Shown one piece after another: positions 1 through 64,000 of a DNA stretch of 64,000 bases. The notes beneath the pieces were generated by a model, which saw only the letters and a program-made list of their open reading frames with translations, was not told where the DNA came from and ran no database searches. Source of the DNA: Ideonella paludis (lineage in GTDB: Bacteria > Pseudomonadota > Gammaproteobacteria > Burkholderiales > Burkholderiaceae_C); NCBI RefSeq assembly GCF_018069865.1, contig NZ_JAGQDG010000004.1, forward strand, positions 248,001 to 312,000, read 5' to 3'. Position numbers and translations under genes: made by a program. Every line of letters starts with the position of its first letter. Position 1 is the stretch's first letter.

Positions 1-198
1 CAGGCCGAGTTTTCAAAATGGGCGGCCCCGCTGCTGCCCATGGCGGGCGAGCGCTTCCCCTTGCACGCCGTGATCGTGGTGCGGGCCACGGCGGTGGCGC
101 CCATCGTCGCGCCGAGCTATCGGCTTTATCCTCAAGAGACGACCGAAGCCTTGCAGGTGCAGGCGGCGATGAAGACTTACGGTGTGTCGCGCCACTAG
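1..198 (+). CDS. C-terminal part of a protein of unknown function (cut by window start)
   Basis: Frame 1 is open from the first base to a TAG at 196-198 and encodes the last 65 residues of a protein, ending in TYGVSRH. The codon usage is G/C-rich at third positions like the neighbouring genes, so this looks like a real 3' end. The fragment contains a hydrophobic strand (residues about 22-37) followed by a short amphipathic segment. I do not recognise the family. The next gene lies on the opposite strand and ends 13 bp away, so the two are convergent. Confidence 0.5.
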   Translation, partial: QAEFSKWAAPLLPMAGERFPLHAVIVVRATAVAPIVAPSYRLYPQETTEALQVQAAMKTYGVSRH

Positions 199-211
199 CC
201 CTGGCGGGCGC

Positions 212-823
212 TCAGGCTCCGCTACCGGCCAAACACCTGAGGACCAGGCCAGCGGCCTCGTCCCTCAGTTGCTCATACTGCGCAAAGGTGGAAAAAGCTC
301 GATCACTACCGTCTTGGTTGAGCACATACATGGTCGCGATCATCGACTTGACCGGCACGAACATGCTGTAGAAGGACAAAGGCCCTCTTCCATCGAGGCT
401 GGGTTGATGCAAAGCCAGTACTTCAACATCTCCATGCACGCTGCGCGCCAGTGGCTGCTGATCTGGCGTGCGCTTGGAAGAAAACGCCTCCATCTGCGCC
501 ACCACCGCTTCGCGGTCTGAGGCGGCCTGCGCTGCAGCGGACTGCTCAATCTTGAGATTGACGAAGGGCTTGCCCTGTGCGGTGGTCAAGATGACGCGGT
601 AGCCATCCACCATCGAGACAGACTTAGGCCCCGTCAAAGTCTCCACCGATCTGGCTTTCACGGCCTCGGGCAGTCTGTTCACTTCTTTGGCAGCGAACTT
701 CCCGCCGCCGAAGCACTGAACCACAGGTGCCAGCGCATCAGCCTCGCGTTGGGCCATGCTGGATGCCGAGCCGGCCAGCAATGCGCAGAAGAGCGCAGCC
801 TTGAAGCCATGAAGTGGTGCCAT
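212..823 (-). CDS. Hypothetical secreted protein
   Basis: A 203-residue protein of unknown function. The ATG at 823 is preferred over an earlier in-frame start because an AAGGAGG ribosome-binding site lies just upstream (about 829-835) and because it gives a clean signal peptide (MAPLHGFKAALFCALLAGSA, then a cleavage region ending SMAQ). The mature part has two cysteines (in VVQCFGGG and VLRCLAG) that could form a disulfide. No domain was recognised. It is a single-gene unit between a convergent gene and the divergent copA. Confidence 0.7.
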   Translation of the reverse strand: MAPLHGFKAALFCALLAGSASSMAQREADALAPVVQCFGGGKFAAKEVNRLPEAVKARSVETLTGPKSVSMVDGYRVILTTAQGKPFVNLKIEQSAAAQAASDREAVVAQMEAFSSKRTPDQQPLARSVHGDVEVLALHQPSLDGRGPLSFYSMFVPVKSMIATMYVLNQDGSDRAFSTFAQYEQLRDEAAGLVLRCLAGSGA

Positions 824-1056
824 GAAGAATCCTCCTTGTCTGTTGTTTAACTGTGCTGCCAAAGGCCCCAGAGCCTAGCGCCAAGGCCTTCTTGATGGAG
901 GCATTGAAATCACCATATCACGCCAAAGCTAAGCTGATGTAAAGCTCAACCGCGCTCCTTCAACAGGTTCGATGGCCCTCATCGTGGCCAGCCAAGCAAG
1001 CGCCTCCACTGCTAAAGATAGACAATTCCGTTTTGCTCGCCGACACCTCAAACCCC

Positions 1057-3276
1057 ATGCCCTCCCCTCTCAAACTCCACATCACCGAGATGAGTTGCGC
1101 CGCCTGCGTCGGCCGGGTGGAGCGGGCCGCCTTGAAGGTGCCGGGCGTGGCGGTGGCCCAAGTCAACCTGACCACCGAGCAAATGCAGGTGGAGTTGGCA
1201 CCGGGGCACAAGCCCGCTGTGGTGACGCCCGCCTTGCTGGCCGCTCTGGCCGACGCTGGCTACCCGGCGCAAGTTCTGGCGGACAACGCTCACTTGCCCT
1301 CAGAGGCTCCCGTGGCACCCGCCCTGCTGTGGCTGGGCTTGGCGTTGTCTTTGCCGCTGACCCTGCCCATGGTGGGCATGCTGTGGGGCGCGCATTGGAT
1401 GCTGCCGGCCTGGGTGCAGTTTGCGCTGGCCACCCCCGTGCAGGTGCTGCTGGGCGCGCGCTTTTACAAAGGGGCTTGGAGTGCGCTGAAGCACGGCAGC
1501 GCCAATATGGACGTGCTGGTGGCCCTGGGCACCTCGGCGGCCTATGGCTTGAGCTTGGTGCAGTGGGCGCGGGGTGAAGGCCCGCACGCCTTGGCCTTTG
1601 AAGCCAGCGCCATGGTCATCACCCTGGTGTGGCTGGGCAAGTGGCTGGAGGGCGTAGCCAAGCGCCGAACCACCGACGCCCTGCGGGCGCTGCAAGACCT
1701 GCGCCCCGTGACGGCCCGCGTTCGCACGCTAGAGGGCGACGAGCGCGAAGTGCCCCTGGAGCAGGTGCGCGTGGGCGACCTGGTGGTGGTGCGACCCGGC
1801 GAGCGCGTGGCCGTGGACGGCGTGGTGGTCGAAGGGGCCAGCCAGGTGGACGAGGCTTTGATCACCGGCGAGAGCCTGCCCCAAGCCCGCCACCCCGGCG
1901 ACGCGGTGGTGGGTGGCGCCATCAATGGCGAGGGCGCACTGCTGCTGCGCACCACCGCCATCGGCGCCGAGAGCACCCTGGCCCGCATCGTGCGGTTGGT
2001 AGAAAGCGCCCAGTCCCGCAAAGCACCTATTCAGCACTTGGTAGACCGGGTCGCGGCCGTGTTTGTGCCGGTGGTGGTGGGCTTAGCCTTGCTCACCTTG
2101 CTGGCTTGGGGCTGGCTGGGCCAAGGCGCCACGCCATGGGCCACGGCCTTGATGCATGCCGTCACGGTGCTGGTGATTGCCTGCCCCTGTGCGCTGGGAC
2201 TGGCCACGCCGGCGGCCTTGATGGTGGGCATGGGTGCGGCGGCCAAGCACGGCATCTTGATCCGCGACGCCGAGGCGCTGGAGCGAGCCCATGAGGTCAA
2301 GGCCGTGGCCTTTGACAAGACCGGCACGCTGACGGAAGGCCGCCCCCAGGTCCTGCAAGCCCTGGGCTTTGGCTTCACGCGCGAGCAGGTCTTAGGCTTG
2401 GCGGCTGCGCTGCAAGCCCACAGCCTGCACCCACTGGCCAAGGCCGTCACCCAAGCCTGGGCCAGCGCACAAACGCCGTCTACGGAGGGCGCTTGCCCGC
2501 TACCGCCGCCGTTGGCCCAAGAGGCGAAGGCTCATGCGGGCTTGGGCGTCAGCGGCGTGATCGATGGCGAGCGTGTGCTGCTGGGCAGCGAGCGTTGGAT
2601 GCGCGACTTGGGCGCGGACCTGCAAGCCGCCAGCGCTGCCGCGCAAGCCGAACAGGACCAAGGCCGCACCGTCTCTTGGCTGGCCAGCGAGCAGCCCGGC
2701 GCCCCACCCGAGCTGCTGGGCCTGATCAGCTTTGGCGACACCCTCAAGGCCGACGCCGCGCAGGCCATCACTCGCCTGCACGCCATGGGTGTTCACACCC
2801 TGCTGCTCTCCGGCGACAACGCCGGCGCTGCGAACGCCGTAGCCCAGCAATTGGGCATGAGCGAGGTGCGTGCGCAGGTGCTGCCCCAAGACAAGGCCCA
2901 GGCCATCGCCGAGCTGCGCAGCCGCGTAGGCGGCCCCGTGGCCATGGTCGGTGATGGCATCAATGACGCGCCCGCCCTGGCCGCCGCCGACATCGGCTTG
3001 GCCATGGGCAGTGGCACCGACGTGGCCATGCAAGCCGCCGGCATCACCCTGATGCAAAGCCACCCCTCGCGCGTGGCCGACGCGCTGGACATCGCCCAGC
3101 GCACCAGCGCCAAGATCCGCCAAAACCTGTTCTGGGCCTTTGCCTACAACGTGGTGGGCATCCCGCTGGCCGCCTTGGGGCTGCTGCACCCCATGTTCGC
3201 GGGCGCAGCCATGGCACTGTCCAGCGTGTTTGTGATTGGCAATGCGCTGCGGCTGGGGCGCTGGCGGCCTGCCTGA
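1057..3276 (+). CDS. copA: Copper-translocating P1B-type ATPase
   Basis: Inner-membrane pump that exports Cu(I) at the cost of ATP. The 739-residue protein has one N-terminal heavy-metal-associated domain with a CxxC site ([10 protein letters not shown]14 and C17), transmembrane helices, the ion-binding CPC motif (about residues 376-378, in IACPCALG), the phosphorylated aspartate in DKTGTLTEG (D420) and the hinge motif GDGINDAPA (about 632). These are diagnostic of P1B-type Cu/Ag ATPases. The ATG at 1057 is chosen; an in-frame TTG at 1033 would add eight residues. No cueR-like regulator or chaperone gene is adjacent, and I saw no MerR-type operator in the 230-bp upstream gap. Copper specificity rests on CPC and the HMA CxxC motif; silver is also possible. 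Confidence 0.93.
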
Positions 3277-3323
3277 TCGGACGCTCGCCAGCGGCAGCGT
3301 CGCCCAGCACGCTCAGCCTGGGG

Positions 3324-3836
3324 TCAGCACCCCGTCGTGACGATGATGGTGGTCGGGCCAGCCCCCAAAGAGACCGCCTCGGTGTACCGCACCAAGCAAT
3401 TGGCAGGGTCCGACGCTGAGGGCTCGCGAAACTCGGTCACCGAAGTGTTGACTTCGACCACTGTCAGCCCGCCGACATTGACCCACTCCTTGATGCCGAA
3501 GAACCCCCAGGTGCCCGTTCTCAACTGCCCCGTCGGGTAGCCGTTGTACATGAAACCCACCCGACCATCGGGTCCGCTCAGCGAAGCCCCCTTGCCAGAG
3601 GCCACACAGCCACTGACCAGCAAGCACTTGGAATAGGCCAAGTTGGCAGCCCCCGCCACCTCCACTCGTGCCCGGGTGACGACGGCAATGCGTGCGTCGG
3701 CGCTGAGGCTCATGAACTTGGGCAATGCCGTCGCGGCCAATACGCCCAGGATGACGATCACCACGATCAATTCGATCAGGGTGAAGCCGCCATTCGATAC
3801 CGGCAGGGATCTCGCTTGCTGAACACGCATCGTCAT
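3324..3836 (-). CDS. MshA-like type IV pilin/pseudopilin A
   Basis: A 170-residue prepilin. The leader MTMRVQQARSLPVSNGG is followed by the processing site G|FTLIE and a hydrophobic helix, the class III signal cleaved and N-methylated by prepilin peptidase. The C-terminal domain has a Cys pair in KCLLVSGC and a terminal VTTGC, as in MSHA-type pilins. The ATG at 3836 gives a normal leader; a TTG at 3893 would overlap the kinase gene and make an unusually long leader. The gene follows the hybrid kinase with about 50 bp between them, so co-transcription is likely. No pilus assembly genes are nearby. It is a paralogue of the gene at 58657-59169, which has exactly the same length. Confidence 0.85.
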   Translation of the reverse strand: MTMRVQQARSLPVSNGGFTLIELIVVIVILGVLAATALPKFMSLSADARIAVVTRARVEVAGAANLAYSKCLLVSGCVASGKGASLSGPDGRVGFMYNGYPTGQLRTGTWGFFGIKEWVNVGGLTVVEVNTSVTEFREPSASDPANCLVRYTEAVSLGAGPTTIIVTTGC

Positions 3837-3889
3837 TCCAGGGTCCGCGGTGGGCCAAGGGTCATGCTCCTGATCTCGGCTCGGCGCGC

Positions 3890-5296
3890 TCAATCTTGAG
3901 GTCCATCCCCCTCACGCGGCGGCAACCATCGCAACACCGTGCACAGCAACGCCTCGGGGTTCACGGGTTTGGAGATGAAGTCATTCATGCCCGCCGCCAA
4001 GCAGGCTGCCCGGTCTTCCGCGAAAGCATTGGCGGTGATGGCGATCACGGGCAGCGTGGCCAGATGCGGCTGCAGGCGCAGGCGGCGCGTGGCTTCTAGG
4101 CCGTCGAGCTGAGGCATTTGGACATCCATCAGCACCAAGTCAAAGCTCGCCTCTGCCAAACACTGCAATCCAGCGTGGCCGTCCTCAGCCATCTCCACCA
4201 CCAGGCCGGCGCCCTGCAAGATGTAGGCGGTGATCTCGCGGTTGACGGGCTCATCCTCCACCACCAGCACGCGCTGCCCGGCGTGCTCGCGCTGCAAAGT
4301 GTCTTCGGCAGGTTCGGGGCGCGGCGCCACCGGGGGCGCGCTCTGCACCGGCCCCTTGAGCAGATGCGCTGTGAACCAGAACGTGCTGCCTTGGCCAGGC
4401 TCGCTGTCAGCTCCCGCCTCCCCGCCCATCATCTGGGCAATGCGGCGGGTGATGGTCAGCCCGAGGCCCGTGCCCCCAAACTGCCGCGTGATGGCCGTGT
4501 CAGCCTGCTTGAAGGGCTGGAACAACTCGGCCAAGGTGACCGCATCGATGCCCATGCCTTGGTCTTGCACCTCAAAACGCAAGTGGATGCTGTCGGTGCT
4601 TTCAGACAGCACGACCACGCGCAGCACAACCTCGCCTGATTCGGTGAACTTGACGGCATTGGCCACATAGTTCAGCAAGGCCTGCTGCAAGCGCATGGGG
4701 TCACCACGCAAGCGCTCAGGCAAGGGCGCCAGCTCGGTGCGCAGGGTCAAGCGCTTGGCCTGGGCGCGTTCATGCACCATGGACAGCACATTGCCCACCA
4801 GGCTTTCAATGCGCACTTCGGCCTCATCGAGCTGGAACTCGCCAGCTTCGATCTTGGAGTGGTCCAGCACCGCCTCAACAATCCCCAAGAGGTGGCGGCC
4901 CGCAGCCTCCAACTTGTCCAGGCGTTGGTCTTGCTCAGGGTTGACGCTGCTGCGGCGAATGAGGTGCGCCATGCCGGTGATGGCGTTCAGCGGCGTGCGG
5001 ATCTCATGCGACATATTCGCCAAGAAGGTGCTCTTGGAGGCATTGGCCGCGCGAGCTTGGGCTTCCGCGCGCTGCAGCATTTGAATCAAGCGCGAGACCA
5101 CCAAGGCCACGATCACCGAGACCACCGAGGCGGTCACTAAGCCGGTGATGGCGTAGTCCAGCCGCCATTCACCGTGGAAGAACCAGCTCATGGCCGAGAC
5201 CAGCACTTGCGAGCCCAGCGTGGAAAAGGCCAGGATCGCCAAGAAAACGCGCAAGCCTGACCAGCGCTTCAGTTGGTCAAAGGTTCGGTCAAGCAT
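3890..5296 (-). CDS. Membrane-bound hybrid sensor histidine kinase with receiver domain
   Basis: A 468-residue hybrid kinase. It has two hydrophobic segments (about 17-38 and 48-70) with almost no periplasmic loop, a HisKA domain with the phospho-accepting H97 in NMSHEIRTPLNA, an HATPase_c domain with N-box NYVANAVKFT (about 209-218), DQGMGID and GGTGLGL, and a C-terminal receiver domain starting VLVVEDEP with the acceptor D391 in LVLMDVQMP. There is no recognisable extracytoplasmic sensor domain, so the input is probably membrane-borne or comes from a partner. No separate output regulator is adjacent; the phosphate may go to a stand-alone Hpt protein. The MshA-like pilin gene lies directly downstream. 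Confidence 0.9.
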   Translation of the reverse strand: MLDRTFDQLKRWSGLRVFLAILAFSTLGSQVLVSAMSWFFHGEWRLDYAITGLVTASVVSVIVALVVSRLIQMLQRAEAQARAANASKSTFLANMSHEIRTPLNAITGMAHLIRRSSVNPEQDQRLDKLEAAGRHLLGIVEAVLDHSKIEAGEFQLDEAEVRIESLVGNVLSMVHERAQAKRLTLRTELAPLPERLRGDPMRLQQALLNYVANAVKFTESGEVVLRVVVLSESTDSIHLRFEVQDQGMGIDAVTLAELFQPFKQADTAITRQFGGTGLGLTITRRIAQMMGGEAGADSEPGQGSTFWFTAHLLKGPVQSAPPVAPRPEPAEDTLQREHAGQRVLVVEDEPVNREITAYILQGAGLVVEMAEDGHAGLQCLAEASFDLVLMDVQMPQLDGLEATRRLRLQPHLATLPVIAITANAFAEDRAACLAAGMNDFISKPVNPEALLCTVLRWLPPREGDGPQD

Positions 5297-5489
5297 GGCG
5301 CGGTGGCGCAGCGGCAGTCATGGCAGATCAAGGTGGTGGCCCAGGGGTGCCCATCACACCCTTGGGGGCATCCGTCTATCGTCCTCCAAAACGAAGGCTA
5401 AAGCGCTCCCCAGGGGCGCCGGCTGTGAGTTTTGCCACTCGCCAGCGTGGCCTCTGCGAGAATCTGCCCCCTTAAAGGGAGGTTTCCAC

Positions 5490-6377
5490 ATGAACAAGAC
5501 TATGCACTGGCTCATCGCCACACTCTGGATGGCCTGCGCCACTTGGGCACAGGCCCAAGGCATGAGCCCGGAAGAACAAAAGCGCGTTTTTGCCGATGCT
5601 GAGCAGGTTGCGCAAAGCGGCCCTGCCGCCATCGCCCTGGCCCAGCAAGCGCAACTGAAGCTGCCTGAAGGCCACACTTTTGTGCCCCAGCCACAGGCCC
5701 AGAAGCTGCTCAACGCCATGGGCAACCCGGGCTCAGACCCCCGCCTGCAAGGCCTGATCTTTCCCAAGGGCGACGGACAGTGGTTCATGACCGTGCGCTT
5801 TGAAAACTCGGGCTATATCAAGGACGACGACGCCAAAGAGTGGAACGCCGACGACCTGCTCAAAAGCTACAAAGAAGGCACTGAAGCCGCCAACGAAGAG
5901 CGCAGCAAGATGGGCGTGCCAGCGCTGGAAATCTTGGGCTGGGCCCAGCCCCCGCAGTACGACGTGGGCACCCACCGCCTGGCCTGGGCCATGTCCTCAC
6001 GCGAGAAAGGCGCCCCGGCCGGCGCGGAGCAAGGCGTCAACTACAACACCTATGTGCTGGGCCGCGAGGGCTACTTCACGATGAACTTGGTGACGGATTT
6101 GAAGCAGTTGGACGCCCACAAGCCCGCCGCCCACACCCTGCTGGCCGCACTGAACTTTGACGAAGGCAAGCGCTATGCCGACTTCAACCCCAGCACCGAC
6201 AAGGTCGCCGAGTATGGCTTGGCTGCGCTGGTGGTGGGGGCGGCGGCCAAGAAGCTCGGCTTGCTGGCCACGCTGGGCTTGTTCCTGGCCAAGTTCTGGA
6301 AGATTGCCCTGATTGGGCTGGCCTTTTTGGGCGGCCCGCTGCTGAAGCTGTTCAGGCGCAACAAGGCTGAGGTTTGA
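5490..6377 (+). CDS. DUF2167 family membrane protein
   Basis: A 295-residue protein matching the DUF2167 family, whose function is unknown. The ATG at 5490 has an AAAGGGAGG ribosome-binding site just upstream and begins a signal peptide (MNKTMHWLIATLWMACATWA, cleavage near AQA). The large middle part, rich in aromatic and acidic residues (for example GDGQWFMTVRFENSGYIKDD), is probably periplasmic. Two hydrophobic segments near the C-terminus (about 235-255 and 265-285) and a basic tail (FRRNK) anchor it in the inner membrane. The function cannot be inferred from its neighbours. Confidence 0.85.
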   Translation: MNKTMHWLIATLWMACATWAQAQGMSPEEQKRVFADAEQVAQSGPAAIALAQQAQLKLPEGHTFVPQPQAQKLLNAMGNPGSDPRLQGLIFPKGDGQWFMTVRFENSGYIKDDDAKEWNADDLLKSYKEGTEAANEERSKMGVPALEILGWAQPPQYDVGTHRLAWAMSSREKGAPAGAEQGVNYNTYVLGREGYFTMNLVTDLKQLDAHKPAAHTLLAALNFDEGKRYADFNPSTDKVAEYGLAALVVGAAAKKLGLLATLGLFLAKFWKIALIGLAFLGGPLLKLFRRNKAEV

Positions 6378-6447
6378 TGCAGCGCACGGCTTAATTCCGT
6401 GTTTGCTTATAGAGTTTGCCGGTTCCCACACTAGACCGGAGACTCTC

Positions 6448-7059
6448 GTGCTGACTTCCTTGCTTCGCTCCCTGGCGCTGACGGCGCTGTGCAGTGTCTG
6501 CATCGTGGCCACCGACGCCACCGCCCAAACCGCCGCCCCCGCAGCGGCCAAGCGCCTGCGTTTCTTCACCGAGGACGCATCGGACACGAGTTTCACCGTC
6601 AGGCGCGGTGGCAAGACGCTGGAGATCACCCGCGTGATGACCGGCTGCGCCAAGAACGAAGGCTGGTTCCAGCCTTTGGTACCAGTGCCTGGCGTCACTC
6701 CGGTGGGCGAGGCTGAGATGCTGCACGCCCTGAATGACCCCGAGGCGATGATCGTGGACATGCGCTCCATGCCGGAGTTCTTGGTGGCCACCATTCCCAT
6801 GGCCATCAACATCCCATTCACCGAGGTCGCGCTGCGCATGAATGAGCTCGGCTGCGACAAGGCGGCCGGCGGCCAATGGAATTGCACCAAAGCCAAAAAG
6901 CTTTACGCCTTTTGCAACGGGCCTGTCTGCCCGCAAAGCCCGATTGCCATCCGCGCCATCACGCGCGACGGCTTCCCGGCCAGCAAGATTTTCTATTACC
7001 GTGGCGGCATGCTCGACTGGATGGCCCTGGGCTTGACCACCCAACCCGGCGAGTTCTGA
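6448..7059 (+). CDS. Secreted rhodanese-like domain protein
   Basis: A 203-residue protein with an N-terminal signal peptide (MLTSLLRSLALTALCSVCIV, cleavage near AQTAA) and a rhodanese fold: the CH2A-like AMIVDMRSMPEF, the substrate-side INIPF, and an active-site loop CNGPVCPQSP followed by YYRGGMLDW, typical of single-domain rhodaneses. The active loop contains two cysteines, of which the first (CNGPVC) aligns with the usual catalytic position. A GTG start at 6448 is chosen because CCGGAGA lies 5-10 bases upstream and it gives a standard signal peptide. It probably handles sulfane sulfur or disulfides in the periplasm; the substrate is unknown. An AhpD-like gene follows by 22 bp. Confidence 0.82.
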   Translation: MLTSLLRSLALTALCSVCIVATDATAQTAAPAAAKRLRFFTEDASDTSFTVRRGGKTLEITRVMTGCAKNEGWFQPLVPVPGVTPVGEAEMLHALNDPEAMIVDMRSMPEFLVATIPMAINIPFTEVALRMNELGCDKAAGGQWNCTKAKKLYAFCNGPVCPQSPIAIRAITRDGFPASKIFYYRGGMLDWMALGLTTQPGEF

Positions 7060-7081
7060 CCCCTCTTTTCCGGAGAGCCTG

Positions 7082-7447
7082 ATGAGCGCACAAACCCCTG
7101 ACTACGCCCAACTGACCGCCGACATCTCGGCCCACCTCAAGCCCTTGCGCACCGACACACCGGCCGTGATGAAGGCCTTTGGTGAGTTGGGCAAGGCCGC
7201 CATCACCACGGGCGCTCTGGACGAGAAGACCAAGGAGCTGATCGCGCTGGCTATTGGGGTGACCCAGCGCTGTGACGGCTGCATCGGCTTTCACGTCAAG
7301 GCCCTGGTGCGCTTGGGCGCCACCAAGGCTGAGTTGGAAGAGATGCTGGGCGTGGCCACCTATATGGGCGGCGGCCCGGCCCTGATGTACGCGGCCAACG
7401 CGCTGGCGGCCTGGGACCAGTTCACGGCAGCACAGGCCAGCGCATAA
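7082..7447 (+). CDS. AhpD-like / carboxymuconolactone decarboxylase family protein
   Basis: A 121-residue all-helical protein of the CMD/AhpD superfamily. It carries the redox motif CxxC...H (C64, C67 and H71 in RCDGCIGFH) seen in AhpD-like alkylhydroperoxidase proteins, so it is more likely a peroxidase or thiol-disulfide reductant than a true decarboxylase. A CGGAGAG ribosome-binding site lies ahead of the ATG. It is only 22 bp downstream of the secreted rhodanese gene and probably shares its transcript, which fits a sulfur/peroxide stress role, but that is an inference. Confidence 0.88.
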   Translation: MSAQTPDYAQLTADISAHLKPLRTDTPAVMKAFGELGKAAITTGALDEKTKELIALAIGVTQRCDGCIGFHVKALVRLGATKAELEEMLGVATYMGGGPALMYAANALAAWDQFTAAQASA

Positions 7448-7535
7448 GCTTCTGCTCATTGCGTCCAAGCGCTGTCAGCGCTGTCGCAGCCATCGCGTCT
7501 AGACTTCGAGCTCCCCCAAAGAAGAGGAGTTCCCC

Positions 7536-8828
7536 ATGACCCGAGACAGCAGCGCCTGGCGCTTTGAGACCAAATCCGTGCACGCCGGCTGGGCCGGCGA
7601 CCCCACGACCAAGGCCGTGGCCGTGCCGCTCTACCAGACGGTGGCCTATTCCTTCGACAGCGCACAGCACGGCGCCGACCTGTTCGACCTGAAGGTCGCG
7701 GGCAATATCTACACCCGCATCATGAACCCGACGCAGTCGGTGTTGGAAGAGCGGGTCGCCGCCTTGGAAGGCGGCATTGCCGCGCTGGCCCTGGCCTCGG
7801 GCCAAGCCGCCATCACCTATGCGATCCAGACCATTGCCGAAGCCGGTGACAACATCGTCTCCAGCAGCGCGCTCTATGGCGGCACCTACAACCTGTTCGC
7901 CCACACCCTGCCGCAGTACGGCATCCAGACCCGCTTTGCCGACGCCGCCAACCCGGCCAGTTTTGAAGCCTTGATCGACGACAAGACCAAGGCCATTTAT
8001 TGCGAGTCCTTGGGCAACCCGCTGGGCAACATCACCGACATCGCCGCGCTGGCCGCCATTGCCCACCGGCACGGTGTGCCGCTGATCGTGGACAACACCG
8101 TGCCCAGCCCCTATCTATGCCGCCCCATTGAGCATGGCGCCGACATCGTCGTGCATTCGCTGACCAAGTACATCGGCGGCCACGGCACCAGCATCGGCGG
8201 CATGATCGTGGACAGCGGCAAGTTCCCCTGGGCCCAGCACAAGGCGCGCTTCAAGCGCCTGAATGAGCCCGATGTGAGCTACCACGGCGTGGTCTACACC
8301 GAAGCCTTGGGGCCAGCCGCATACATTGGCCGCGCCCGCGTGGTGCCGCTGCGCAATATGGGCGCGGCCATCTCGCCCTTTAACGCGTTCTTGATCCTGC
8401 AAGGCCTGGAGACCCTGGCGCTGCGCATGGACCGCATCTGCGACAACACCTTGGCCGTGGCCCAGTTCCTGAAAGCTCACCCCAAGGTGAAGTGGGTCAA
8501 CTACTCGGGCCTGCCCGACCACGCCGACCACGACCTGGTGCAAAAGCAAATGGGCGGCCGCGCCTCGGGCCTGCTGACCTTTGGCGTGCAAGGTGGCCGT
8601 GAAGGCGGCGAGCGCTTCTTGGACGCGCTGCAGCTCTTCACCCGCTTGGTCAACATCGGCGACAACAAGTCCCTGGCCACCCACCCGGCCTCCACCACCC
8701 ACCGCCAACTCTCGCCCGAGGAGCTGGCCAAGGCTGGCGTGACGGTGGACACCGTGCGCCTGTGCGTGGGCATCGAGCACATTGAGGACTTGAAGGCCGA
8801 CTTGACCCAGGCCTTGGCGGCAGCCTGA
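7536..8828 (+). CDS. metY: O-acetylhomoserine aminocarboxypropyltransferase (sulfhydrylase)
   Basis: PLP enzyme of the Cys/Met-metabolism family, 430 residues, converting O-acetylhomoserine plus sulfide to homocysteine in direct-sulfhydrylation methionine synthesis. Visible hallmarks are the N-terminal RFETKSVHAG, the phosphate-binding YTRIMNPT and ASGQAAITYAI, and the PLP lysine K211 in VVHSLTKYIGGHGT. The roughly 430-residue length and the FDSAQHGADLF segment favour the MetY-type sulfhydrylase over shorter cystathionine synthases. AAGAAGAGGAG precedes the ATG. Two hairpins follow the stop codon, so it is a monocistronic unit. Confidence 0.92.
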   Translation: MTRDSSAWRFETKSVHAGWAGDPTTKAVAVPLYQTVAYSFDSAQHGADLFDLKVAGNIYTRIMNPTQSVLEERVAALEGGIAALALASGQAAITYAIQTIAEAGDNIVSSSALYGGTYNLFAHTLPQYGIQTRFADAANPASFEALIDDKTKAIYCESLGNPLGNITDIAALAAIAHRHGVPLIVDNTVPSPYLCRPIEHGADIVVHSLTKYIGGHGTSIGGMIVDSGKFPWAQHKARFKRLNEPDVSYHGVVYTEALGPAAYIGRARVVPLRNMGAAISPFNAFLILQGLETLALRMDRICDNTLAVAQFLKAHPKVKWVNYSGLPDHADHDLVQKQMGGRASGLLTFGVQGGREGGERFLDALQLFTRLVNIGDNKSLATHPASTTHRQLSPEELAKAGVTVDTVRLCVGIEHIEDLKADLTQALAAA

Positions 8829-8835
8829 GCGCGCT

Positions 8836-8880
8836 CAGGAGGCCCCACCGCACCACATCGGGGCGAGCTGGGGCCTCCTG
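8836..8880 (+). terminator. 12-bp perfect hairpin downstream of metY
   Basis: CAGGAGGCCCCA at 8836-8847 is repeated as its exact reverse complement at 8869-8880, with a 21-nt loop. It sits 8 bp after the metY stop and is followed at once by a second, canonical terminator. It may form an extended 3' structure with it. Confidence 0.6.
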
Positions 8881-8911
8881 CCGCCAAACACGGGGGTTTG
8901 GGCGGTTTTTC
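8881..8911 (+). terminator. Rho-independent terminator after metY
   Basis: CCGCCAAAC (8881-8889) pairs with GTTTGGGCGG (8896-8905; one bulged G), and a run of T residues follows immediately. This is a canonical intrinsic terminator for metY and insulates the chemoreceptor gene downstream. Confidence 0.8.
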
Positions 8912-8968
8912 TACAGATCATCCCTGCTGCAAACTCGTTAGCGTGAGGGTATTCGTTGGAGACCCTCT

Positions 8969-11299
8969 GTGAATCTGCCCAAACCTGTTGAATGGCCACT
9001 CTGGCGGCCAGCCGCCGCCCTGATGCGCCAATGGCGCTTCCCCACCAAAATGGCCCTGATCTCAGCGGCCTTTCTGATGCCGCTGGTCTGGCTTTTGGGC
9101 AGCTATTTGCTGGTCGCCAAAACCCAGCACGCGTTCACGCAGGACGAGCGTCATGGCGTGTCGTTTGCCCAGAGCGCCCTCCAACTGATGCAAGCCTCTG
9201 AGCACTGGCGCTATGCACGACGGGCCGTGCTGTTCGAAGAAGCGGGGCCAGATGTCCAAGGCGCTCGGCAGCAGTTTGAACAGCGGCTCAAGGCGGTGCA
9301 ATCAGAGTTCCGAGACCACGGCGAAGCTTGGCGATTGACCGAGCCTTGGAAGGCGCTGGAGTCGGCAGTGGCCGACGCGGACAAGCTCGACAGCAAAGAC
9401 CCCAAGCGCACCTACGAGGTCATGCTCGGCATAGACCGGGCCATCGGCACGCTGATTGCCGCCGCTGTAGACCACTCAGGCCTGACCCTGGACCCGGAGA
9501 TGGCCACCTACTACCTCACCAGCGCTGCACTGATGCGCGGCCCCGAGGTCATCCGCAGCACCGGCGAGCTGCGCGGGCTGGCGGTGGGCGCCTTGCGTGC
9601 CGGCGAAATCACTGCGGAGCAGTCACAGCAGTTGGCCAGCCTGATGGCCGTGCTGGAGCATGAGCTCCATGCCGCCGCTTCCGACCTGAGCAAAGCCCGC
9701 ACTGCGCTGCAAGGCACAGCGCTGCAGATGGAAGCCGCCGCGCCTCAAGTGACCTTTGACCTGCTGCAAACCATCAAAGCGGCCTTCCCCGCGGGCAGCA
9801 CCACCGTGCAAGGCGATGCCAAAGCCCTGCTTGCACAGGCCAACCGCACGCTGGAACAGCAGTTCGCACAGGTCAGCAAAAACCTCAGCGTGCTCGACGC
9901 TGCACTGGCCCAGCGCCAAGCGGGGTTCTTATCTCAGCTCTACCTCACGCTGGGCATCACCCTGCTCAGTGTCTGCTTGGCCGTGTTTCTGGCCATGGGC
10001 TTTTATCGCTCGCTGCATGGCGGCTTCAAAGCCCTCAAAAAGCACATCATGAACATCAGCCTAGGCGATCTCCGAGCCGACATTCCGCGCCGGGGTGGGG
10101 ACGAGGTCAGTGACCTGCTGCGCGAAGTGTTTTACATGCAAAGCGCGCTGCGCCTGACGGTCAAACAAGTGCAGTCAGCCAGCGATGCCGTGGTGGACAC
10201 CAGCAAAGAGATTGCCAATAGCACCCAGGACCTCTCCTCGCGCACCGAGGCGGCTGCGGCCGCCCTGGAGCAATCCTCGGCCGCCCTGGAGCAAACCTCC
10301 GCCACCGTGGGGCAGACCGCCGACTCCGCCAAGGAGGCCTCGGTGATTGCCGTGGACAACGCCCGCGTCGCCGAGCGCGGCGGCGCAGTGATGCAGCAAG
10401 TGGTGCAGACCATGGAGCGCATCCAGACCTCTTCTCGCAAGATCAACGACATCATTGGGGTGATTGACGGCATCGCCTTTCAAACCAATATCCTGGCGCT
10501 CAATGCGGCCGTCGAAGCCGCCCGCGCGGGCGAGCAAGGCCGCGGCTTTGCAGTGGTGGCCGGAGAGGTGCGCAGCTTGGCTCAACGCAGCTCTGCCGCC
10601 GCCCGCGAGATTCGGGGCTTGATCTCCTCCAGCGTCGATGATGTGGACGGTGGCATGAACGTGGTGCGCGCCGCTGGCGACACCATGCACGAGATTGTGC
10701 AGAACGCCGATAAAGTGCGGCTGCTGCTCGACAGCGTGGCCAACGGCGCCCGTGAGCAAAGCCTGGGCGTGGCGCAAATCGGCGAAGCCGTTCAAGACCT
10801 GGACCGCAACACCCAAGCCAATGCGGCCATGGTGGGTGCCACTGCCACCGCGGCCCAACACCAGCGCCAATCAGCCATCCGCATGGCCGCCCAAGTGGAT
10901 GAGTTCCGCCTGCCCACCGAGCCCGGCCACAAGCCCACCCTCGTGGAGGGCGTGGATGTGGACGCCATGATCGACGCCCACCGCCAATGGAAGGTCAAGC
11001 TGCGCCATGCCATTGAGCACCGCGAACACGTGGACACTGCCACCTTGTCACGCGACGACTGCTGTGCGCTGGGCAAATGGATTTACGGCGATGGCCAAGG
11101 CCTGCGCGAGCGCAGCACCTTCACCGCTCTGTTAGAGCGCCACAAACGCTTCCACAGTGTGGCCGCGGGCGTGGGCCAGTTGATCAACCAGGGCCAGTAC
11201 CTCGACGCCGAAGAAGCCATGGCGCCAGGCTCCACCTTCTCTCAAGCCACAGGCGATGTGGCCAATGTGCTTTCTACAGCCAAGCGCATCGGCTTTTGA
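8969..11299 (+). CDS. Methyl-accepting chemotaxis protein with C-terminal CZB domain
   Basis: A 776-residue chemoreceptor. It has TM1 at about 28-50, a long helical sensor region of about 260 residues, TM2 at about 315-338, a HAMP-like region and a cytoplasmic signalling hairpin with the conserved tip [20 protein letters not shown]. Beyond the hairpin the protein continues for about 115 residues, with a His-rich segment and CCALGKWIYGDG, matching the chemoreceptor zinc-binding (CZB) domain in which zinc is held by a conserved Cys and three His. Such domains sense zinc-linked redox or hypochlorous acid signals in other bacteria. The start is a GTG at 8969 preceded by GGAGA. It is monocistronic; no che genes are nearby. 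Confidence 0.9.
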   Translation: MNLPKPVEWPLWRPAAALMRQWRFPTKMALISAAFLMPLVWLLGSYLLVAKTQHAFTQDERHGVSFAQSALQLMQASEHWRYARRAVLFEEAGPDVQGARQQFEQRLKAVQSEFRDHGEAWRLTEPWKALESAVADADKLDSKDPKRTYEVMLGIDRAIGTLIAAAVDHSGLTLDPEMATYYLTSAALMRGPEVIRSTGELRGLAVGALRAGEITAEQSQQLASLMAVLEHELHAAASDLSKARTALQGTALQMEAAAPQVTFDLLQTIKAAFPAGSTTVQGDAKALLAQANRTLEQQFAQVSKNLSVLDAALAQRQAGFLSQLYLTLGITLLSVCLAVFLAMGFYRSLHGGFKALKKHIMNISLGDLRADIPRRGGDEVSDLLREVFYMQSALRLTVKQVQSASDAVVDTSKEIANSTQDLSSRTEAAAAALEQSSAALEQTSATVGQTADSAKEASVIAVDNARVAERGGAVMQQVVQTMERIQTSSRKINDIIGVIDGIAFQTNILALNAAVEAARAGEQGRGFAVVAGEVRSLAQRSSAAAREIRGLISSSVDDVDGGMNVVRAAGDTMHEIVQNADKVRLLLDSVANGAREQSLGVAQIGEAVQDLDRNTQANAAMVGATATAAQHQRQSAIRMAAQVDEFRLPTEPGHKPTLVEGVDVDAMIDAHRQWKVKLRHAIEHREHVDTATLSRDDCCALGKWIYGDGQGLRERSTFTALLERHKRFHSVAAGVGQLINQGQYLDAEEAMAPGSTFSQATGDVANVLSTAKRIGF

Positions 11300-11350
11300 C
11301 TCACCACGTTGGCCTGAGCAAGCCTAGACTTTGTGGCAGCATGGTCTGCC

Positions 11351-12130
11351 ATGAACCTCTCCACGCCTGCCTCGCCACCTCGCCTGTTGCCGCTGGGCGA
11401 TGCCGCCTGGACGCTGGAGTTGGCCCCTGGGTTGGATGACACCGCCAACCGCCGCGTGATGGCGCTGGCCGACGCCCTGAGAGCCGCACGGCGCTGTGAG
11501 CCTTCACTGGCCGACGTGACGGATGTGGTGCCTAGCTTTCGCTCACTCACCGTTCACTTTGACCCTCTGCGCGCGGATGCGGACGCACTGGGCCAGTGGC
11601 TGCTGACCGCCGCTCAGGCCTCTGCGGCTGCGCCCCACACCCCGCGCTGCTGGCGCCTGCCCCTGTGCTGCGACCTGAGCGTGGCGCCCGACCTGGCGGA
11701 CCTCGCCGCGGCCACCGGCCTGAGCGTGGAGGCCGTGGTCAGCCTGTTCAGCCAAGCCCCTTTGCGCGTGGCCATGATTGGCTTCATGCCCGGCTTTCCC
11801 TACATGACCGGACTGCCGCCCGCCTTGGCCCGGCCCCGCCGCGCCACCCCGCGCAAAGCCGTGCCAGCGCGCTCGGTGGCCGTGGCCGGTGAGATGGCCT
11901 GCATCTACCCCTGGCAAAGTCCCGGCGGCTGGCACCTCTTGGGCCGCTGCCCGCTGCCGATGTTCGAGCTGGCCCACCCGCAGCAGGCCGCCTGGCTGCA
12001 AGCCGGCGATGAAGTGCGCTGGCAGGTGATCAGCCTGGACGCTTTGACGGCCCTGGAGCAGCGGGTGCAGCGCGGCGCGTGGCGGCGCGAGGACTTCCTC
12101 ATCCCCAGCGTTGAGGCGGCCACCTCATGA
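11351..12130 (+). CDS. pxpB: 5-oxoprolinase subunit PxpB
   Basis: The 259-residue KipI/PxpB-type subunit of the ATP-dependent 5-oxoprolinase PxpABC, which opens 5-oxo-L-proline (pyroglutamate), a by-product of glutamine cyclization, to glutamate. Diagnostic stretches are FRSLTVHFDP and MIGFMPGFPYMTGLP, followed by RATPRKAVPARSVAVAG and PWQSPGGWHLLGR. The ATG at 11351 is preferred over an earlier in-frame GTG at 11333. Its stop overlaps the pxpC start (ATGA), so the three subunits are translationally coupled in the order B-C-A. Confidence 0.93.
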   Translation: MNLSTPASPPRLLPLGDAAWTLELAPGLDDTANRRVMALADALRAARRCEPSLADVTDVVPSFRSLTVHFDPLRADADALGQWLLTAAQASAAAPHTPRCWRLPLCCDLSVAPDLADLAAATGLSVEAVVSLFSQAPLRVAMIGFMPGFPYMTGLPPALARPRRATPRKAVPARSVAVAGEMACIYPWQSPGGWHLLGRCPLPMFELAHPQQAAWLQAGDEVRWQVISLDALTALEQRVQRGAWRREDFLIPSVEAATS

Positions 12131-13170
12131 GCGCCACCTTGCGGGTGATCAGCGGCGGTGCCGGCTGCACGGTGCAAGACGCCGGCCGCACGGGCCAGCG
12201 CCACCAAGGCATTCCCACGGCGGGCTGGCTGGATGCGCCGCTGGCCCATGCCGCCAATGCGCTGGCGGGCAACCACCCAGAGGCCGCTGCGGTGGAGCTG
12301 CGCGGGCCGGGCCTGGCGCTGCGCGCTGAAGCAGGGCCGGTGCGTGTGGCCATGGCCGGGGCCGTCAGCGCCAGCCTGCGCACCGCCCAGGGCAACGAGA
12401 TGGCCCTGCCCGCTTGGCGCAGTGCCACCTTGGCCGAAGGCGACACGCTGAAGATCAGCGCGCTGCAACAGCCGCAGATGGGCGGCTGCGCCGTGCTGGC
12501 GGTGGCCGGCGGCGTGCAGGTGGCGCCTGTGCTGGGCAGCCGCGCCACTTACGCACGCGCGGCCCTCGGGGGCTTTCAAGGGCGCATGTTGCAGGCGGGC
12601 GATGGCCTGCCGGTGTGCGCGGCCGACACCAGCGCGCCCGAGCGCCGGTCTGCCGCCTCCTGGGCCTTGCCAGACGCACCGCTGCGCGTGATCTTCGGCC
12701 CGCAAGACGACCATTTCAGCCCCGAGGTGGGTGCTCAGCTTTTGGCCACCGCCTGGCAAGCCACGGCCGAGCAAGACCGCATGGGCTGGCGCTTCAGCGG
12801 CCCACCGCTGCAGCACCTGACGCCCGCCCATGCCGACATTGCGTCCGATGCGGTGACGCCCGGCGCCATCCAAGTGCCCGCCAACGGCCTGCCCATCATC
12901 TTGGGGCCGGACGGGCAAACCGTGGGCGGCTACCCCAAAATCGCCACCGTGATCCGGGCCGACCTGCCCCGCTTGGCGCAAGCTTGGCCGGGCCGCACAC
13001 TGCGCTTTGTGGCCGTCAGCCGCGAAGAGGCGCTGCAGGCCCTGCGAGACCTCTCTGCGCTCGAGGCCCGCTGGGCGGCGCAGCTTCAAAGCTGCCCCCC
13101 CTTGGGCGGGCTGGACGAGCAAGCGCTTTACAGCCAGAACCTCATCAGCGGCGTCGTTTTTAAAGACTGA
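12127..13170 (+). CDS. pxpC: 5-oxoprolinase subunit PxpC
   Basis: A 347-residue KipA/PxpC-type subunit (biotin-dependent carboxyltransferase-like fold). It contains the family segments TVQDAGRTGQRHQGIP and GWLDAPLAHAAN near the N-terminus and the C-terminal LPIILGPDGQTVGGYPKIATV. It acts with PxpB and PxpA in ATP-dependent cleavage of 5-oxoproline in the cytoplasm. Its start overlaps the end of pxpB by 4 bp, and its stop is 1 bp before the pxpA start. Confidence 0.93.
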   Translation: MSATLRVISGGAGCTVQDAGRTGQRHQGIPTAGWLDAPLAHAANALAGNHPEAAAVELRGPGLALRAEAGPVRVAMAGAVSASLRTAQGNEMALPAWRSATLAEGDTLKISALQQPQMGGCAVLAVAGGVQVAPVLGSRATYARAALGGFQGRMLQAGDGLPVCAADTSAPERRSAASWALPDAPLRVIFGPQDDHFSPEVGAQLLATAWQATAEQDRMGWRFSGPPLQHLTPAHADIASDAVTPGAIQVPANGLPIILGPDGQTVGGYPKIATVIRADLPRLAQAWPGRTLRFVAVSREEALQALRDLSALEARWAAQLQSCPPLGGLDEQALYSQNLISGVVFKD

Positions 13171-13171
13171 T

Positions 13172-13945
13172 ATGAGCCAAAAATTCATCAATTTGAATGC
13201 CGACCTGGGCGAGAGCTTTGGCGCCTGGACCATGGGCGCCGACGAGGCTTTGCTGGGCATCGTCAAGAGCGCCAACATCGCTTGCGGCTTTCATGCAGGC
13301 GACCCGTGGGTGATGCGCCAGACGGTGCAGCGTGCCCTGGCTCAGGGCGTGAGCCTGGGGGCCCACCCGTCCTTCCCCGACCTGCAGGGCTTTGGCCGCC
13401 GCCGCATGGACATCCCGGCCCGCGAACTGGAAGCCCTGCTGATCTACCAAATCGGCGCGCTGCAAGCCCTGGCCGCCGCCGAGGGCGGGCGCGTCAGCCA
13501 TGTCAAACCGCATGGCGCGCTGAGCAACATGGCCTCGGCCGACGACAGCTTGGCCGACACCGTGGCAAGGGCCGTTCGGGCGCTGGACCGCGATTTGATC
13601 TTGCTCGCCCCCGCCCACTCGGCGCTCGCCCGCGCGGGCGAGCGCGCTGGCCTGCCCGTGGCGCTGGAGGTCTTTGCCGACCGCGCCTACCAAGACGACG
13701 GCCAACTTGTGCCCCGCAGCCACCCGCAGGCCATGGTGCACGGCGCCGCCGCAAGCTGGGCGCACGTGGAGCGCATGCTCAGCGAACAAGCCTTGATCAG
13801 CCTGAGCGGCCAGCGTCTGCCCACGGCCATCCACAGCATCTGCGTGCATGGGGACGGGCCGGAGGCGGTGGAGACAGCGCGGTATTTGGCCGAGCGCCTG
13901 ACGCAAGCGGGCTGGGCCTTGGAAGGCCTGCCGGGCGTGATCTGA
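13172..13945 (+). CDS. pxpA: 5-oxoprolinase subunit PxpA (LamB/YcsF family)
   Basis: The 257-residue LamB/YcsF-family subunit of the 5-oxoprolinase. The N-terminus NLNADLGESFGAW, then NIACGFHAGDP, GAHPSFPDLQGFGRR and HVKPHGAL are typical of the family. The ATG at 13172 follows the pxpC stop after one base; the open frame extends further upstream but only inside pxpC. This completes a pxpBCA operon, and the neighbouring P450 gene is convergent 16 bp away. Confidence 0.94.
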   Translation: MSQKFINLNADLGESFGAWTMGADEALLGIVKSANIACGFHAGDPWVMRQTVQRALAQGVSLGAHPSFPDLQGFGRRRMDIPARELEALLIYQIGALQALAAAEGGRVSHVKPHGALSNMASADDSLADTVARAVRALDRDLILLAPAHSALARAGERAGLPVALEVFADRAYQDDGQLVPRSHPQAMVHGAAASWAHVERMLSEQALISLSGQRLPTAIHSICVHGDGPEAVETARYLAERLTQAGWALEGLPGVI

Positions 13946-13961
13946 GTGCGTGATCTGAGTT

Positions 13962-15428
13962 CTAGTTTACGCACTCCAGCGCCGCCAGCGCCTCTTGAAG
14001 CCTGCGAACTTGGGCCTGCTGCCGTGCATGGTGGATCCGGCGCGTCAACATCACCGGCACCGCCCCTTCAGGCCTTAAGGTCACGTTGAGCTTGGGCACG
14101 CAGGCCTGGGCCTGGGCGGGCAAGGACAGGTTGAAGCGCTGCAACAGCATGGCGGCCAACAGCGTCATCTCCAGCATGGAGAAGTGCTGGCCGATGCAGA
14201 CGCGCGGCCCGGCCCCAAAAGGCATCCAGGCGCCGCGTGGGATGGGCGGTGCCTCGGGCATGAAGCGCTGGGGCATGAAGCGCAGCGGGTCGGGGAAGTT
14301 GCGCGCATCGCGCTGCAGCACCCAGGGCGTCACGCGCAGCACCCAGCCTTTGTGAATGTGGCGGCCGCACAGGCTGAAGTCTTCGGTGGCACGGCGCAGC
14401 ATCAGCGCGCCCACGGGCGGGTAGAGGCGCATGGCCTCTTTCAGGGTGGCACTCAGCCAAGGCAGGCGGGCCATATCGTCCGCCTCGGGCTCGCGGCCTT
14501 GCAGCACGCTGTCCACCTCATCCTGGGCACGCTGCGCCAATCCTGGGTGCTCGGCCATCAAGCGGGTCCACCACAGCAGGGCGGTGGCTGTGGTCTCATG
14601 CCCAGCCTGGAAGGTCACCATGCATTGGTCAAACACCTCGACGGGGCTCAGCGGCTCGCCGGTCTGCTCGTCGCGCAGCGCCAGCAACATGGCCAACAGG
14701 TCTTGGCGTGGGTCATCCGCCGGAGCGTGGCGGCGCTCGTCGATGTGGCGGCCCACCAGCTCGCGCATCATCTCCAGCGCCTGCACCTTGGCGCGCCGGC
14801 CCGGCAGCGGTAACCACGCGGGCAAGGCAAAGGGCCGCATCATCTCTTGCATGGCGGCTGCGCCCAGCACTTGCACAGCCTGGCCTGCGGCACGCGCGTC
14901 GTCCGGCGCGCGGCTGGAGAAGAGCGTGCGCAGGATCACGTCCATGGCCACAGTGGTCCACAGCTCGTCCACATTCACTGTCGCGCGGTGCTGCTCGGGT
15001 GGCAGCACCTCATCCAGGGCACTGCGCGCTGCGTCCGTCATCAGCCGCGCATAGCCCGCCACTTTCTTGGGCGTGAAGGCGGGCTGCAGCATGCGGCGCT
15101 GCCGCTGCCAGGTCTGCCCTTCGGTCACCAGCACGCTCTGGCCCATCAATTGGGCAAAGACGGCAGGGCCGCGTTCCCAGCGGGTGATCTGGGCCGCATG
15201 GTCCACCAAGAGCTCACGGGCCAACTCGGGGTGGAAGACGTCGACCACGGTCTCGACGATCAAGCCCATTTTGGAGATGTCGCCAAAGCGCCGATGCAAC
15301 TCGTCCAAGGTGCCCAGGTAGTCGCGGCGCATTTGGCGCGAATGCCGCAGCGCACGCCACAAGCCCATGCGGGGCCCGGGGATCTCGGCCGAGGGCGGCA
15401 GCGGCTGGGCAAGAAGCGGGGCAGGCAT
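13962..15428 (-). CDS. Cytochrome P450
   Basis: A 488-residue soluble cytochrome P450 monooxygenase. It shows the oxygen-activating I-helix motif AGHETT, the ExxR motif in LKEAMRLYP, the PERF-like region RFMPQRFMP and the heme loop FGAGPRVCIGQHF with the axial cysteine C411. There is no N-terminal membrane anchor, as is usual for bacterial P450s. No ferredoxin or reductase gene is adjacent, so electron partners are elsewhere and the substrate cannot be predicted. The domain layout and the length near 490 residues resemble the CYP102/CYP110-like group of bacterial P450s related to fatty-acid and alkane hydroxylases, but this is only suggestive. Confidence 0.93.
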   Translation of the reverse strand: MPAPLLAQPLPPSAEIPGPRMGLWRALRHSRQMRRDYLGTLDELHRRFGDISKMGLIVETVVDVFHPELARELLVDHAAQITRWERGPAVFAQLMGQSVLVTEGQTWQRQRRMLQPAFTPKKVAGYARLMTDAARSALDEVLPPEQHRATVNVDELWTTVAMDVILRTLFSSRAPDDARAAGQAVQVLGAAAMQEMMRPFALPAWLPLPGRRAKVQALEMMRELVGRHIDERRHAPADDPRQDLLAMLLALRDEQTGEPLSPVEVFDQCMVTFQAGHETTATALLWWTRLMAEHPGLAQRAQDEVDSVLQGREPEADDMARLPWLSATLKEAMRLYPPVGALMLRRATEDFSLCGRHIHKGWVLRVTPWVLQRDARNFPDPLRFMPQRFMPEAPPIPRGAWMPFGAGPRVCIGQHFSMLEMTLLAAMLLQRFNLSLPAQAQACVPKLNVTLRPEGAVPVMLTRRIHHARQQAQVRRLQEALAALECVN

Positions 15429-15510
15429 GGACAGGCCTTTGCTGAGAAGTAGGTCTCAGCACAGTGTGCCCAGCCCGGGAAGGCCTCGATCCTCGAAAAA
15501 CAGCCCTGCT

Positions 15511-15912
15511 TTACCGCCGCTTTTCAGGCAGACCTTCAAGAGGATGTTGCTCGAGCCAGGCATATACCTCCTCTGTCCAAGCGCGGCTTGCCGTCTTGAA
15601 ATACTGGCCTTCGCCATCTTCCAAAGAGAAGGTCCCCAAGCTGCCCTGGCCCACATCCAAGATCAGTTGGGTGCCGATGGTGTAGTCCACCTGGGTGCGG
15701 CCCATCCACAAGGGTGTGCCATCTACTTCCGCGTAGAGCAGGTCGTCACGGCCCAGGCTCAGCTCGGCGGGCTTGAAGGCCATAGGCGTGGAGCCATCGC
15801 AGCAGCCATGCGATTGGTAGATCAGGATCTCGCCGTGCTTGGCGCGCAAGCGGGCCAGCAGGGCTCGGGCGGCCTCGGTGGCCACAACGCGGGGGACATC
15901 GGCCACACGCAT
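15511..15912 (-). CDS. DUF779 domain-containing protein
   Basis: A small protein (133 residues from the ATG at 15912) of the DUF779 family, which is almost always found next to aldehyde dehydrogenases of the ExaC/AcoD type. The conserved core IYQSHGCCDGSTPMAF has vicinal cysteines and could be a metal or redox site. Start choice is uncertain: the ATG at 15912 has GGAG only one base upstream, while a GTG at 15906 is spaced better. A TTG at 15942 falls inside the terminator-like hairpin and is unlikely. The gene lies downstream of the aldehyde dehydrogenase on the same strand; its biochemical role is unknown. Confidence 0.82.
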   Translation of the reverse strand: MRVADVPRVVATEAARALLARLRAKHGEILIYQSHGCCDGSTPMAFKPAELSLGRDDLLYAEVDGTPLWMGRTQVDYTIGTQLILDVGQGSLGTFSLEDGEGQYFKTASRAWTEEVYAWLEQHPLEGLPEKRR

Positions 15913-15921
15913 TCTCCAAAG

Positions 15922-15947
15922 AAAAAAAGGAGCAGCCCGCAAGCTGC
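15922..15947 (-). terminator. Intrinsic terminator/attenuator between aldehyde dehydrogenase and DUF779 gene
   Basis: On the minus strand GCAGC (15947-15943) pairs with GCTGC (15936-15932), followed after two or three bases by a run of seven T residues (15928-15922). It lies after the dehydrogenase stop and only about 10 bp before the DUF779 start, so it should reduce DUF779 expression relative to the dehydrogenase. Confidence 0.65.
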
Positions 15948-16010
15948 CCCCGCAAGAGACCGCCCAAGGACTTCCCTCCTTGAGCCGACCCGATCACGAA
16001 CCGTGATGGT

Positions 16011-17534
16011 TTAGAAGAAGCCCAGCGCGTTGGGCGAGTAGCTCACCAGCAGGTTCTTGGTCTGCTGGTAGTGGTCCAGCATCTGCTTGTGGGTTTCACG
16101 GCCGATGCCCGATTCCTTGTAGCCGCCGAAGGCTGCGTGCGCCGGGTAGGCGTGATAGCAGTTGGTCCACACACGGCCCGCTTGAATGGCGCGGCCCATG
16201 CGGTAGGCGCGGCTGCCGTCACGGCTCCACACGCCAGCGCCCAAGCCATAAGGCGTGTCATTGGCGATCTGCAGCGCTTCTTCTTCGGTCTTGAAGGTGG
16301 TCACGGCCAGCACCGGGCCGAAGATTTCTTCGCGGAAGATGCGCATATTGTTGTGGCCCTTGAACAGCGTGGGCTGGATGTAATAGCCGCCAGCCAGGTC
16401 GCCGCTGAGCTTGGCTTGGTCGCCGCCGATCAGCACTTGCGCGCCTTCTTGCTTGCCGAGCGCCAGGTAGGACATGATTTTGTCCATCTGCATGGCCGAG
16501 GCTTGCGCGCCCATCATGGTGTCGGTGTCCAGCGGGTTGCCTTGCTTGATGGCCTTGATGCGGTCCAGGGCGCGCGACATGAATTTGTCGTAGACCGATT
16601 CTTGGATCAGGGCGCGGCTGGGGCAGGTGCAGACCTCGCCTTGGTTGAAGGCGAACAGCACCAGGCCTTCGATGGCCTTGTCAAAGAAGGCATCGTCTTG
16701 GGCAGCGATGTCGTCAAAGAAAATGTTGGGGCTCTTGCCACCCAACTCCAGTGTGGCTGGGATGAGGTTGCTGGCCGCAGCTTGGGCAATGACCTTGCCG
16801 GTGGCGGTGGAGCCGGTGAAGGCGATCTTGGCAATGCGCTTAGAGGTGGCCAGCGGCATGCCCGCCTCACGGCCAAAACCGTTGACCACGTTGACCACCC
16901 CTGGAGGCAGCAGGTCGGCAATCAGCTCGACCAGCACCAAGATGCTGATGGGGGTGGACTCCGCCGGCTTCAAGACCACGCAGTTGCCTGCGCCAATGGC
17001 GGGGGCCAACTTCCAGGCCGCCATCAGGATGGGGAAGTTCCAGGGGATGATCTGGCCGACCACACCCAGCGGCTCATGGAAGTGATACGCAATGGTGTTG
17101 CCGTCGATCTCGCTCAAGGCACCTTCTTGGGCACGCAGGCAGCCCGCGAAGTAGCGGAAGTGATCGATGGTCAGGGGGATGTCGGCGTTCAGCGTTTCGC
17201 GCATGGGCTTGCCGTTGTCCACCGTCTCGGCATAGGCCAGCACTTCGAGGTTTTGCTCCAGGCGGTCCGCAATCTTGAGCAAGAGATTGGCGCGCTCGGT
17301 GATGGGCGTGCGGCCCCAGGCCGGTGCGGCGGCATGGGCGGCGTCCAGCGCCAGCTCAATATCGGCCTCGTTCGAGCGGGCGGCCTGGGTGTAGACCTTG
17401 CCGCTGATGGGCGTGATCACATCAAAGTACTCGCCGCCCAGTGGGGCCACGAACTTGCCGCCGATGAAGTTGTCGTAGCGGGGCTTGTAGGCGACTTTGG
17501 CGCCAGGGGTGTTGGGCTGTGCGTAAACGGTCAT
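16011..17534 (-). CDS. exaC: NAD+-dependent aldehyde dehydrogenase (ExaC/AcoD type)
   Basis: A 507-residue aldehyde dehydrogenase oxidizing acetaldehyde or similar short aldehydes to acids with NAD+. It shows the catalytic cysteine C302 in [11 protein letters not shown], the general base in [10 protein letters not shown], the Rossmann motif FTGSTATGK and the C-terminal [11 protein letters not shown]. The FNQGEVCTC active-site region and the C-terminal LGFF are typical of the ExaC/AcoD/AldB group used in ethanol or acetoin catabolism. The upstream region holds a sigma-54-type promoter and inverted repeats, and the divergent neighbour encodes an AcoR-like sigma-54 activator, so induction by aldehyde or acetoin-type signals is likely. 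A DUF779 gene follows. Confidence 0.93.
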
Positions 17535-17600
17535 GGCTGTCTCCGGTTCTTGAGGTCAGTGGCTCTGGGCAGACCCTCTGCTTGAGCACGGGCACTGCTT

Positions 17601-17616
17601 TGCACCCCTTGTGCCA
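17601..17616 (-). promoter_or_regulatory. Predicted sigma-54 promoter of the aldehyde dehydrogenase
   Basis: On the minus strand the sequence reads TGGCACAAGGGGTGCA, with GG (-24) and GC (-12) separated by exactly 10 bases. This matches the sigma-54 consensus TGGCAC-N5-TTGCA except for one base in the -12 element. Transcription would begin near 17590, giving a leader of about 56 nt before the ATG at 17534. Confidence 0.75.
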
Positions 17617-17620
17617 ACTT

Positions 17621-17656
17621 GGTTTGCGCACAAGCCCGGCGTTGGCTGCGCAAACC
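17621..17656 (-). promoter_or_regulatory. Inverted repeat upstream of the sigma-54 promoter (candidate activator site 1)
   Basis: GGTTTGCGCA (17621-17630) and its exact reverse complement TGCGCAAACC (17647-17656) are separated by 16 bp. The pair lies just upstream of the -24 element in the intergenic region shared with the AcoR-like activator, the expected place for an enhancer-type binding site. Confidence 0.6.
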
Positions 17657-17675
17657 GTGGCCCAGGACTTGCAAT

Positions 17676-17726
17676 CTGTTCAGCCCGTGCGGCGGTGCAC
17701 CGTGCAGATGTTCAAAACCTGAACAG
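17676..17726. promoter_or_regulatory. Second inverted repeat in the activator/dehydrogenase intergenic region (candidate site 2)
   Basis: CTGTTCAG (17676-17683) and CTGAACAG (17719-17726) form an exact 8-bp inverted repeat with a 35-bp spacer containing a further palindrome, CGGTGCACCG (17692-17701). It is about 65-115 bp upstream of the predicted -24 element and about 110 bp from the activator start codon, so it could serve either gene. Confidence 0.45.
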
Positions 17727-17837
17727 CCCAGCCGGCACATCACGCTCAAACGCATCAGCTTGGAGAGGCCACGCACACTTCACCAAGGAAGACCCCTATG
17801 AACACAAAAACATAACTGCGACAGGGCGATACCCACC

Positions 17838-19802
17838 ATGCCATTGACACCATCTCCACTTCCAAACACCAGCCCCACACCCACTCATGCCCTGAAACTG
17901 GCGCGGCAGCAACTGCAAGACCAAGGCCTGGTGCAAGCCGGTTTGATCAGCGAGCGCCTGAACCAAAGCTGGCAGCGCAGCCTTCAGCATGGTTTGGCCC
18001 CGGCGGGCCGCCCACCCGGAGCGCCGCACGCCTCGGCACCCCAACTGGCGCGTGCGCTGGAGCAGCAGCAAGCCCTGGTGGCCCATGCCCGCCCGGTGAT
18101 GGAGTTCTTGGCCGAGCAAACCCGCGACACGAACAGCATGGTGATCCTGGCCGATGCCCAAGGCATGTTGCTGCAAGCGCTGGGCGATGCGCCCTTCTTG
18201 GACCGCGCCCAGCGTGTGGCCCTGCGCCCGGGTGCCAATTGGCACGAGCAATGGCGCGGCACCAACGCGATTGGCACCACACTGGCCGATGGCGCCCCCA
18301 CCGTGGTCCACGGCGGTGAACACTTCTTGGCCCGCAATGGCTTTTTGACCTGCACCGCCGCGCCCATCTTTGACCCGGCCGGCCGCACCCTGGGTGCACT
18401 GGACATCTCTGGCGACCACCGCAGCTACCACCGCCACACGCTGGGCCTGGTGCGCACCGCCGCCAACATGATCGAGCACCGCTTGTTCGAACACCAGCAT
18501 GCCGGCCATCTCAAGCTGCGCATCCACAGCCAGCCCGAAGGCATTGCCACCGTGGCCGAAGGCCTGCTGGCCCTGGACGACAGTGGCCGCTTGGTGGGTG
18601 CCAACCGCCAAGCCCTGGTGCTGCTGGGCTTGCTGTGGGATGCCCTGCACAGCAGTGCCATCGAGCGGGCCTTGCAAACTCCCCTGAGCACCTTCTGGGC
18701 CTGGGCACGCCAGGATGGCGTGGCCCCGCGCCGCGTGGTCAGCGCGCGAGGCCAGGTGCTGTGGGTGCGCGCCGAGGCCCTGCGCAGTGTCTCTGCCAGC
18801 GTGCCGCGCAGCGCCACCGGCGCGCAGGACTTGCCGGCACGCAGCGCCACGCGCGTGGCCAGCCACCCCAGCAGCGACGACCTGGCCGCGCTGGACACGG
18901 GCGACCCCACGCTGCAAGCGGCCGTGGAGCGCGCACGGCGCGTCATCGACAAGCCCATTGCCATCCTGCTGCAAGGGGAGTCCGGCGTGGGCAAAGAGGT
19001 GTTTGTGCGCGCCTTGCATGCCAGCGCCCGCACCCAGAACGGGCCGCTGGTGGCCGTCAACTGCGCCGCTATTCCTGAAAGCCTGATCGAAGCCGAGCTG
19101 TTTGGCTACAAGGGCGGCGCCTTCACTGGGGCCAGCCGCGAGGGCGCACCCGGCCGCATCCGCGAGGCCAACGGCGGCACCTTGTTCCTGGACGAGATTG
19201 GCGACATGCCCCTGGCCATGCAAGCCCGGCTGCTGCGGGTGCTGCAAGAGCGCCACGTCACCCCCCTGGGCGGCGGGCAGCCGGTGCCGGTGAGCTTCCG
19301 CCTGGTGTGTGCCACCCACCGCCAACTGCGCAGCGAAATGCAGGCCGGGCGCTTCCGTGAAGACTTGTACTACCGCCTCAATGGCCTGACGCTGAACCTG
19401 CCGCCCTTGCGCGAGCGCCAAGACTTTGCGGCCCTGGTGGCCTTGATGTTGGGGCGCTTGTGCCCTCAGCGGCCGGTGAGCCTGGCGCCCGAGGTGGCCA
19501 CCGCCTTGGCCGCCTACCGCTGGCCCGGCAACCTGCGCCAACTGCACAACGCCCTGCAAACCGCCTGCGCCTTGCTGGGCGACGACGAGGCCGAGCTGAG
19601 CTGGGGCCATCTGCCCGAAGACTTGATGGATGAACTGCGCCCTCACCCGCAGGGCAGCGCCCGTGTCGCGGTGCCCCCGGGCGGCCTGCGCGAGCAAGCC
19701 CGCCACACGGTGCAGCAAGTGGTGCAAGACTGTGGCGGCAACCTCTCTGAAGCCGCGCGGCAGTTGGGCATCAGCCGCACCACGCTCTATAAGCGCCTCT
19801 AG
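17838..19802 (+). CDS. Sigma-54-dependent transcriptional activator, AcoR-like
   Basis: A 654-residue enhancer-binding protein. The N-terminal half has a GAF-type sensing domain (about 70-225, with NWHEQWRGTNAIGTTLADG, typical of AcoR-family regulators). The AAA+ domain has Walker A GESGVGKE (about 380), an intact GAFTGA loop that contacts sigma-54 (427-432), Walker B GGTLFLDEIGDMP and the C-terminal Fis-type helix-turn-helix (AARQLGISRTTLYKRL). It is divergent from the aldehyde dehydrogenase, whose promoter has a -24/-12 signature, so that operon is the obvious target. The effector could be acetoin, acetaldehyde or an alcohol. The gene ends 4 bp from the convergent chemoreceptor gene. Confidence 0.9.
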   Translation: MPLTPSPLPNTSPTPTHALKLARQQLQDQGLVQAGLISERLNQSWQRSLQHGLAPAGRPPGAPHASAPQLARALEQQQALVAHARPVMEFLAEQTRDTNSMVILADAQGMLLQALGDAPFLDRAQRVALRPGANWHEQWRGTNAIGTTLADGAPTVVHGGEHFLARNGFLTCTAAPIFDPAGRTLGALDISGDHRSYHRHTLGLVRTAANMIEHRLFEHQHAGHLKLRIHSQPEGIATVAEGLLALDDSGRLVGANRQALVLLGLLWDALHSSAIERALQTPLSTFWAWARQDGVAPRRVVSARGQVLWVRAEALRSVSASVPRSATGAQDLPARSATRVASHPSSDDLAALDTGDPTLQAAVERARRVIDKPIAILLQGESGVGKEVFVRALHASARTQNGPLVAVNCAAIPESLIEAELFGYKGGAFTGASREGAPGRIREANGGTLFLDEIGDMPLAMQARLLRVLQERHVTPLGGGQPVPVSFRLVCATHRQLRSEMQAGRFREDLYYRLNGLTLNLPPLRERQDFAALVALMLGRLCPQRPVSLAPEVATALAAYRWPGNLRQLHNALQTACALLGDDEAELSWGHLPEDLMDELRPHPQGSARVAVPPGGLREQARHTVQQVVQDCGGNLSEAARQLGISRTTLYKRL

Positions 19803-19806
19803 GGCA

Positions 19807-21354
19807 TCAGGCCAGCTTGAACACGCCGACTGCGCTGACCAACTGCTGAGCTTGGTCGCGCAGGCTTTCGGCAGCCGCGGCGCTTTCTTCCACCAAGGCG
19901 GCGTTCTGTTGCGTCACTTTGTCCATCTGACTGACGGCGTCGCCCACTTGCTGGATGCCTGAACTTTGCTGCACGGTGGCATGGGTGATCTCGGCCACGA
20001 TCTCACTGACACGTTGGATGGAGTGGACGATCTCACCCATGGTCTTGCCCGCTTGGTCGACCAGCACCGTGCCGTGCTCTACCTGGTCCACGCTGCGGCC
20101 GATCAACGCTTTGATTTCTTTGGCCGCTTCAGCACTGCGCTGGGCCAGCGTGCGAACCTCTGCCGCCACCACAGCAAAGCCGCGGCCCTGCTCACCGGCG
20201 CGGGCCGCCTCCACCGCCGCGTTCAAGGCGAGGATGTTGGTCTGGAAGGCAATGCCGTCAATGACGCCGGTGATGTCACCAATCTTGCGGCTGCTCTCAC
20301 TGATGCCCTGCATGGTGCTCACCACTTGGCCCACCACCTCTCCGCCTTGCGTGGCCACCACCGAAGCACTCTGGGCCAGACGGTTGGCTTGCTCGGCACT
20401 ATCGGCGTTGTGTCGCACGGTGGTGCCCAACTGCTCCATGGTGGCTGCGGTTTGCTGCAGGGCGCTGGCTTGTTCTTCGGTGCGCTGACTCAGGTCACCA
20501 TTGCCCTGTGCGATTTGGGCGCTGGCCGTGGCCACGCTCTCAGAGTTGTTGCGCACCCCACGCACGATGGAGGCCAGATGGGATTGCATGGTGCTCAGTA
20601 CCGCCATCACGCTGACGCTGTCGCCGGGGCGTAGTGCCACGGGCACACTCAAGTCGCCCGATGCCACTCTCTGCGCCAAGGCCACGGCCTCGTCGGGCTC
20701 GCCCCCCAAGTGGCGCATCAGGCCACGGGTGATCCACACGCCAATGCCAATGCCCGTGGCGGTGGCGGCCAGCACCAAGATCAACATCAGCGTCATGGCG
20801 GCGTGATAGTTGTCTTGAATCCCTTGAATGGCACGCTGGCCGTTCTCTTCCTTGAGTTGGGTCAGTGCGCTGAGTTGCTCGTCCATCTGAGCCACCACCT
20901 TGCCGTACTCCCCAAACATATAGGTCGTGGCTTCGTGCTGCTGGGCAAGCTCTGCTTGTGATGCCAAGGTCTTGAACTTCTGCAGGCTGGCCTTGTACTG
21001 GCCCCATTGCGCCTCTAGCTTCTCAAACTCCTGCTGGCCCTTGGGGCTCCAGAACAAGGGCTTGGCACTGTCCAGCAGCTTGCGCATCTCGGCCACGTCG
21101 GACTCTGCCTTCGCAAACGCCGCATCGCGCTGGCCTTCGCTGCTGGACAGCAGCGCGTTTCGCACTGAACGCCCCACATACAGCAGGTGGATATTGGCCT
21201 CCTTGATCTGTGAGATGGCCACCAACTCCAACTTATAGAGCTTGTCTGCAGATTCATTCATCCGCGACATGTTGTAGATGCCCACGGCGCTCACCAGCGC
21301 ACCGGCAGCACACACGCCCACAAACGCCGTCAACAACTTGCTCGCAAGCTTCAT
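19807..21354 (-). CDS. Methyl-accepting chemotaxis protein with four-helix-bundle sensor domain
   Basis: A 515-residue chemoreceptor. It begins with a short cytoplasmic tail and TM1 (about 8-30), a helical periplasmic domain of about 150 residues of the 4HB_MCP type, TM2 (about 192-212), a HAMP domain and a signalling hairpin with the conserved tip [20 protein letters not shown]. Glutamine/glutamate methylation-site motifs ([17 protein letters not shown]) are present. It ends in VFKLA without an NWETF-type CheR-tethering pentapeptide. The ligand is unknown. It is a single-gene unit. Confidence 0.92.
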
Positions 21355-21488
21355 GGAATCAGGACTCCAGGTCTAAGGGTTGGACAGACACGCACGAGGC
21401 AAGGCAAAAGCACCATACCCCGGGGCGTTAGTGTGTCCAGGGGCACCCGGGGGCAATCTCGGAAAGTGCAGACCGAATCGGGGGCACT

Positions 21489-22028
21489 TCAGCCCACAGC
21501 CACGGCCCCTGCAAGCTGCGGCCCGAGGCCCGCCCAGCGCCGCACCACCTCGGCCTCAGCGGCCAACACCGGCGCTCCACCCGTAAAGGTGTCCCAAGCC
21601 TCGCGATGCTGGGCCGAGACGACCGTGAGCACCGGCACCTCGGCGCTGAGCAAGGCCATCAGCTCGTCGGCAAAGCCCTCGCCCAGGCTCTCTAGCTTGC
21701 CAAAGCGGTTGGACACCGCCAGCGCGGCCGGCGCGTCCGCTGCACGGCGCAGCACTTGGCTGGCGCGGGCAAAGCCTGCAGGGTCGGCGCGGCAGCCTTG
21801 GGCGTCTTTGCCCAGGTTTTGGCTGATCAGGTATTCGTCCCCTGTCACCACATCCACCAGCACCATGTCGGCGCTGCAGGCCGCACCGGGTGGGCCCGGG
21901 CGGGTCACCAAGCCCTGCACATCGCGACCCTGGGCGCGCCACTCGGCGACCAAGGCACGCAACAGGGCGTGAACATTGCCGGTGCCGTCGTCGTGAAGCG
22001 CGGCCATTTTGATCTCAGGGTGCTGCAT
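21489..22028 (-). CDS. DUF2478 family protein (molybdate-locus associated)
   Basis: A protein of about 179 residues of the DUF2478 family, which is recurrently found beside molybdate transport and cofactor genes. Visible family features are the acidic DDGTGNVHALLRALV start, GLVTRP and the central LISQNLGKDAQGCRADPAGFA. The ATG at 22028 is chosen; two in-frame ATGs a few codons upstream (22040 and 22037) are possible. It is divergent from modA across an intergenic region that carries a ModE box, so it may be controlled by molybdate through ModE. The molecular function is not established. Confidence 0.75.
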   Translation of the reverse strand: MQHPEIKMAALHDDGTGNVHALLRALVAEWRAQGRDVQGLVTRPGPPGAACSADMVLVDVVTGDEYLISQNLGKDAQGCRADPAGFARASQVLRRAADAPAALAVSNRFGKLESLGEGFADELMALLSAEVPVLTVVSAQHREAWDTFTGGAPVLAAEAEVVRRWAGLGPQLAGAVAVG

Positions 22029-22140
22029 GGTGGGCATCATAGCCAGTGGCTTGTCATATCTCGTTGGCTACATCGCCTGGATGTCAGCGCTTCGCTTGGA
22101 CTCAGAATTGAAATGCGCTTGCGCAATGCAGACCGGCGCT

Positions 22141-22169
22141 ATCGCTATATATACTTGGATATATCGCAT
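22141..22169 (+). promoter_or_regulatory. ModE-binding box in front of modA
   Basis: ATCGCTATATA is followed after a short spacer by the inverted half TATATCGCAT. This closely matches the ModE operator known from E. coli (ATCGCTATATA and its inverted copy). It lies 15-43 bp upstream of the modA start. The modE gene is the last gene of the same cluster, so a molybdate-responsive repression loop is expected. Confidence 0.85.
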
Positions 22170-22183
22170 CCCTTCTTCGCCCC

Positions 22184-22951
22184 ATGTTGCCGACCCTGCT
22201 ACAACGTCTGTCTCGCCTTGCCCTGCCCCTGGCGGTGAGCCTCAGCGCCTTCGCGGTGCAGGCCGGCGAGTTGACCGTCAGCGCCGCCGCCAGCCTGACC
22301 AACGCCTTCAAAGACCTGAAGCCGCTGTACGAGGCCGCCCACCCCGGCAGCACGGTGCAGTTCAACTTTGGAGCCTCGGGGGCACTGCTGGCGCAGATCA
22401 GCAAAGGAGCCCCGGTGGACGTGTTCGTGAGCGCCGACCCAGAGACCATGGACCAAGCCCAAGGCCGGGGTCTGTTAGAGGCCGGGCAGCGCAAAGACAT
22501 CGCCTCCAACACCTTGGTGCTCATCGTGCCCAAAGGCGCTGCCGACACGCCCAAGACCACCGCCGAGCTGACCACCGCCCGCTACGCCCGCATTGCCATC
22601 GGCCTGCCCGCCAGCGTGCCGGTGGGCCGCTACACCCAAAGCGTGCTGCAGGCCGAGGGGCGCTGGGCCGCCATCGAGGCCAAGATGATTGGCGCCAACA
22701 ATGTGCGCCAGGCCTTGGACTATGTGGCCCGCGCCGAGGTGGACGCTGGCTTTGTCTATGCCACCGATGCCGCCCTGATGCCCGACAAAGTGCGCGTGGC
22801 CTTCACCGTGCCCACGCCGCAGCCGGTGCGCTACCCAGCCGCGGCCTTGAAGGCCGCACCCAACCCGGTAGACGCCCAGCGCTTCATGGCCTTCTTGCTC
22901 AAGCCAGAAGCCCAAGCTGTGCTCGCCAAACATGGCTTTGGCAAGCCCTGA
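22184..22951 (+). CDS. modA: Molybdate ABC transporter substrate-binding protein ModA
   Basis: A 255-residue periplasmic molybdate-binding protein. A signal peptide (about residues 1-26, cleavage near VQA) is followed by the family start ELTVSAAASLTNAFKDL, then FNFGASGALLAQI and DVFVSADPETMDQ, which hold the serine and backbone contacts for the oxyanion. It delivers molybdate to ModBC. The gene follows a ModE box and is spaced by 7 bp from modB. Confidence 0.95.
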   Translation: MLPTLLQRLSRLALPLAVSLSAFAVQAGELTVSAAASLTNAFKDLKPLYEAAHPGSTVQFNFGASGALLAQISKGAPVDVFVSADPETMDQAQGRGLLEAGQRKDIASNTLVLIVPKGAADTPKTTAELTTARYARIAIGLPASVPVGRYTQSVLQAEGRWAAIEAKMIGANNVRQALDYVARAEVDAGFVYATDAALMPDKVRVAFTVPTPQPVRYPAAALKAAPNPVDAQRFMAFLLKPEAQAVLAKHGFGKP

Positions 22952-22958
22952 GCCACCC

Positions 22959-23657
22959 ATGCTGGACGGCGTCTGGACCCCTTTATGGCTGACCTTGAAG
23001 GTGGCCGGCTGGGCCACCGCGCTGAACCTCGTCTTGGGGGTGGGTGCAGGCTGGGCCCTGGCCCGCTTGGGGCCGCCACGCTGGCGTTTGGCGCGCGACC
23101 TGATCGACGCCCTCTTGACCCTGCCCATGGTGCTGCCGCCCACCGTGCTGGGCTACTACCTGCTGGTCTTGATCGGCAGCCAAGGGCCGCTGGGCGCGTG
23201 GCTGTTGCAGACCTTTGGCATTCGGCTCATCTTCACCTGGCAGGGCGCGGTGATTGCTGCCACCATCGTCGCCTTTCCGCTGGTCTTCAAAGCCGCCCGC
23301 GCGGCCTTTGAGGGCGTGGACGCGGCGCTGGAAGACGCCGCCCGCAGCCTGGGGCTGTCTGAATGGGCGGTGTTCTTTCGGGTGTCTTTGCCCTTGGCGT
23401 GGCGCGGCATCTTGGCCGGCCTGCTGCTGGCCTTTGCCCGCGCGCTGGGTGAGTTTGGCGCCACGCTTATGGTGGCGGGCTCGATTGCCGGCAAAACGCA
23501 AACCCTGTCGATTGCGGTGTACGAAGCCGTGCAAGCCGGGCAAGACGACGCCGCCTTGCAACTGGTGTGGGTCATCTCGGCCGTCTGCATCACGGTGCTG
23601 CTGCTGGCCGGGCGGCTCTCGCCCTGGCAGGGCCGCGCGCCAGAGAGCCTGCGATGA
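22959..23657 (+). CDS. modB: Molybdate ABC transporter permease ModB
   Basis: A 232-residue inner-membrane permease with about five transmembrane helices and the EAA-like cytoplasmic loop (ALEDAARSLGLSEWAVFFRV, with LPLAWRGILAG following). LGEFGATLMVAGSIAGKTQT is the typical C-terminal ModB motif. The start at 22959 follows the modA stop by 7 bp, and the stop overlaps modC by 4 bp (ATGA), indicating translational coupling. Confidence 0.95.
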   Translation: MLDGVWTPLWLTLKVAGWATALNLVLGVGAGWALARLGPPRWRLARDLIDALLTLPMVLPPTVLGYYLLVLIGSQGPLGAWLLQTFGIRLIFTWQGAVIAATIVAFPLVFKAARAAFEGVDAALEDAARSLGLSEWAVFFRVSLPLAWRGILAGLLLAFARALGEFGATLMVAGSIAGKTQTLSIAVYEAVQAGQDDAALQLVWVISAVCITVLLLAGRLSPWQGRAPESLR

Positions 23658-24340
23658 GCACCCACACGCCCCCCACCTGGGACCTGGCCCTGCGCAAGCA
23701 TTGGCCCCACGCCCAACACCCCTTCACGCTCGACGTGGCGGCGCAGTGCCACGCGCCGCGCCTGATCTTGCTGGGCGAAAGCGGCAGCGGCAAAACCCAA
23801 ACCATGAAGATGGTGGCCGGTGTGCTGCGGCCCGATGCCGGCCATGTCCGCCTGCAGGGCCACACCTTGTTCGACCACGCCGCCGGCCTGCACACCCCCG
23901 CCCACCAACGCCGCTTGGGCTGGGTGGCGCAGGACTATGCGCTGTTTCCCCACCTCAGCGTGGCGCAAAACATTGGCTTTGCGCTGCGCACCGGCTGGCG
24001 CAACCCGACTGCCGGGCACACGCCAGCGGCTGTCACTGACATGCTGGCCCGCATGGGCCTGAGCGCCGTGGCCCAGCACTTACCGCACCAAATCAGCGGC
24101 GGGCAAAAGCAGCGCACCGCCCTGGCCCGCGCCCTGATGAGCCAGCCCCGCGCCCTGCTGCTGGACGAGCCCTTTGCCGCGCTGGACCCGGCCTTGCGCC
24201 AACGCCTGCGCGACGACCTCGCCGCCCTGCTGGCCGAGCTGGCCTTGCCGGTACTGCTGATCACCCATGACGAGCACGACGTGGCCGCCCTAGGCGCCCT
24301 GAGCGGCGAAGTGCTGCGCCTGCCCCCGCCCCAGCGCTGA
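23654..24340 (+). CDS. modC: Molybdate ABC transporter ATP-binding protein ModC, short form
   Basis: The 228-residue ATPase of the molybdate importer, with Walker A LGESGSGKTQ, the Q-loop in VAQDYALFPHLSV, the signature ISGGQKQRTALARAL, Walker B LLLDEPFAALDP and the H-loop LLITHDEHD. It stops after the ATPase domain: the C-terminal TOBE/mop domain that brings classical ModC to about 350 residues is absent. The two mop domains in this locus are on the next gene, modE. It overlaps modB by 4 bp. Confidence 0.92.
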   Translation: MSTHTPPTWDLALRKHWPHAQHPFTLDVAAQCHAPRLILLGESGSGKTQTMKMVAGVLRPDAGHVRLQGHTLFDHAAGLHTPAHQRRLGWVAQDYALFPHLSVAQNIGFALRTGWRNPTAGHTPAAVTDMLARMGLSAVAQHLPHQISGGQKQRTALARALMSQPRALLLDEPFAALDPALRQRLRDDLAALLAELALPVLLITHDEHDVAALGALSGEVLRLPPPQR

Positions 24341-24358
24341 AACTGCACCCCAACCACC

Positions 24359-25180
24359 ATGGCCCGCCCTCCCAAACGCCCTCGCCTCAGCCTGCAAGGC
24401 TCCATGTGGCTCACCGCCGGTGATCAGCCCCTGGGCGGCCACGGCCGCATCGCCCTGCTCAAGGCCGTCGCCCAGCATGGCAGCATCACCGCAGCGGCCA
24501 AGGCTTTTGGCATGAGCTACAAAGCCGCCTGGGACGCCATCCACGCCATGAACGAGCGCGCCAGCCAGCCGCTGGTGGCGCGCAGCACGGGCGGCCGGGG
24601 TGGTGGCGGCGCCAAGCTCACAGATTACGGACTGGCTTTGATTCAGCGTTATGAAGAAGTGGACGCCGTCCACCAACGCTTTGTGAGCCAGCTCGACCAA
24701 CATGGGCTGGACCTGAGCCAGCCCTTCAGCCTGCTGAATGTGATGACCATGAAAACCAGCGCCCGCAACCAATGGGTAGGCAGCGTGGCCGCGCTGCGCG
24801 CCGGGGCCGTGAACGACGAGGTAGAACTGGCCCTGCCTGGCGGCCAGCGCCTATGGGCCACCATCACCCACGAAAGCACCCAAGCCCTGGGCCTGCGCCC
24901 CAAACAAACCGTCATCGCCCTGGTCAAAGCCAGCGCCGTGATGCTGGCCACCGAGGTGGGCACGGGCACCAAGCTCTCTGCCCGCAACCAATGGCCCGGC
25001 ACTGTGGCCCAAATCACCCCCGGCGCCGTCAATGCAGAAGTGCTGGTGCACAGCGCCCACGGCGCCCACATTGTCGCCATCATCACCCAAGCCGCCGTGG
25101 CGGACATGGGGCTGCAGGTGGGCGGCCCCGTGGTGGCGCTGGTGCAGGCGTCGGAGGTGGTGTTGGGGGTGGTGAATTGA
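24359..25180 (+). CDS. modE: Molybdate-responsive transcriptional regulator ModE with two TOBE domains
   Basis: A 273-residue ModE. The N-terminal winged helix-turn-helix (about 25-110; LLKAVAQHGSITAAAKAFGM, and the wing with STGGRGGGGAKLTDYG) is followed by two molybdate-binding mop/TOBE repeats, at about 137-203 and 210-272, both starting with SARNQW. It binds the box before modA and represses transport when molybdate is plentiful. Being the last mod gene (18 bp after modC), it is likely autoregulated through the same promoter. An overlapping gene for a secreted hypothetical follows. Confidence 0.93.
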   Translation: MARPPKRPRLSLQGSMWLTAGDQPLGGHGRIALLKAVAQHGSITAAAKAFGMSYKAAWDAIHAMNERASQPLVARSTGGRGGGGAKLTDYGLALIQRYEEVDAVHQRFVSQLDQHGLDLSQPFSLLNVMTMKTSARNQWVGSVAALRAGAVNDEVELALPGGQRLWATITHESTQALGLRPKQTVIALVKASAVMLATEVGTGTKLSARNQWPGTVAQITPGAVNAEVLVHSAHGAHIVAIITQAAVADMGLQVGGPVVALVQASEVVLGVVN

Positions 25181-25890
25181 GACTGCACCAGCATCCGAAG
25201 ACGGCGGCGCTATTCACGTTGATGCTGGGCCTGAGCGCCGCCTTTGGTGCCCGCGCCACGCCGTGTGAGGATAAGCTTCAGCAGGCGCGGCAACGCGACG
25301 GCAACACCATCATTGTCAGTACCCGCGAATGCACAAGGCCCACCGAACGGCGCATCACGGTCAGCCTCCAACGCGCTTCCGGCGCCCAAACGGTTCTGCA
25401 CCGATTTCGCCAATCCACCGATCGGGCTCCGACAGGTGGCGCCACACTGAAGGACATCGACGGTGACGGATTCAGCGAACTGGAGCTGACCGGAGCTTGC
25501 GGATCGGGCTCGGTTTGCCAGCGAGCGCTATACAAGCTCAACGCCGCTGGAACGGAACTGTTCTTGCTGTATGCCGGCGGGACCTCAGAGGTCGAGGTGA
25601 TCAGCGGCTACTTGATCGAGGGCGGCAAAGCCGGCTGCTGCACCTGGCACTTCCAGGCCTACAAGCTGCCTTCACAAGCCCGCCTCATTAAGGACACTGA
25701 CCTTCACTATCGGATTGACGTTGGCCTGCTTGATGCAGCCATCGGCGCTTCGAACGACGGGCCCAGCCCCGACTGTCGCTTCACCACGAAGTCGGCAAAC
25801 CGGTGGGTCGTCGTCGCGCCCCCCTCCAAGGCGCTGGAGAAGGTCTGCGAGGTCTATGGGCCTGACTATGTACTGGACAAAGCTCGCTGA
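25177..25890 (+). CDS. Hypothetical secreted protein
   Basis: A 237-residue protein of unknown function. A TTG start at 25177 overlapping the modE stop is chosen because it alone gives a full signal peptide (MRLHQHPKTAALFTLMLGLS, cleavage near ARA); an ATG at 25222 would cut into the hydrophobic core. The mature protein has several cysteines (ATPCEDKL, TRECTR, TGACGSGSVC, AGCCTWHF, DCRF, EKVCEVY) and a calcium-loop-like DIDGDGFSELELTG as in FG-GAP/EF-hand repeats. Its base composition is slightly less G+C-rich than modABC. A link to molybdenum is not supported beyond position. Confidence 0.65.
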   Translation: MRLHQHPKTAALFTLMLGLSAAFGARATPCEDKLQQARQRDGNTIIVSTRECTRPTERRITVSLQRASGAQTVLHRFRQSTDRAPTGGATLKDIDGDGFSELELTGACGSGSVCQRALYKLNAAGTELFLLYAGGTSEVEVISGYLIEGGKAGCCTWHFQAYKLPSQARLIKDTDLHYRIDVGLLDAAIGASNDGPSPDCRFTTKSANRWVVVAPPSKALEKVCEVYGPDYVLDKAR

Positions 25891-25994
25891 CGCGCGTGCG
25901 ACGCCTCTGTACCACTTCGCACGCGTCGGGCCGATGAAGCGAGGCACTGACCTAGGCCCAAGCTGAGTCGCCGCTATGGCACCATGCGTCCACC

Positions 25995-26654
25995 ATGATC
26001 ACCTTGCACCACTGCGTCAGCGCCCGCTCGTTTCGCCCTCTTTGGCTGTTGGAGGAGTTGGCGCTGCCCTACACGCTGAAGATGTGGCCGTTTCCGCCAC
26101 GGGTGCAGTCACGGGACTATCTGGCGCTGAACCCGCTGGGCACGGTGCCGCTGCTGGAGGTAGAAGGCGTGCGGCTGACCGAGTCGGCCGCGTGCTGCCA
26201 GTTCTTGGCGGCGCGCTTCAGCCCTGGGGTGCTGGAGGTGGCTGCGCATGACCCCGCTTATGGTGCCTATCTGAACTGGCTGCACATGAGCGACGCGACC
26301 CTGACCTTTCCGCAAACACTGGTGCTGCGCTACAGCCATTTTGAGCCGCCAGAGCGACAGCAGCCTCAGGTGGTGGAGGACTACAGCCGCTGGTTTGGAG
26401 CGCGGCTGCGGGCGGCAGAGGCGGCTTTGCAAGAGGCCGACACGCTGTGCGCCGGGCGCTTCACGGCCGCCGATGTGGCGGTGGGCTATGCACTGATGCT
26501 GGCCGAGCTGATCGGGCTGAGCAGCGCGTTTGGCCCGAACGTGGCGGCCTATTGGCAGCGGCTGCAAGCCCGGCCTGCGTATCAACGGGCACTGCAGGCG
26601 CAGCGAGACGCAGCCTTGGCGCAAGGGGTGTCCCCGCAGCCTGCAACTGCTTAG
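25995..26654 (+). CDS. Glutathione S-transferase family protein
   Basis: A 219-residue cytosolic GST. The thioredoxin-like N-terminal domain (LHHCVSARSFRPLWLLEELA, then NPLGTVPLLEVEG with the cis-proline loop and LTESAACCQFL for glutathione gamma-Glu binding) is followed by an all-helical C-terminal domain with the N-capping motif FTAADVAVGYAL. The substrate is unknown. It ends 7 bp from the convergent tapT gene. Confidence 0.9.
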   Translation: MITLHHCVSARSFRPLWLLEELALPYTLKMWPFPPRVQSRDYLALNPLGTVPLLEVEGVRLTESAACCQFLAARFSPGVLEVAAHDPAYGAYLNWLHMSDATLTFPQTLVLRYSHFEPPERQQPQVVEDYSRWFGARLRAAEAALQEADTLCAGRFTAADVAVGYALMLAELIGLSSAFGPNVAAYWQRLQARPAYQRALQAQRDAALAQGVSPQPATA

Positions 26655-26661
26655 GGGCCGG

Positions 26662-27327
26662 TTAGGACTGGGCCGCGAACTCACCCTGCGCCGCCACAAA
26701 GCCCGCAAACGCCGCCAACAGCGGCTGATAGCGCGCCGCGTCGCCTTCTAGCTGCTGCAGGGCCAGCGCGGTGGCCTCCAGGGTGGAGCGTTGGTGCTGC
26801 GGCTGCTGCGCCTTGCGCAAAGGGGCATAGAGGCTGGGCGGTGGCGCCTGCAAGCTCAGGCGCGGGAGCGTGCCAAGCAAAGGGTTGCAGTGCAGCAGCT
26901 TGCGGCTTTTGCGCCAGGTGGCGTCCAGCACCACCAGGCAGAGCTGGCTCAAGTTTGTGGATGCGCTGGGCGTGAAGTGCCGCATGGCGGTGGCGTCGGC
27001 CACATCCAGGCTGCGGGGCTCGGCCGGGGGTGTGGCGGGGTAGAGCAAGACGGCCTGCCCTGGTGGGCCGAGCCACTGCTGCAGTGCGGCCTCGTCAAAC
27101 TGCTCACCCACCTCCCACTGAGCCCGCGCCAAGCTCAGGCGCAGCAGCGTGGCACTGCCTTTGGCTTGGCCGGCCTCCAGCGGGTGCTGCAAGATCAACA
27201 CCCGCGCTTGGTTCGGGGTGGGCCGCACCCAGGGGCACAGGCAGGCGCGCAAGGGGCGGCTGCAGCGCGGGCAAGTGGGGCGGCGGGTGGGGCTGCGGGC
27301 GGGGCTGAGATGGGGCAAGGTCGTCAT
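26662..27327 (-). CDS. tapT: tRNA-uridine aminocarboxypropyltransferase (DTW-domain protein)
   Basis: A 221-residue DTW-domain protein. This family transfers the 3-amino-3-carboxypropyl group from SAM to uridine 47 of tRNA (acp3U). Visible are an N-terminal cysteine cluster (CPRCSRPLRACLC), the segment RVLILQHPLEAGQAKGSA, the DTW-like motif LDATWRKSRKLL (here D-A-T-W) and the C-terminal STLEATALALQQLEGD. The ATG at 27327 is chosen; the open frame extends upstream only by reading through a palindromic repeat element that starts 17 bp before this ATG, so the longer version is an artefact. Confidence 0.85.
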   Translation of the reverse strand: MTTLPHLSPARSPTRRPTCPRCSRPLRACLCPWVRPTPNQARVLILQHPLEAGQAKGSATLLRLSLARAQWEVGEQFDEAALQQWLGPPGQAVLLYPATPPAEPRSLDVADATAMRHFTPSASTNLSQLCLVVLDATWRKSRKLLHCNPLLGTLPRLSLQAPPPSLYAPLRKAQQPQHQRSTLEATALALQQLEGDAARYQPLLAAFAGFVAAQGEFAAQS

Positions 27328-27344
27328 GGGCGGGTGCCTGCACC

Positions 27345-27510
27345 CTAGTGTGGTGTTCGACGCTATCTGGAACATAAAGCCGCGTCTTTTGCGCCATGGC
27401 GGCGTTGCAAATCCTCGCGATACCACGGGGTATCGCTGCGGTTTGCGCCTTGCCCTGACCCAAAATCCATCGACTTTATTTGTTCCATCAAGCGTCAAAC
27501 ACCACACTAG
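27345..27510. mobile_element. MITE-like palindromic element, 166 bp, no coding capacity
   Basis: The ends are near-perfect inverted repeats: CTAGTGTGGTGTTCGACGCT (27345-27364) and AGCGTCAAACACCACACTAG (27491-27510) are complementary at 19 of 20 positions. The homology continues inward more loosely (GGAACATAAAG on the left; CTTTATTTGTTCC on the right). A second hairpin, GCGATACC/GGTATCGC, is at the centre. The element sits between the halogenase operon and tapT, close to the tapT start. No transposase is encoded, so it is a non-autonomous element or a large REP-like structure. Confidence 0.7.
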
Positions 27511-27587
27511 CGCAAGTCTGCGCCCGCCTCAGTCACCCGGGGGCGCAAGGCCGCGTGCGGCGGCCCAATGCGCTCATGTGAGGCACC

Positions 27588-29138
27588 TCAGGGCGCCATG
27601 GCCGGGCAAAAGCGTTTGACATAGCTCTGGTGGCTGGGCAGGTGTTCCAGCGCCGCCTCCACCCCCTCGCGGATCTGCCCCAGGAAGTGGCTCAGCTCCT
27701 CGTCGCCCATCAGGTCCGCGCTGGGGTGGTGCTGGCGGGGCCAAAGGCCTTGGCCCAGCATGACCTGGATCCAGGAGTTCTCGGCAAACAGCTCATTGCC
27801 CTTGCGGAAGACCCGGCCGGTCTCTTGAAACAGCTCGATGCGGTGCTGCAAGCTGGGCGGGATGCTCATGTCGCGGCAGGCCTGCCAGAAGGGCGTGTCG
27901 GCGCGCTGGGTCACCTTGTAGTGCAGGATGATGAAGTCGCGGATGTGCTCGATCTCGTCACGGGATTGGGCGTTGTATTCGGCCACATCGCTGGGGCTGA
28001 TGCCCTCGTTGGGGAACATTTGCAGCAGCCGCACAATGCCGCGCTGGATGAGGTGGATGCTGGTGGACTCCAAAGGCTCCAGGAAGCCGCTGGCCAGCCC
28101 CAAGGCCACGCAGTTGCCCACCCAGGTCTTCTCGCGCTGGCAGGGCTCGAAGGAGATGGGGCGCAGCGGTGTCAGCACCTCGCCGCTGATGCGGCCTTGC
28201 AGGGTCTGCTGGGCCTCGTCGTCACTCATGAAGCGGCTGGACCACACCAGGCCATTGCCCACCCGGTGCTGCAGCGGAATGCGCCACTGCCAGCCCGCTC
28301 CGTGCGCCATCGAGCGGGTGAAGGGCACCGGCTCGCCCGTGCTGGTGGTCTGCACAGCCAGGGCACGGTCGCAGAACAACCAATGCGACCAATCCTCGCA
28401 AGGCACTCCCAAGGTTTCGCCAATCAACAAGCCGCGAAAGCCGGTGCAGTCGATGAACAGGTCGCCCTCCAAGCGCGAGCCGTCGGTCAGTTGCAGGGCG
28501 CTGATGTGGCCGGAGTGGGGGTCTTGGTGGACAGCGCTGATCTTGCCCTCGCGGCGCTTGACGCCAAAGCCCTCGCTGAAGCTGCGCAGAAAGCGGGCAT
28601 AGCGGGTGGCATCCAGATGGAAGGCGTAGTTCAGCGGGGTCTGTGGCCCGCTGCTGGGGCGGTGGGCAAACTTGCTCTCTTGGGCCGCGCGCAGCTCCAG
28701 GCAGTAGTCGCCATAGTCGCCCGCCAAGCCGCGCTCACGCCCCTTGCGCCAAAAATGCTGAAAACCCGCCGTCCAATGGTCTTTGCCGGTCAGGCCGAAG
28801 GAGTGGATGTAATCCTCTTGCACCTGACGCCAGCTTTCAAACTGGATGCCCAGCTTGAAGGTGGCTTGCGTGGCCGACATGAAGGCCTGCTCTTGGATGC
28901 CCAGCAATTGATGAAAAGTCAGCAGTGTCGGGATGGTGGCCTCGCCCACCCCCACGGTGCCAATCTCATCGGACTCGACCAAGCAGATTTCGAGCCGTTT
29001 GCCCAGGGTGCGGCCCAGGGCGGCGGCAGCCATCCAGCCGGCCGTGCCGCCCCCAGCAATCACCACTTTGCGAATGGGCTTGGGGCTCGCCGCAGCAGTG
29101 GCCTGTGTAGCGGGTGTTGGCAAAGTCGGCTGGGTCAT
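27588..29138 (-). CDS. Flavin-dependent tryptophan-halogenase family protein 1
   Basis: A 516-residue FAD-dependent halogenase-like protein. It has the N-terminal Rossmann motif VVIAGGGTAGWMAA, the GVGEATIPTL segment, the candidate catalytic lysine K95 in ATFKLGIQFESW (equivalent to the Lys that carries the haloamine in PrnA/RebH) and the halogenase signature WxWxIP as WQWRIP (283-288). Key elements of a working halogenase are therefore present. Reduced FAD must come from a flavin reductase encoded elsewhere. It is the last gene of a five-gene operon (TonB receptor, halogenase 2, SapC, cupin, halogenase 1), starting 4 bp after the cupin gene. Natural substrate unknown; free tryptophan is not assured. 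Confidence 0.9.
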   Translation of the reverse strand: MTQPTLPTPATQATAAASPKPIRKVVIAGGGTAGWMAAAALGRTLGKRLEICLVESDEIGTVGVGEATIPTLLTFHQLLGIQEQAFMSATQATFKLGIQFESWRQVQEDYIHSFGLTGKDHWTAGFQHFWRKGRERGLAGDYGDYCLELRAAQESKFAHRPSSGPQTPLNYAFHLDATRYARFLRSFSEGFGVKRREGKISAVHQDPHSGHISALQLTDGSRLEGDLFIDCTGFRGLLIGETLGVPCEDWSHWLFCDRALAVQTTSTGEPVPFTRSMAHGAGWQWRIPLQHRVGNGLVWSSRFMSDDEAQQTLQGRISGEVLTPLRPISFEPCQREKTWVGNCVALGLASGFLEPLESTSIHLIQRGIVRLLQMFPNEGISPSDVAEYNAQSRDEIEHIRDFIILHYKVTQRADTPFWQACRDMSIPPSLQHRIELFQETGRVFRKGNELFAENSWIQVMLGQGLWPRQHHPSADLMGDEELSHFLGQIREGVEAALEHLPSHQSYVKRFCPAMAP

Positions 29139-29142
29139 GGTG

Positions 29143-30144
29143 TCAGCGGTTCAGAAGTTGCAGCAAGCGCGCCCGCAAGGGCCGAACCCGCTCGGGGCTC
29201 AGGGGGCCGAGCAAGCCCAGGGCGTGTGCCGGAATATGGGCGTGGCGGGTGGGCGGGTCAGCAAACACATAGTGGTGGAACTGCGCCGCCCAGGCTTGGC
29301 GCTGGGCCGGCGGCAAATCGCGTATAGACGACAGCGCCAGCAGCAATGCCGCCATCGGCGGGTCCATGAAGGCGGGGCTGGACCGCCACCAGTAGTTCAG
29401 CAACAGGTTGACGCTGTCCAAGGCCTCGACCTGATGCCACCACAGGCTGGGGATGAAGAGCGCATCGCCCGCCTCCAGCTCAAACACCTGCGCCGCCTGC
29501 TGAGCCTGTGCAAAGCGGGGGTAACGCGCTAGATCAGGCTCTGTCATGTCCACCAAGCTGATGGGCTGGCCCGCAGGCGTGAAGTCGAGCGGGCCGATGT
29601 AGAGATTCGGCAACTGCTCGGGCGCAAAGAGGGTGAAGCGCCGCCGCCCGGCCGCGACGCACGCCAGGTTGTCGGGCACATCTTGATGCGCGGCAATGCG
29701 CGTGCGGTTGCCCATCCAGAGGCTCATCAAGGCCTCTTGTGGCAAGCCTGATACGTCGTTCTCCCCCTGAAAGCCTGGGCAAACGCGCTCCACGGTGGTG
29801 GAGCCCACATAGAGCGCATCGGCCTGGGGCTGGCCAGCGCCCGCCACGAGCTGGCTCAGCACTTCATCTAAGCGGGCATGCTCGGCCGCAAAGTTAAAGC
29901 CGTCAAAGCGTTCGTTATAGAAAAAGCGCCCATGTGCACTGGCGGGCGCACGCCAGAGCGTGACCACCTCAGGCTGGCAAAAGCGCTTCACATAGGCCGC
30001 AAGTGCCACTGGGGACTGCCGCGCGGCCTGCACCACCGGCCAGTGGCTCACCAAACCCTTGAGCAGCACCGGCTGGCTGGGTGCCGGGCCTGACCAGGGC
30101 AGTGCCGGCGCCAGCCCTGCGGGCGATGCAGCGGGCTCAGACAT
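29143..30144 (-). CDS. Cupin-like (JmjC/FIH-type) domain protein
   Basis: A 333-residue protein with a JmjC/factor-inhibiting-HIF-like cupin core. The first iron ligands are probably H153 and D155 in RIAAHQDVPDN and the distal histidine H236 in PSLWWHQVEALD, giving an HxD...H triad; GRRRFTLFAPEQLPNLYIG is the usual strand after the first ligands. These features suggest an Fe(II)/2-oxoglutarate hydroxylase acting on a protein or peptide side chain. It overlaps the upstream sapC-like gene by 8 bp and is 4 bp from halogenase 1, so it belongs to the TonB-receptor operon. Substrate unknown. Confidence 0.85.
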   Translation of the reverse strand: MSEPAASPAGLAPALPWSGPAPSQPVLLKGLVSHWPVVQAARQSPVALAAYVKRFCQPEVVTLWRAPASAHGRFFYNERFDGFNFAAEHARLDEVLSQLVAGAGQPQADALYVGSTTVERVCPGFQGENDVSGLPQEALMSLWMGNRTRIAAHQDVPDNLACVAAGRRRFTLFAPEQLPNLYIGPLDFTPAGQPISLVDMTEPDLARYPRFAQAQQAAQVFELEAGDALFIPSLWWHQVEALDSVNLLLNYWWRSSPAFMDPPMAALLLALSSIRDLPPAQRQAWAAQFHHYVFADPPTRHAHIPAHALGLLGPLSPERVRPLRARLLQLLNR

Positions 30145-30847
30145 GCGCAGCGAGCGCCCGTGCTTGACGCTCCATCAAGCTCGCAAATTGCGACTGTGAG
30201 GCCAGCATCATGTAGAGGCATTGCAGGTGGCCCTGCGCATGCAGCTCCGCCAAGTCTGCGGCCTGCAAGGCCGCCAAACGGTCCTCATGGACGGTGTAGA
30301 AGCCACCCAACTTGTGCGCTTGGCCCTGGGCGTCCTGGGTTTCCAGCACAAAGGGCTCCAGCAAGTCGTGGCTCAAGAGCGCACGCAAGAACTCATCGGC
30401 CTGCTGCACACCGTGGTGGATGGCGCCCAAGATGTCACTGATGCGCTGAAGGTAAGGCGCAGTTCCGCCATGGGGCAAAAACAAAGGCTCACCCTGGCTG
30501 CGGCTGAGGCGCGGGCTGTCCAGGTCCACATGCACTTGCAAGCCTTGACCGTCGCGCCCAATCAAAAAAGGCAGGCGCTGCAGGGCCAGCGGGATGTAGG
30601 CCGCGTCCCAGCCCTGCGCGTCCAAAAACAGGTTTTGGCCGGGCTGAAGGCCCAGCAGGGCCACCGCTTGAAAGCTCAGGCCATCGGCCGTCTTTTGGTA
30701 AACGATGGGGTAATGGGCCTGCAGCGCCCGGAACTCCGCCGGAAAGGTGTGGGCCAACATCACCGCATCGCCCAAAGCGGCATCCCGGCGGGTGATGACC
30801 CGCAGGTCGTGGTGCTCGACGTTGTTGAGCAAAACGTGTTGGGCCAT
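30137..30847 (-). CDS. SapC family protein
   Basis: A 236-residue protein of the SapC family. The family name comes from a Campylobacter surface-layer locus, but its biochemical function is not known. Typical segments are the N-terminal HHDLRVITRRDAALGDAVML, VMLAHTFPAEFRALQAHYPI and KLGGFYTVHEDRLAAL. There is no signal peptide, so it should be cytoplasmic. The ATG at 30847 lies one base after the stop of halogenase 2; the longer frame overlapping that gene is unlikely. In other proteobacteria this family recurs beside TonB receptors and tryptophan halogenases, as here. Confidence 0.88.
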   Translation of the reverse strand: MAQHVLLNNVEHHDLRVITRRDAALGDAVMLAHTFPAEFRALQAHYPIVYQKTADGLSFQAVALLGLQPGQNLFLDAQGWDAAYIPLALQRLPFLIGRDGQGLQVHVDLDSPRLSRSQGEPLFLPHGGTAPYLQRISDILGAIHHGVQQADEFLRALLSHDLLEPFVLETQDAQGQAHKLGGFYTVHEDRLAALQAADLAELHAQGHLQCLYMMLASQSQFASLMERQARALAAHV

Positions 30848-30848
30848 C

Positions 30849-32438
30849 TCAGATCCTGTGCTGTCCGTGACGGACGATGTGTTGCAAAAGCTCACGCGGC
30901 GTGGGCAATGCCGCGGCCATTCGTTCGGTCTGGTGGCGAGCGTGCCGCATCAGGTGCATCACCTCGGCCGACAAGGGCTGTGCCGCGAGGCCCTGTGGCT
31001 TGACCCCCATGCCATACAGAATGTACTGGTAGCTGGCCGCGGGGAAGACCTCGTCGATGCGCCCAAAGTCATGCCGTGAGGGCGGGCGGGCGCGCCACAG
31101 CAAGAGTTGTTCGGCTAGACGCGCGGGGATGCTTTCGGCCTCTCGGTGCTCCCGCCAATAGGCCTCGTCCTGTCGCCGGCTCAGCACATAGTGCAGCTTC
31201 AGGAACTCAATCACCCGCCCCCACTTGTAGTGCATGGCCTCGTTGAAGCGGGCGGCCACCACCGGCATGTCCTCGCGGCTCGCGGGCAAGGTGTCGCTCA
31301 AAAGGGCGGCCGCCATCTCCACCATGGCCAGGGCCGAAGCTTCCAGCGGCTCAATAAAGCCTGAGGACAAACCGATGGCCACGCAGTTGTGCTGCCAAAA
31401 GCGCTCTCGATAGCCGGGCTCGAAGCTGATCTTGCGGGGCGTCAACGCCGCAACACCGTTGGCGCTGCGCTCCACATAACGCTCTAAGGTGGCCAGCGCT
31501 TGCGCATCACTGCAGTGCGCGCTGCTGTAGACCAGGCCGACGCCCCGGCGGCTCTGCAGGCCAATGTCCCACACCCAACCTGCCGCCTGGGCCGTGGCCA
31601 CCGTCTGCGTGGCGATGGGACTGTCCGGCGCGGTGTAGGGCACTTGGGTGGCCCAGGCGCTGTCATTGAACAGCACAGACTTTTGTGACTTGAGCCCGAC
31701 GCCCAAGTGTTGCCCCAGCAGCAGGCTGGCCATGCCCGTGCAATCCACGAAGAGGTCGCCCGGCACCTCGCCGTGCTGGGCCGTTTGCAGGCTCAGGATG
31801 TAGCCCTGCTCATCGCGCGTGATGCCCTGCACATCGGCAATGAGGTGGCGCACGCCAAGTTGCTCAAGGCAATGCCGCTTGAGCACTTGGCCAAACTTGG
31901 TGGCGTCGAAGTGATAGCCGTAGTTGGTGACGGCGGCGTACTGCGGCGTTTGCGCCTGCTTGGGTGCTCTGCCCGCATTGCACAGCACCGCTTGGGGGCA
32001 AGCCCATTCGGCAAAAGCTTGGTCGGGGAAATGGGTGGCCCAGGGCGTGACCACATCCAGCTCGCCAAAGCCTTCGGGCACGGAGAAGGGGTGGTGATAG
32101 CGGTCCTCAGGCGCACCGCTCACCCACCCGTCAAAGCGAGAGCCTTGCTTGAAGGCCGCGTCACACTCGGTGAACAGGGCATCTTCGGGCAGACCAATGG
32201 CTCTCAAGGTGTCGCGCATGGAGGGCCAGGTGCCCTCCCCCACCCCGATGATGGGCACGGCGGCAGACTCGATGAGCAGCACGCTCAAAGGCCGGGCCTG
32301 GTGGGCTTGGTGGGCTGCCGCCAGAATGGCCGCCACCAGCCATCCGGCGGAGCCCCCGCCCACCACCACCAGCCTCTTGACGCCTGCGCTCACGACAAGC
32401 TCACTCGCTGGATTCAGCTTAGAACTTGTAGCGTGCAC
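30849..32438 (-). CDS. Flavin-dependent tryptophan-halogenase family protein 2
   Basis: A 529-residue second halogenase-like flavoprotein. It has LVVVGGGSAGWLVAAIL, GVGEGTWPSM, a lysine K97 in AAFKQGSRFDGW at the position of the catalytic lysine, and FVDCTGMASLL. The WxWxIP signature is altered to WVWDIG (288-293): the two tryptophans remain but proline is replaced by glycine. It is clearly diverged from halogenase 1. The GTG at 32438 overlaps the end of the TonB receptor gene by 20 bp; an internal GTG at 32393 is an alternative. It is the second gene of the receptor operon. Activity as a halogenase is uncertain. Confidence 0.88.
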   Translation of the reverse strand: MHATSSKLNPASELVVSAGVKRLVVVGGGSAGWLVAAILAAAHQAHQARPLSVLLIESAAVPIIGVGEGTWPSMRDTLRAIGLPEDALFTECDAAFKQGSRFDGWVSGAPEDRYHHPFSVPEGFGELDVVTPWATHFPDQAFAEWACPQAVLCNAGRAPKQAQTPQYAAVTNYGYHFDATKFGQVLKRHCLEQLGVRHLIADVQGITRDEQGYILSLQTAQHGEVPGDLFVDCTGMASLLLGQHLGVGLKSQKSVLFNDSAWATQVPYTAPDSPIATQTVATAQAAGWVWDIGLQSRRGVGLVYSSAHCSDAQALATLERYVERSANGVAALTPRKISFEPGYRERFWQHNCVAIGLSSGFIEPLEASALAMVEMAAALLSDTLPASREDMPVVAARFNEAMHYKWGRVIEFLKLHYVLSRRQDEAYWREHREAESIPARLAEQLLLWRARPPSRHDFGRIDEVFPAASYQYILYGMGVKPQGLAAQPLSAEVMHLMRHARHQTERMAAALPTPRELLQHIVRHGQHRI

Positions 32439-35400
32439 CCAGCATGTAGCGTGGCCCCGTCTGCGTCACCGCGATCAGCTGCTCTTGCGTCCGGCCATGC
32501 AAGCGCTGAACCCCATCGTTGAGGTTGATGGCCTCGGCTTGGAAGCTCAGGCGATCGTCATACTTGTAGCCCACAGTCATATCCACCTGGCCATAAGCCT
32601 GGGTATAGACGGGGTTGGCCAGGCCGCTGCCATCGAACAAGCCGGTCAGGAACTTGTCGCGCCAGTTGTAGGCCAAACGGACTTGCCACTTGTCGCTTTC
32701 ATAGAAGCCCACCAAGTTGGCCGAGTCACCCAAGCCCAGCAAAGCAAACTGCGCCTCGCGACTGGCGTTGTCGTACTTCAAGCCCGAGGTGACCTTGGTG
32801 TAATTGGCGGAGACGCCAAAGCCGCTCTTGCCGAACACGTGTTGCCAGTTGAACTCCAAACCCTTGATGCGGTCAGAGCGCTGATTGACCGGTGTGGAGA
32901 TGGCAAACGTCGCCACCGGGTCCCCGGGCTGCCCAGCAATCGTGCCGGTCTTGTTGCCGTTGGCGTCATCTGGGCCGCGCGTCACGCCTTTTTGGCCGTC
33001 GTAGTTGGTGAAGATGTAGTTGCGAATGCAGGTCAGGTCGCTCTCGGCGCAGCCTTGCGCCACAGCTTCCTTGAACAAGGCGCCATTGGCTGGCGTGGTC
33101 AGGTTGAAGGGCGTGCCTTGCGTGGTGGTCACACCGATGAAGTTGTCGACATTCTTGACGAAGAGACCCAGAGCCACATAGCTGGCCTTGGCGTAGTAAT
33201 ACTCGGCCGAGAGATCGAAATTCTTAGACTTCAAAGGTTTGAGCGCCGGATTGCCTTGTGCGCCGGTGCCGCCGTCCAAGCGTGCCAACTGGTTCAGGGT
33301 CTGCCCGCCTTGAATGGCATCCCAGCTGGGTCGGCCAATGGTCTCGCCATAGCTGGCACGCACCTTGGTCTGGCTGTTGAGGTCCATGTCCCAGTCAATG
33401 CTGGGCAAGAAGTGCGAGTAGCTGCCGGTCAGGGTGGTAAAGCCGGGCGCGCCAAACTGGACCGTGAACTCGTTGTTACCCACCCAATTGATGCCGGTGG
33501 CCGTGGGCACCAAGGCGGTGGAGGTCACGTCCGTCTTCTCGTAGCGGCCGCCCACGGCAAGCTGCATGGGGACGACCAAGTCAAAGCCTATGTTGTATTG
33601 CAGGTGAGCGCTCTGGGACTTTTCCTTCACCCGGCGGTCCGTGGTGAAGACATTGGAGGCCAGATACAGCGACGGGTCACCACTGGCCTTGGCCGCCAGT
33701 GCACGCACTGTCTCAAAGTCGAAGGTGTAGAACTGGTTGAACAATGCTGGGTCGCTGCTGCCATTGATCTGGCCAAAGTACTGGCGCAGCGAGTCGAGCT
33801 TCCAAACGCTGTCGGGGTAGTCGGCCGCGCTGGTGGCGCCGCCCCAGGTGTCGCGCTGCACATTCGAGAAGGCAGTGCGGTTGTTCACCGTGGTGCTGGC
33901 CACACCGAAGTCCAGGCCAGAACCGTTATCGAACTTGTACTTGCCCTTGAACTGCACTTGGTCCACGCCGGACTTCATGTAGCTGTTGCGGAAGGTCGAG
34001 CCGGTGACCAGCATTGTGGAAGGATCAAGCGGCGCTGCAACGATGCTCAAGACGGGGAAGTCTTTGGTGAAGTCCACGCTGGTGGTGCCACGGGTAAAGG
34101 TGGCTGTGCCCAAGCCCGCGCTGGAGCCATAGGGGCTGTCTGCGCCCGACGTGGCGGTGGAGCTGTGTGCATCCAATTCCAAGCGCAGCTTGTCGGTGGC
34201 TTTCCAAGCCAGGTTCAGGCCTGTGGACTTGTTTTCGTTCTTGGTGGCGTACTGCGCCCCGGCCATCGCAATATCACTGGTGGCCGGGTTGATGGTCTCC
34301 GAGTAGAACTTGGGCGCGGCCACCGGGCCGTCCGTCCAAGAGCTCACAGATGGCCCGAAATTGAACCACGCCGACAACTCGTGGCGCTTGTTCTGCAGCT
34401 TGTTCTGGGAGTAGGTGTAGTCCAGCGTCGCGGTCAGCTCTTTGATCGGCGCATATTGCAGCGTGAGCTGGCCGTTGGTGCGCTGGCGCTTCACCGCGTT
34501 CACGCCGTACATGATGTTCTGCGGCACCGAGTAGATGTCGCTGGGCTTGGGCCGGTTGGTGATGTTCTCCGAGCCGGGCGTGCCAGGCTGAGGAATGGTG
34601 CCCCAGTTGTTCTCATCGCCCGCAAAGGGGCGCCAACCATTGGGCACCGACGCTTGGTTGAAGCCCAACTCACGCTCTTGGTAGCTGCCGGTGATGGCAA
34701 CACCAAACTTGCCATCGGCGAAGGTGTTGCTGTAGATGCCCGACAACTCCGGCGTCACCGAATTGCCCTGCAGCGCTTCAGGCAGGCGGCCCGCAGAGTT
34801 GTCGAACACACCCTTCAGGCCCACGCTGGCCTGCAGTCCGGGGTTGTCAAAGGGGCGCGCCGTCTTGATGTTGACCACCGCCCCAATGCCGCCCGAAGGG
34901 CTAGAGGCACGGCTGGTCTTGAACACCTCCAGGGCGCTCACCGACTCCGAGGCCAGGTTCGCAAAGTCAAAGGCACGCGAATTCGATGCGCCGGTGTCGG
35001 CAATGCTGGCGCCCGGCATTTGGCGGCCGTTCAGCAAGATCAGGTTGTAATCGGGACCAGCGCCTCGCACCGTGATGCGCGAGCCTTCACCAATGGAGCG
35101 GTCAATCGAGACACCGCTGATGCGCTGCAAGGACTCGGCCAGGTTGGTGTCGGGGAATTTGCCGATGTCCTCCGCCACGATGCCATCCACCACGCCCTGT
35201 GCGTCACGCTTCAAGCCCATGGTGGTTTCCAGGCTGCGGCGGATGCCCTTGACGACCACACGCTCCACCGAGGCATCGGCCGCACTGGCTGCTGATGCAG
35301 GGGCTGCGGGCTGGGCTTGCTGCGCCATAGCGCCACCCGCGCCAAGCGTCATCAACAAGGTGGCGGCCGTCGCCACCTGGGTCATCACAAATCGGTGGCG

Positions 35401-35442
35401 AGGCTGAGCCAACATGCGGCTCTGGCTGAAGCGTGGGGTCAC
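32419..35442 (-). CDS. TonB-dependent receptor (Caulobacter/Xanthomonas carbohydrate type)
   Basis: A 1007-residue outer-membrane active transporter. A signal peptide (hydrophobic core TAATLLMTLGAGGAMAQ) is followed by a plug domain with VKGIRRSLETTM, NLAESLQRISGVSIDR, EGSRITVRGAGPDYN and ALEVFKTSRASSPSGGIGA. A long beta-barrel ends in the aromatic residue typical of porins (GARYKF). The GTG at 35442 is chosen because AAGGAG lies 6-11 bases upstream. This subclass is usually linked to complex carbohydrate uptake and to tryptophan-halogenase/SapC genes. It heads the five-gene operon and has a perfect LacI-type operator 79 bp upstream, tying it to glucan use. The ligand is presumably a glucan oligosaccharide. 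Confidence 0.93.
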   Translation of the reverse strand: MTPRFSQSRMLAQPRHRFVMTQVATAATLLMTLGAGGAMAQQAQPAAPASAASAADASVERVVVKGIRRSLETTMGLKRDAQGVVDGIVAEDIGKFPDTNLAESLQRISGVSIDRSIGEGSRITVRGAGPDYNLILLNGRQMPGASIADTGASNSRAFDFANLASESVSALEVFKTSRASSPSGGIGAVVNIKTARPFDNPGLQASVGLKGVFDNSAGRLPEALQGNSVTPELSGIYSNTFADGKFGVAITGSYQERELGFNQASVPNGWRPFAGDENNWGTIPQPGTPGSENITNRPKPSDIYSVPQNIMYGVNAVKRQRTNGQLTLQYAPIKELTATLDYTYSQNKLQNKRHELSAWFNFGPSVSSWTDGPVAAPKFYSETINPATSDIAMAGAQYATKNENKSTGLNLAWKATDKLRLELDAHSSTATSGADSPYGSSAGLGTATFTRGTTSVDFTKDFPVLSIVAAPLDPSTMLVTGSTFRNSYMKSGVDQVQFKGKYKFDNGSGLDFGVASTTVNNRTAFSNVQRDTWGGATSAADYPDSVWKLDSLRQYFGQINGSSDPALFNQFYTFDFETVRALAAKASGDPSLYLASNVFTTDRRVKEKSQSAHLQYNIGFDLVVPMQLAVGGRYEKTDVTSTALVPTATGINWVGNNEFTVQFGAPGFTTLTGSYSHFLPSIDWDMDLNSQTKVRASYGETIGRPSWDAIQGGQTLNQLARLDGGTGAQGNPALKPLKSKNFDLSAEYYYAKASYVALGLFVKNVDNFIGVTTTQGTPFNLTTPANGALFKEAVAQGCAESDLTCIRNYIFTNYDGQKGVTRGPDDANGNKTGTIAGQPGDPVATFAISTPVNQRSDRIKGLEFNWQHVFGKSGFGVSANYTKVTSGLKYDNASREAQFALLGLGDSANLVGFYESDKWQVRLAYNWRDKFLTGLFDGSGLANPVYTQAYGQVDMTVGYKYDDRLSFQAEAINLNDGVQRLHGRTQEQLIAVTQTGPRYMLGARYKF

Positions 35443-35520
35443 AGTGTCTCCTTCGATGTGCCAGAGGCTGTCGCTCTGGCCATTCCGTTTTGTCAGGGTC
35501 TGCTCGGGTCTGCCCAGCAA

Positions 35521-35534
35521 TGAAAGCGCTTTCA
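35521..35534. promoter_or_regulatory. LacI-type operator (TonB receptor/halogenase operon)
   Basis: TGAAAGCGCTTTCA, a perfect 14-bp palindrome with the central CpG typical of LacI-family sites. It lies 79 bp upstream of the receptor start and downstream of the terminators of the lipoprotein gene, so it acts on a promoter of the receptor operon. Identical palindromes precede the other units of the locus. Confidence 0.85.
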
Positions 35535-35546
35535 TTACTGGGCGTG

Positions 35547-35596
35547 AAAAGGCACCTCGCTCAGAGGTGCCGGTGCGGGGGCGATGCGTCGCCCCC
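35547..35596 (-). terminator. Double hairpin terminator after the carbohydrate-binding lipoprotein gene
   Basis: On the minus strand a first hairpin, GGGGGCGA/TCGCCCCC (35596-35577), is followed by a second, GGCACCTC/GAGGTGCC (35571-35551), with TTTT directly after it (35550-35547). The second is a canonical intrinsic terminator. It separates the lipoprotein gene from the TonB-receptor operon, which therefore needs its own promoter. Confidence 0.8.
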
Positions 35597-35605
35597 GGCT
35601 GGTCG

Positions 35606-37084
35606 TCAGTTCACAAAGGCCAAGTCATCAAAGTAGAAAGTGCCACCGCCGCCATTGGCGCCCGTGGTCCCGAAGTTGAAGAACACCGACGCCTTGTTGT
35701 AGGTGTAGCTCAGGTTCAGGGCCGCCGTGCCGGTGGCTTGATTGGCAAAGTTGAAGGTCAAGGTCTGCCAACCGTTGGCCACCGTGGTGGTGGCCTCGGT
35801 CTCGACACTGCGGGTGCCGTCGGCCGCGTCCTCCACCTTCAGGCGCACCGGAATGCCGGCGGTCGGCGACCAGACGCGCAGCGTCATGCTGGTCTTGGTG
35901 GCGGTGAAGGGAATGGTGTCCAGCGTGAAGTTCGCACCGGTCGAAATGGTGGTGCCTGCCCACAGTTCGGCCGTGTTGGACTTGGTCGCACGGCCCACCT
36001 TGTTGGCGGCGTTGGTGGGGTCTACCACCACGGCAGAGTCCTCGGCGCCGCCAAAGCCCGTCAGGGTGTAGGTCACCGCAGTATTGTCAAAGCTGACGGG
36101 GAACACGCTGGCTGGTGGTGTGGGGCAAGCCACTTGGAAGCTGGAACCAACGAAGGTCAGGTCGTCCATGAAGTAGACCTTGTCGCCACCGTTCTGGGCG
36201 CCGGTCTTGCCAAAGGCGAAGAAGATCGAGGCCTTGTTGTAGGTGGTGGCCAAGTCCAGCGCAGCAGTGCCGGTGGCCTGGTTCGCGAAGTTGAAGGTCA
36301 AGGTTTGCCAGGTGCCCGCTTCGGCTGTGGTGGCCTCTGTCTCCACACTCTTGGTGCCGTCACCCGCGTTTTCGACCTTCAGGCGAACGACGGTGTTGGC
36401 ATCAGGACTCCAAACGCGAGCAGTCATGGTCTTGTTCGCGTCGCTGAAGGGCAGCGTGACCAGCGAGTTGCTCGGGCAGATCGCCACGGTGGTGCCGGCC
36501 CACAGCTCCGCGCCCGCAGCCTTCAGCACGCGAGCAACCTTGTTGGCGGCGTTGGTGGGGTCCGCCACAATGGTGGCGTCCTCTGCCCCCCCAAACCCGG
36601 CGAAGGTGGGCGCGGTGGTTTCGTCAAAGCTGACCAGCGTGGTTTTGGTCACCGGCGGCACGGTGTTGTAGGCCTGCGTGGCGCTGGCTGCTGCGGTGTT
36701 GGCATTGTTGGCGGCGTCGGCAAACTTGCCAGCCGCCACGCTCACATCCAAGGTGCCGGCGTTGTTGGCCGTGGGCGTGACGACCAAGGTGGCTTGAGTG
36801 GTGCTGACCGTCGTGAAGGTGCCTTTGGTGCCACCGGTGACCACCACATCGTCGGCGGTGAAGCTGGTGCCCACGCTTTCGCTGAAGGTGAAGGTGAAGG
36901 TCACAGGGCCAGTAGCCGTAGCATCGCTCACATTGTCGGTAATGGCCACGGTAGGCGCCGTGGAGTCGGCCGGGGGCGTGGGCGTGGGTGGCGCTTCAGC
37001 GTCGCCGCCGCCGCAAGCGGACAGCAACAGGGCAGCCGCCAAAGCGGTGGCGGTCGGGGCAAAGCGGTGCAGGGTCTTGTTCAT
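35606..37084 (-). CDS. Lipoprotein with Ig-like domain and tandem carbohydrate-binding-like repeats
   Basis: A 492-residue secreted lipoprotein. The signal peptide ends in the lipobox LSAC (C24), followed by GGG and a Pro/Thr linker. Residues about 45-145 form a bacterial Ig-like domain (FTFSESVGTSFTADDVVV). Two tandem repeats of about 160 residues follow (about 151-312 and 330-491), each starting VSFD, containing TNAANKV and AELWAGTT, and ending in a DDL strand, consistent with beta-sandwich carbohydrate-binding modules. The ATG at 37084 gives the signal peptide. With an upstream LacI operator and a place between the TonB receptor and GH81 genes, it probably displays a glucan-binding surface, a role analogous to SusD-type proteins but unrelated in sequence. 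The ligand is inferred. Confidence 0.8.
   Translation of the reverse strand: MNKTLHRFAPTATALAAALLLSACGGGDAEAPPTPTPPADSTAPTVAITDNVSDATATGPVTFTFTFSESVGTSFTADDVVVTGGTKGTFTTVSTTQATLVVTPTANNAGTLDVSVAAGKFADAANNANTAAASATQAYNTVPPVTKTTLVSFDETTAPTFAGFGGAEDATIVADPTNAANKVARVLKAAGAELWAGTTVAICPSNSLVTLPFSDANKTMTARVWSPDANTVVRLKVENAGDGTKSVETEATTAEAGTWQTLTFNFANQATGTAALDLATTYNKASIFFAFGKTGAQNGGDKVYFMDDLTFVGSSFQVACPTPPASVFPVSFDNTAVTYTLTGFGGAEDSAVVVDPTNAANKVGRATKSNTAELWAGTTISTGANFTLDTIPFTATKTSMTLRVWSPTAGIPVRLKVEDAADGTRSVETEATTTVANGWQTLTFNFANQATGTAALNLSYTYNKASVFFNFGTTGANGGGGTFYFDDLAFVN
35609..36097 (-). repeat. Second copy of the intragenic tandem repeat (C-terminal module of the lipoprotein)
   Basis: This module runs from VSFDNT to DDLAFVN. 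It matches the copy at 36149-36634 in both protein and DNA, including long near-identical DNA stretches around the FNFANQATGTAAL coding segment, which points to a duplication within the gene. Confidence 0.75.
36149..36634 (-). repeat. First copy of the intragenic tandem repeat (lipoprotein)
   Basis: This module runs from VSFDET to DDLTFV and is the partner of the copy at 35609-36097, separated by a short cysteine-containing, Pro-rich linker (QVACPTPPASVFP). The shared pattern includes TNAANKV, AELWAGTT, RVWSP, SVETEATT and NKASxFFxFG. Confidence 0.75.
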
Positions 37085-37213
37085 GCTTGTCTCTCTCTCA
37101 CTGGGTCGTGGTGGTCCCATCGGCCAAGCCCGCGGCTTGGTGGTGGGGGTGGTGGAGCCCGCAATGGGGCAGGTTCGGACAGATCAAACTTTCGGTGCAA
37201 CGAATTGAAATAT

Positions 37214-37227
37214 TGAAAGCGCTTTCA
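37214..37227. promoter_or_regulatory. LacI-type operator with overlapping promoter (lipoprotein gene)
   Basis: TGAAAGCGCTTTCA, perfect palindrome. On the minus strand a possible -35 TTGACG (37240-37235) and -10 TTCAAT (37217-37212) are 17 bp apart and the operator occupies the spacer and part of the -10, so repressor binding would block RNA polymerase. The leader to the ATG at 37084 is about 120 nt. Confidence 0.8.
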
Positions 37228-37298
37228 GCTTCATCGTCAAGAGCCTCCGTAGGTGTCCTCGTTCTCGCGGGTTCAGTGCCTCGGGTGTCCCTGGGGCC

Positions 37299-39599
37299 TC
37301 AGGGCTGGGACGCCGATTGCGCCAAGCTGCCCGGTGCCACGCTCAGGGTCTTGCCGTCACTGAACTTCACGTTGAGCGGGGCCTTGCCCGGATTGAAAGC
37401 CATATAGGTTTTGCGGCCATCGGCTTGCTTGAAGACGGCATACAGCGGTGTGTCAGCCTTGACGCTCAGGTCGGGTGCGCCCCACTGGCGCAGGCCCAGC
37501 AGCATGTGCAGCGCATGGCTGCGGCTGTCGCCCAGCTCGACCGCGCCCCAGCGGTTCCACTGGGCCAAGCCAGCGGCGGGGTCGGCCAAGCCCATGTACT
37601 TGGCAAAGATGTCTTGCCAGATGTCCGGCGGGTCGGCCCGCTTGCCGCGTGAGGCATGCAGGTCCATTTCGCCTTTGAGCGCGCCGAGGTTCTTCTTGAC
37701 ATAGCTGGGGCTGCTGGCCAGGTAGGCCGACGCGGTGGTGATGGGCAGCAAGTTGATGCCCTTGATCTGGCGGGGCTCATCCGTCCACCAGGTGTTGTGG
37801 GCCAGGCGGCCGCCAAACACCATGCTGACTTCGACGTTTTTGTAGTCCTTGGGCAAGGTCAGGCCGTGGATGTCGAACCAATAGTGGTTGATGGCCTGCA
37901 CTTCGGTGCTGTAGAGAAAGGCACCCAGGTCACGCAAGGCGGTGTTGCCAGTGACCTCACCCCAGAGGATCAGGCCGATCCAGGCGTTGATGGCCTCAGA
38001 GGAAGACTCTTGGTTGTTGCCATGCGGCCCCAGGCCCACGCCCGAGGCCCACGAGTGGCCCTCGTACACATCGAAATTGCGCACAAAAGGAAAGCGCGAG
38101 CCGCCGCGCTCCATCGTGGCAATGTCGGCCACCAGCATCTCGACCATGCCGCCCCAGCGCTCTTTGGCCGCCCAGGCTGGGTCGCGCAGGGCCACCTCGG
38201 CGGCGGCACGGATCCAGTAGCCATAGTGGAAGTGGTGGTCGTTCATTTGTTCGACCGCAAAGTACTCGTCCGGATAAGCCACCACGGTGCCCAGGCGGGT
38301 GTCATAGTGGAAGTAGGTCTTGCTGTCATTCCCGGACAGCCACTCTTCAAAGCGGCCTTGCACCAGCTTGAGCAGCTTGTCGCGGCCCTCGGTGTCCCCT
38401 TGTTGTTCAACGACGTCCATCAATTTCACGACGCGCTGCAGGCCCTTGCCCTGCCAGTACGCGCCCTTGCCGATTTCCAGCATCATGCGGCGGGCATTGC
38501 GCTGGTCGGTCTTCATCACGTCCGCCAATTCAGCGGCCTTGTCGCCCGCATCCACCTTGGGCCAAAAGGGCACAAAGCCGTGATAGGGCTTGCGGGTGCT
38601 GAACTGGCCACCCGGCAACAGCTTGAGCGGGCCACGGATGGTGGTGTAGGCAGGGCCCAGCTTGCCCGCCAAGCTGGCGTTGTTGAACCAGTGGTGGGGA
38701 TAGAGCGCGAGCAGTGGGCCGTGGTCCGGCCCTTCCATGACTTCGGCACGGCTGCGGTAGTCGGCCTGTACCTCGCTGGCCGCTGGGTCGTAGCGCCACT
38801 GCACCTCGGTATGGGTCAGAAAGGCATAGGCATGGCGGGCCACCAAGCTCAGGCTGGCGGCCGTGTCATCGGGCAGCGCGGCGGCGGCCAGATAGCCCTT
38901 GCCGGCCGGCAAGCGAGCCACCCACTGGCCGGGGCCAGAGGACTCCCAGCGCACGCCCGTCGGGCCAAAGGCCGCATAGCGCTTGACGCCCACCGTGATG
39001 TGCAGTTGGCGGGCATCGTCGGCCGCCACTTGGGCGGTGGCGCCTGTGGGCAAAGCCAGGCCTAAGTCACCGCGGCTCAGGCGCATCTGCACATAGGGGC
39101 TGCCGTGCGCCAAGGTGGCGGTGAATTGATCGGGGCCCTGCCCCATCGCAATGTCAATGGCCCAGTCGCTGGCACGCGCCAGCTTGGGGCGGTCAGCCTT
39201 GAAGCCAAGCGCACTGAAGCGCAGGGGCTCGGTGTGCGGATAGTGGATCTCGGTGTCTTTGCGCTCGGTGGGCACCACCACTTGGCTGGGGTAGGCCATT
39301 TCCAGGCCGTCGGTGGTGGCTTTGACCGTCAAGGGCTGGGCATAGAGCACCTCAGGCTCTTTGGCGAACACCAGGGCCGAATACCACTGGTTGGTCGGTG
39401 CAGCCTGTTTGGCCATGGCGTCAGTGCGCCACAGCGCGGCCGGAGGCGGCGCATCACTGCCACGCGGCTTGGCTTGATAAGCGCCTGCCCCCACCTTCAC
39501 GGCCTGAGCCTGGGCCGCAGGCGTGGCCCACAGGAGCAAGGCAGCCCCGATGGCGACACTGCAGGCCATGAGCGGGCTGAATGAGCAAGCACGGCGCAT
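37299..39599 (-). CDS. Secreted GH81 endo-beta-1,3-glucanase
   Basis: A glycoside hydrolase of family 81, inverting endo-beta-1,3-glucanases that attack laminarin, curdlan or fungal wall glucan. The ATG at 39599 gives a 766-residue protein with a normal signal peptide (MRRACSFSPLMACSVAIGAA, then cleavage near AQA); an upstream ATG at 39641 would add 14 residues. The catalytic region is clear: NDHHFHYGYWIRAA, then EGHSWASGVG and NNQESSSEAINAW, which carry the conserved acid and base of GH81. It ends with a small beta-domain. It is transcribed alone and is divergent from the porin gene across a region with three LacI-type operators. It probably makes the first cuts outside the cell. Confidence 0.92.
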   Translation of the reverse strand: MRRACSFSPLMACSVAIGAALLLWATPAAQAQAVKVGAGAYQAKPRGSDAPPPAALWRTDAMAKQAAPTNQWYSALVFAKEPEVLYAQPLTVKATTDGLEMAYPSQVVVPTERKDTEIHYPHTEPLRFSALGFKADRPKLARASDWAIDIAMGQGPDQFTATLAHGSPYVQMRLSRGDLGLALPTGATAQVAADDARQLHITVGVKRYAAFGPTGVRWESSGPGQWVARLPAGKGYLAAAALPDDTAASLSLVARHAYAFLTHTEVQWRYDPAASEVQADYRSRAEVMEGPDHGPLLALYPHHWFNNASLAGKLGPAYTTIRGPLKLLPGGQFSTRKPYHGFVPFWPKVDAGDKAAELADVMKTDQRNARRMMLEIGKGAYWQGKGLQRVVKLMDVVEQQGDTEGRDKLLKLVQGRFEEWLSGNDSKTYFHYDTRLGTVVAYPDEYFAVEQMNDHHFHYGYWIRAAAEVALRDPAWAAKERWGGMVEMLVADIATMERGGSRFPFVRNFDVYEGHSWASGVGLGPHGNNQESSSEAINAWIGLILWGEVTGNTALRDLGAFLYSTEVQAINHYWFDIHGLTLPKDYKNVEVSMVFGGRLAHNTWWTDEPRQIKGINLLPITTASAYLASSPSYVKKNLGALKGEMDLHASRGKRADPPDIWQDIFAKYMGLADPAAGLAQWNRWGAVELGDSRSHALHMLLGLRQWGAPDLSVKADTPLYAVFKQADGRKTYMAFNPGKAPLNVKFSDGKTLSVAPGSLAQSASQP

Positions 39600-39653
39600 G
39601 GGCTCAGCAGCCGAGCGGGAGGAGGCGAGGTGAATGTGCATGAGCGCATCATA

Positions 39654-39669
39654 TTGAAAGCGCTTTCAA
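39654..39669. promoter_or_regulatory. LacI-type operator (GH81 side)
   Basis: TTGAAAGCGCTTTCAA, a 16-bp perfect palindrome containing the 14-bp core of the other sites. It is 55 bp upstream of the chosen GH81 start codon and only 12 bp upstream of the alternative ATG at 39641, which supports the later start. Confidence 0.85.
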
Positions 39670-39703
39670 AACGCATACGATGGTTTTCCCTAGCCCGCGC
39701 GAA

Positions 39704-39717
39704 CGCAAGCGTTTTCA
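39704..39717. promoter_or_regulatory. Degenerate LacI-type operator in the GH81/porin divergent region
   Basis: On the minus strand TGAAAACGCTTGCG matches the perfect operator at 11 of 14 positions. It lies between the two perfect sites at 39654-39669 and 39817-39830 and could be a weaker auxiliary site. Confidence 0.4.
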
Positions 39718-39784
39718 TCGGTAAAGCTGTGGCGATTTTGCTGCGCAGCGGCTGAACTCCCGGGAAAACCCGAGGCCGTTTGGA

Positions 39785-39812
39785 TTGACCCTGAGCGGCG
39801 TTTCTTCATAAT
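39785..39812 (+). promoter_or_regulatory. Predicted sigma-70 promoter of the porin-GH17-GH30 unit
   Basis: A -35 element TTGACC (39785-39790), 16-bp spacer and -10 CATAAT (39807-39812), each one base from consensus. The LacI operator starts 5 bp after the -10 and would cover the transcription start. Confidence 0.65.
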
Positions 39813-39816
39813 GATG

Positions 39817-39830
39817 TGAAAGCGCTTTCA
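39817..39830. promoter_or_regulatory. LacI-type operator (porin side)
   Basis: TGAAAGCGCTTTCA, perfect palindrome, directly downstream of the predicted porin promoter and 62 bp upstream of the porin start codon. Confidence 0.85.
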
Positions 39831-39891
39831 ACATTTCGTGTTTTCCTTGAAAGCATCCGCCCCTGCGGGCCCTCCACACCAGGCTCACACC

Positions 39892-41238
39892 ATGTCCTCC
39901 ACCGTGCCCTACCCTTTGCGCCGCCAACCCGCCCCGCAGCGGCGCGCCTCTGGCTTCACACCTCAGCTCAGCCACCTGACGATGGCCGTCTTGCTGCTGA
40001 GCAGCCCCTTGGCGCAAGCCGTGGACTGGGGCCCGTTCACGCTGACGGGCTTTGCCAAGGTGGAGTTCCAACGCGGCTCCAACAACTGCGAAGACTGCCA
40101 ACGCTTCCCCGAAGAAAACCGCCAGCGTTTGTGGGCAGACGAAGTGGTGCCCGGCGCCCACTACGGCACCCGGGAAACCCATGTCACGCTGATGCAGCCT
40201 TACCTCGCCAGCAAGTTCGACCTGGGCCAGGGCTTCAAGCTGCAAACCCTGCTGAGCCAGCGCTGGCGCGATGGCAAGTCCGACATCAAGGGCTTTTGGT
40301 ACGAGAAAAACATTGCGCTCAGCCATGAAGACTGGGGCAGCGTGCGCTTTGGCGCCATGCCGACCCGCGCGTGGAGCATGGCCGACTACCCCTACGGCAC
40401 CCAAATCGGTGTCAGCGATTCCTGGGCCTCCAGCGGCGCGGGCTATGGCTTGCTGATGCGGGCCTTGCGCGTCAGCAGCCGCCCCTTGGATGTGGCCGGC
40501 GGCGACTTGGTGCTGGAAGCCACTTATGACGAAGGCAACGGCGGCTTCAAGATCAACAAGCCGCGTTTTGTGGAGTTGTATGCGCAGTACGTGAAGGGAG
40601 ATTTGGTGCTGGACGCCATGGTGCAAGACACCCGCAACGGCACGCCCTCGGCCTGGGGCCATGGCCCCTTCACCGGCCTGACGCCCTTCTCCGCCGATGA
40701 CGCCAAGCTGGGCGGCTCTGGCCAAAGCATTGCCATGCTGATGGCGCGCTATCAAGTGGACAGCAAATGGGAAGTGCTGGGCGGTGTGCGCCGCAACCGC
40801 TGGAGCGGCGCCTACGCGGTGATCACCCAGCCTGGCCCACCCGCGCAGTGGAACGAGATGTTCAACGTGCACTGGAACGGCACGCTCAACGGCGTGGCCA
40901 ACCCCGGTTATGCCGCGACCTCCACCGACTTCAGTGGCGGCGTGCGCTACCGCCTGGGCGACTGGACGGCCTCCACCGGCATGGTCTATCTGGGCAAGGC
41001 CAGCACGAACAACCCCAGCGAGCGCGGCCAAAGCAATAGCGCGCTCATCAACACCGTGGGTCTGAACTACGACTTCCGCAATGGCCTGCAGGTCTACGGC
41101 ATGGCGGGCATGGTGAAGTACGGCCGCCTGGGTTTGGCGCCGCTGTCCATGCCCAGCAACTCGGCCTTCACCGGCGTGGACCCTCGAGTGACCACCTCGG
41201 GCAACTGGTTCGGCGCTGGCGCCGTCTACACCTTCTGA
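39892..41238 (+). CDS. Outer-membrane porin-like beta-barrel protein
   Basis: A 448-residue secreted beta-barrel protein. The N-terminus has a long basic stretch and a hydrophobic core ending in SSPLAQA|VDWG, a signal peptidase I site. The mature protein has alternating hydrophobic strands (FTLTGFAKVEFQ, GLQVYGMAGMVKYG) and ends in AVYTF, the C-terminal aromatic signal for barrel assembly. The segment NNCEDCQRFPEE contains two cysteines near the N-terminus. The ATG at 39892 is chosen; a frame-open TTG upstream is less likely. It heads an operon with GH17 and GH30 genes behind a LacI operator, so a glucan-oligosaccharide channel is the best inference. Exact porin family not identified. Confidence 0.8.
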   Translation: MSSTVPYPLRRQPAPQRRASGFTPQLSHLTMAVLLLSSPLAQAVDWGPFTLTGFAKVEFQRGSNNCEDCQRFPEENRQRLWADEVVPGAHYGTRETHVTLMQPYLASKFDLGQGFKLQTLLSQRWRDGKSDIKGFWYEKNIALSHEDWGSVRFGAMPTRAWSMADYPYGTQIGVSDSWASSGAGYGLLMRALRVSSRPLDVAGGDLVLEATYDEGNGGFKINKPRFVELYAQYVKGDLVLDAMVQDTRNGTPSAWGHGPFTGLTPFSADDAKLGGSGQSIAMLMARYQVDSKWEVLGGVRRNRWSGAYAVITQPGPPAQWNEMFNVHWNGTLNGVANPGYAATSTDFSGGVRYRLGDWTASTGMVYLGKASTNNPSERGQSNSALINTVGLNYDFRNGLQVYGMAGMVKYGRLGLAPLSMPSNSAFTGVDPRVTTSGNWFGAGAVYTF

Positions 41239-41249
41239 GACACACCATC

Positions 41250-42989
41250 ATGAGCACCCCTTCCCTCTTCTTTACGGGCCTGGCCGGGCGCACCCGTGCG
41301 CTGGCTGCCGGCTTGCTGGCGATGCTGATGGCCGCCTTGTTGGTGGCCTGCGGTGGCGGCGGCCAAGTGCCGGCGCAAACCGTGCAGGCGCGCACGTTGA
41401 GCCCTGAGTTCTTCAGCCGCAAAGCCGTCAATTACTCGCCCTACCGCACCAGCAACCGCGACACCGAAGTGGTCACCTCGGCCAACATCCAGCAAGACCT
41501 GGAGTTGCTGGCTCAAGGTGGCTTCACGCTGATCCGCTTGTTTGACAGCTCAGACGCCGTCGCCCGGGCCACCTTGCAAGTCATCAAAGACCGCAAGCTG
41601 GACATGAAGGTGATGCTGGGCGTGTATGTGGCCAGTGGCGACGACGCTTTCTCCAAGGCCGAGATGGCCCGGGGCGTGGCCTTGGCCAACGCGTACCCAG
41701 ACATCGTGCTGGCGGTCAGCGTGGGCAATGAAACCATGGTGAGCTGGTCCTTCAACAAGATCGCCCCCGAGACCATGGCCGGCTACATCAGCACCGTGCG
41801 CAACCAGATCACCCAGCCGGTCACCACCGACGACAACTGGGCCTTCTGGGCCTCGGCGCCCAAGATCATCACCGACGTGGTGGACTTTGCGGCCGTGCAC
41901 ACCTACCCGCTGCTGGACACCATCTTCTCGCCCGACCTGTGGGACTGGCAGCAGACCAGCGTGCCAGCCGCCAGCCGTGCTGCTGCGATGATGGACGCCG
42001 CCATTGCCTCGGCCAAGAAGGAATACAGCGCAGTGCGCACCTATCTGGATGGCCGCGCCCTGACCAATATGCCCATCGTGATTGGCGAGACGGGCTGGAA
42101 GGCCATTCCGGCCGGCGGCGAGACCTCGCGCGCCCACCCCGTCAACCAAAAGATGTACTTCGACCGCCTGACCGCCTGGAAGGCCGAAGCTGGCGCGCCC
42201 AAGAACATCTTCTACTTCGAGGCCTTTGACGAGCCCTGGAAGCAAGGCGACGACAAGTGGGGCCTGTTCAATGTGAACCGCCAAGCCCGCTATGTGGTGC
42301 AAGGCCTCTACCCGCAAAACCTGTGGGAGCCGGGCAGCTACACCGCCGCCGACGCGCTTTACTACATCCCGCCGGTGAACAACGGCCCCGTCACCGCCAA
42401 CCGCTACACCCTGTATGCCGAGGTGGCCGCTGCGGGTGAAGCCAAGCCTTCTGAGAACGGTGTCTTCAATGCGTGGGAGAACGGCAGCACCGCCGCCTAC
42501 CCGGAGGTGTCCTCGACCGCCGCCCCCGGCGACGGCAGCAAGAGCATCGAGATCACACCCACGCCGCTGGTGTGGGGCTGGGGCTTGGCCTTGGGCCTGC
42601 CCACCACGGCTGAAGACCTGAGCAACTTTGGCAGCACAGGCCGCCTGAACTTCAGCATCAAGACCACCTATCCCGGCAAGCTGGAAGTGGGCTTCCTGAC
42701 GGGCACCACGGCCGGTGGCAGCGCCTATGACGTCTACCTGCCCTTGAGCAGCGGCGAGTACGGCTATGTCAACGATGGCCAATGGCATGAGGTGTCGATT
42801 CCCATCAGCGCCATCACCCCGTTTGGCGCCATGGCCTTCGGCATGACCGACCCCGCCAAGTCCAAGCTGGACCTGACCAAGGTGACCAACCCCTTTGTGA
42901 TCGCCGACCGCTACGGCGTCACCGGCAAGGCCCAAGGCAGCGCCATCAACACCAAGATCTATATCGACAAGATCTATTGGTCCAAGTGA
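41250..42989 (+). CDS. GH17-type beta-1,3-glucan hydrolase/transglycosylase, surface lipoprotein
   Basis: A 579-residue lipoprotein. The signal peptide ends in LVAC (C34) followed by GGGG, so it is membrane-anchored. Residues about 55-370 form a GH17 (beta/alpha)8 barrel: AVNYSPYRTSN, FTLIRLFDSS, the acid/base E161 in VSVGNETM and the nucleophile E280 in VIGETGWK, then FYFEAFDEPWK. Residues about 390-579 form a beta-rich module with aromatic residues that resembles a carbohydrate-binding domain. It is 11 bp from the porin gene in the same operon. It should act on laminarin fragments at the cell envelope. An intrinsic terminator lies after it. Confidence 0.9.
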   Translation: MSTPSLFFTGLAGRTRALAAGLLAMLMAALLVACGGGGQVPAQTVQARTLSPEFFSRKAVNYSPYRTSNRDTEVVTSANIQQDLELLAQGGFTLIRLFDSSDAVARATLQVIKDRKLDMKVMLGVYVASGDDAFSKAEMARGVALANAYPDIVLAVSVGNETMVSWSFNKIAPETMAGYISTVRNQITQPVTTDDNWAFWASAPKIITDVVDFAAVHTYPLLDTIFSPDLWDWQQTSVPAASRAAAMMDAAIASAKKEYSAVRTYLDGRALTNMPIVIGETGWKAIPAGGETSRAHPVNQKMYFDRLTAWKAEAGAPKNIFYFEAFDEPWKQGDDKWGLFNVNRQARYVVQGLYPQNLWEPGSYTAADALYYIPPVNNGPVTANRYTLYAEVAAAGEAKPSENGVFNAWENGSTAAYPEVSSTAAPGDGSKSIEITPTPLVWGWGLALGLPTTAEDLSNFGSTGRLNFSIKTTYPGKLEVGFLTGTTAGGSAYDVYLPLSSGEYGYVNDGQWHEVSIPISAITPFGAMAFGMTDPAKSKLDLTKVTNPFVIADRYGVTGKAQGSAINTKIYIDKIYWSK

Positions 42990-43012
42990 GCGCAAGCCCA
43001 CTCCACCATCCA

Positions 43013-43031
43013 GGGGCTTCGGCCCCTTTTT
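43013..43031 (+). terminator. Intrinsic terminator between GH17 and GH30 genes
   Basis: GGGGC-TTCG-GCCCC followed by TTTTT, a UUCG-tetraloop hairpin with U-tract. It lies 12 bp before the GH30 start codon, so the GH30 gene would depend on read-through or on another promoter. Confidence 0.75.
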
Positions 43032-43042
43032 CTTTGACGCTC

Positions 43043-44383
43043 ATGATCCACCCTACCCTCACCGCTCAACACAGCACGGCCTTCCTCAGCCCCCAGGCGG
43101 CGCTGAGCTGGCAAAGCGCGGTGCCCCATGGCCTGCCCACCGTTTGGGTCGACAGCAGCCGCCGCTTCCAAACCGTGTTGGGCTTTGGCGCCGCCTTCAC
43201 CGAGGCTGCCGCCGTGACCTGGCAAGCCCTGCCCGCGCAGCAGCAGCGGGAGTTCATGCAGGCCTGCTTCAGCCGCGACGACGGCCACGGCTACACCTTG
43301 TGCCGCGTGCACATGAACAGTTGTGACTTTGCGCTGGGCAACTACGCGCATGTGGAACGCGAGGACGACTTCGCGCTGGAGAGCTTCAGCATGGCCCGCG
43401 ACGAGCAAGCCCTGTTGCCCATGATCAAAGCCGCACAGGAAGTGGCCCGCGCCAGCGGGCAGGAGATCAGGCTGCTGGCCTCGCCCTGGAGCCCACCGGC
43501 CTGGATGAAGACCACCGGCGTGATGAACCACGGCGGCGAGCTGCGTGAAGACTGCCGTGCCGCCTGGGCCCAGTGCTATGTGCGCTTCATCCAAGCCTAT
43601 GCCGCGCATGGCGTGCCGATTTGGGGCGTGACGGTGCAAAACGAGCCCGAAGCGCTGCAGCGCTGGGACTCCTGCCTCTACAGCGCCGAACAAGAGCGCG
43701 ACTTTGTGCGGGACCACCTCGGCCCGGCGCTGCAAGCGGCGGGCCTTGGGCATGTGCGCATCATTGTGTGGGACCACAACCGAGACCGCATGGTGGAGCG
43801 CGTCAGCGTGGTGTTGAGTGATGCCGCCGCGGCCCGTTATGTGTGGGGCTGCGGCTTTCATTGGTACGGCGAAGACCATTTCAACCACGTTCAGTTGGTG
43901 CATGACGCCTGGCCGGACAAGCACCTGCTGTTCACCGAGGGCTGCCAAGAAGGCGGGCCCCACCATGGCTCCTGGGCGCTGGGCGAGCGCTATGCCAAGT
44001 CCATGATCGAAGACATGAACCGCTGGACCGAGGGCTGGATCGACTGGAACCTGCTGCTCAATGAAGAAGGCGGGCCCAACCATGTGGGCAACCTCTGCAG
44101 TGCACCGCTGATGGCCGACCGCGCCACGGGCCAACTCATCCGCCAGAACTCCTATGCCTACATCGGCCACTTCAGCCGCTTTGTGCGGCCCGGGGCTCAG
44201 CGCGTTCTGTGCGCAGCTTCGCGCGAGCGCCTGGAGGTCATCGCCTTTCGCCACCCCGACGGCAGCGTGGCCTTGATCGCCCTGAACCGCAGCGAGGACG
44301 CCCTGCCCTTTGCCATTGGCAGCGCGCAGGGCTGGGCCAGCACCGAGCTGCCCGCGCGCTCTATCGCCACTTACTGCTGGTGA
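43043..44383 (+). CDS. GH30 family glycoside hydrolase (beta-glucosidase/beta-1,6-glucanase type)
   Basis: A 446-residue GH30 enzyme. Visible are FQTVLGFGAAFTEA, CRVHMNSCDFALGNY, LLASPWSPPAWMKT, the acid/base E201 in GVTVQNEPEA and the nucleophile E299 in LLFTEGCQEG, followed by GFHWYG-type and DWNLLLNEEGGPNH motifs and a short C-terminal beta-sandwich. No signal peptide is present, so it is probably cytoplasmic and could cleave beta-1,6 branches of laminarin oligosaccharides. The ATG at 43043 has no good ribosome-binding site and follows a terminator-like hairpin; a GTG at 42986 overlapping the GH17 stop would place the hairpin inside the coding region. Confidence 0.88.
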   Translation: MIHPTLTAQHSTAFLSPQAALSWQSAVPHGLPTVWVDSSRRFQTVLGFGAAFTEAAAVTWQALPAQQQREFMQACFSRDDGHGYTLCRVHMNSCDFALGNYAHVEREDDFALESFSMARDEQALLPMIKAAQEVARASGQEIRLLASPWSPPAWMKTTGVMNHGGELREDCRAAWAQCYVRFIQAYAAHGVPIWGVTVQNEPEALQRWDSCLYSAEQERDFVRDHLGPALQAAGLGHVRIIVWDHNRDRMVERVSVVLSDAAAARYVWGCGFHWYGEDHFNHVQLVHDAWPDKHLLFTEGCQEGGPHHGSWALGERYAKSMIEDMNRWTEGWIDWNLLLNEEGGPNHVGNLCSAPLMADRATGQLIRQNSYAYIGHFSRFVRPGAQRVLCAASRERLEVIAFRHPDGSVALIALNRSEDALPFAIGSAQGWASTELPARSIATYCW

Positions 44384-44402
44384 GCCGCACGCCCCAGACG
44401 TG

Positions 44403-44427
44403 AAAAAGCCGACCACAGGGGTCGGCT
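44403..44427. terminator. Bidirectional hairpin between GH30 and the RNA-binding protein gene
   Basis: AGCCGACC (44407-44414) and GGTCGGCT (44420-44427) form an 8-bp stem. On the minus strand TTTTT follows, giving a canonical terminator for the RNA-binding protein gene; on the plus strand it can end the GH30 transcript less efficiently. Confidence 0.75.
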
Positions 44428-44470
44428 CTTCATCGACAGGCCAGAGGTCGCAAGACCTCAGACGCTGGGA

Positions 44471-44767
44471 TCAGTAACGGGGGCGATAGCCACCGCCGCC
44501 GCCGCCAGTGCCGCGGTCTTCCTTGGGGCGGGCCACGTTGACGACCAGGGCGCGGCCGTCCACGGTGTGGCCATGCAGGCCGTTGATGGCGGCTTGCGCC
44601 TCAGCGGGCGAGCCCATTTCCACAAAGCCGAAGCCCTTGGAGCGGCCGTCGTCGCGGTCGGTCATCACGCGTGCGGAAGTGACGGTGCCGTACTCAGAAA
44701 AATTCTGGTGCAGGCTGGCGTCATTGACGGAGTAGGGCAAGTTGCCCACATAAAGTTTGCTGCTCAT
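44471..44767 (-). CDS. RNA-binding protein with one RRM domain (Rbp type)
   Basis: A 98-residue protein with a single RNA recognition motif: RNP2 LYVGNLPYS near the N-terminus and RNP1 KGFGFVEM, followed by a Gly-rich tail (GTGGGGGGYRPRY). This arrangement is typical of small cold-induced or stress-linked RNA-binding proteins in betaproteobacteria and cyanobacteria. The ATG at 44767 starts MSSKLYVG; five additional upstream codons are open but unlikely. It is a monocistronic housekeeping gene that interrupts the glucan locus and is not obviously related to it. Confidence 0.92.
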   Translation of the reverse strand: MSSKLYVGNLPYSVNDASLHQNFSEYGTVTSARVMTDRDDGRSKGFGFVEMGSPAEAQAAINGLHGHTVDGRALVVNVARPKEDRGTGGGGGGYRPRY

Positions 44768-44964
44768 GGTGGAGCCTTTCAAAGCGCAGCGCAGCCGCCA
44801 GAGTTGATCGGCTGCGCTGAAGAAAACGGATTAGGAGTCATCAACCCGCAGAGATGGAGACTCAAAGCAGCGTGAACGGTGCTGAGCCTCACAGACATCC
44901 CGAGGTGAGAGTTCGGAGACGGCTACCGGGGCGGTAGCGCGCGCGGCACAGGGCCACGGCTTGT

Positions 44965-45030
44965 TGCGGCCCAGTTTATTGCCAAACGGAATATTTAGCT
45001 ATTCTTTTATTACGAACAGTATGAAAGACA
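44965..45030. other. AT-rich intergenic island with LysR/CysB-like motif
   Basis: Within the 282-bp gap between the RNA-binding protein and GH17 genes a segment of about 60 bp is much richer in A+T than its surroundings. It contains GGAATATTTAGCTATTC (GAATA and TATTC as an inverted repeat with a 6-bp spacer), followed by TTTTATTACGAAC. The pattern resembles LysR-type (CysB-like) sites. No suitable gene lies downstream on either strand, so it may be a leftover promoter. The remaining gap shows no gene. Confidence 0.35.
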
Positions 45031-45049
45031 CCACCACCGAGGGGGCCGC

Positions 45050-45988
45050 TCAGCTCGGCAGGCCAAACAAGCCCTGCATCACCAGCTTGGGGCGACGATC
45101 CACGGTGAACAAGCCCCAGTGCTTCTCGGGCTCCATTGGGTCGGGAGAGCCCTTCCACGGCTCGTCAAAGGCTTCAAACACAAAGGTCAGGATGCCGGCC
45201 TCTTGGGACCAACTCATCAAGGCGCGGTAATAGACCTCTTGCAAGGACTCTGACACCAGCTCCAGCGGCATGCCGCGGCCATTGCTGTGGGTGGCCCAAC
45301 CGGCCTCGGTGATGATCACCGGCTTGTCGGGGTAGCACCGCGCCACGCTCTCTACGTTGTCGCGGGTGTAGCTGATGGCTTCCTCAATGCGCTTGTATTC
45401 CCAGACCGGGTAGGTGTGGACGGAGATGAAGTCCAGCACTTCCACCAGCGGGGCCAGCTTGGTGATCCAGGGCACATAGTTTTCGCAGAAGGTCACGGGC
45501 TGCCGCAGCGCTTGCTTGACGTGCTGCACATAGGCCACCATTTGCGGCACCGCCACGATATGGTCGGACCACTCCACCGTGCACTCGTTGCCCACGGCCA
45601 CTGCAAACACCAAAGCCTCGTAGCGCTGGGCCAAGCGGATCAGGCGCTCCAGCTCGGCGGCGTTCTCGGCGCGGTTCAGGGCCAGTTGTTCCTCGGTGTA
45701 GGTGCCGCCCCACGGGCAGCCAAAGTTGTTCAACTCGGCAGCCAGATAAGCGCCGAGCAAGACCTTGAAGGGCAGGCCTTCGGTCTCGATGACTTCCAGC
45801 ACCCGCTCGGCATGCAGGCTGCAGTCATAGAGGCGCAGCAGCGTCCAGTTTTTCTGCAAGATCAGCAGGTCTTCGAGGATCTCTTCTCGGCTCGGGAAGA
45901 TCTGCTCGCCAGGGCTTTGGCCCTCACGGTAGCCCGAGTAGCAAATCGCATTGCCCTGCGGCAAGTTCAAAGGGGTGCGCTCAGTCAA
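45050..45988 (-). CDS. GH17-like glycoside hydrolase, cytoplasmic (copy 2)
   Basis: A 312-residue protein with a GH17 barrel: GNAICYSGYREGQSPG, WTLLRLYDCS, the acid/base E135 in VAVGNECTVEW, the nucleophile E228 in VIITEAGWATHSNG and FVFEAFDEPWKGS. There is no signal peptide. A TTG start at 45988 is chosen: GGGAGG lies 7 bases upstream and the start overlaps the previous GH17 gene by 8 bp; the frame open further upstream lies wholly inside that gene. It is the last gene of the eight-gene transport operon, and probably hydrolyses or rearranges imported beta-1,3-gluco-oligosaccharides. Confidence 0.87.
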   Translation of the reverse strand: MTERTPLNLPQGNAICYSGYREGQSPGEQIFPSREEILEDLLILQKNWTLLRLYDCSLHAERVLEVIETEGLPFKVLLGAYLAAELNNFGCPWGGTYTEEQLALNRAENAAELERLIRLAQRYEALVFAVAVGNECTVEWSDHIVAVPQMVAYVQHVKQALRQPVTFCENYVPWITKLAPLVEVLDFISVHTYPVWEYKRIEEAISYTRDNVESVARCYPDKPVIITEAGWATHSNGRGMPLELVSESLQEVYYRALMSWSQEAGILTFVFEAFDEPWKGSPDPMEPEKHWGLFTVDRRPKLVMQGLFGLPS

Positions 45989-46940
45989 ACTTCGCCCTCC
46001 CGTCTTTGTCCCAGAGGCCCCAGTAGGCCCCAACATCGCCTTCGGCACCGACCTTCCAGGCCTCGTCGTAGGCGGAGAAGTAAAACACCTGGATGCCCGC
46101 CTCGGCCGCCCAGTGCATGGTGTCGACAAAGTAGGCCATCGCCCCTTCGGTCGAGGGCTGCGCGCCCCAAAAAGCCGTGCCTTGGTCCGGCCAGCCGGTC
46201 TCGCTGATGATCACTGGCTTGGCACCGGCAGCCGCCTGGGTGCGCTGGAACATGCTTTGCATGTAAGCCAGTGCGCCTTCGCGGGGCACGCCTTCCCAGA
46301 AGGGATAGCAGTTGGCCAGCACCACGTCGCAGGCGGCCGTGATGCGGGGGTGCAATTCAAACAAATAGTAGGCGTCGACATAGCCCACGGGCACGCCCGG
46401 CACCGCCTGCTTGACACGCTCAATGGCCGCCAGCAGCACGTCCTCCGGCAGGTCTTCGCGCAGCAACACCTCATTGCCCACCGCCAAGATGTCGGCATGG
46501 CCCGCACGGGCCACCTCAATGACGGCCTGGATCTCACGCTCGTTGATCTCGGCATCGGTGCCCAGCCAAGCACCGACCAAGGTCTTCAGGCCCAGCTCGT
46601 GGGCGATGCGTGGCGTGTGCTGGTGCCCTTCGGTGCACGAGAAAGAGCGCACCCAGCGGCAGCGCCCCACCAGAGGCTGCAGGCGCGCACGGATCTGCGC
46701 CTCGCTCACCTCAGTGCCCGGCGCTTGGCCCTCCAGGTAAGGGCTGAAGCACAGGCCATGCACACCGCTGTTCAACAGCTCCGCAAACTGGGCGGACAGG
46801 GCCGAGCGCGCCGCTGGCAACCACACTTCGGGCGTGGCCTCGGCGTGTGTGGCCACAAGCTGGGCGCCGCTGTGCCGCTCGGACAGGCGCAGGCCCGCCT
46901 CCAGCCGATCTGCTCGGCTGTGATTCATGGGTCTAGACAT
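45981..46940 (-). CDS. GH17-like glycoside hydrolase, cytoplasmic (copy 3)
   Basis: A 319-residue GH17-like protein: GLCFSPYLEGQAPG, RWVRSFSCTEG, the acid/base E157 in LAVGNEVLL, the nucleophile E247 in VIISETGWPDQG and FYFSAYDEAWKVG. No signal peptide is present. The ATG at 46940 is 13 bp from the end of the GH16 gene; an ATG four codons later (46928) is also possible. It is diverged from both other GH17 genes in the window, so the set is not a recent duplication. It belongs to the LacI-controlled transport operon. Confidence 0.87.
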   Translation of the reverse strand: MSRPMNHSRADRLEAGLRLSERHSGAQLVATHAEATPEVWLPAARSALSAQFAELLNSGVHGLCFSPYLEGQAPGTEVSEAQIRARLQPLVGRCRWVRSFSCTEGHQHTPRIAHELGLKTLVGAWLGTDAEINEREIQAVIEVARAGHADILAVGNEVLLREDLPEDVLLAAIERVKQAVPGVPVGYVDAYYLFELHPRITAACDVVLANCYPFWEGVPREGALAYMQSMFQRTQAAAGAKPVIISETGWPDQGTAFWGAQPSTEGAMAYFVDTMHWAAEAGIQVFYFSAYDEAWKVGAEGDVGAYWGLWDKDGRAKFD

Positions 46941-46953
46941 CAAAGGTTCCGGA

Positions 46954-47853
46954 TTAGGGTTTGGTTTGCCAAGGCATGCGGCCTCGGCCGCGCGGCAGGG
47001 TCTCGCCCCAGCCGCCGATCTTTTCGTAGACGCGGACATAGTCCACCACCAGCTCGGCCGGGAAGACCGTGTCCGGGCTGGGCACACCGGGGAAGATGCC
47101 GCCCACCGCCACGTTCATCACGAGGTAGAACGGTTGGTCAAAAGGGGCCGGCCACGGGTTCAGCTCGCTGGCGCGCTTGGGCTCGCGCCCGCCTTCAGCA
47201 TCGGTCTTGCTGCAGCTCCACCAGTGGTCATAGGTGGACACGCACACATCGTCCACATAAAAGCGAATCTCCCCCGGCTGCCACTCGACGGCATAGGTGT
47301 GCCATTCGGCCACGGTGCTGCCGCCGGGCAAGGTGTAGGCCTTGGTGATGAGTGAACGCTTGGGGAAGCTGGAGCCAAAGTGCAGGCTGTTGAGCACCTC
47401 GTGCGGCTTGTCACCCACGATCTCCATCAGGTCGATCTCGCCCGACGCCGCCCAGCCGCCGTAACGGTCGTCTTGAGGCAGCATCCACAGCGCGGGCCAC
47501 AGGCCCTTGCCCCAGGGCACTTTGGCTTTGAACTCCACCCTGCCGTAGAGCGTGTTGAACAGGGGCGACCCATCGCGCCGCCGTGTCTTGAGGCGGCCGG
47601 AGGTGTAGCCGCAGCCATGCAGGGGCTCTTTGCGGGCGCTGATGGTCACGCAACTGTGGGCCACACGCACATTGCGCGGGCTGTCGGTGTAGTACTGCAG
47701 CTCCTCGTTGCCCCAGCCGGGCACCCATTGGTGCACCCGGTAGTCAAAAAAGCCATTGCCCAGGTCGTAGTCCCACTTGCTGAGGTCGAGCTGGTCGCCC
47801 TCAAACTCATCGGCCCAAACCAGTCGCCAGCCCTTGCGCCGCTTGCCGCTCAC
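46954..47853 (-). CDS. GH16 laminarinase-type beta-glucanase lacking a signal peptide
   Basis: A 299-residue GH16 enzyme. It begins with KGWRLVWADEFEGDQLDLSK and carries the GH16 catalytic motif ExDxxE as EIDLME (139-144: E139 nucleophile, E144 acid/base), the jelly-roll strands GRVEFKAKVPWGKGLWPAL and FYLVMNVAVGG, and the C-terminal VVDYVRVYE. These identify a beta-1,3(4)-glucanase. The start is the GTG at 47853, one base after the ATPase stop codon; the longer open frame runs antiparallel inside the ATPase gene. No export signal is visible, unlike most GH16 laminarinases, implying cytoplasmic action on imported oligosaccharides. Confidence 0.9.
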   Translation of the reverse strand: MSGKRRKGWRLVWADEFEGDQLDLSKWDYDLGNGFFDYRVHQWVPGWGNEELQYYTDSPRNVRVAHSCVTISARKEPLHGCGYTSGRLKTRRRDGSPLFNTLYGRVEFKAKVPWGKGLWPALWMLPQDDRYGGWAASGEIDLMEIVGDKPHEVLNSLHFGSSFPKRSLITKAYTLPGGSTVAEWHTYAVEWQPGEIRFYVDDVCVSTYDHWWSCSKTDAEGGREPKRASELNPWPAPFDQPFYLVMNVAVGGIFPGVPSPDTVFPAELVVDYVRVYEKIGGWGETLPRGRGRMPWQTKP

Positions 47854-47854
47854 G

Positions 47855-48910
47855 TCAGGCCACCCGGCGCGCGTTGGCGTCAAAGCGCAAGGCCCAGCGC
47901 GCATCCGGGCGCAGGCCCACCACATGGCCGGTGTCGATCTGGCTGTGCCCTGCGGCCACCTTGGCGCTGAGCAGCTGATCCGCGCCCTCGACCCGCAGGT
48001 GCAAGATGGAAACATCCCCGAGGTGCTCCGCCAGCTCGACCTTGGCGGGAATGCCTTCGCCCGCGCCCAGCACGTGCAGGTGCTCCGGGCGCAAGCCAAC
48101 CCGCTGAACAGTGGGGGCCGCATCATGGGCCAGTGCGCCCCACAGCGCTTGGTGCGCGGCGGCGCCCGATGCGCTCGGCCTGTCCACCATGTTCACACGC
48201 GGCGCCCCGAGGAAGCCGGCCACAAACTCGTTGGCGGGCTGGTTATAAAGCTCCAGTGGCGCGCCCAACTGCTCGATGTGCCCCTTGTTGAACACGGCAA
48301 TGCGGTCGCCCATGGTCATGGCTTCGACCTGGTCATGGGTCACGTAAATCATGGTCGTGCCCAGCTCTTTGTGCAGGCGGCTCAACTCAATGCGCATGTT
48401 CACGCGCAGGGCGGCATCCAGGTTGGACAGCGGCTCGTCAAACAAAAAGACTTTGGGCTTGCGCACAATGGCCCGGCCAATCGCCACGCGTTGGCGCTGG
48501 CCCCCTGAAAGCTCTTTGGGCAAGCGCTTGAGCAGGTCGGTGATGCGCAGCACCTCGGCCGCACGGCCCACCTGCTGAGCACGCTCGGCCTTGCCGACGC
48601 CCGCCATCTTCAGCGCAAAGCCCATGTTCTCTTCCACGGTCATGTGCGGGTAGAGGGCATAGCTCTGGAACACCATGGCCGCGCCACGGTCGGCCGGGCG
48701 CAAGTCGTTGGCGCGCTGGCCGTCGATCAGCAAGTCCCCGCCGGTGATGTCTTCCAAGCCGGCAATCATGCGCAAAGTGGTGGACTTGCCGCAGCCCGAC
48801 GGCCCCACAAAGACCATGAACTCACCGTCGCGCACTTCCAGGTCTATGCCCTTGATGACGGCCACATCGCCATAGCTCTTGCGAATGCCTTTGAGTTGAA
48901 CCTGTCCCAC
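47855..48910 (-). CDS. ABC transporter ATP-binding protein, UgpC/MsmK type
   Basis: The 351-residue ATPase of a CUT1-type sugar importer. Walker A is GPSGCGKST (36-44), then the Q-loop, the signature LSGGQRQRVAIGRAI, Walker B VFLFDEPLSNLD and the H-loop IYVTHDQVEAMT. A C-terminal OB/TOBE regulatory domain follows (about 240-350). The GTG at 48910 has GGAG six bases upstream and overlaps the end region of the beta-glucosidase gene. It energizes the permeases encoded upstream in the operon. MsmK/UgpC-type ATPases can serve several transporters. Confidence 0.93.
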   Translation of the reverse strand: MGQVQLKGIRKSYGDVAVIKGIDLEVRDGEFMVFVGPSGCGKSTTLRMIAGLEDITGGDLLIDGQRANDLRPADRGAAMVFQSYALYPHMTVEENMGFALKMAGVGKAERAQQVGRAAEVLRITDLLKRLPKELSGGQRQRVAIGRAIVRKPKVFLFDEPLSNLDAALRVNMRIELSRLHKELGTTMIYVTHDQVEAMTMGDRIAVFNKGHIEQLGAPLELYNQPANEFVAGFLGAPRVNMVDRPSASGAAAHQALWGALAHDAAPTVQRVGLRPEHLHVLGAGEGIPAKVELAEHLGDVSILHLRVEGADQLLSAKVAAGHSQIDTGHVVGLRPDARWALRFDANARRVA

Positions 48911-48911
48911 A

Positions 48912-50279
48912 TCAGTCTCCTGTGCTCACAGCCACCAGGCTGGATGCTTTTTGTCGCTGCAAGAAATTGCGATACCAGAGCGCACTGTCTTTCAGTGTTC
49001 TTTGCTGAGAGGCATAGTCCACATAGACGATGCCAAAGCGCTTTTCATAGCCCGAGGCCCACTCGAAGTTGTCGAGCAAGCTCCACACCATATAGCCGCC
49101 CATCTTGACGCCTTGACGCATGGCCTCGGCCACTGCGCCAATATGCTCTTTGATGTACTTGACGCGCGGCAGGTCATGCACTCGGCCGTTGTCCAGCTGG
49201 TCTTTGAACGCCCCACCGTTTTCGGTGACGAACATGGGGGGCAACTCATAGTCTTGATGCAAGCGCACCAAGAGCTGGGTCAGGCCCTCGGGATAGATCT
49301 CCCAGCCCATGTCGCTGAGCTCCAAGCCACTTTGCTTGACATCCCAAGGCCCGGCTGCACTGATCACCGAGCGGGTGTAGTAGTTGACGCCCAAGAAGTC
49401 GAGCGGGGTTTGGATGGCGGCCAGGTCACCCGCTTGGATCTGCGGCGCGTCGTCACCCAAAAACGCCATCACGTCGCTGGGGTAGCTGCCCTTGAACAGC
49501 GGGTCCATGTACCAACGCACCAAGCGGCCGTCTTCCAGCACCGTGCGGGCCTGGTCTTCAGCGGAGTCGGTGGCCGCTTGGGTGGGCGAGAGGTTCAGCA
49601 CAATGCCCAGGTCGGCCTTGCAGCCCTCAGCCCGGAGGGCCTGCACGGCCAAGCCGTGGCTGAGCAAGAGGTGGTGAGAGACCTGTGCCGCCACTGCCCG
49701 GCTCTTGAGGCCCGGCGCGAAATTGCCAATCTCATGGCCCAGCATGGCCATCACCCAGGGCTCGTTATGCGTGGCAATCGAAACCACGCGGTCGCCCAAG
49801 CGCTGGTGCAAGCCCACCGCATACTCGACGAAGCGGTGCACGGTGTCGCGGTTGGCCCAGCCGCCTTGGTCTTGCAATTCCTGCGGCAGGTCCCAGTGGT
49901 TCAGGGTGATGTAGGGGGCCACACCGCGCTGCAGCAGGCCATCGACCAAGCGCTCATAGAAGTCCAGCCCTTTGGGGTTCCATTCGCCACGGCCACCGGG
50001 GCGCACGCGAGGCCAGCTCACACTGAAGCGATAGGCGCTGACCCCTAAATTGGCCACGATGTCCAGGTCACTCTCCCAGCGCTGATAGTGCTCGCAAGCG
50101 ATGTCACCGTTGGAGGCGTCAGCAATCGCTCCAGGCACCTGGCAAAAGGTGTCCCAGATGGACAAGCCCTTGCCGTCGGTGCGTGCAGCGCCCTCAATTT
50201 GAAAGGCGCTGGTGGCCACACCCCACACAAACTCCTGGGGGAAGTGGTGGGCTTGATCGAGGTAAAGGGCAGTGTTCAT
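48912..50279 (-). CDS. GH1 beta-glucosidase
   Basis: A 455-residue cytoplasmic beta-glucosidase of family GH1. Clear signatures are FVWGVATSAFQIEGA at the N-terminus, the acid/base E173 in ATHNEPW, the nucleophile E353 in FVTENGG and WSLLDNFEWASGY near the C-terminus. It releases glucose from short beta-glucosides such as laminaribiose. The gene lies 52 bp downstream of the inner-membrane permease gene and directly upstream of the ATPase gene in the transport operon. A partial operator-like TGAAAGCG occurs just upstream of the start codon. Confidence 0.95.
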   Translation of the reverse strand: MNTALYLDQAHHFPQEFVWGVATSAFQIEGAARTDGKGLSIWDTFCQVPGAIADASNGDIACEHYQRWESDLDIVANLGVSAYRFSVSWPRVRPGGRGEWNPKGLDFYERLVDGLLQRGVAPYITLNHWDLPQELQDQGGWANRDTVHRFVEYAVGLHQRLGDRVVSIATHNEPWVMAMLGHEIGNFAPGLKSRAVAAQVSHHLLLSHGLAVQALRAEGCKADLGIVLNLSPTQAATDSAEDQARTVLEDGRLVRWYMDPLFKGSYPSDVMAFLGDDAPQIQAGDLAAIQTPLDFLGVNYYTRSVISAAGPWDVKQSGLELSDMGWEIYPEGLTQLLVRLHQDYELPPMFVTENGGAFKDQLDNGRVHDLPRVKYIKEHIGAVAEAMRQGVKMGGYMVWSLLDNFEWASGYEKRFGIVYVDYASQQRTLKDSALWYRNFLQRQKASSLVAVSTGD

Positions 50280-50331
50280 GGGCGGACGAGGGCCGTGAAA
50301 GCGTCGAGTGGGGCAGATGATGGGCAGCGGT

Positions 50332-51168
50332 TCACTTGACCGCGCCCGACGTCAAACCAGAAATCAATTGGCGCGAAGACAGGGCAAACAAAATCAGCAA
50401 CGGAATGGTGGCAATGGCCGAGCCGGTCATCAGCGCACCCCACTCGGTGTCCACCGGGCTTTGCAGGCTGCGCAGCGCCAGCGGCAAGGTGAACATCTCC
50501 GGCGATCGCATCACGATCAGGGGGCCAATGAAGTTGTTCCAGGAGGCAATGAAGGTGATCAGCCCCAGCGTGCCCATGGCAGGCTTGAGCAAGGGCAGGA
50601 CGATGCGCGCGTAAATGCCCAGCTCGCTGCAGCCGTCCATGCGCGCGGCTTCCACCAAGTCTTTGGGAATGGAGCTGGCCACAAACTGCCGCATCAAAAA
50701 GATGCCGAAGGCACTGGCCGCGCCGGGCAGGTAGAGCGCACGGGGTTGGTCGATCCAGCCCAGCACATCCATGATCATGAAGGTGGGGATCATGTTCATG
50801 AAGGACGGCAGCAGCATGGTGGCCATCACCAAGCCAAACAAAGCCTCCTTGAAGCGGAACTCAAACATGGCAAAGGCATAGCCGGCCATGGAGCAGAACA
50901 GCAGCGTCAAGGCGGTGTTGGCCAAGGCCACATACAGGCTCCAGCCCAGATTGCGCCAGAACGGGATGCGCTCGGTCAGGATCTTCAGGTTGAGCAAGAA
51001 GTCGTCACCAAAGAACACCGGCGGCGGCAGGCTGAAGATCTCTTCGCGCGAGTGGGTGGCGAAGACAAACATGAAATAGAACGGCGCCAGCATGATGAGC
51101 GCGCCCACGCCCACCAGGGCATAGGCCATCAAAGGCGCGGTGCGCAGCGGAGCAGAAGTCGTGTGCAT
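50332..51168 (-). CDS. Carbohydrate ABC transporter permease (MalG family)
   Basis: A 278-residue inner-membrane permease with six predicted transmembrane helices and the EAA loop typical of the MalG side (VEAARMDGCSELGIYARIVL). It forms a heterodimer with the preceding MalF-type permease. The ATG at 51168 has GAGGG about 8 bases upstream; an in-frame GTG at 51183 overlapping the preceding gene is an alternative. It is part of a CUT1 importer whose substrate is inferred as a beta-glucan oligosaccharide from the operon context. Confidence 0.93.
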   Translation of the reverse strand: MHTTSAPLRTAPLMAYALVGVGALIMLAPFYFMFVFATHSREEIFSLPPPVFFGDDFLLNLKILTERIPFWRNLGWSLYVALANTALTLLFCSMAGYAFAMFEFRFKEALFGLVMATMLLPSFMNMIPTFMIMDVLGWIDQPRALYLPGAASAFGIFLMRQFVASSIPKDLVEAARMDGCSELGIYARIVLPLLKPAMGTLGLITFIASWNNFIGPLIVMRSPEMFTLPLALRSLQSPVDTEWGALMTGSAIATIPLLILFALSSRQLISGLTSGAVK

Positions 51169-51179
51169 GACAGGGGCCC

Positions 51180-52115
51180 TCACTCGGCAGAGCCACGAGG
51201 GCGGAAGGCGCGGTTGGTAGCCCAGGTGAGCGCCACCACCACGATGAAGAGCAACCAGCTCATGGCGCTGGCCGCACCGAAGTCGTTGAAGTCAAAGGCC
51301 ATGCGGTAGAGGTAGATGGCGGTGGTCATGCCGGCTTGGTCGGAGCCGCCCCGGCCTTGGGTGAGGATGAAGGGCTCTTCAAACAACTGCAGGCCGCCAA
51401 TGACGCTGAGCGTGACGCCAAAGAAGATCATGGGCCGCAGGCTGGGCAAGGTGATGCACCAGAACTGCTGCCACTTGCTGGCGCCGTCCATGGTGGCGGC
51501 TTCGTAAAGATCGGCCGGAATGGTCTGCAAGGCGGCCAAGTACAGCACGACGTTGAAGCCCACATAGCGCCAGAACACGATCATCGAGACCGCCGGCTTG
51601 ATGTTCTGGGCCCGCCCCATCCAGTCAATCGGTGCGTCGGGCATGAGCCAGCCCAAGCCTGGCACCTGGCCCAAGGACAGCAGGGCCTGGTTGATCAGGC
51701 CGTAGTCGGTGGAGAACAGCGAGCTGAACAAGATGGCAATGGCCACGGTGGAGGTGATGTAGGGCAAAAAGTAGGCCCCGACCACCGCATTGCGGCTGCG
51801 ATTGAAGGCGTTATGGATGAACACCGCCAAAGGAATGGCCACCAAGTGCTGAGGCACGCCCGAGGCCACGGCCAGCCAACCGGTGTTGCGCAGCGACTTC
51901 CAGAACCACTCGTCTTGCAGCGCAAAGATGAAGTTGTCAAAGCCCACAAACTCCATGGCCGCCAAGCCACTGGTCGGCTCCCAGGTCTGGAAGGCCAAGG
52001 CCAAGGAAAACAAGAGCGGGAACAGGCCAAAAACGCCGAACAGGATCAGGAACGGGCTGATCAACACATAGGGCGTCCAGCGCGGCGAGAGGCGAAGTGC
52101 AGCAGGAAATTTCAT
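51180..52115 (-). CDS. Carbohydrate ABC transporter permease (MalF family)
   Basis: A 311-residue inner-membrane permease with six predicted helices and the MalF-side EAA loop (YEAATMDGASKWQQFWCITL), followed by the helix segment GGSDQAGMTTAIYLYRMAF. The ATG at 52115 is preferred; the open frame reaches further upstream only into the binding-protein gene. It is 16 bp from the end of the binding-protein gene and pairs with the MalG-type permease. Confidence 0.93.
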   Translation of the reverse strand: MKFPAALRLSPRWTPYVLISPFLILFGVFGLFPLLFSLALAFQTWEPTSGLAAMEFVGFDNFIFALQDEWFWKSLRNTGWLAVASGVPQHLVAIPLAVFIHNAFNRSRNAVVGAYFLPYITSTVAIAILFSSLFSTDYGLINQALLSLGQVPGLGWLMPDAPIDWMGRAQNIKPAVSMIVFWRYVGFNVVLYLAALQTIPADLYEAATMDGASKWQQFWCITLPSLRPMIFFGVTLSVIGGLQLFEEPFILTQGRGGSDQAGMTTAIYLYRMAFDFNDFGAASAMSWLLFIVVVALTWATNRAFRPRGSAE

Positions 52116-52131
52116 GGCGTCAGCGGTGCTC

Positions 52132-53454
52132 TCAGCGGTTGGCGCGGCGTTGCAGCAGGCGCTCGGCGTCGGCCAAGGCCGTGGCAATGTCTTTGCCTTG
52201 GTCCAGCACCTTGTCGAGTTCGGTATTGATCACTTCGTCGGCAAAAGCATCTTGCTTGTGCACGCTGACGGCTGTGATGCGCTGGGTGGCGTCGCGCCAC
52301 TGCAGGCGCGCCTTCTGGCCACCCAAAAATGGCAGCGGCTCCTCAAAGAAGGGGTCATTCAAGGCTTCGGTCAGGGCCGGAAAGGCGTCATGCGCCTTGA
52401 AGGCGGCCAACTGTTGATCGCGCTGGAGCGTCAGGTGTTGAATCAAGTCCCAGGCCAAAGCCTTGTTGGCAGCCGGTGCGCCCCGGGCGATGGCAAAGAA
52501 GGTGCCCCCATAGGCCGCGAATGCGCCTTGCGGCAGAGGGGCGGCGCGCCACAAGCCCTTGGTGGCCGGGGCCAGCCAGTTGTTGAGGTGGCCGGCCAGC
52601 CAGGCGCCGGAGATCTGGGTTGCCAAGCTGCCGCGCTTGAAGCCCTCGGACCACTCGTTGGACCAAGTCCCCACGCGGGCATCCAGCTTGTTTTGGCGCA
52701 CCTTGCGGGCCAGCTCAAACGCCCGCACAAAGCGCGGCGAATTGACCAGCACTTTGTTGTTGGCATCGAAGTAGAGGCCATCGCCCTGCGCAATGCCCAC
52801 CCGGATCAAGATGTCCTTGAGGTCCCGCGCATGGGCCATCAAATAGGCCCCTGTGCGCGCCTTGATCTGCACGCCGGATTGCACATAACCCTCCCATGTC
52901 GCCGTCAAGTCCGCTTCGGTCAAACCGGCTTTGCTGAGGATGTCTTGGCGATACAGCATGGTGCCCGGGCCAATGTCCGAGGGCACCGCCACGATACGGC
53001 CCTTGCGAGACGTGGCTTGGGCCAGGGCATAGGGCACCCAGCGCTGCTGGAAGCGCTGGATGTCATAGGGCTGTTCACGCAGGTCTTCCAGACCGCCCCC
53101 CTGGGCAAAGCGCCCCACATAGCCGACCTCCAGGGCCATCACATCGGGCAGATAGAAGGCGGTGGACAGCGCCGTGGTCATGGCGGTGTGGTGGTCGGCA
53201 AAGGCCCGGCTGACCACTTTGACATCCACCGTGGGGTGGCGTCGCTGCCAAGCGGGCAGCGCCTTGCGCACGATTTCATCGACGGCGGGGTATGCGGCCA
53301 CCACCAAGGTCGTGCGCGCCGGAGGTGCAGCCTGTGCCCAGGCCCCGGTGGCGCCGAACAAAACGCCCAAACCCACAGCGCCGCACAGCCCAGCGGCCAG
53401 CCGCCGTCGGCCAGCCTTTCTGGCAGGGACTTGCCCTGACTTGCCCACATTCAT
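52132..53454 (-). CDS. Sugar ABC transporter substrate-binding protein (CUT1)
   Basis: A 440-residue periplasmic sugar-binding protein. The N-terminus (KAGRRRLAAGLCGAVGLGVL, cleavage near WAQA) is a signal peptide. The mature part is a type I SBP: ALPAWQRRHPTVDVKVV, HHTAMTTALSTAFYLPDVMAL, VGRFAQGGGLEDL, then GPGTMLYRQDILSKAG and WNEWSEG-like aromatic loops that line sugar pockets. It heads an eight-gene operon (binding protein, two permeases, GH1, ATPase, GH16, GH17, GH17). A near-consensus promoter and a perfect LacI operator precede it, so transport and intracellular degradation are induced together. Confidence 0.92.
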   Translation of the reverse strand: MNVGKSGQVPARKAGRRRLAAGLCGAVGLGVLFGATGAWAQAAPPARTTLVVAAYPAVDEIVRKALPAWQRRHPTVDVKVVSRAFADHHTAMTTALSTAFYLPDVMALEVGYVGRFAQGGGLEDLREQPYDIQRFQQRWVPYALAQATSRKGRIVAVPSDIGPGTMLYRQDILSKAGLTEADLTATWEGYVQSGVQIKARTGAYLMAHARDLKDILIRVGIAQGDGLYFDANNKVLVNSPRFVRAFELARKVRQNKLDARVGTWSNEWSEGFKRGSLATQISGAWLAGHLNNWLAPATKGLWRAAPLPQGAFAAYGGTFFAIARGAPAANKALAWDLIQHLTLQRDQQLAAFKAHDAFPALTEALNDPFFEEPLPFLGGQKARLQWRDATQRITAVSVHKQDAFADEVINTELDKVLDQGKDIATALADAERLLQRRANR

Positions 53455-53485
53455 ACCTGTCTCCGTTGCTGTGCGTTGTCGTTTT

Positions 53486-53499
53486 TGAAAGCGCTTTCA
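53486..53499. promoter_or_regulatory. LacI-type operator (glucan transport operon)
   Basis: The core TGAAAGCGCTTTCA is extended to a longer palindrome by flanking T and A residues. It is 32 bp upstream of the binding-protein start and directly downstream of the -10 box, so bound repressor would cover the transcription start. Confidence 0.88.
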
Positions 53500-53501
53500 A
53501 A

Positions 53502-53531
53502 ACTATAGTCGCAGGCACTCTGAGATGTCAA
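53502..53531 (-). promoter_or_regulatory. Sigma-70 promoter of the glucan transport operon
   Basis: On the minus strand a perfect -35 TTGACA (53531-53526), an 18-bp spacer and a -10 TATAGT (53507-53502; one mismatch to consensus). Transcription would start near 53494, inside the LacI operator. Confidence 0.8.
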
Positions 53532-53615
53532 TCAGGGTTGTGGAGGCTGCGCCAATTTCCAGGCCGACGGGATGCGCGGCCGGGTGCAAACACCACGCTA
53601 CGCCTAACTGGGGCC

Positions 53616-54650
53616 TCAGCCAGGGCGGCGCCGGCTGGACTCGCGCACGATCAGGCGCGGCGCGGGCAAGACCAGCGTGGGCACCTGCCCTGCCAGCAAT
53701 TGCAGCACGGCCTGAGAGGCCATGCGGCCCAGCTCATAGGCCGGCTGATGCACCGTGCTGAGCGGCGGGATGGTGTACATGGAGCTGGCCAAGTCATCAA
53801 AGCCGACCAGCGAGACATCGTCGGGCACACGCAGCGAGCGGCGGTGCAGGGCCAGAGCCGCGCCCAGCGCCATCTGGTCGTTGGCGCAAAAAATAGCGGT
53901 GAACTGCTGGCGCGAGGCGAGCAACTGCTCGACGGCCAACACACCGCTGACCTCGTGGTACTCACCGGGCACCACCAATGCGGGGTCAAACGCAATGCCC
54001 GCCGCCTGCAAGCCCGCCTTGTAGCCCTTGAAGCGGTCTTGCGCATCCGGGTGCTCGGGGTGGCCGGAGATGAAGGCAATGCGGCGATGGCCCAAATCAG
54101 TCAGGTGCTGCGTGGCCAGGCGGCCGCCTTCGAAGTTGTCAAAGTGCATGCAGAACAAATTGGGCGCCTTGAGCTGCCGCCCCACCACCACCAGCGGCAA
54201 TTGCTTGGCCGTGGCTTTGAGCGCGCTGTCGGCAATGCGGCCGGTCAAGACGATGATGCCGTCCACCCGGCGTGAGCGCAGCACCTCGATGCACCGCGCT
54301 TCGGCCTTGGCGTCCCAGTGGCCGCTGACGAACAGTGGGCTGTAGCCCACGCTGTCGAGCTCATCCTCAATACCCCGCAGGGCCGCTCCATAAAAGGGGC
54401 TGTCCATGGCCTGGGTCACGACGCCAATGCTCAGGGTGCGCCCACCGGCCAGGCCGCGCGCCATGGGGTTGGGCACAAAGCCCAGGGCGGCTATGGCTTC
54501 GTCCACCGCCTGCTTCTTGGCCGCACTGACCACGGCCGTGCCGTTCAGGATGCGCGAGACGGTGCTGAGCGACACCCCTGCCGCCTCGGCCACCATCTCA
54601 ATAGTGACGGGGCCAGCCTTGCTTTTGGTCTTGGGGGGGGCGCTGCTCAT
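53616..54650 (-). CDS. LacI family transcriptional regulator of the beta-glucan locus
   Basis: A 344-residue LacI/GalR repressor. The N-terminal helix-turn-helix (VTIEMVAEAAGVSLSTVSRI) and hinge helix (NPMARGLAGG) are followed by a periplasmic-binding-protein-like effector domain with the family segments FVSGHWDAKAEARCI, VDGIIVLTGRI, RRIAFISGHPEHP and LVGFDDLASSMYTIPPLSTV. LacI regulators of this type bind palindromes with a central CG, which fits the repeated TGAAAGCGCTTTCA sites. It lies at the end of the locus, convergent to nothing and divergent from the App1-like gene, with an imperfect operator in that gap. The inducer is probably a gluco-oligosaccharide or glucose-containing disaccharide. 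Confidence 0.9.
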   Translation of the reverse strand: MSSAPPKTKSKAGPVTIEMVAEAAGVSLSTVSRILNGTAVVSAAKKQAVDEAIAALGFVPNPMARGLAGGRTLSIGVVTQAMDSPFYGAALRGIEDELDSVGYSPLFVSGHWDAKAEARCIEVLRSRRVDGIIVLTGRIADSALKATAKQLPLVVVGRQLKAPNLFCMHFDNFEGGRLATQHLTDLGHRRIAFISGHPEHPDAQDRFKGYKAGLQAAGIAFDPALVVPGEYHEVSGVLAVEQLLASRQQFTAIFCANDQMALGAALALHRRSLRVPDDVSLVGFDDLASSMYTIPPLSTVHQPAYELGRMASQAVLQLLAGQVPTLVLPAPRLIVRESSRRRPG

Positions 54651-54691
54651 GACATCGGTTTCCGGGGATCAGCGGCAAGTGTAAAGCGCGC

Positions 54692-54705
54692 AGAGAGCGC
54701 TTTCA
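54692..54705. promoter_or_regulatory. Imperfect LacI-type operator upstream of the regulator gene
   Basis: AGAGAGCGCTTTCA matches the right half of the perfect operator exactly and the left half in part. It is 42 bp upstream of the regulator start codon and 54 bp upstream of the divergent gene, so it may mediate weak autoregulation. Confidence 0.45.
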
Positions 54706-54758
54706 TCCTGGGGCCTGCCCTCGGGTACAGTGTCCGCCTCTTCCAAACAGCCCATTGC

Positions 54759-55769
54759 ATGAGCGCCGCTTTTCTCTGCCCACCAGCCACGGCCATCCTC
54801 CCGCCGAAGCCACGTCACCCGGCCGGGTGGCGGCCCTGGCCTGTCCCAGCCCTGGGTGTGGGCCTGCTGCTGGCCGCCTTCACGGCCAGCACGGCCTGGG
54901 CGGCGGGCCAAAACATCGTGGACGATGCGTGGGCCAGCGCCCAGGGCTATCGCTTCTCAGGCCGCTTAACGGAAGACAAGCACCAGCCCGCAGCCCCTGA
55001 TGCCGGCCGCTTAAGCACGCTGTATCGCAGCGCCCGCGTGCTGGCGGCTGACCCTGCCGAGGGTGAAGTGAGCTGGAAGGTGGGCGAGCTGAGCTGGGCC
55101 ACCCGCAGTGACAGCAAGGGCTATTGGCTGCTGCAAAGCAACCAAGCGCTGGGCTTGAAGCCCGGCTGGCATGAGATCAGCAGCCCAAGCGCCAGCAGCC
55201 CAGCCGGCCTCTTGGTGCATGAGCCGCGCAACCGTGTGGGCATCATCTCGGACATTGACGACACCATTTTGGTCAGCCAAGTCCCCAGCACCACCAAGCT
55301 GCTGAAGAACAGCCTGACCGTGCCGCCCGAAGCCCGCCAAGCCGTGCCCGGTATGGCCGCTTTGTATGGCCGCCTGACCCACCAGAACCCCAGCCCGGCA
55401 GCGACACCGCTGTTCTATGTCTCCGGCTCACCCAAGCAGCTCACCGACAGCGTGCGGCGCTTCTTGGCCAAGCAACAGTTCCCACGCGGCGTGCTGATGC
55501 TCAAGGAGGTCAGCAGCGACAGCCCCGACCCGCTGACCGACCAGCAGGCCTACAAAGTGGCCCGCATCCAGCAAATCATGAAGAGCCTGCCCGAGGTCAA
55601 GTTCATCTTGGTGGGCGACGACGGCGAGCGCGACCCCGAGGTCTATGCCGAGATCCAGAAGCAATTCCCCCAGCAAGTGGCCAGCATCTGGATCCGCCGT
55701 GTCAGCCCCGACCCCAAGCGCGAGCGCCTGGGCGGGCAGCAGGATGTGGCGGAGTTGTTGAAGCAGTAA
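54759..55769 (+). CDS. App1-like phosphatase-domain (DUF2183) protein, exported
   Basis: A 336-residue protein. A signal-peptide-like hydrophobic stretch (about 28-48, with AAFTASTAWA before AGQN) is followed by a small beta-domain and the App1/DUF2183 catalytic domain, a HAD-like fold with DxDxT in ISDIDDTILVS (D165, D167), FYVSGSPKQL, and a C-terminal FILVGDDGERDPEVY. In yeast App1 this domain is a phosphatidate phosphatase; bacterial substrates are not known. The ATG at 54759 is preferred because it lies outside the LacI gene. It is transcribed divergently from that gene. Confidence 0.85.
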   Translation: MSAAFLCPPATAILPPKPRHPAGWRPWPVPALGVGLLLAAFTASTAWAAGQNIVDDAWASAQGYRFSGRLTEDKHQPAAPDAGRLSTLYRSARVLAADPAEGEVSWKVGELSWATRSDSKGYWLLQSNQALGLKPGWHEISSPSASSPAGLLVHEPRNRVGIISDIDDTILVSQVPSTTKLLKNSLTVPPEARQAVPGMAALYGRLTHQNPSPAATPLFYVSGSPKQLTDSVRRFLAKQQFPRGVLMLKEVSSDSPDPLTDQQAYKVARIQQIMKSLPEVKFILVGDDGERDPEVYAEIQKQFPQQVASIWIRRVSPDPKRERLGGQQDVAELLKQ

Positions 55770-55775
55770 GGCGGC

Positions 55776-56264
55776 TTACTTCAGCAGGTCCTTGACCTTG
55801 TCCAAGGCCGCCACTGCGCACTGCTCGTCCAAGTGGCCGCCGGGCGCACCGCCCACGCCCACCGCGCCGATCACTTCGTTACCCACGCGCACCGGCACGC
55901 CGCCACCCAGCAGCAAGAAGCCGGGGATGTGGACCAGGTTGGCGGCGGCGGGGTTCTTTTGCGCGCCGTCCATCATGGCCAGGGTGTTGTTCTTGGCCGA
56001 GGCCGAGGTGAAGGCTTTGTCGTGGCTGGCGCCCAAGGTGTGGGGGCCGGCGTTATCGGCCCGGTGCACCGCGCGCACGCCGCCTGCGCGGTCAACCACC
56101 GTGGCGGTGACGGCATAGCCATTGGCGGCGCAGGCGGCCACGGCGTGGCTGGCGATTTGGCTGGCCAGATCCAGCGACATATTGCGCTCGGTGCGCACGC
56201 TTTGGGCTTGGGTGGCTGAAGCAGCCAACAGGGCCAGAGTGAGGGTGGCAAGGGCTTTGTTCAT
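55776..56264 (-). CDS. GlcG/HbpS-like protein with signal peptide
   Basis: A 162-residue exported protein of the GlcG/HbpS (heme-degrading domain) family. The signal peptide (MNKALATLTLALLAASATQA) is followed by a compact alpha/beta domain: MSLDLASQIASHAVAACAAN, VVDRAGGVRAVHRADNAGP, KAFTSASAKN and the C-terminal GGVPVRVGNEVIGAVGVGGA. Related proteins bind heme or act as small-molecule-binding modules; activity here is not proven. The ATG at 56264 has GGAGAAG just upstream. It follows the two-component genes on the same strand, 144 bp downstream of the response regulator, with a palindrome in the gap. Confidence 0.85.
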   Translation of the reverse strand: MNKALATLTLALLAASATQAQSVRTERNMSLDLASQIASHAVAACAANGYAVTATVVDRAGGVRAVHRADNAGPHTLGASHDKAFTSASAKNNTLAMMDGAQKNPAAANLVHIPGFLLLGGGVPVRVGNEVIGAVGVGGAPGGHLDEQCAVAALDKVKDLLK

Positions 56265-56360
56265 GGTCTTCTCCGAAGTGAATGAGGGGGGTGAATCACA
56301 CCGGTCTTCACTGTAGAAACCATGCAGCGCGGCCGCCATCCGGGCGGTGACGCGTGGGCC

Positions 56361-56376
56361 TCCGTAAACATACGGA
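56361..56376. promoter_or_regulatory. Palindrome TCCGTA-N4-TACGGA upstream of the GlcG-like gene (candidate response-regulator site)
   Basis: TCCGTA (56361-56366) and TACGGA (56371-56376) form a perfect 6-bp inverted repeat with a 4-bp spacer, similar in form to sites of NarL/FixJ-type regulators. It lies about 100 bp upstream of the GlcG-like start and about 30 bp from the end of the FixJ-type regulator gene. Confidence 0.45.
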
Positions 56377-56408
56377 TCAACCCACCGCGCTGTGCCCACG
56401 CAGCGCGC

Positions 56409-57041
56409 TCATGCCGCCCCAGCCCCCTCTTCTACCAGCACCGCATAGTGGCGGATCAACTGCGCCAGCGAAGAGGCCTCCAGCTTGGCGCAGAGGTTGG
56501 CGCGGTGGGTCTCGACGGTGCGCGGTGAGAGGCCCAGCGCGCGGCCCATTTCTTTGTTGGTCAGGCCCGCCACGATCAGGCCCAGCACCTCGCGCTCGCG
56601 CTCGGAGAGCTGGGCGTATCGGGCGCGGGCCAGGCGGTCGCCTTGCAGGCGCTCGCGCGAGCGCACATGCTGGCGCACGGCGTTGTGCAAGGCTTCGAGC
56701 AGGGCCTCGTCGTTCACCGGCTTTTCCAGGAACTCGGCCGCGCCGGCTTTGAAGGCGCGGCGGCACATCTCCACCGTGCCGTGGCCGGTGAGCATGATGA
56801 TGGGCTGATCCACACCTTGGGCAATGAGCTGGTCGAGCACGGTCAGGCCGCTCAGGCCGGGCATGCGCACGTCCAGCACGATGGCACCGATGGCCTCGCG
56901 CTCAAACTGGCTCAAGAAAGCCAAGGGCTCGGCCCAGGTTTGCACGCGCAGCCCTACGGTGGAGATGAGCAAGGCCAAGCTGTCGCGCACGGCGTGGTCA
57001 TCGTCGATGAGGTGGATCAGCGGGGACAGGGGCGCGGTCAT
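56409..57041 (-). CDS. FixJ-type response regulator with LuxR-type HTH
   Basis: A 210-residue response regulator. The receiver domain has the acidic pocket DDDHAVRD, the phospho-acceptor D57 in IVLDVRMPGLSG and TGHGTVEMCRRAFKAGAAEFLEKPV, followed by a LuxR/NarL-type HTH (QLSEREREVLGLIVAGLTNK, then ALGLSPRTVETHRANL). This is the FixJ/TodT/DctR arrangement. The ATG at 57041 overlaps the stop of the kinase gene (ATGA), so the pair is translationally coupled. Confidence 0.92.
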   Translation of the reverse strand: MTAPLSPLIHLIDDDHAVRDSLALLISTVGLRVQTWAEPLAFLSQFEREAIGAIVLDVRMPGLSGLTVLDQLIAQGVDQPIIMLTGHGTVEMCRRAFKAGAAEFLEKPVNDEALLEALHNAVRQHVRSRERLQGDRLARARYAQLSEREREVLGLIVAGLTNKEMGRALGLSPRTVETHRANLCAKLEASSLAQLIRHYAVLVEEGAGAA

Positions 57042-58495
57042 GCGGGGGCGAGCGGCAGGTGGATGGTGAACACGGCGCCTCGCGGCGCGTGATGGCTGGC
57101 CTCGATGCGGCCGTCCAGCCGGGTCAGCAGGGTTTCGCACAAGCTCAAGCCCAGGCCCATGCCCTCGGGCTTGGTGCTGAAGAAGGGCTCGAAGAGGCGG
57201 CGGCGGGTGTCTTCGCTGAAGCCGGGGCCGCTGTCGGCGATGCGCAGCACGGCCCAGGGGCCTTCGGCGTGCAACTGGATGTCTAAGCGGCGCTCAGGCA
57301 CGGGCACCTGGGCCAAGGCCTGCACCGCATTCATCAGCAGGTTGTGGATGACCTGCTCCAGCGCCACGGGCTCGGCCAGCGCCTGCAGCGCCGGCAGGTC
57401 TGGCTGCACCTGAACCTCTGCGCGCGCCAACTCGGGCGCCAGCAGATGCAGGGTGCGCTGCACGGCCTGGGCCACATCCAGCGCCATGCGGTCGCTGGCC
57501 TCGGGCCGGGCCACGGTGCGGCGCAGGCGGGCCACCACATCGGCAGCCCGGTGGGCTTGGTCCACGGCCTGGCTCATGGCTTGGCGCGCAGCGCTGGCGT
57601 CTTCTTCTGCCTCGCCCTCGTCCAGCAAGCGCCGGGCCGCCTGGGTGTTGGCCACGATGGCGGTGAGCGGCTGATTCAGCTCATGGGCCAGGCCTGCGGC
57701 CAGCTCACCCAGCGCGTTGAGACGGGACACCTGACCCAGGCGCAGCAGCTCCTCGGCCCGGGACTTTTGCTCGCGCTGGCGGCGCCAGGTGCGCCACAGC
57801 GCCAGCAGGCCGCCCCAGGCCAATGCGGCCGCTAGCATGGCCGCCCAAGGCAGTTCAGCCCAGCCCACCTGGCGCTGCAGTTGCAGGCCAAAGGCTTGGC
57901 TCTCTGACGCCAAGGGCTTGCGCACTTCAAAGGCCCAAGCCCCCTGCCCGCCCTGGCCCGGCTGCAGCAGCCAAGCCTGGCCGCCTTGCCAGACGGTGAC
58001 TTGCACTGGGCTGGTGTCACGGGGCAGCGGCCATTCGGCCCAGGGCACCGCCGCCGAGAGCTCAATCAACAAAGCCACCGTGCCTTGGGGCCCGGCCCGC
58101 AGCAGGCCATAGCGCCCTGGTGAGGCCGGCAAGGGCAGCACCTGAGCCTGGGCCGTTTGGCGAGAGCGTGCCTCGGCGGAAGCCCATTGAGCCGCAGGCC
58201 ACAGGCCTTCGGACGGCTGGCGCAGCACCTGCAAGAACTGCGGGTAGAGCTGGCGCAAGGTGGCGTCGGCGGCCGCCGCGTCTGCCGGGGCCGAGTAAAG
58301 CGTTAAGGTGACCAACACCGCATCGTGCTGGGCCAAGCGCTGGCTGAGCAAGCGGTGGGCGATGCGCGCGTCGAGGTCAAAGGCCTCCCGCAACGTGCCC
58401 AGGCGCCATTGCGCCAAAACAGTGGCGGCCAGCAGCGCGCCAAGCGCCCACGCCAGCAGCCACCATCTCTCCGGTTTGCGCGCCCAAGGTTTCAT
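57038..58495 (-). CDS. Sensor histidine kinase (DctB/FixL-like)
   Basis: A 485-residue kinase with TM1 (about 11-29), a periplasmic domain of about 185 residues without recognised fold, TM2 (about 216-234) and a cytoplasmic core with the phosphorylated H271 in AGLAHELNQPLTAI, an N-box IHNLLMNAVQAL and G-boxes ADSGPGFS and GMGLGLSLCETLL. The HELNQPLTAI H-box is typical of the DctB/FixL-type kinases paired with FixJ-like regulators. The neighbouring TctC-type binding protein gene (and a remnant of another) suggests the ligand may be a carboxylate, but this is an inference. Confidence 0.92.
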   Translation of the reverse strand: MKPWARKPERWWLLAWALGALLAATVLAQWRLGTLREAFDLDARIAHRLLSQRLAQHDAVLVTLTLYSAPADAAAADATLRQLYPQFLQVLRQPSEGLWPAAQWASAEARSRQTAQAQVLPLPASPGRYGLLRAGPQGTVALLIELSAAVPWAEWPLPRDTSPVQVTVWQGGQAWLLQPGQGGQGAWAFEVRKPLASESQAFGLQLQRQVGWAELPWAAMLAAALAWGGLLALWRTWRRQREQKSRAEELLRLGQVSRLNALGELAAGLAHELNQPLTAIVANTQAARRLLDEGEAEEDASAARQAMSQAVDQAHRAADVVARLRRTVARPEASDRMALDVAQAVQRTLHLLAPELARAEVQVQPDLPALQALAEPVALEQVIHNLLMNAVQALAQVPVPERRLDIQLHAEGPWAVLRIADSGPGFSEDTRRRLFEPFFSTKPEGMGLGLSLCETLLTRLDGRIEASHHAPRGAVFTIHLPLAPA

Positions 58496-58515
58496 GCGCG
58501 CATGGTAGCGGCAGG

Positions 58516-58565
58516 CTTACTCGATGTTCGCACCACTGAGCTTGACTAGGCGGTCCCAATTCACC
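58516..58565 (-). repeat. Direct repeat copy 1 (50 bp) flanking pilin gene B
   Basis: This 50-bp segment is repeated at 59248-59297 with only three mismatches, in the same orientation. Both copies encode the last 16 residues of a TctC-type protein (WDRLVKLSGA then N/TIE and stop) on the minus strand. Confidence 0.85.
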
Positions 58566-58585
58566 ATCCCAGGCTTCACGACCTC
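58517..58585 (-). pseudogene. C-terminal remnant of a TctC-type binding protein gene
   Basis: On the minus strand this reads EVVKPGMVNWDRLVKLSGAN then IE and a TAA stop. The last part is nearly identical to the C-terminus of the intact TctC-type protein encoded at 59249-60244, while the preceding residues already diverge. The rest of a reading frame is missing; upstream lies the pilin gene on the other strand. It is a fragment left by a duplication or by insertion of the pilin segment. Confidence 0.75.
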
Positions 58586-58656
58586 AAGTCCTCGGGGCAA
58601 GCTCCGAAAAGGTCGGAACAAGCCCTCACCGTGGCGACAGGCCGTCAATCTTTCAA

Positions 58657-59169
58657 ATGTTCATCCGGGAAACACCGCCGCATTCGCTTCGCATCCCTAC
58701 CCGACAACGCGGCTTCACGTTGATTGAGTTGATTTGCGTGATCGTGATTCTGGGTGCCCTGTCTGCCACGGCATTGCCCAAGTTCAGCGACTTCCAGCGC
58801 GACGCTCGCATCGCTGTGGTCACACGAACGGCCGCCGAAATCACGGGAGCAGCCAGAATGGCTTACTACAAGTGCTTGCTAGTTTCCGGCTGCTATGTCG
58901 CCTTACATGGCACGAAGTTTGACGCGCCCTCTGGGCTCAATGGCGCAGCCTGGAACGGCTGGCCGACAGGCCAGTCTCGCAGCGGCTATGCCCAAGGTAT
59001 CAAAGACTGGATTACGATCTCAGGCTACACCGTTCACGAACTGAACACAGCAGTCACCGAGTTCAGGCTCATCAATTCACTGACTCCAACGGCTTGCCTC
59101 GCTCGGTACACAGAGACCTCTACCCTCGGAGTACCCCCGCAAGTTGTCACCGTGACGACAGGTTGCTGA
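58657..59169 (+). CDS. MshA-like type IV pilin/pseudopilin B
   Basis: A 170-residue prepilin with leader MFIRETPPHSLRIPTRQRG, cleavage site G|FTLIE and hydrophobic helix. It shares with pilin A (3324-3836) the segments SATALPKF/AATALPKF, DARIAVVTR, KCLLVSGC, NTxVTEFR, RYTE and the terminal TTGC, and both are exactly 170 residues long. The gene is orphaned from any pilus operon, lies between two copies of a tctC 3' end, and its base composition is noticeably less G+C-rich than its neighbours. There is no clear ribosome-binding site before the ATG at 58657. Confidence 0.85.
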   Translation: MFIRETPPHSLRIPTRQRGFTLIELICVIVILGALSATALPKFSDFQRDARIAVVTRTAAEITGAARMAYYKCLLVSGCYVALHGTKFDAPSGLNGAAWNGWPTGQSRSGYAQGIKDWITISGYTVHELNTAVTEFRLINSLTPTACLARYTETSTLGVPPQVVTVTTGC

Positions 59170-59247
59170 GCCACGATCGGGCCGCCTTCTGCCAAGCGAT
59201 GGCAGCTGCTACGGCCTGCGGCCTGCCGCCTGCGGCTCAGCGTGGGT

Positions 59248-59297
59248 CTTACTCGATGGTCGCACCACTGAGCTTGACCAGGCGGTCCCACTTCACC
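59248..59297 (-). repeat. Direct repeat copy 2 (50 bp), 3' end of the intact tctC-type gene
   Basis: This is the matching copy of 58516-58565. Here it is the true 3' end of the TctC-type gene. The 682 bp between the two copies contain pilin gene B. Confidence 0.85.
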
Positions 59298-60244
59298 GCT
59301 TCTGCCTTGACGAACTGAGCAAAGTTGGCGGGAGTGTCGCCCACGTAGTCAGAGCCCGTGTCGGCCAGCACCTTTTGGAACTCTGGGGCCTTCATGACCT
59401 TGATGGCGGCGGCGTTGAGCTGCTCCACCACCGCCGGTGGGGTGCCGGCCTTCACAAAGCAGCCGTACCAGGCATAGGACTCCACGCCCTGCACGCCGGC
59501 CTCGGCCATGGTGGGCACGTTGGGCATCAAGGGGGAGCGCTTAGAAGCCGTGACGGCCAAGGGCTTGACGCGGCCCGACTTGATGTGGGGCATGATGGCC
59601 GCGAGGCTGTCGAACATCATGGGCACATGGCCGGCCAGCAGGTCGGCAATCGCCGGGGCCGAGCCCTTGTACGGCACGTGGCTGAGCTTGAGCTTGGCCG
59701 CGTCCATGAACAGCTCGGCCGTCAGATGCTGAGGCGTGCCATTGCCCGAGTTGGCAATCACCATGCCATCGGGTTTGCTGCGGATCTGGGCCATCAGGGC
59801 GGCCACATCGTTAACGCCCAGGCCTGGGTGGGTCACCAGCACCAAGGGCATGCGCAACACATTGGTGACGGGAATCAGATCCTTGGCCGGATCGAAGGCC
59901 ATCTTCTTGTAGAGGCTGGGATTGATGACGATGGGCGCGCTGGAGGTGACCAGCAGTGTGTGGCCGTCAGCCGCTGCCTGCACCACACCGGCCGTGCCCA
60001 GATTGCCCCCGGCACCGGCCTTGTTTTCAACGATCACGGTTTGCCCCAGCACCTCTTGCAGCCCCTTGGCCAAGGGCCGAGCCGCAATGTCTGAGGGGCC
60101 GCCCGGAGGCCAGGGCACGACCATGGTGAGCGGCTTGGCAGGCCAGCCTTGAGCGCGAACGCTGGCGGCCGGGAGCAGGGCCATGGCGGCCCCCAATGCG
60201 AGAAGCTGACGGCGCTGCGTGGCGCCCGATTGTTGTTTGGACAC
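59249..60244 (-). CDS. TctC-family (Bug-type) extracytoplasmic solute-binding protein
   Basis: A 331-residue periplasmic binding protein of the tripartite tricarboxylate transporter family, expanded in Burkholderiales as Bug proteins. A signal peptide (QLLALGAAMALLPAASVRAQ) is followed by the family motifs LTMVVPWPPGGPSDIAAR, QTVIVENKAGAGGNLG, ADGHTLLVTSSAPIVINPSL and LAGHVPMMFDSLAAIMPHIK. The GTG at 60244 is chosen because AAGGAG lies 6-11 bases upstream. No TctAB membrane genes are adjacent, as is usual for Bug proteins. The ligand is unknown, probably a carboxylic acid. The gene is preceded by the iorAB-type genes on the same strand but has its own leader. Confidence 0.92.
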   Translation of the reverse strand: MSKQQSGATQRRQLLALGAAMALLPAASVRAQGWPAKPLTMVVPWPPGGPSDIAARPLAKGLQEVLGQTVIVENKAGAGGNLGTAGVVQAAADGHTLLVTSSAPIVINPSLYKKMAFDPAKDLIPVTNVLRMPLVLVTHPGLGVNDVAALMAQIRSKPDGMVIANSGNGTPQHLTAELFMDAAKLKLSHVPYKGSAPAIADLLAGHVPMMFDSLAAIMPHIKSGRVKPLAVTASKRSPLMPNVPTMAEAGVQGVESYAWYGCFVKAGTPPAVVEQLNAAAIKVMKAPEFQKVLADTGSDYVGDTPANFAQFVKAEAVKWDRLVKLSGATIE

Positions 60245-60396
60245 AGAGGTCTCCTTCAACACGACCAAGAAGGAGCAGAGTCATCCCAACCGCAGGCACG
60301 GATGATGGTTCCGTTTTGCCACGACACTGCCTGATTCGCCGCCGATAAGCGGATCGACGGACTTTAGGAATTTGTCAGCTTGGCGTCATCCGTAAT

Positions 60397-60413
60397 CCCC
60401 ACACGATGTGGGG
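60397..60413 (-). terminator. Hairpin downstream of the molybdenum hydroxylase genes
   Basis: CCCCACA-CGA-TGTGGGG, a perfect 7-bp stem with a 3-nt loop, 40 bp after the stop codon of the large-subunit gene. It lacks a strong T-run, so it is a candidate terminator only. The rest of the 208-bp gap up to the tctC-type gene shows no other gene. Confidence 0.45.
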
Positions 60414-60452
60414 TACTCGGCCCACGCTCCCGCGCAGGCCGAGGGCGGCTGC

Positions 60453-62609
60453 TCAAGCGCTCTTGAGTGCTGCCGTGTCAAAGGGCAGGCTGCGCAAGCG
60501 CTTGCCCGTGGCCGCAAAGAGGGCATTGGCCACGGCCGGGGCAATGGGCGGCGTGCCCGGCTCGCCGATGCCGCCCGGTGCCTCGGTGCTGGGCACGATA
60601 TGCACATCCACCTTGGGCATTTCATTGAAACGCATCAAGGGGTAGTTGTGGAAGTTGCCCTGCTCGACCTGACCGTCTTTGTAGGTGATCTGGCCATAGA
60701 GCGCGGCCGTGAGGCCAAACACCACGCTGCCTTCGATCTGGCGGTGAATGATCTCCGGGTTGACCACCTGCCCGCAGTCGACCGCCGCCACCACGCGGTG
60801 CACGGTGGGCGTGCCGTCTTTGGCGACCGAGACCTCGGCCACCTCGGCCACGACGGTGCCAAAGCTGGACACCACCGCAATGCCACGATGGCGGCCTGCG
60901 GGCAGCGGCTTGCCCCAGCCCGCCTTTTGTGCAGCCAGCTCCAGCACCTTGAGGTGGCGCGGGCTCTTGCCCAGCAAACCACGGCGGAACTCGAACGGGT
61001 CTTTGCCCGCCGCATGGGCCAGCTCGTCGATATAGCCTTCCATGAAGAAGCTGTTCTGCGAGTGCCCCACTGAACGCCAGAACCAGACCTGCGGCCCCGG
61101 CTCGGCGCGCGCATAGCTGATGCGCTGATGCGGGATGTCGTAGGGGTGGTCCGCAATGCCTTCCACCGCAAAGCTGTCTACACCACTCTCAGGAATCTTC
61201 ATGAAGCCCGAGGCCGCCATGATGGACGGCGAGGCCACGCTGGCGGTAAACAACACCGGCTTGCCTGCCGCATCCACGCCACCGTTGAAACGAGTGACGG
61301 CAGCAGGGCGGAAGTAACCGGCCGCCATGTCGTCCTCACGGGTGTAGATCAGCTTGACGGGCTGGCCCGAGATCTTAGAGAGCAGGGTCGCGTCGATCAC
61401 AAAGTCGGGTGCAAAGCGGCGGCCGAAGCCCCCGCCCAGCATCATGGTGTTGACCTTGACCTTGCCGGGCTGCACCGACGCCACTTGCGACAGGATGCCC
61501 TGCAGCGGGCCTTGGCTTTGGGTGCCGGCCCAGATCTCGACCTCGTCTGCCTTGACCCAGGCCGTGCAGTTCATGGGCTCCATGCAGGCATGGGCCAAGT
61601 AAGGCGCCTCATACACCGCCTCGACGCGCTTAGCGGGCTGCTGGGCCGCAGCATCGCCCTCGGTTTTGGCCACCGCGCCCGGCGTGGCCGCTGCCTCGCG
61701 CAACTGGGTGCTGATCTTGGCGCTGGAGAGGCCGGCCTTGTCGCCCCAATCCCAGCTCACTTTCAGGGCATCGCGGCCCTTTTTGGCGGCCCAGTAGCCC
61801 GTGGCCAGCACCGCCACACCAGAGGGCAAGCTGATGACTTGCTTGACGCCCTTCACGGCCTTGGCTCCAGCGTCGTCCACCGTGCCGGGCTTCACGCCGG
61901 GCAGGGGCGAGCGCAGCATCACGGCCACCAGCATGCCGGGTAAGTTCACATCGATGCCGAACTTGGCGCTGCCATCCGTCTTGCCCGGCGTGTCCAGGCG
62001 CAGCAGGGGCTGGCCGATCAGCTTGAAGTCTTTGGCGGCCTTGAGCGGCGGGTTGGCGGGCGCGGTTTGCTTGGCAGCCAAGGCCACCAAGTCGCCGTAG
62101 CGGGCCGTGCGGCCATCGGTCGCATGGATCACCCGGCCAACCTGGGTGCGGCACTTGTCCGGTGTGGTCTTCCATTGCTCAGCCGCGGCGGCCACCAGCA
62201 TGGCGCGCGCCGCAGCGCCGGCCTTGCGCACGACTTCCCAATGGCCGCGCACCGTGGTGGAGCCGCCGGTGGCCTGCATCTGAAACGCCGGGTTGGCATA
62301 GGCCTTGTCGACGGGGGCTTGCTGCACCCGCACGCGGCGCCAGTCGGCATCCAATTCCTCGGCAATCATCATCGGGATGGCCGTCAGCACGCCCTGGCCC
62401 ATCTCAGCCGAGCCGCACAGGATGGTGATCTCGCCATCGGGCGTGATGCGCAGCCAGGCGTTGGGGACGAAGTCACTGGCGGCAGTGGCCGCCGCACGGC
62501 TGGTGCTGGGCAACGCAAAACTCAAGGTCAGCGCGGTAGCGCCAGAGCCCGCCAAAAAGCCACGGCGCGTGGTGGACAAGGTGTCCTCGGTGGGAGTGGT
62601 CTTGCTCAT
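60453..62609 (-). CDS. Molybdenum hydroxylase large subunit (IorB-like aldehyde/isoquinoline oxidoreductase)
   Basis: A 718-residue xanthine-oxidase-family subunit that binds molybdopterin cytosine dinucleotide. It starts with a Tat signal ([19 protein letters not shown]), then the Mo-cofactor motifs [29 protein letters not shown] and the C-terminal [20 protein letters not shown], whose glutamate is the catalytic base of the family. The Tat signal and the division into two subunits (no FAD subunit) are typical of the isoquinoline 1-oxidoreductase IorB group, periplasmic enzymes oxidizing aldehydes or N-heterocycles. The ATG at 62609 follows the small-subunit gene by 5 bp. Real substrate unknown; electrons probably pass to a cytochrome c not seen here. 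Confidence 0.9.
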
Positions 62610-62614
62610 GGTGC

Positions 62615-63079
62615 TCAGGCTCCTGCCGTCAAGATCACCGACGCGCCTTTGACAGCGTCGCGGATGCGGTTGTAGGTGCCGCAGCGGCACAGATTGCCAC
62701 TCATGGCCTGGGTGATGTCGGCATCCGTGGGCTTGGCCTTCTTGGCCAACAGCGCGCAAGCACTCATGATCTGGCCCGACTGGCAGTAGCCACACTGCGG
62801 CACATCTTGCGCCACCCAAGCGGCCTGCACGGCCTTGCCCACCTTGCTGGCGCCTACCCCTTCAATGGTGGTGACCCGCTTGCCCGCTGCTGCCGACAGC
62901 GGGGTCTGGCAAGCGCGCACGGGCTGGCCGTCCAGATGCACCGTACATGCCCCGCACAGGGCCATGCCGCAGCCAAATTTGGTGCCTGTCAGCTGCAAAT
63001 CCTCTCGCAAGGCCCACAGCAGCGGCATCTCGGGGTCGGCATCCAGGGTCACGGCTTTGCCGTTGACGGTGAGTTTCAT
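62615..63079 (-). CDS. Molybdenum hydroxylase small [2Fe-2S] subunit (IorA-like)
   Basis: A 154-residue iron-sulfur subunit. The N-terminal plant-type [2Fe-2S] domain has C37, C42, C45 and C57 ([15 protein letters not shown] and CQTP); the C-terminal four-helix [2Fe-2S] domain has C96, C99, C131 and C133 ([11 protein letters not shown] and [10 protein letters not shown]). It relays electrons from the molybdenum centre. The ATG at 63079 has GGAG 7-10 bases upstream. It has no signal peptide and would be exported as a complex with the Tat-dependent large subunit, whose gene follows 5 bp downstream. Confidence 0.92.
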
Positions 63080-63571
63080 CGGGTTCTCCACAAGGGTGAC
63101 AGAGATGCCGCCTATGTTGCCTCAAACCGAGAAGCCCGTGGATTGAGCGGCCGATGCCCTACCCGCAGGGTGACGCGACCACTGACACCTGCACTTCGCG
63201 CTGAAGAAGACAAACCCCGTTAACTTCCAGCGCAACTCCGTTGCAAGCAGACGACGCCCATGCGGTGGATTCACCGCCAGGCACCCGCCTGTCACCGCAC
63301 GGCCATGACGTGGGGTTACAAAGACGTTTGCCACACCACAGGCTCATGAGGCCAGGGTTGTGTGTCTAGCTGTAACGCAAGTCTTAAGCGTCAGACTTTG
63401 TCAGCACCAGCTCGTTTAGACTTTCGCTTGTTGGCTCACCTCTGTAGTTAACTCAGAGTGCCAATAAACCAAAAAGACGACGCCGCAACAAACCTCTTGA
63501 CACCAAGATGGCGTTGACGGCTGAGAGCAATAAATCGTTGGCCGAGCGCTCATCAGGCTCGGGAGGAAAAA
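63080..63571. other. Long divergent intergenic region
   Basis: About 490 bp between the iorAB-type genes and a substrate-binding protein gene contain no convincing coding region. It holds several hairpins, including GCGGTG/CACCGC around 63259-63274 and a larger stem-loop at 63431-63464. I looked for riboswitch signatures (cobalamin, molybdenum cofactor, glycine) and could not support any. Confidence 0.5.
63431..63464 (+). promoter_or_regulatory. Stem-loop in the leader of the downstream ABC binding-protein gene
   Basis: TTGGC (63431-63435) pairs with GCCAA (63460-63464), and CTCTG with CAGAG inside it, separated by a small internal loop. It lies 108 bp upstream of the start codon at 63572 and may be a leader structure or a terminator of an unseen transcript; there is no long T-run. 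Confidence 0.35.
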
Positions 63572-64000
63572 ATGAAGAGGCGGACGTTGTTGGAAGGCGC
63601 GGGCGCGTTGGCGTTGCCCGCGTCATCGGGTTTGCTATGGCCCAGCGTGGTGCGGGCTGCACCCAAGGTCAGGGTCGGGCTGGCCCTGCCCTTCACCGGG
63701 GTGCAAGCCGAGGTGGCTGCGGACCTGCGCTTGGGCTACGAGTTGGCTTTTGCACATGCCGAACAAAGCGGATTAGAGATAGATCCCGTCTGGGAAGACG
63801 ACAAGGCCAGCGCGGACGAGACCGTTCGCCTGATCGACAAGTTCAGCAAAGATCGCAGCATCATCGCCGCCTCGGGCATTGTGGGCACCCCCCATGCCAA
63901 GGCCGCACTGCCGGTGGCCATCAAAGGTGGCCTGCCGGTGGTGGGCTTGCGCTCTGGGGCCGCCGAGTTACGCGACGGCTCACCCTTGGTGTTTCATCTG
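63572..64000 (+). CDS. ABC transporter substrate-binding protein, branched-chain amino acid type (cut by window end)
   Basis: The first 143 residues of a type I periplasmic binding protein of the Leu/Ile/Val (Peripla_BP_6) class; the frame is open to the last base. GGGAGGAA lies six bases before the ATG. The N-terminus (MKRRTLLEGAGALALPASSG) has an RR pair and a hydrophobic stretch ending at VVRAA, so it is a signal peptide, possibly Tat-dependent. KVRVGLALPFTG, LRLGYELAFAHAEQSG, and DDKASADETVRLIDKF followed by IAASGIVGTPHAKAA match the family. The substrate cannot be inferred from this part. Confidence 0.8.
   Translation, partial: MKRRTLLEGAGALALPASSGLLWPSVVRAAPKVRVGLALPFTGVQAEVAADLRLGYELAFAHAEQSGLEIDPVWEDDKASADETVRLIDKFSKDRSIIAASGIVGTPHAKAALPVAIKGGLPVVGLRSGAAELRDGSPLVFHL

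Follow-up and report, generated by a model that had tools for sequence, protein, structure and literature searches.

A conserved halogenase, SapC and cupin cassette behind a TonB-dependent receptor in a putative LacI-controlled glucan locus of Ideonella paludis may serve receptor modification

A TonB-dependent receptor of Ideonella paludis is encoded at the head of a tight operon that also holds two different halogenase-family proteins (HalA and HalB), a SapC-family protein and a Cupin_8/JmjC-like protein (Cup), in a locus of beta-glucan hydrolases and transporters. The conserved gene order behind the receptor suggests that these enzymes may chemically finish the receptor itself. We give a probability of about 0.45 to the reading in which the operon would be a glucan-inducible receptor with a dedicated maturation cassette, modifying receptor residues before export.

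The window, the whole 64,000-nucleotide stretch that was analyzed, carries these genes along the minus strand between 27588 and 35442 in the order receptor, HalA, SapC, Cup, HalB (Table 1). The receptor and HalA overlap by 20 bp, provided that GTG 32438 starts HalA; 1 bp separates HalA from SapC (start ATG 30847), SapC and Cup overlap by 8 bp, and 4 bp lie between Cup and HalB. The five-gene operon described by the sequence-only reading is thereby confirmed, both in its genes and in its short gaps and overlaps. By eye, no signal peptide is visible in the cassette proteins, SapC included, and a scan of positions 27300-35640 found no sigma-70-like promoter. The receptor more likely starts at GTG 35442 than at the first ATG of its ORF (35533-35535), because a GAAGGAG lies 5 nt before the GTG and a signal-peptide-like sequence follows it. 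This start would place the operator about 79 bp upstream of the receptor. We rejected a position of the operator inside the receptor gene, since the first ATG overlaps the operator and that start codon was mis-set.

Table 1. Features of the receptor operon and the surrounding glucan locus (positions in the window)
Feature	Position	Strand	Evidence
HalB (Halogenase B)	27588-29138	minus	PF04820, 641 bits (cut-off 21); nearest solved relative 6Y1W, Xcc4156; K95/E357, WxWxIP
Cup (Cupin_8/JmjC-like protein, Fe(II)/2OG oxygenase type)	29143-30144	minus	PF13621 Cupin_8, 230 bits; HxD...H = H153, D155, H237
SapC-family protein	30137-30847	minus	PF07277, 230 bits (cut-off 28.9)
HalA (Halogenase A)	30849-32438	minus	PF04820, 395 bits (cut-off 21); nearest solved relative 2PYX; WxWxIG, K97/E366
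TonB-dependent receptor, first operon gene	32419-35442	minus	TIGR01782, 616 bits (cut-off 310); plug and barrel, PF07715 and PF00593
LacI-type operator TGAAAGCGCTTTCA of receptor operon (predicted)	35521-35534		perfect copy
Lipoprotein-like protein (Big_12)	35606-37120	minus	lipobox and duplicated domain by eye; own operator 37214-37227
GH81-type protein (endo-beta-1,3-glucanase family)	37299-39641	minus	operator 39655-39668
Divergent unit: 466-aa protein without Pfam match and GH17-type protein	39838-42989	plus	operator 39817-39830
GH17 x2, GH16, ABC ATPase, GH1, two ABC permeases, solute-binding protein	45050-53454	minus	operator 53486-53499
LacI-family regulator	53616-54650	minus	two-mismatch operator copy just upstream, 54692-54705

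The perfect 14-mer TGAAAGCGCTTTCA occurs exactly five times in the 4,800,525-bp genome, always within the 18 kb of the beta-glucan locus, and its backward control occurs 0 times in the same genome. The five sites precede the receptor operon, the Big_12 lipoprotein gene, GH81, the divergent GH17 unit and the solute-binding-protein/ABC/GH1 operon, which bears out the earlier claims of a perfect operator 5' of the receptor operon and of the same site before the glucan transport and hydrolase units. A palindrome shared by receptor, hydrolases and transporter, together with a linked LacI gene, fits a putative LacI-controlled glucan regulon. The Big_12 lipoprotein gene is a companion that stands outside the conserved cassette.

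We surveyed related loci starting from the best 80 of 210 matches to a SapC alignment which, being built from cassette members, favors loci like that of Ideonella. These 80, minus L102 (the same locus as L046), plus the window and ten loci from relatives, in which stretches around 58 of 73 SapC matches were covered, make up 90 loci. The order receptor-(HalA)-SapC-Cup-HalB is kept in 75 of them, 54 with HalA and 21 without, and the receptor, present in 84/90, is the one extracytoplasmic protein that is a near-constant neighbor. Fifteen loci fall outside the two main orders, eight of which are cut off by the end of a contig (L105, L108, L114, L115, L121, L137, L151 and L148, the last with a GH1 gene directly before HalA). 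Individual loci show a second HalB directly before HalA (L120), no visible HalB (L179), no Cup (L104 and L106), a receptor split into two ORFs (L153), two SapC sets (L154) or HalB preceding Cup (L168). In two Paucibacter genomes Cup is missing from the operon and present elsewhere in the genome, and in L262 its position is occupied by DUF6445, for which no solved relative was found by sequence.

A LacI-type palindrome lies before the receptor (from 400 bp upstream of its ORF to 100 bp inside it) in 68/83 loci, compared with 0/83 for each of two control patterns and 173/3400 random windows drawn from the 68 positive loci. It is absent from all 11 Xanthomonas loci surveyed, and the scanned neighbors of one Xanthomonas locus are not glucan genes; judged from these sites, the link of the cassette to LacI is not universal. 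The survey of gene order and operators proposed by the sequence-only reading therefore returned neither random association of the genes nor absence of operators in relatives, the two outcomes set beforehand as refuting. Among 117 flanking proteins (of 126 genes picked, from 18 of the 90 loci), MFS, GH1, GH3, GH16 and LacI are the commonest.

Both halogenases retain the sequence features of their family. The dinucleotide-binding glycines of GGGxxGW are invariant in the halogenase alignments (10 rows and 12 rows), and a lysine and a glutamate, residues with catalytic roles in halogenases, are kept in 64/64 HalA (K97/E366) and 86/86 HalB sequences (K95/E357; one sequence per locus, fragments dropped). 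In HalB, K95 and E357 fall on the corresponding lysine and glutamate of PyrH in the alignment, and WxWxI is present in every HalA and HalB sequence examined. HalB matches 6Y1W with an E-value of 4.6e-229, and the cassette HalB of a Xanthomonas locus (L147) does so with 1026 bits; HalA matches 2PYX (E 1.2e-157), as does HalA of a Shewanella locus (L162) with 871 bits. On the question of a free-tryptophan halogenase (PrnA/RebH/PyrH type, with a tryptophan-binding loop), HalB is by similarity nearest to Xcc4156 and BrvH. The reports on Xcc4156 and BrvH describe enzymes that lack the tryptophan-binding loop, are inactive on free tryptophan and have an open active site, with a native substrate given there as unknown and possibly a peptide (PMC7336383, PMC5945002).

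The metal triad H153/D155/H237 of Cup is kept in 87/87 sequences, and its closest solved relatives are the protein hydroxylases JMJD5, FIH and JMJD7 (E 7.8e-17 to 1.5e-10). By sequence, Cup is a Cupin_8/JmjC-like protein of predicted Fe(II)/2OG oxygenase type. SapC, whose name derives from an S-layer surface protein, gave a confident structure model (pLDDT 96, pTM 0.90); in a Foldseek search against the PDB nothing reached E≤0.001, the best hit having an E-value of 0.14, and no solved relative was found by sequence.

The association with receptors extends beyond the cassette. In seven genomes, 29/33 PF04820 genes lie ≤6 kb from a TIGR01782 receptor (~3% expected). Outside cassettes the count is 15/19, and 14/18 when the Ideonella genome, for which only two receptors entered, both beside halogenases, is left out. 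Most of the TIGR01782 receptors examined (49/69) have no halogenase-type neighbor. An alpha-glucan locus of the same Ideonella genome also has a halogenase beside its receptor, and receptor genes of alpha-glucan, maltodextrin-type, GH31 and GH20 loci likewise have these enzymes as partners. A near-constant receptor and the presence of the enzymes at unrelated glycan loci favor the receptor as target over a sugar-specific metabolite or a surface lipoprotein.

We then looked for a target residue in the receptor, whose AlphaFold2 model (mean pLDDT 85.5) matches solved TonB receptors. Between HalA-positive (59) and HalA-negative (23) loci, the difference in frequency stays at or below 0.30 for every tryptophan column; the largest tryptophan difference is at W280 (86% vs 57%), the largest aromatic one at the tyrosine Y237 (88% vs 35%), and some tryptophan columns are commoner in HalA-negative loci. 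These differences are probably lineage signal. All 90 cassette rows have W270 (they represent 84 distinct loci, six rows repeating loci under a second id), and so do 11/12 other halogenase-linked receptors vs 28/49 unlinked ones (Fisher p 0.04 before many-column correction). It is the best candidate for a common target, suggestive only and not significant: a paired test on the tree had a design unable to reach significance, and the plain columns G185 and L137 show a stronger association. Many invariants, among them H426, W359, W533, N162 and Q898, set cassette receptors apart from unlinked ones. We set these aside as targets because cassette receptors form a single lineage: in a tree of 81 of the 151 aligned receptors, the 20 full-cassette rows are separated from all other rows by a single branch (SH-aLRT 100). 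Separately, sugar binding can account for conserved loop tryptophans. Of the earlier proposal that the four proteins modify the receptor or a surface partner, the receptor association thus stands, in the cassette and at other glycan loci, and a tryptophan that clearly tracks HalA did not emerge.

A working model can be drawn from these observations. As the common operators suggest, a LacI repressor would keep the receptor operon and the glucanase and ABC units off until a glucan oligosaccharide appears. The cassette proteins would then work in the cytoplasm on new, still unfolded receptor, with SapC as a possible adaptor or chaperone presenting it. HalA and HalB may attach halogen (or oxygen) to aromatic side chains, with loop tryptophans on the extracellular side as the most likely sites, and Cup may hydroxylate another receptor residue, after which the modified receptor would be exported and assembled. 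The benefit could be sugar binding or loop stability tuned at the cell surface. The most specific version, a sugar-induced cytoplasmic pathway that both halogenates and hydroxylates an outer-membrane receptor, with enzymes of the Xcc4156, BrvH and 2PYX types as receptor-modifying and SapC as substrate adaptor, is a more tentative proposal.

Several other readings have to be weighed against receptor halogenation. HalA and HalB could act on the receptor as peptidyl-tryptophan or aromatic hydroxylases or cross-linkers, like QhpG and LodB. The best NCBIfam match of both is QhpG (E 5.5e-7 for HalA, 3.5e-5 for HalB), and HalB also matches CmlS and LodB, all far below cut-off; the QhpG report describes a peptidyl-tryptophan dihydroxylase acting on tryptophan within a protein (PMC7876137). 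Yet the halogenase lysine, glutamate and WxWxI motif persist in all HalA and HalB sequences examined, and Xcc4156, of the HalB family, is reported to brominate model substrates in vitro (PMC7336383); we regard this reading as unlikely. Production or alteration of a small molecule by the enzymes during glucan use, for instance a signal of indole or aromatic type or an aromatic moiety carried by an imported glycoside, seems rather less probable to us. Related enzymes do halogenate free indole derivatives in vitro, according to two reports (PMC7336383, PMC5945002), and all four cassette enzymes or helpers look cytoplasmic, but none of the 25 commonest of 129 flanking families belongs to natural-product synthesis or aromatic catabolism, and the partner receptors belong to chemically different glycan loci. 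A secondary-metabolite cluster was rejected on the same family count, and in the genomes examined the position of halogenases mostly beside glycan receptors argues against it even if their target differs.

A different cassette target at the surface or in the periplasm, such as a lipoprotein, TonB or a solute-binding protein, seems slightly more improbable still. TonB_C is found in 3/117 flanking proteins and the Big_12 lipoprotein gene of the window shares the operator; however, the receptor alone is near-constant, and a single-protein search of 20-kb stretches found Big_12-type proteins beyond the window in four loci (L046/L102, which are one locus, L105, L109 and L111). Finally, nothing more than chance or shared regulation might keep the genes together, while the enzymes serve an unrelated, general purpose. 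A SapC of another subfamily does stand without the other cassette genes in 48/58 stretches from relatives, but gene order and operators recur in many genera of the beta-, gamma- and alpha-proteobacteria and non-cassette halogenase genes also lie beside receptors, and this reading is already disfavored and very improbable.

Altogether, the genomic evidence gives a structurally solved group of halogenases one concrete candidate substrate, the neighboring receptor. If true, this would be a new type of bacterial protein modification, with a role for the SapC family and an extra maturation step in TonB-dependent glycan uptake; to our knowledge, these would be the first halogenases with a nutrient-uptake membrane protein as natural substrate.

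The co-occurrence of receptor, SapC and halogenase in Xanthomonas and Caulobacter has been noted. Carbohydrate utilization loci with TonB receptors bring together a receptor, an inner-membrane transporter, hydrolases and a regulator. In the text of a paper on such loci, "halogenase", "SapC" and "cupin" are absent (PMC1790865). In the open-access literature we found no text joining tryptophan halogenase, SapC and TonB-dependent receptor, none with any three of halogenase, TonB-dependent receptor, cupin and SapC, and, judging by titles and the start of abstracts, no description of the cassette among the papers listed. The solved relative of HalA, 2PYX, "Tryptophan halogenase", is presumably of Shewanella origin; open-access titles yielded only crystallographic work on it and no functional study. 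JMJD5, FIH and JMJD7 share the HxD...H triad with Cup and have other, known protein targets, and LodB is a flavoprotein maturase oxidizing tryptophan inside a protein. QhpG is a work-alike, a flavoenzyme oxidizing tryptophan within a protein, with a different target and no receptor (PMC7876137). The indole halogenases BrvH (6FRL) and Xcc4156 (6Y1W) belong to the same family as HalB; the BrvH text is without "TonB" and "SapC" (PMC5945002), and the Xcc4156 text without "TonB" (PMC7336383). The Shewanella Bgl (beta-glucoside) pathway is described in a main text in which "halogenase", "SapC" and "cupin" do not occur (PMC2996990). Its omp-Bgl receptor and LacI-type BglR form a similar LacI-controlled TonB receptor and beta-glucan gene set. 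In Shewanella salipaludis (L162), GH1, MFS_2 and LacI are followed by receptor-HalA-SapC-Cup-HalB; GH1 and the receptor are both preceded by LacI-type sites, and from this layout its receptor would correspond to omp-Bgl.

The receptor, HalA, SapC, Cup and HalB genes form a single run in which neighboring genes overlap or lie no more than 20 bp apart, confirming the tight five-gene operon proposed in the sequence-only reading (table). The coordinates proposed there also hold, except for the receptor start, which moves from ATG 35535 to GTG 35442. This GTG has GAAGGAG 5 nt upstream and, by reading of the sequence, a signal-peptide-like stretch downstream, and we preferred it over the first ATG, which would place the operator within the gene. 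With GTG 35442 taken as the start, the operator lies ~79 bp upstream of the receptor gene.

Positions of the cassette, its operator and other features discussed in the text
Feature	Position	Strand	Remark
Receptor operon	35442-27588	minus	gene order: TonB-dependent receptor (TIGR01782), HalA (PF04820), SapC-family, Cup (Cupin_8/JmjC-like), HalB (PF04820)
TGAAAGCGCTTTCA site	35521-35534		before receptor operon
Glucan-locus ORF	39838-41238		466 aa
Glucan-locus ORF	42974-44416		480 aa
Stand-alone SapC, own genome (L002, L042)	G000:C20:231407-232090		another subfamily
Second receptor-halogenase pair, own genome (L043)	G000:C11:161500-181000		alpha-glucan locus
DUF6445 protein	L262:4266-4979		in Cup's position
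FGE-sulfatase-domain protein	L175:8230-10500		downstream of cassette

The operator TGAAAGCGCTTTCA occurs in five mismatch-free copies in the window, with no further copy in the 4,800,525-bp genome, from which its backward control was absent altogether. The other four copies precede a Big_12 lipoprotein gene, a GH81 gene, a divergent GH17 unit and an operon encoding solute-binding protein, ABC, GH1, GH16 and GH17 components, while the LacI gene has a two-mismatch copy upstream. The five exact sites bear out the earlier claim that one perfect operator is common to the receptor operon and the glucan transport and hydrolase units. The set looks like a compact LacI-type beta-1,3-glucan regulon, whose sites LacI presumably binds. 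Two ORFs of the glucan locus gave no Pfam match (table).

SapC genes are present in 56 of 149 genomes, the window's own included. Among relatives, we compared the stretches around 58 of the 73 SapC matches: 48 held a SapC of another subfamily without the other cassette genes, nine the five-gene order and one the order without HalA. This stand-alone SapC, also found in the window's own genome and common in relatives, has mutually different surroundings in the three loci looked at (L042, L067 and L074). Searched with the cassette SapC alignment, the species collection yielded 210 matches, of which the best 80 were taken; the 90 loci counted comprise the window, 10 loci from relatives and 79 from the scan. 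Within this set, whose scan part is limited to the best 80 of 210, the order receptor-HalA-SapC-Cup-HalB occurs in 54/90 loci, an otherwise identical order without HalA in 21/90, and a receptor in 84/90. In four of the six receptor-less loci the contig ends too soon to hold a receptor gene; in the other two (L120 and L148), HalA is immediately preceded by a different gene, close to the end of the contig. In one Xanthomonas locus (L153) the receptor appears as two neighboring ORFs (330 and 1092 bits); the gene may be broken or the sequence in error. By record titles, carriers include Ideonella, Rubrivivax, Massilia, Lysobacter, Xanthomonas, Peristeroidobacter, Shewanella, Ferrimonas, Catenovulum and Kordiimonas. 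The cassette is patchy in distribution, since a cassette-type Cup was found in 8 of 369 genomes of a class-wide sample, own genome included.

We further searched for operators in the 83 loci with a receptor ORF above 500 bits and enough upstream sequence. From 400 bp before to 100 bp into the receptor ORF, TGnnAnCGnTnnCA was found in 68/83 loci and each of two control patterns in 0/83; random 500-bp windows from the 68 positive loci contained TGnnAnCGnTnnCA in 173 of 3400 cases. Half-sites vary by lineage: Massilia has TGGAAACGTTTCCA, Lysobacter kin TGACAACGCTGTCA, Shewanella TGTAAGCGCTTACA and the window's near kin TGAAAGCGCTTTCA. The survey of gene order and operators that the sequence-only reading had called for thus supports its direction (75/90 and 68/83 loci, respectively). 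No site was found in 15/83 loci, namely all 11 Xanthomonas loci and L076, L143, L145 and L150. The Xanthomonas cassette of L147 holds an Xcc4156-type enzyme and lacks a LacI-type operator. Because its five scanned neighbors encode a DUF885 protein, a Coa1-domain protein, DPP IV, GST and TonB, and no such operator is present, its receptor may import a substrate other than glucan. Among 117 flanking proteins from 18 loci, the commonest families were MFS (9), GH1 (7), GH3 (5), GH16 (5), LacI (4) and ABC ATPase (3). Two of the 117 have an FGE-sulfatase domain (formylglycine-generating type), and a protein of this kind lies downstream of the cassette in L175 (table).

Association with receptors extends to halogenases outside the cassette. 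Across seven genomes (the window's own and six that supplied survey loci), 29/33 PF04820 genes have a TIGR01782 receptor within 6 kb, where ~3% would be expected by chance. The same holds for 15/19 non-cassette PF04820 genes (again ~3% expected), or 14/18 without the own genome, for which only two receptors were entered, both beside halogenases. By coordinate comparison, 12/16 SapC genes of the seven genomes sit in such receptor operons. Of 69 receptors examined, eight belong to a full cassette, three have SapC and a halogenase, nine a halogenase only and 49 none. The halogenase-only receptors belong to glycan loci of other kinds. One of them, in the second receptor-halogenase pair of the window's own genome, neighbors alpha-amylase family proteins, a solute-binding protein, a MalF-type and a second ABC permease (the ABC genes being maltose-type) and an S9 peptidase. 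Halogenase-only receptors also accompany a cyclomaltodextrinase in Shewanella (L293) and a GH31 (L261), and in Kordiimonas (L286) SapC and two halogenases precede a GH20. In a tree of 81 receptors, a single branch (SH-aLRT 100) has all 20 full-cassette rows on the same side, with the L262 receptor as their sister, and halogenase-only labels require six changes. Behind receptor-HalA-SapC, L262 carries a DUF6445 protein, possibly another oxygenase family; two DUF6445 proteins are also among the 117 flanking ones. In two Paucibacter species (L104, L106; L300, L301), Cup is absent from the operon and present elsewhere in the genome.

Catalytic residues were counted using one sequence per locus, with fragments dropped. 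K97, E366 and WxWxI of HalA (64/64), K95 and E357 of HalB (86/86) and H153, D155 and H237 of Cup (87/87) are invariant. H12, E38 and W80 of SapC are invariant in 90/90 cassette sequences and also kept in an alignment including 20 stand-alone SapC; these residues may mark an active or binding site. By sequence, SapC found no relative in the PDB, and its confident predicted model (pLDDT 96, pTM 0.90) gave no Foldseek match at E ≤ 0.001.

We propose the receptor as the candidate substrate of the cassette enzymes, because it is near-constant whatever the sugar, the enzymes have no visible signal peptides and intact active sites, Cup is kin to protein hydroxylases and the HalB-family active site is open. 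Modification would then take place before export, with SapC as a natural candidate adaptor; both its chemistry and this role for SapC are putative. Counts of receptor tryptophans speak against this reading. Between 59 HalA-positive and 23 HalA-negative loci, the receptors showed no Trp column with a difference above 0.30. W270 is kept in 90/90 cassette rows (84 distinct loci) and 11/12 other halogenase-linked receptors, but also in 28/49 unlinked ones; G185 and L137 show stronger association, and a tree-aware test of W270 cannot reach significance. Strand order and secondary structure in the model would put W270, W359, W533 and W653 on the long-loop side, taken as outside; this placing was read, not computed. 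Such loop tryptophans may simply bind sugar.

The nearest solved relatives of Cup are JMJD5, FIH and JMJD7. The closest solved relative of HalA is 2PYX (871 bits for the Shewanella L162 HalA) and that of HalB is 6Y1W, which is Xcc4156 (1026 bits for the L147 HalB). Xcc4156 and BrvH are reported not to act as halogenases on free tryptophan and to possess an open active site; their native substrates are described as unknown, and peptides are suggested as possible (PMC7336383, PMC5945002). Altogether, the cassette is best described as a receptor-linked enzyme set with a putative substrate, in a variant of LacI-controlled glycan uptake loci.
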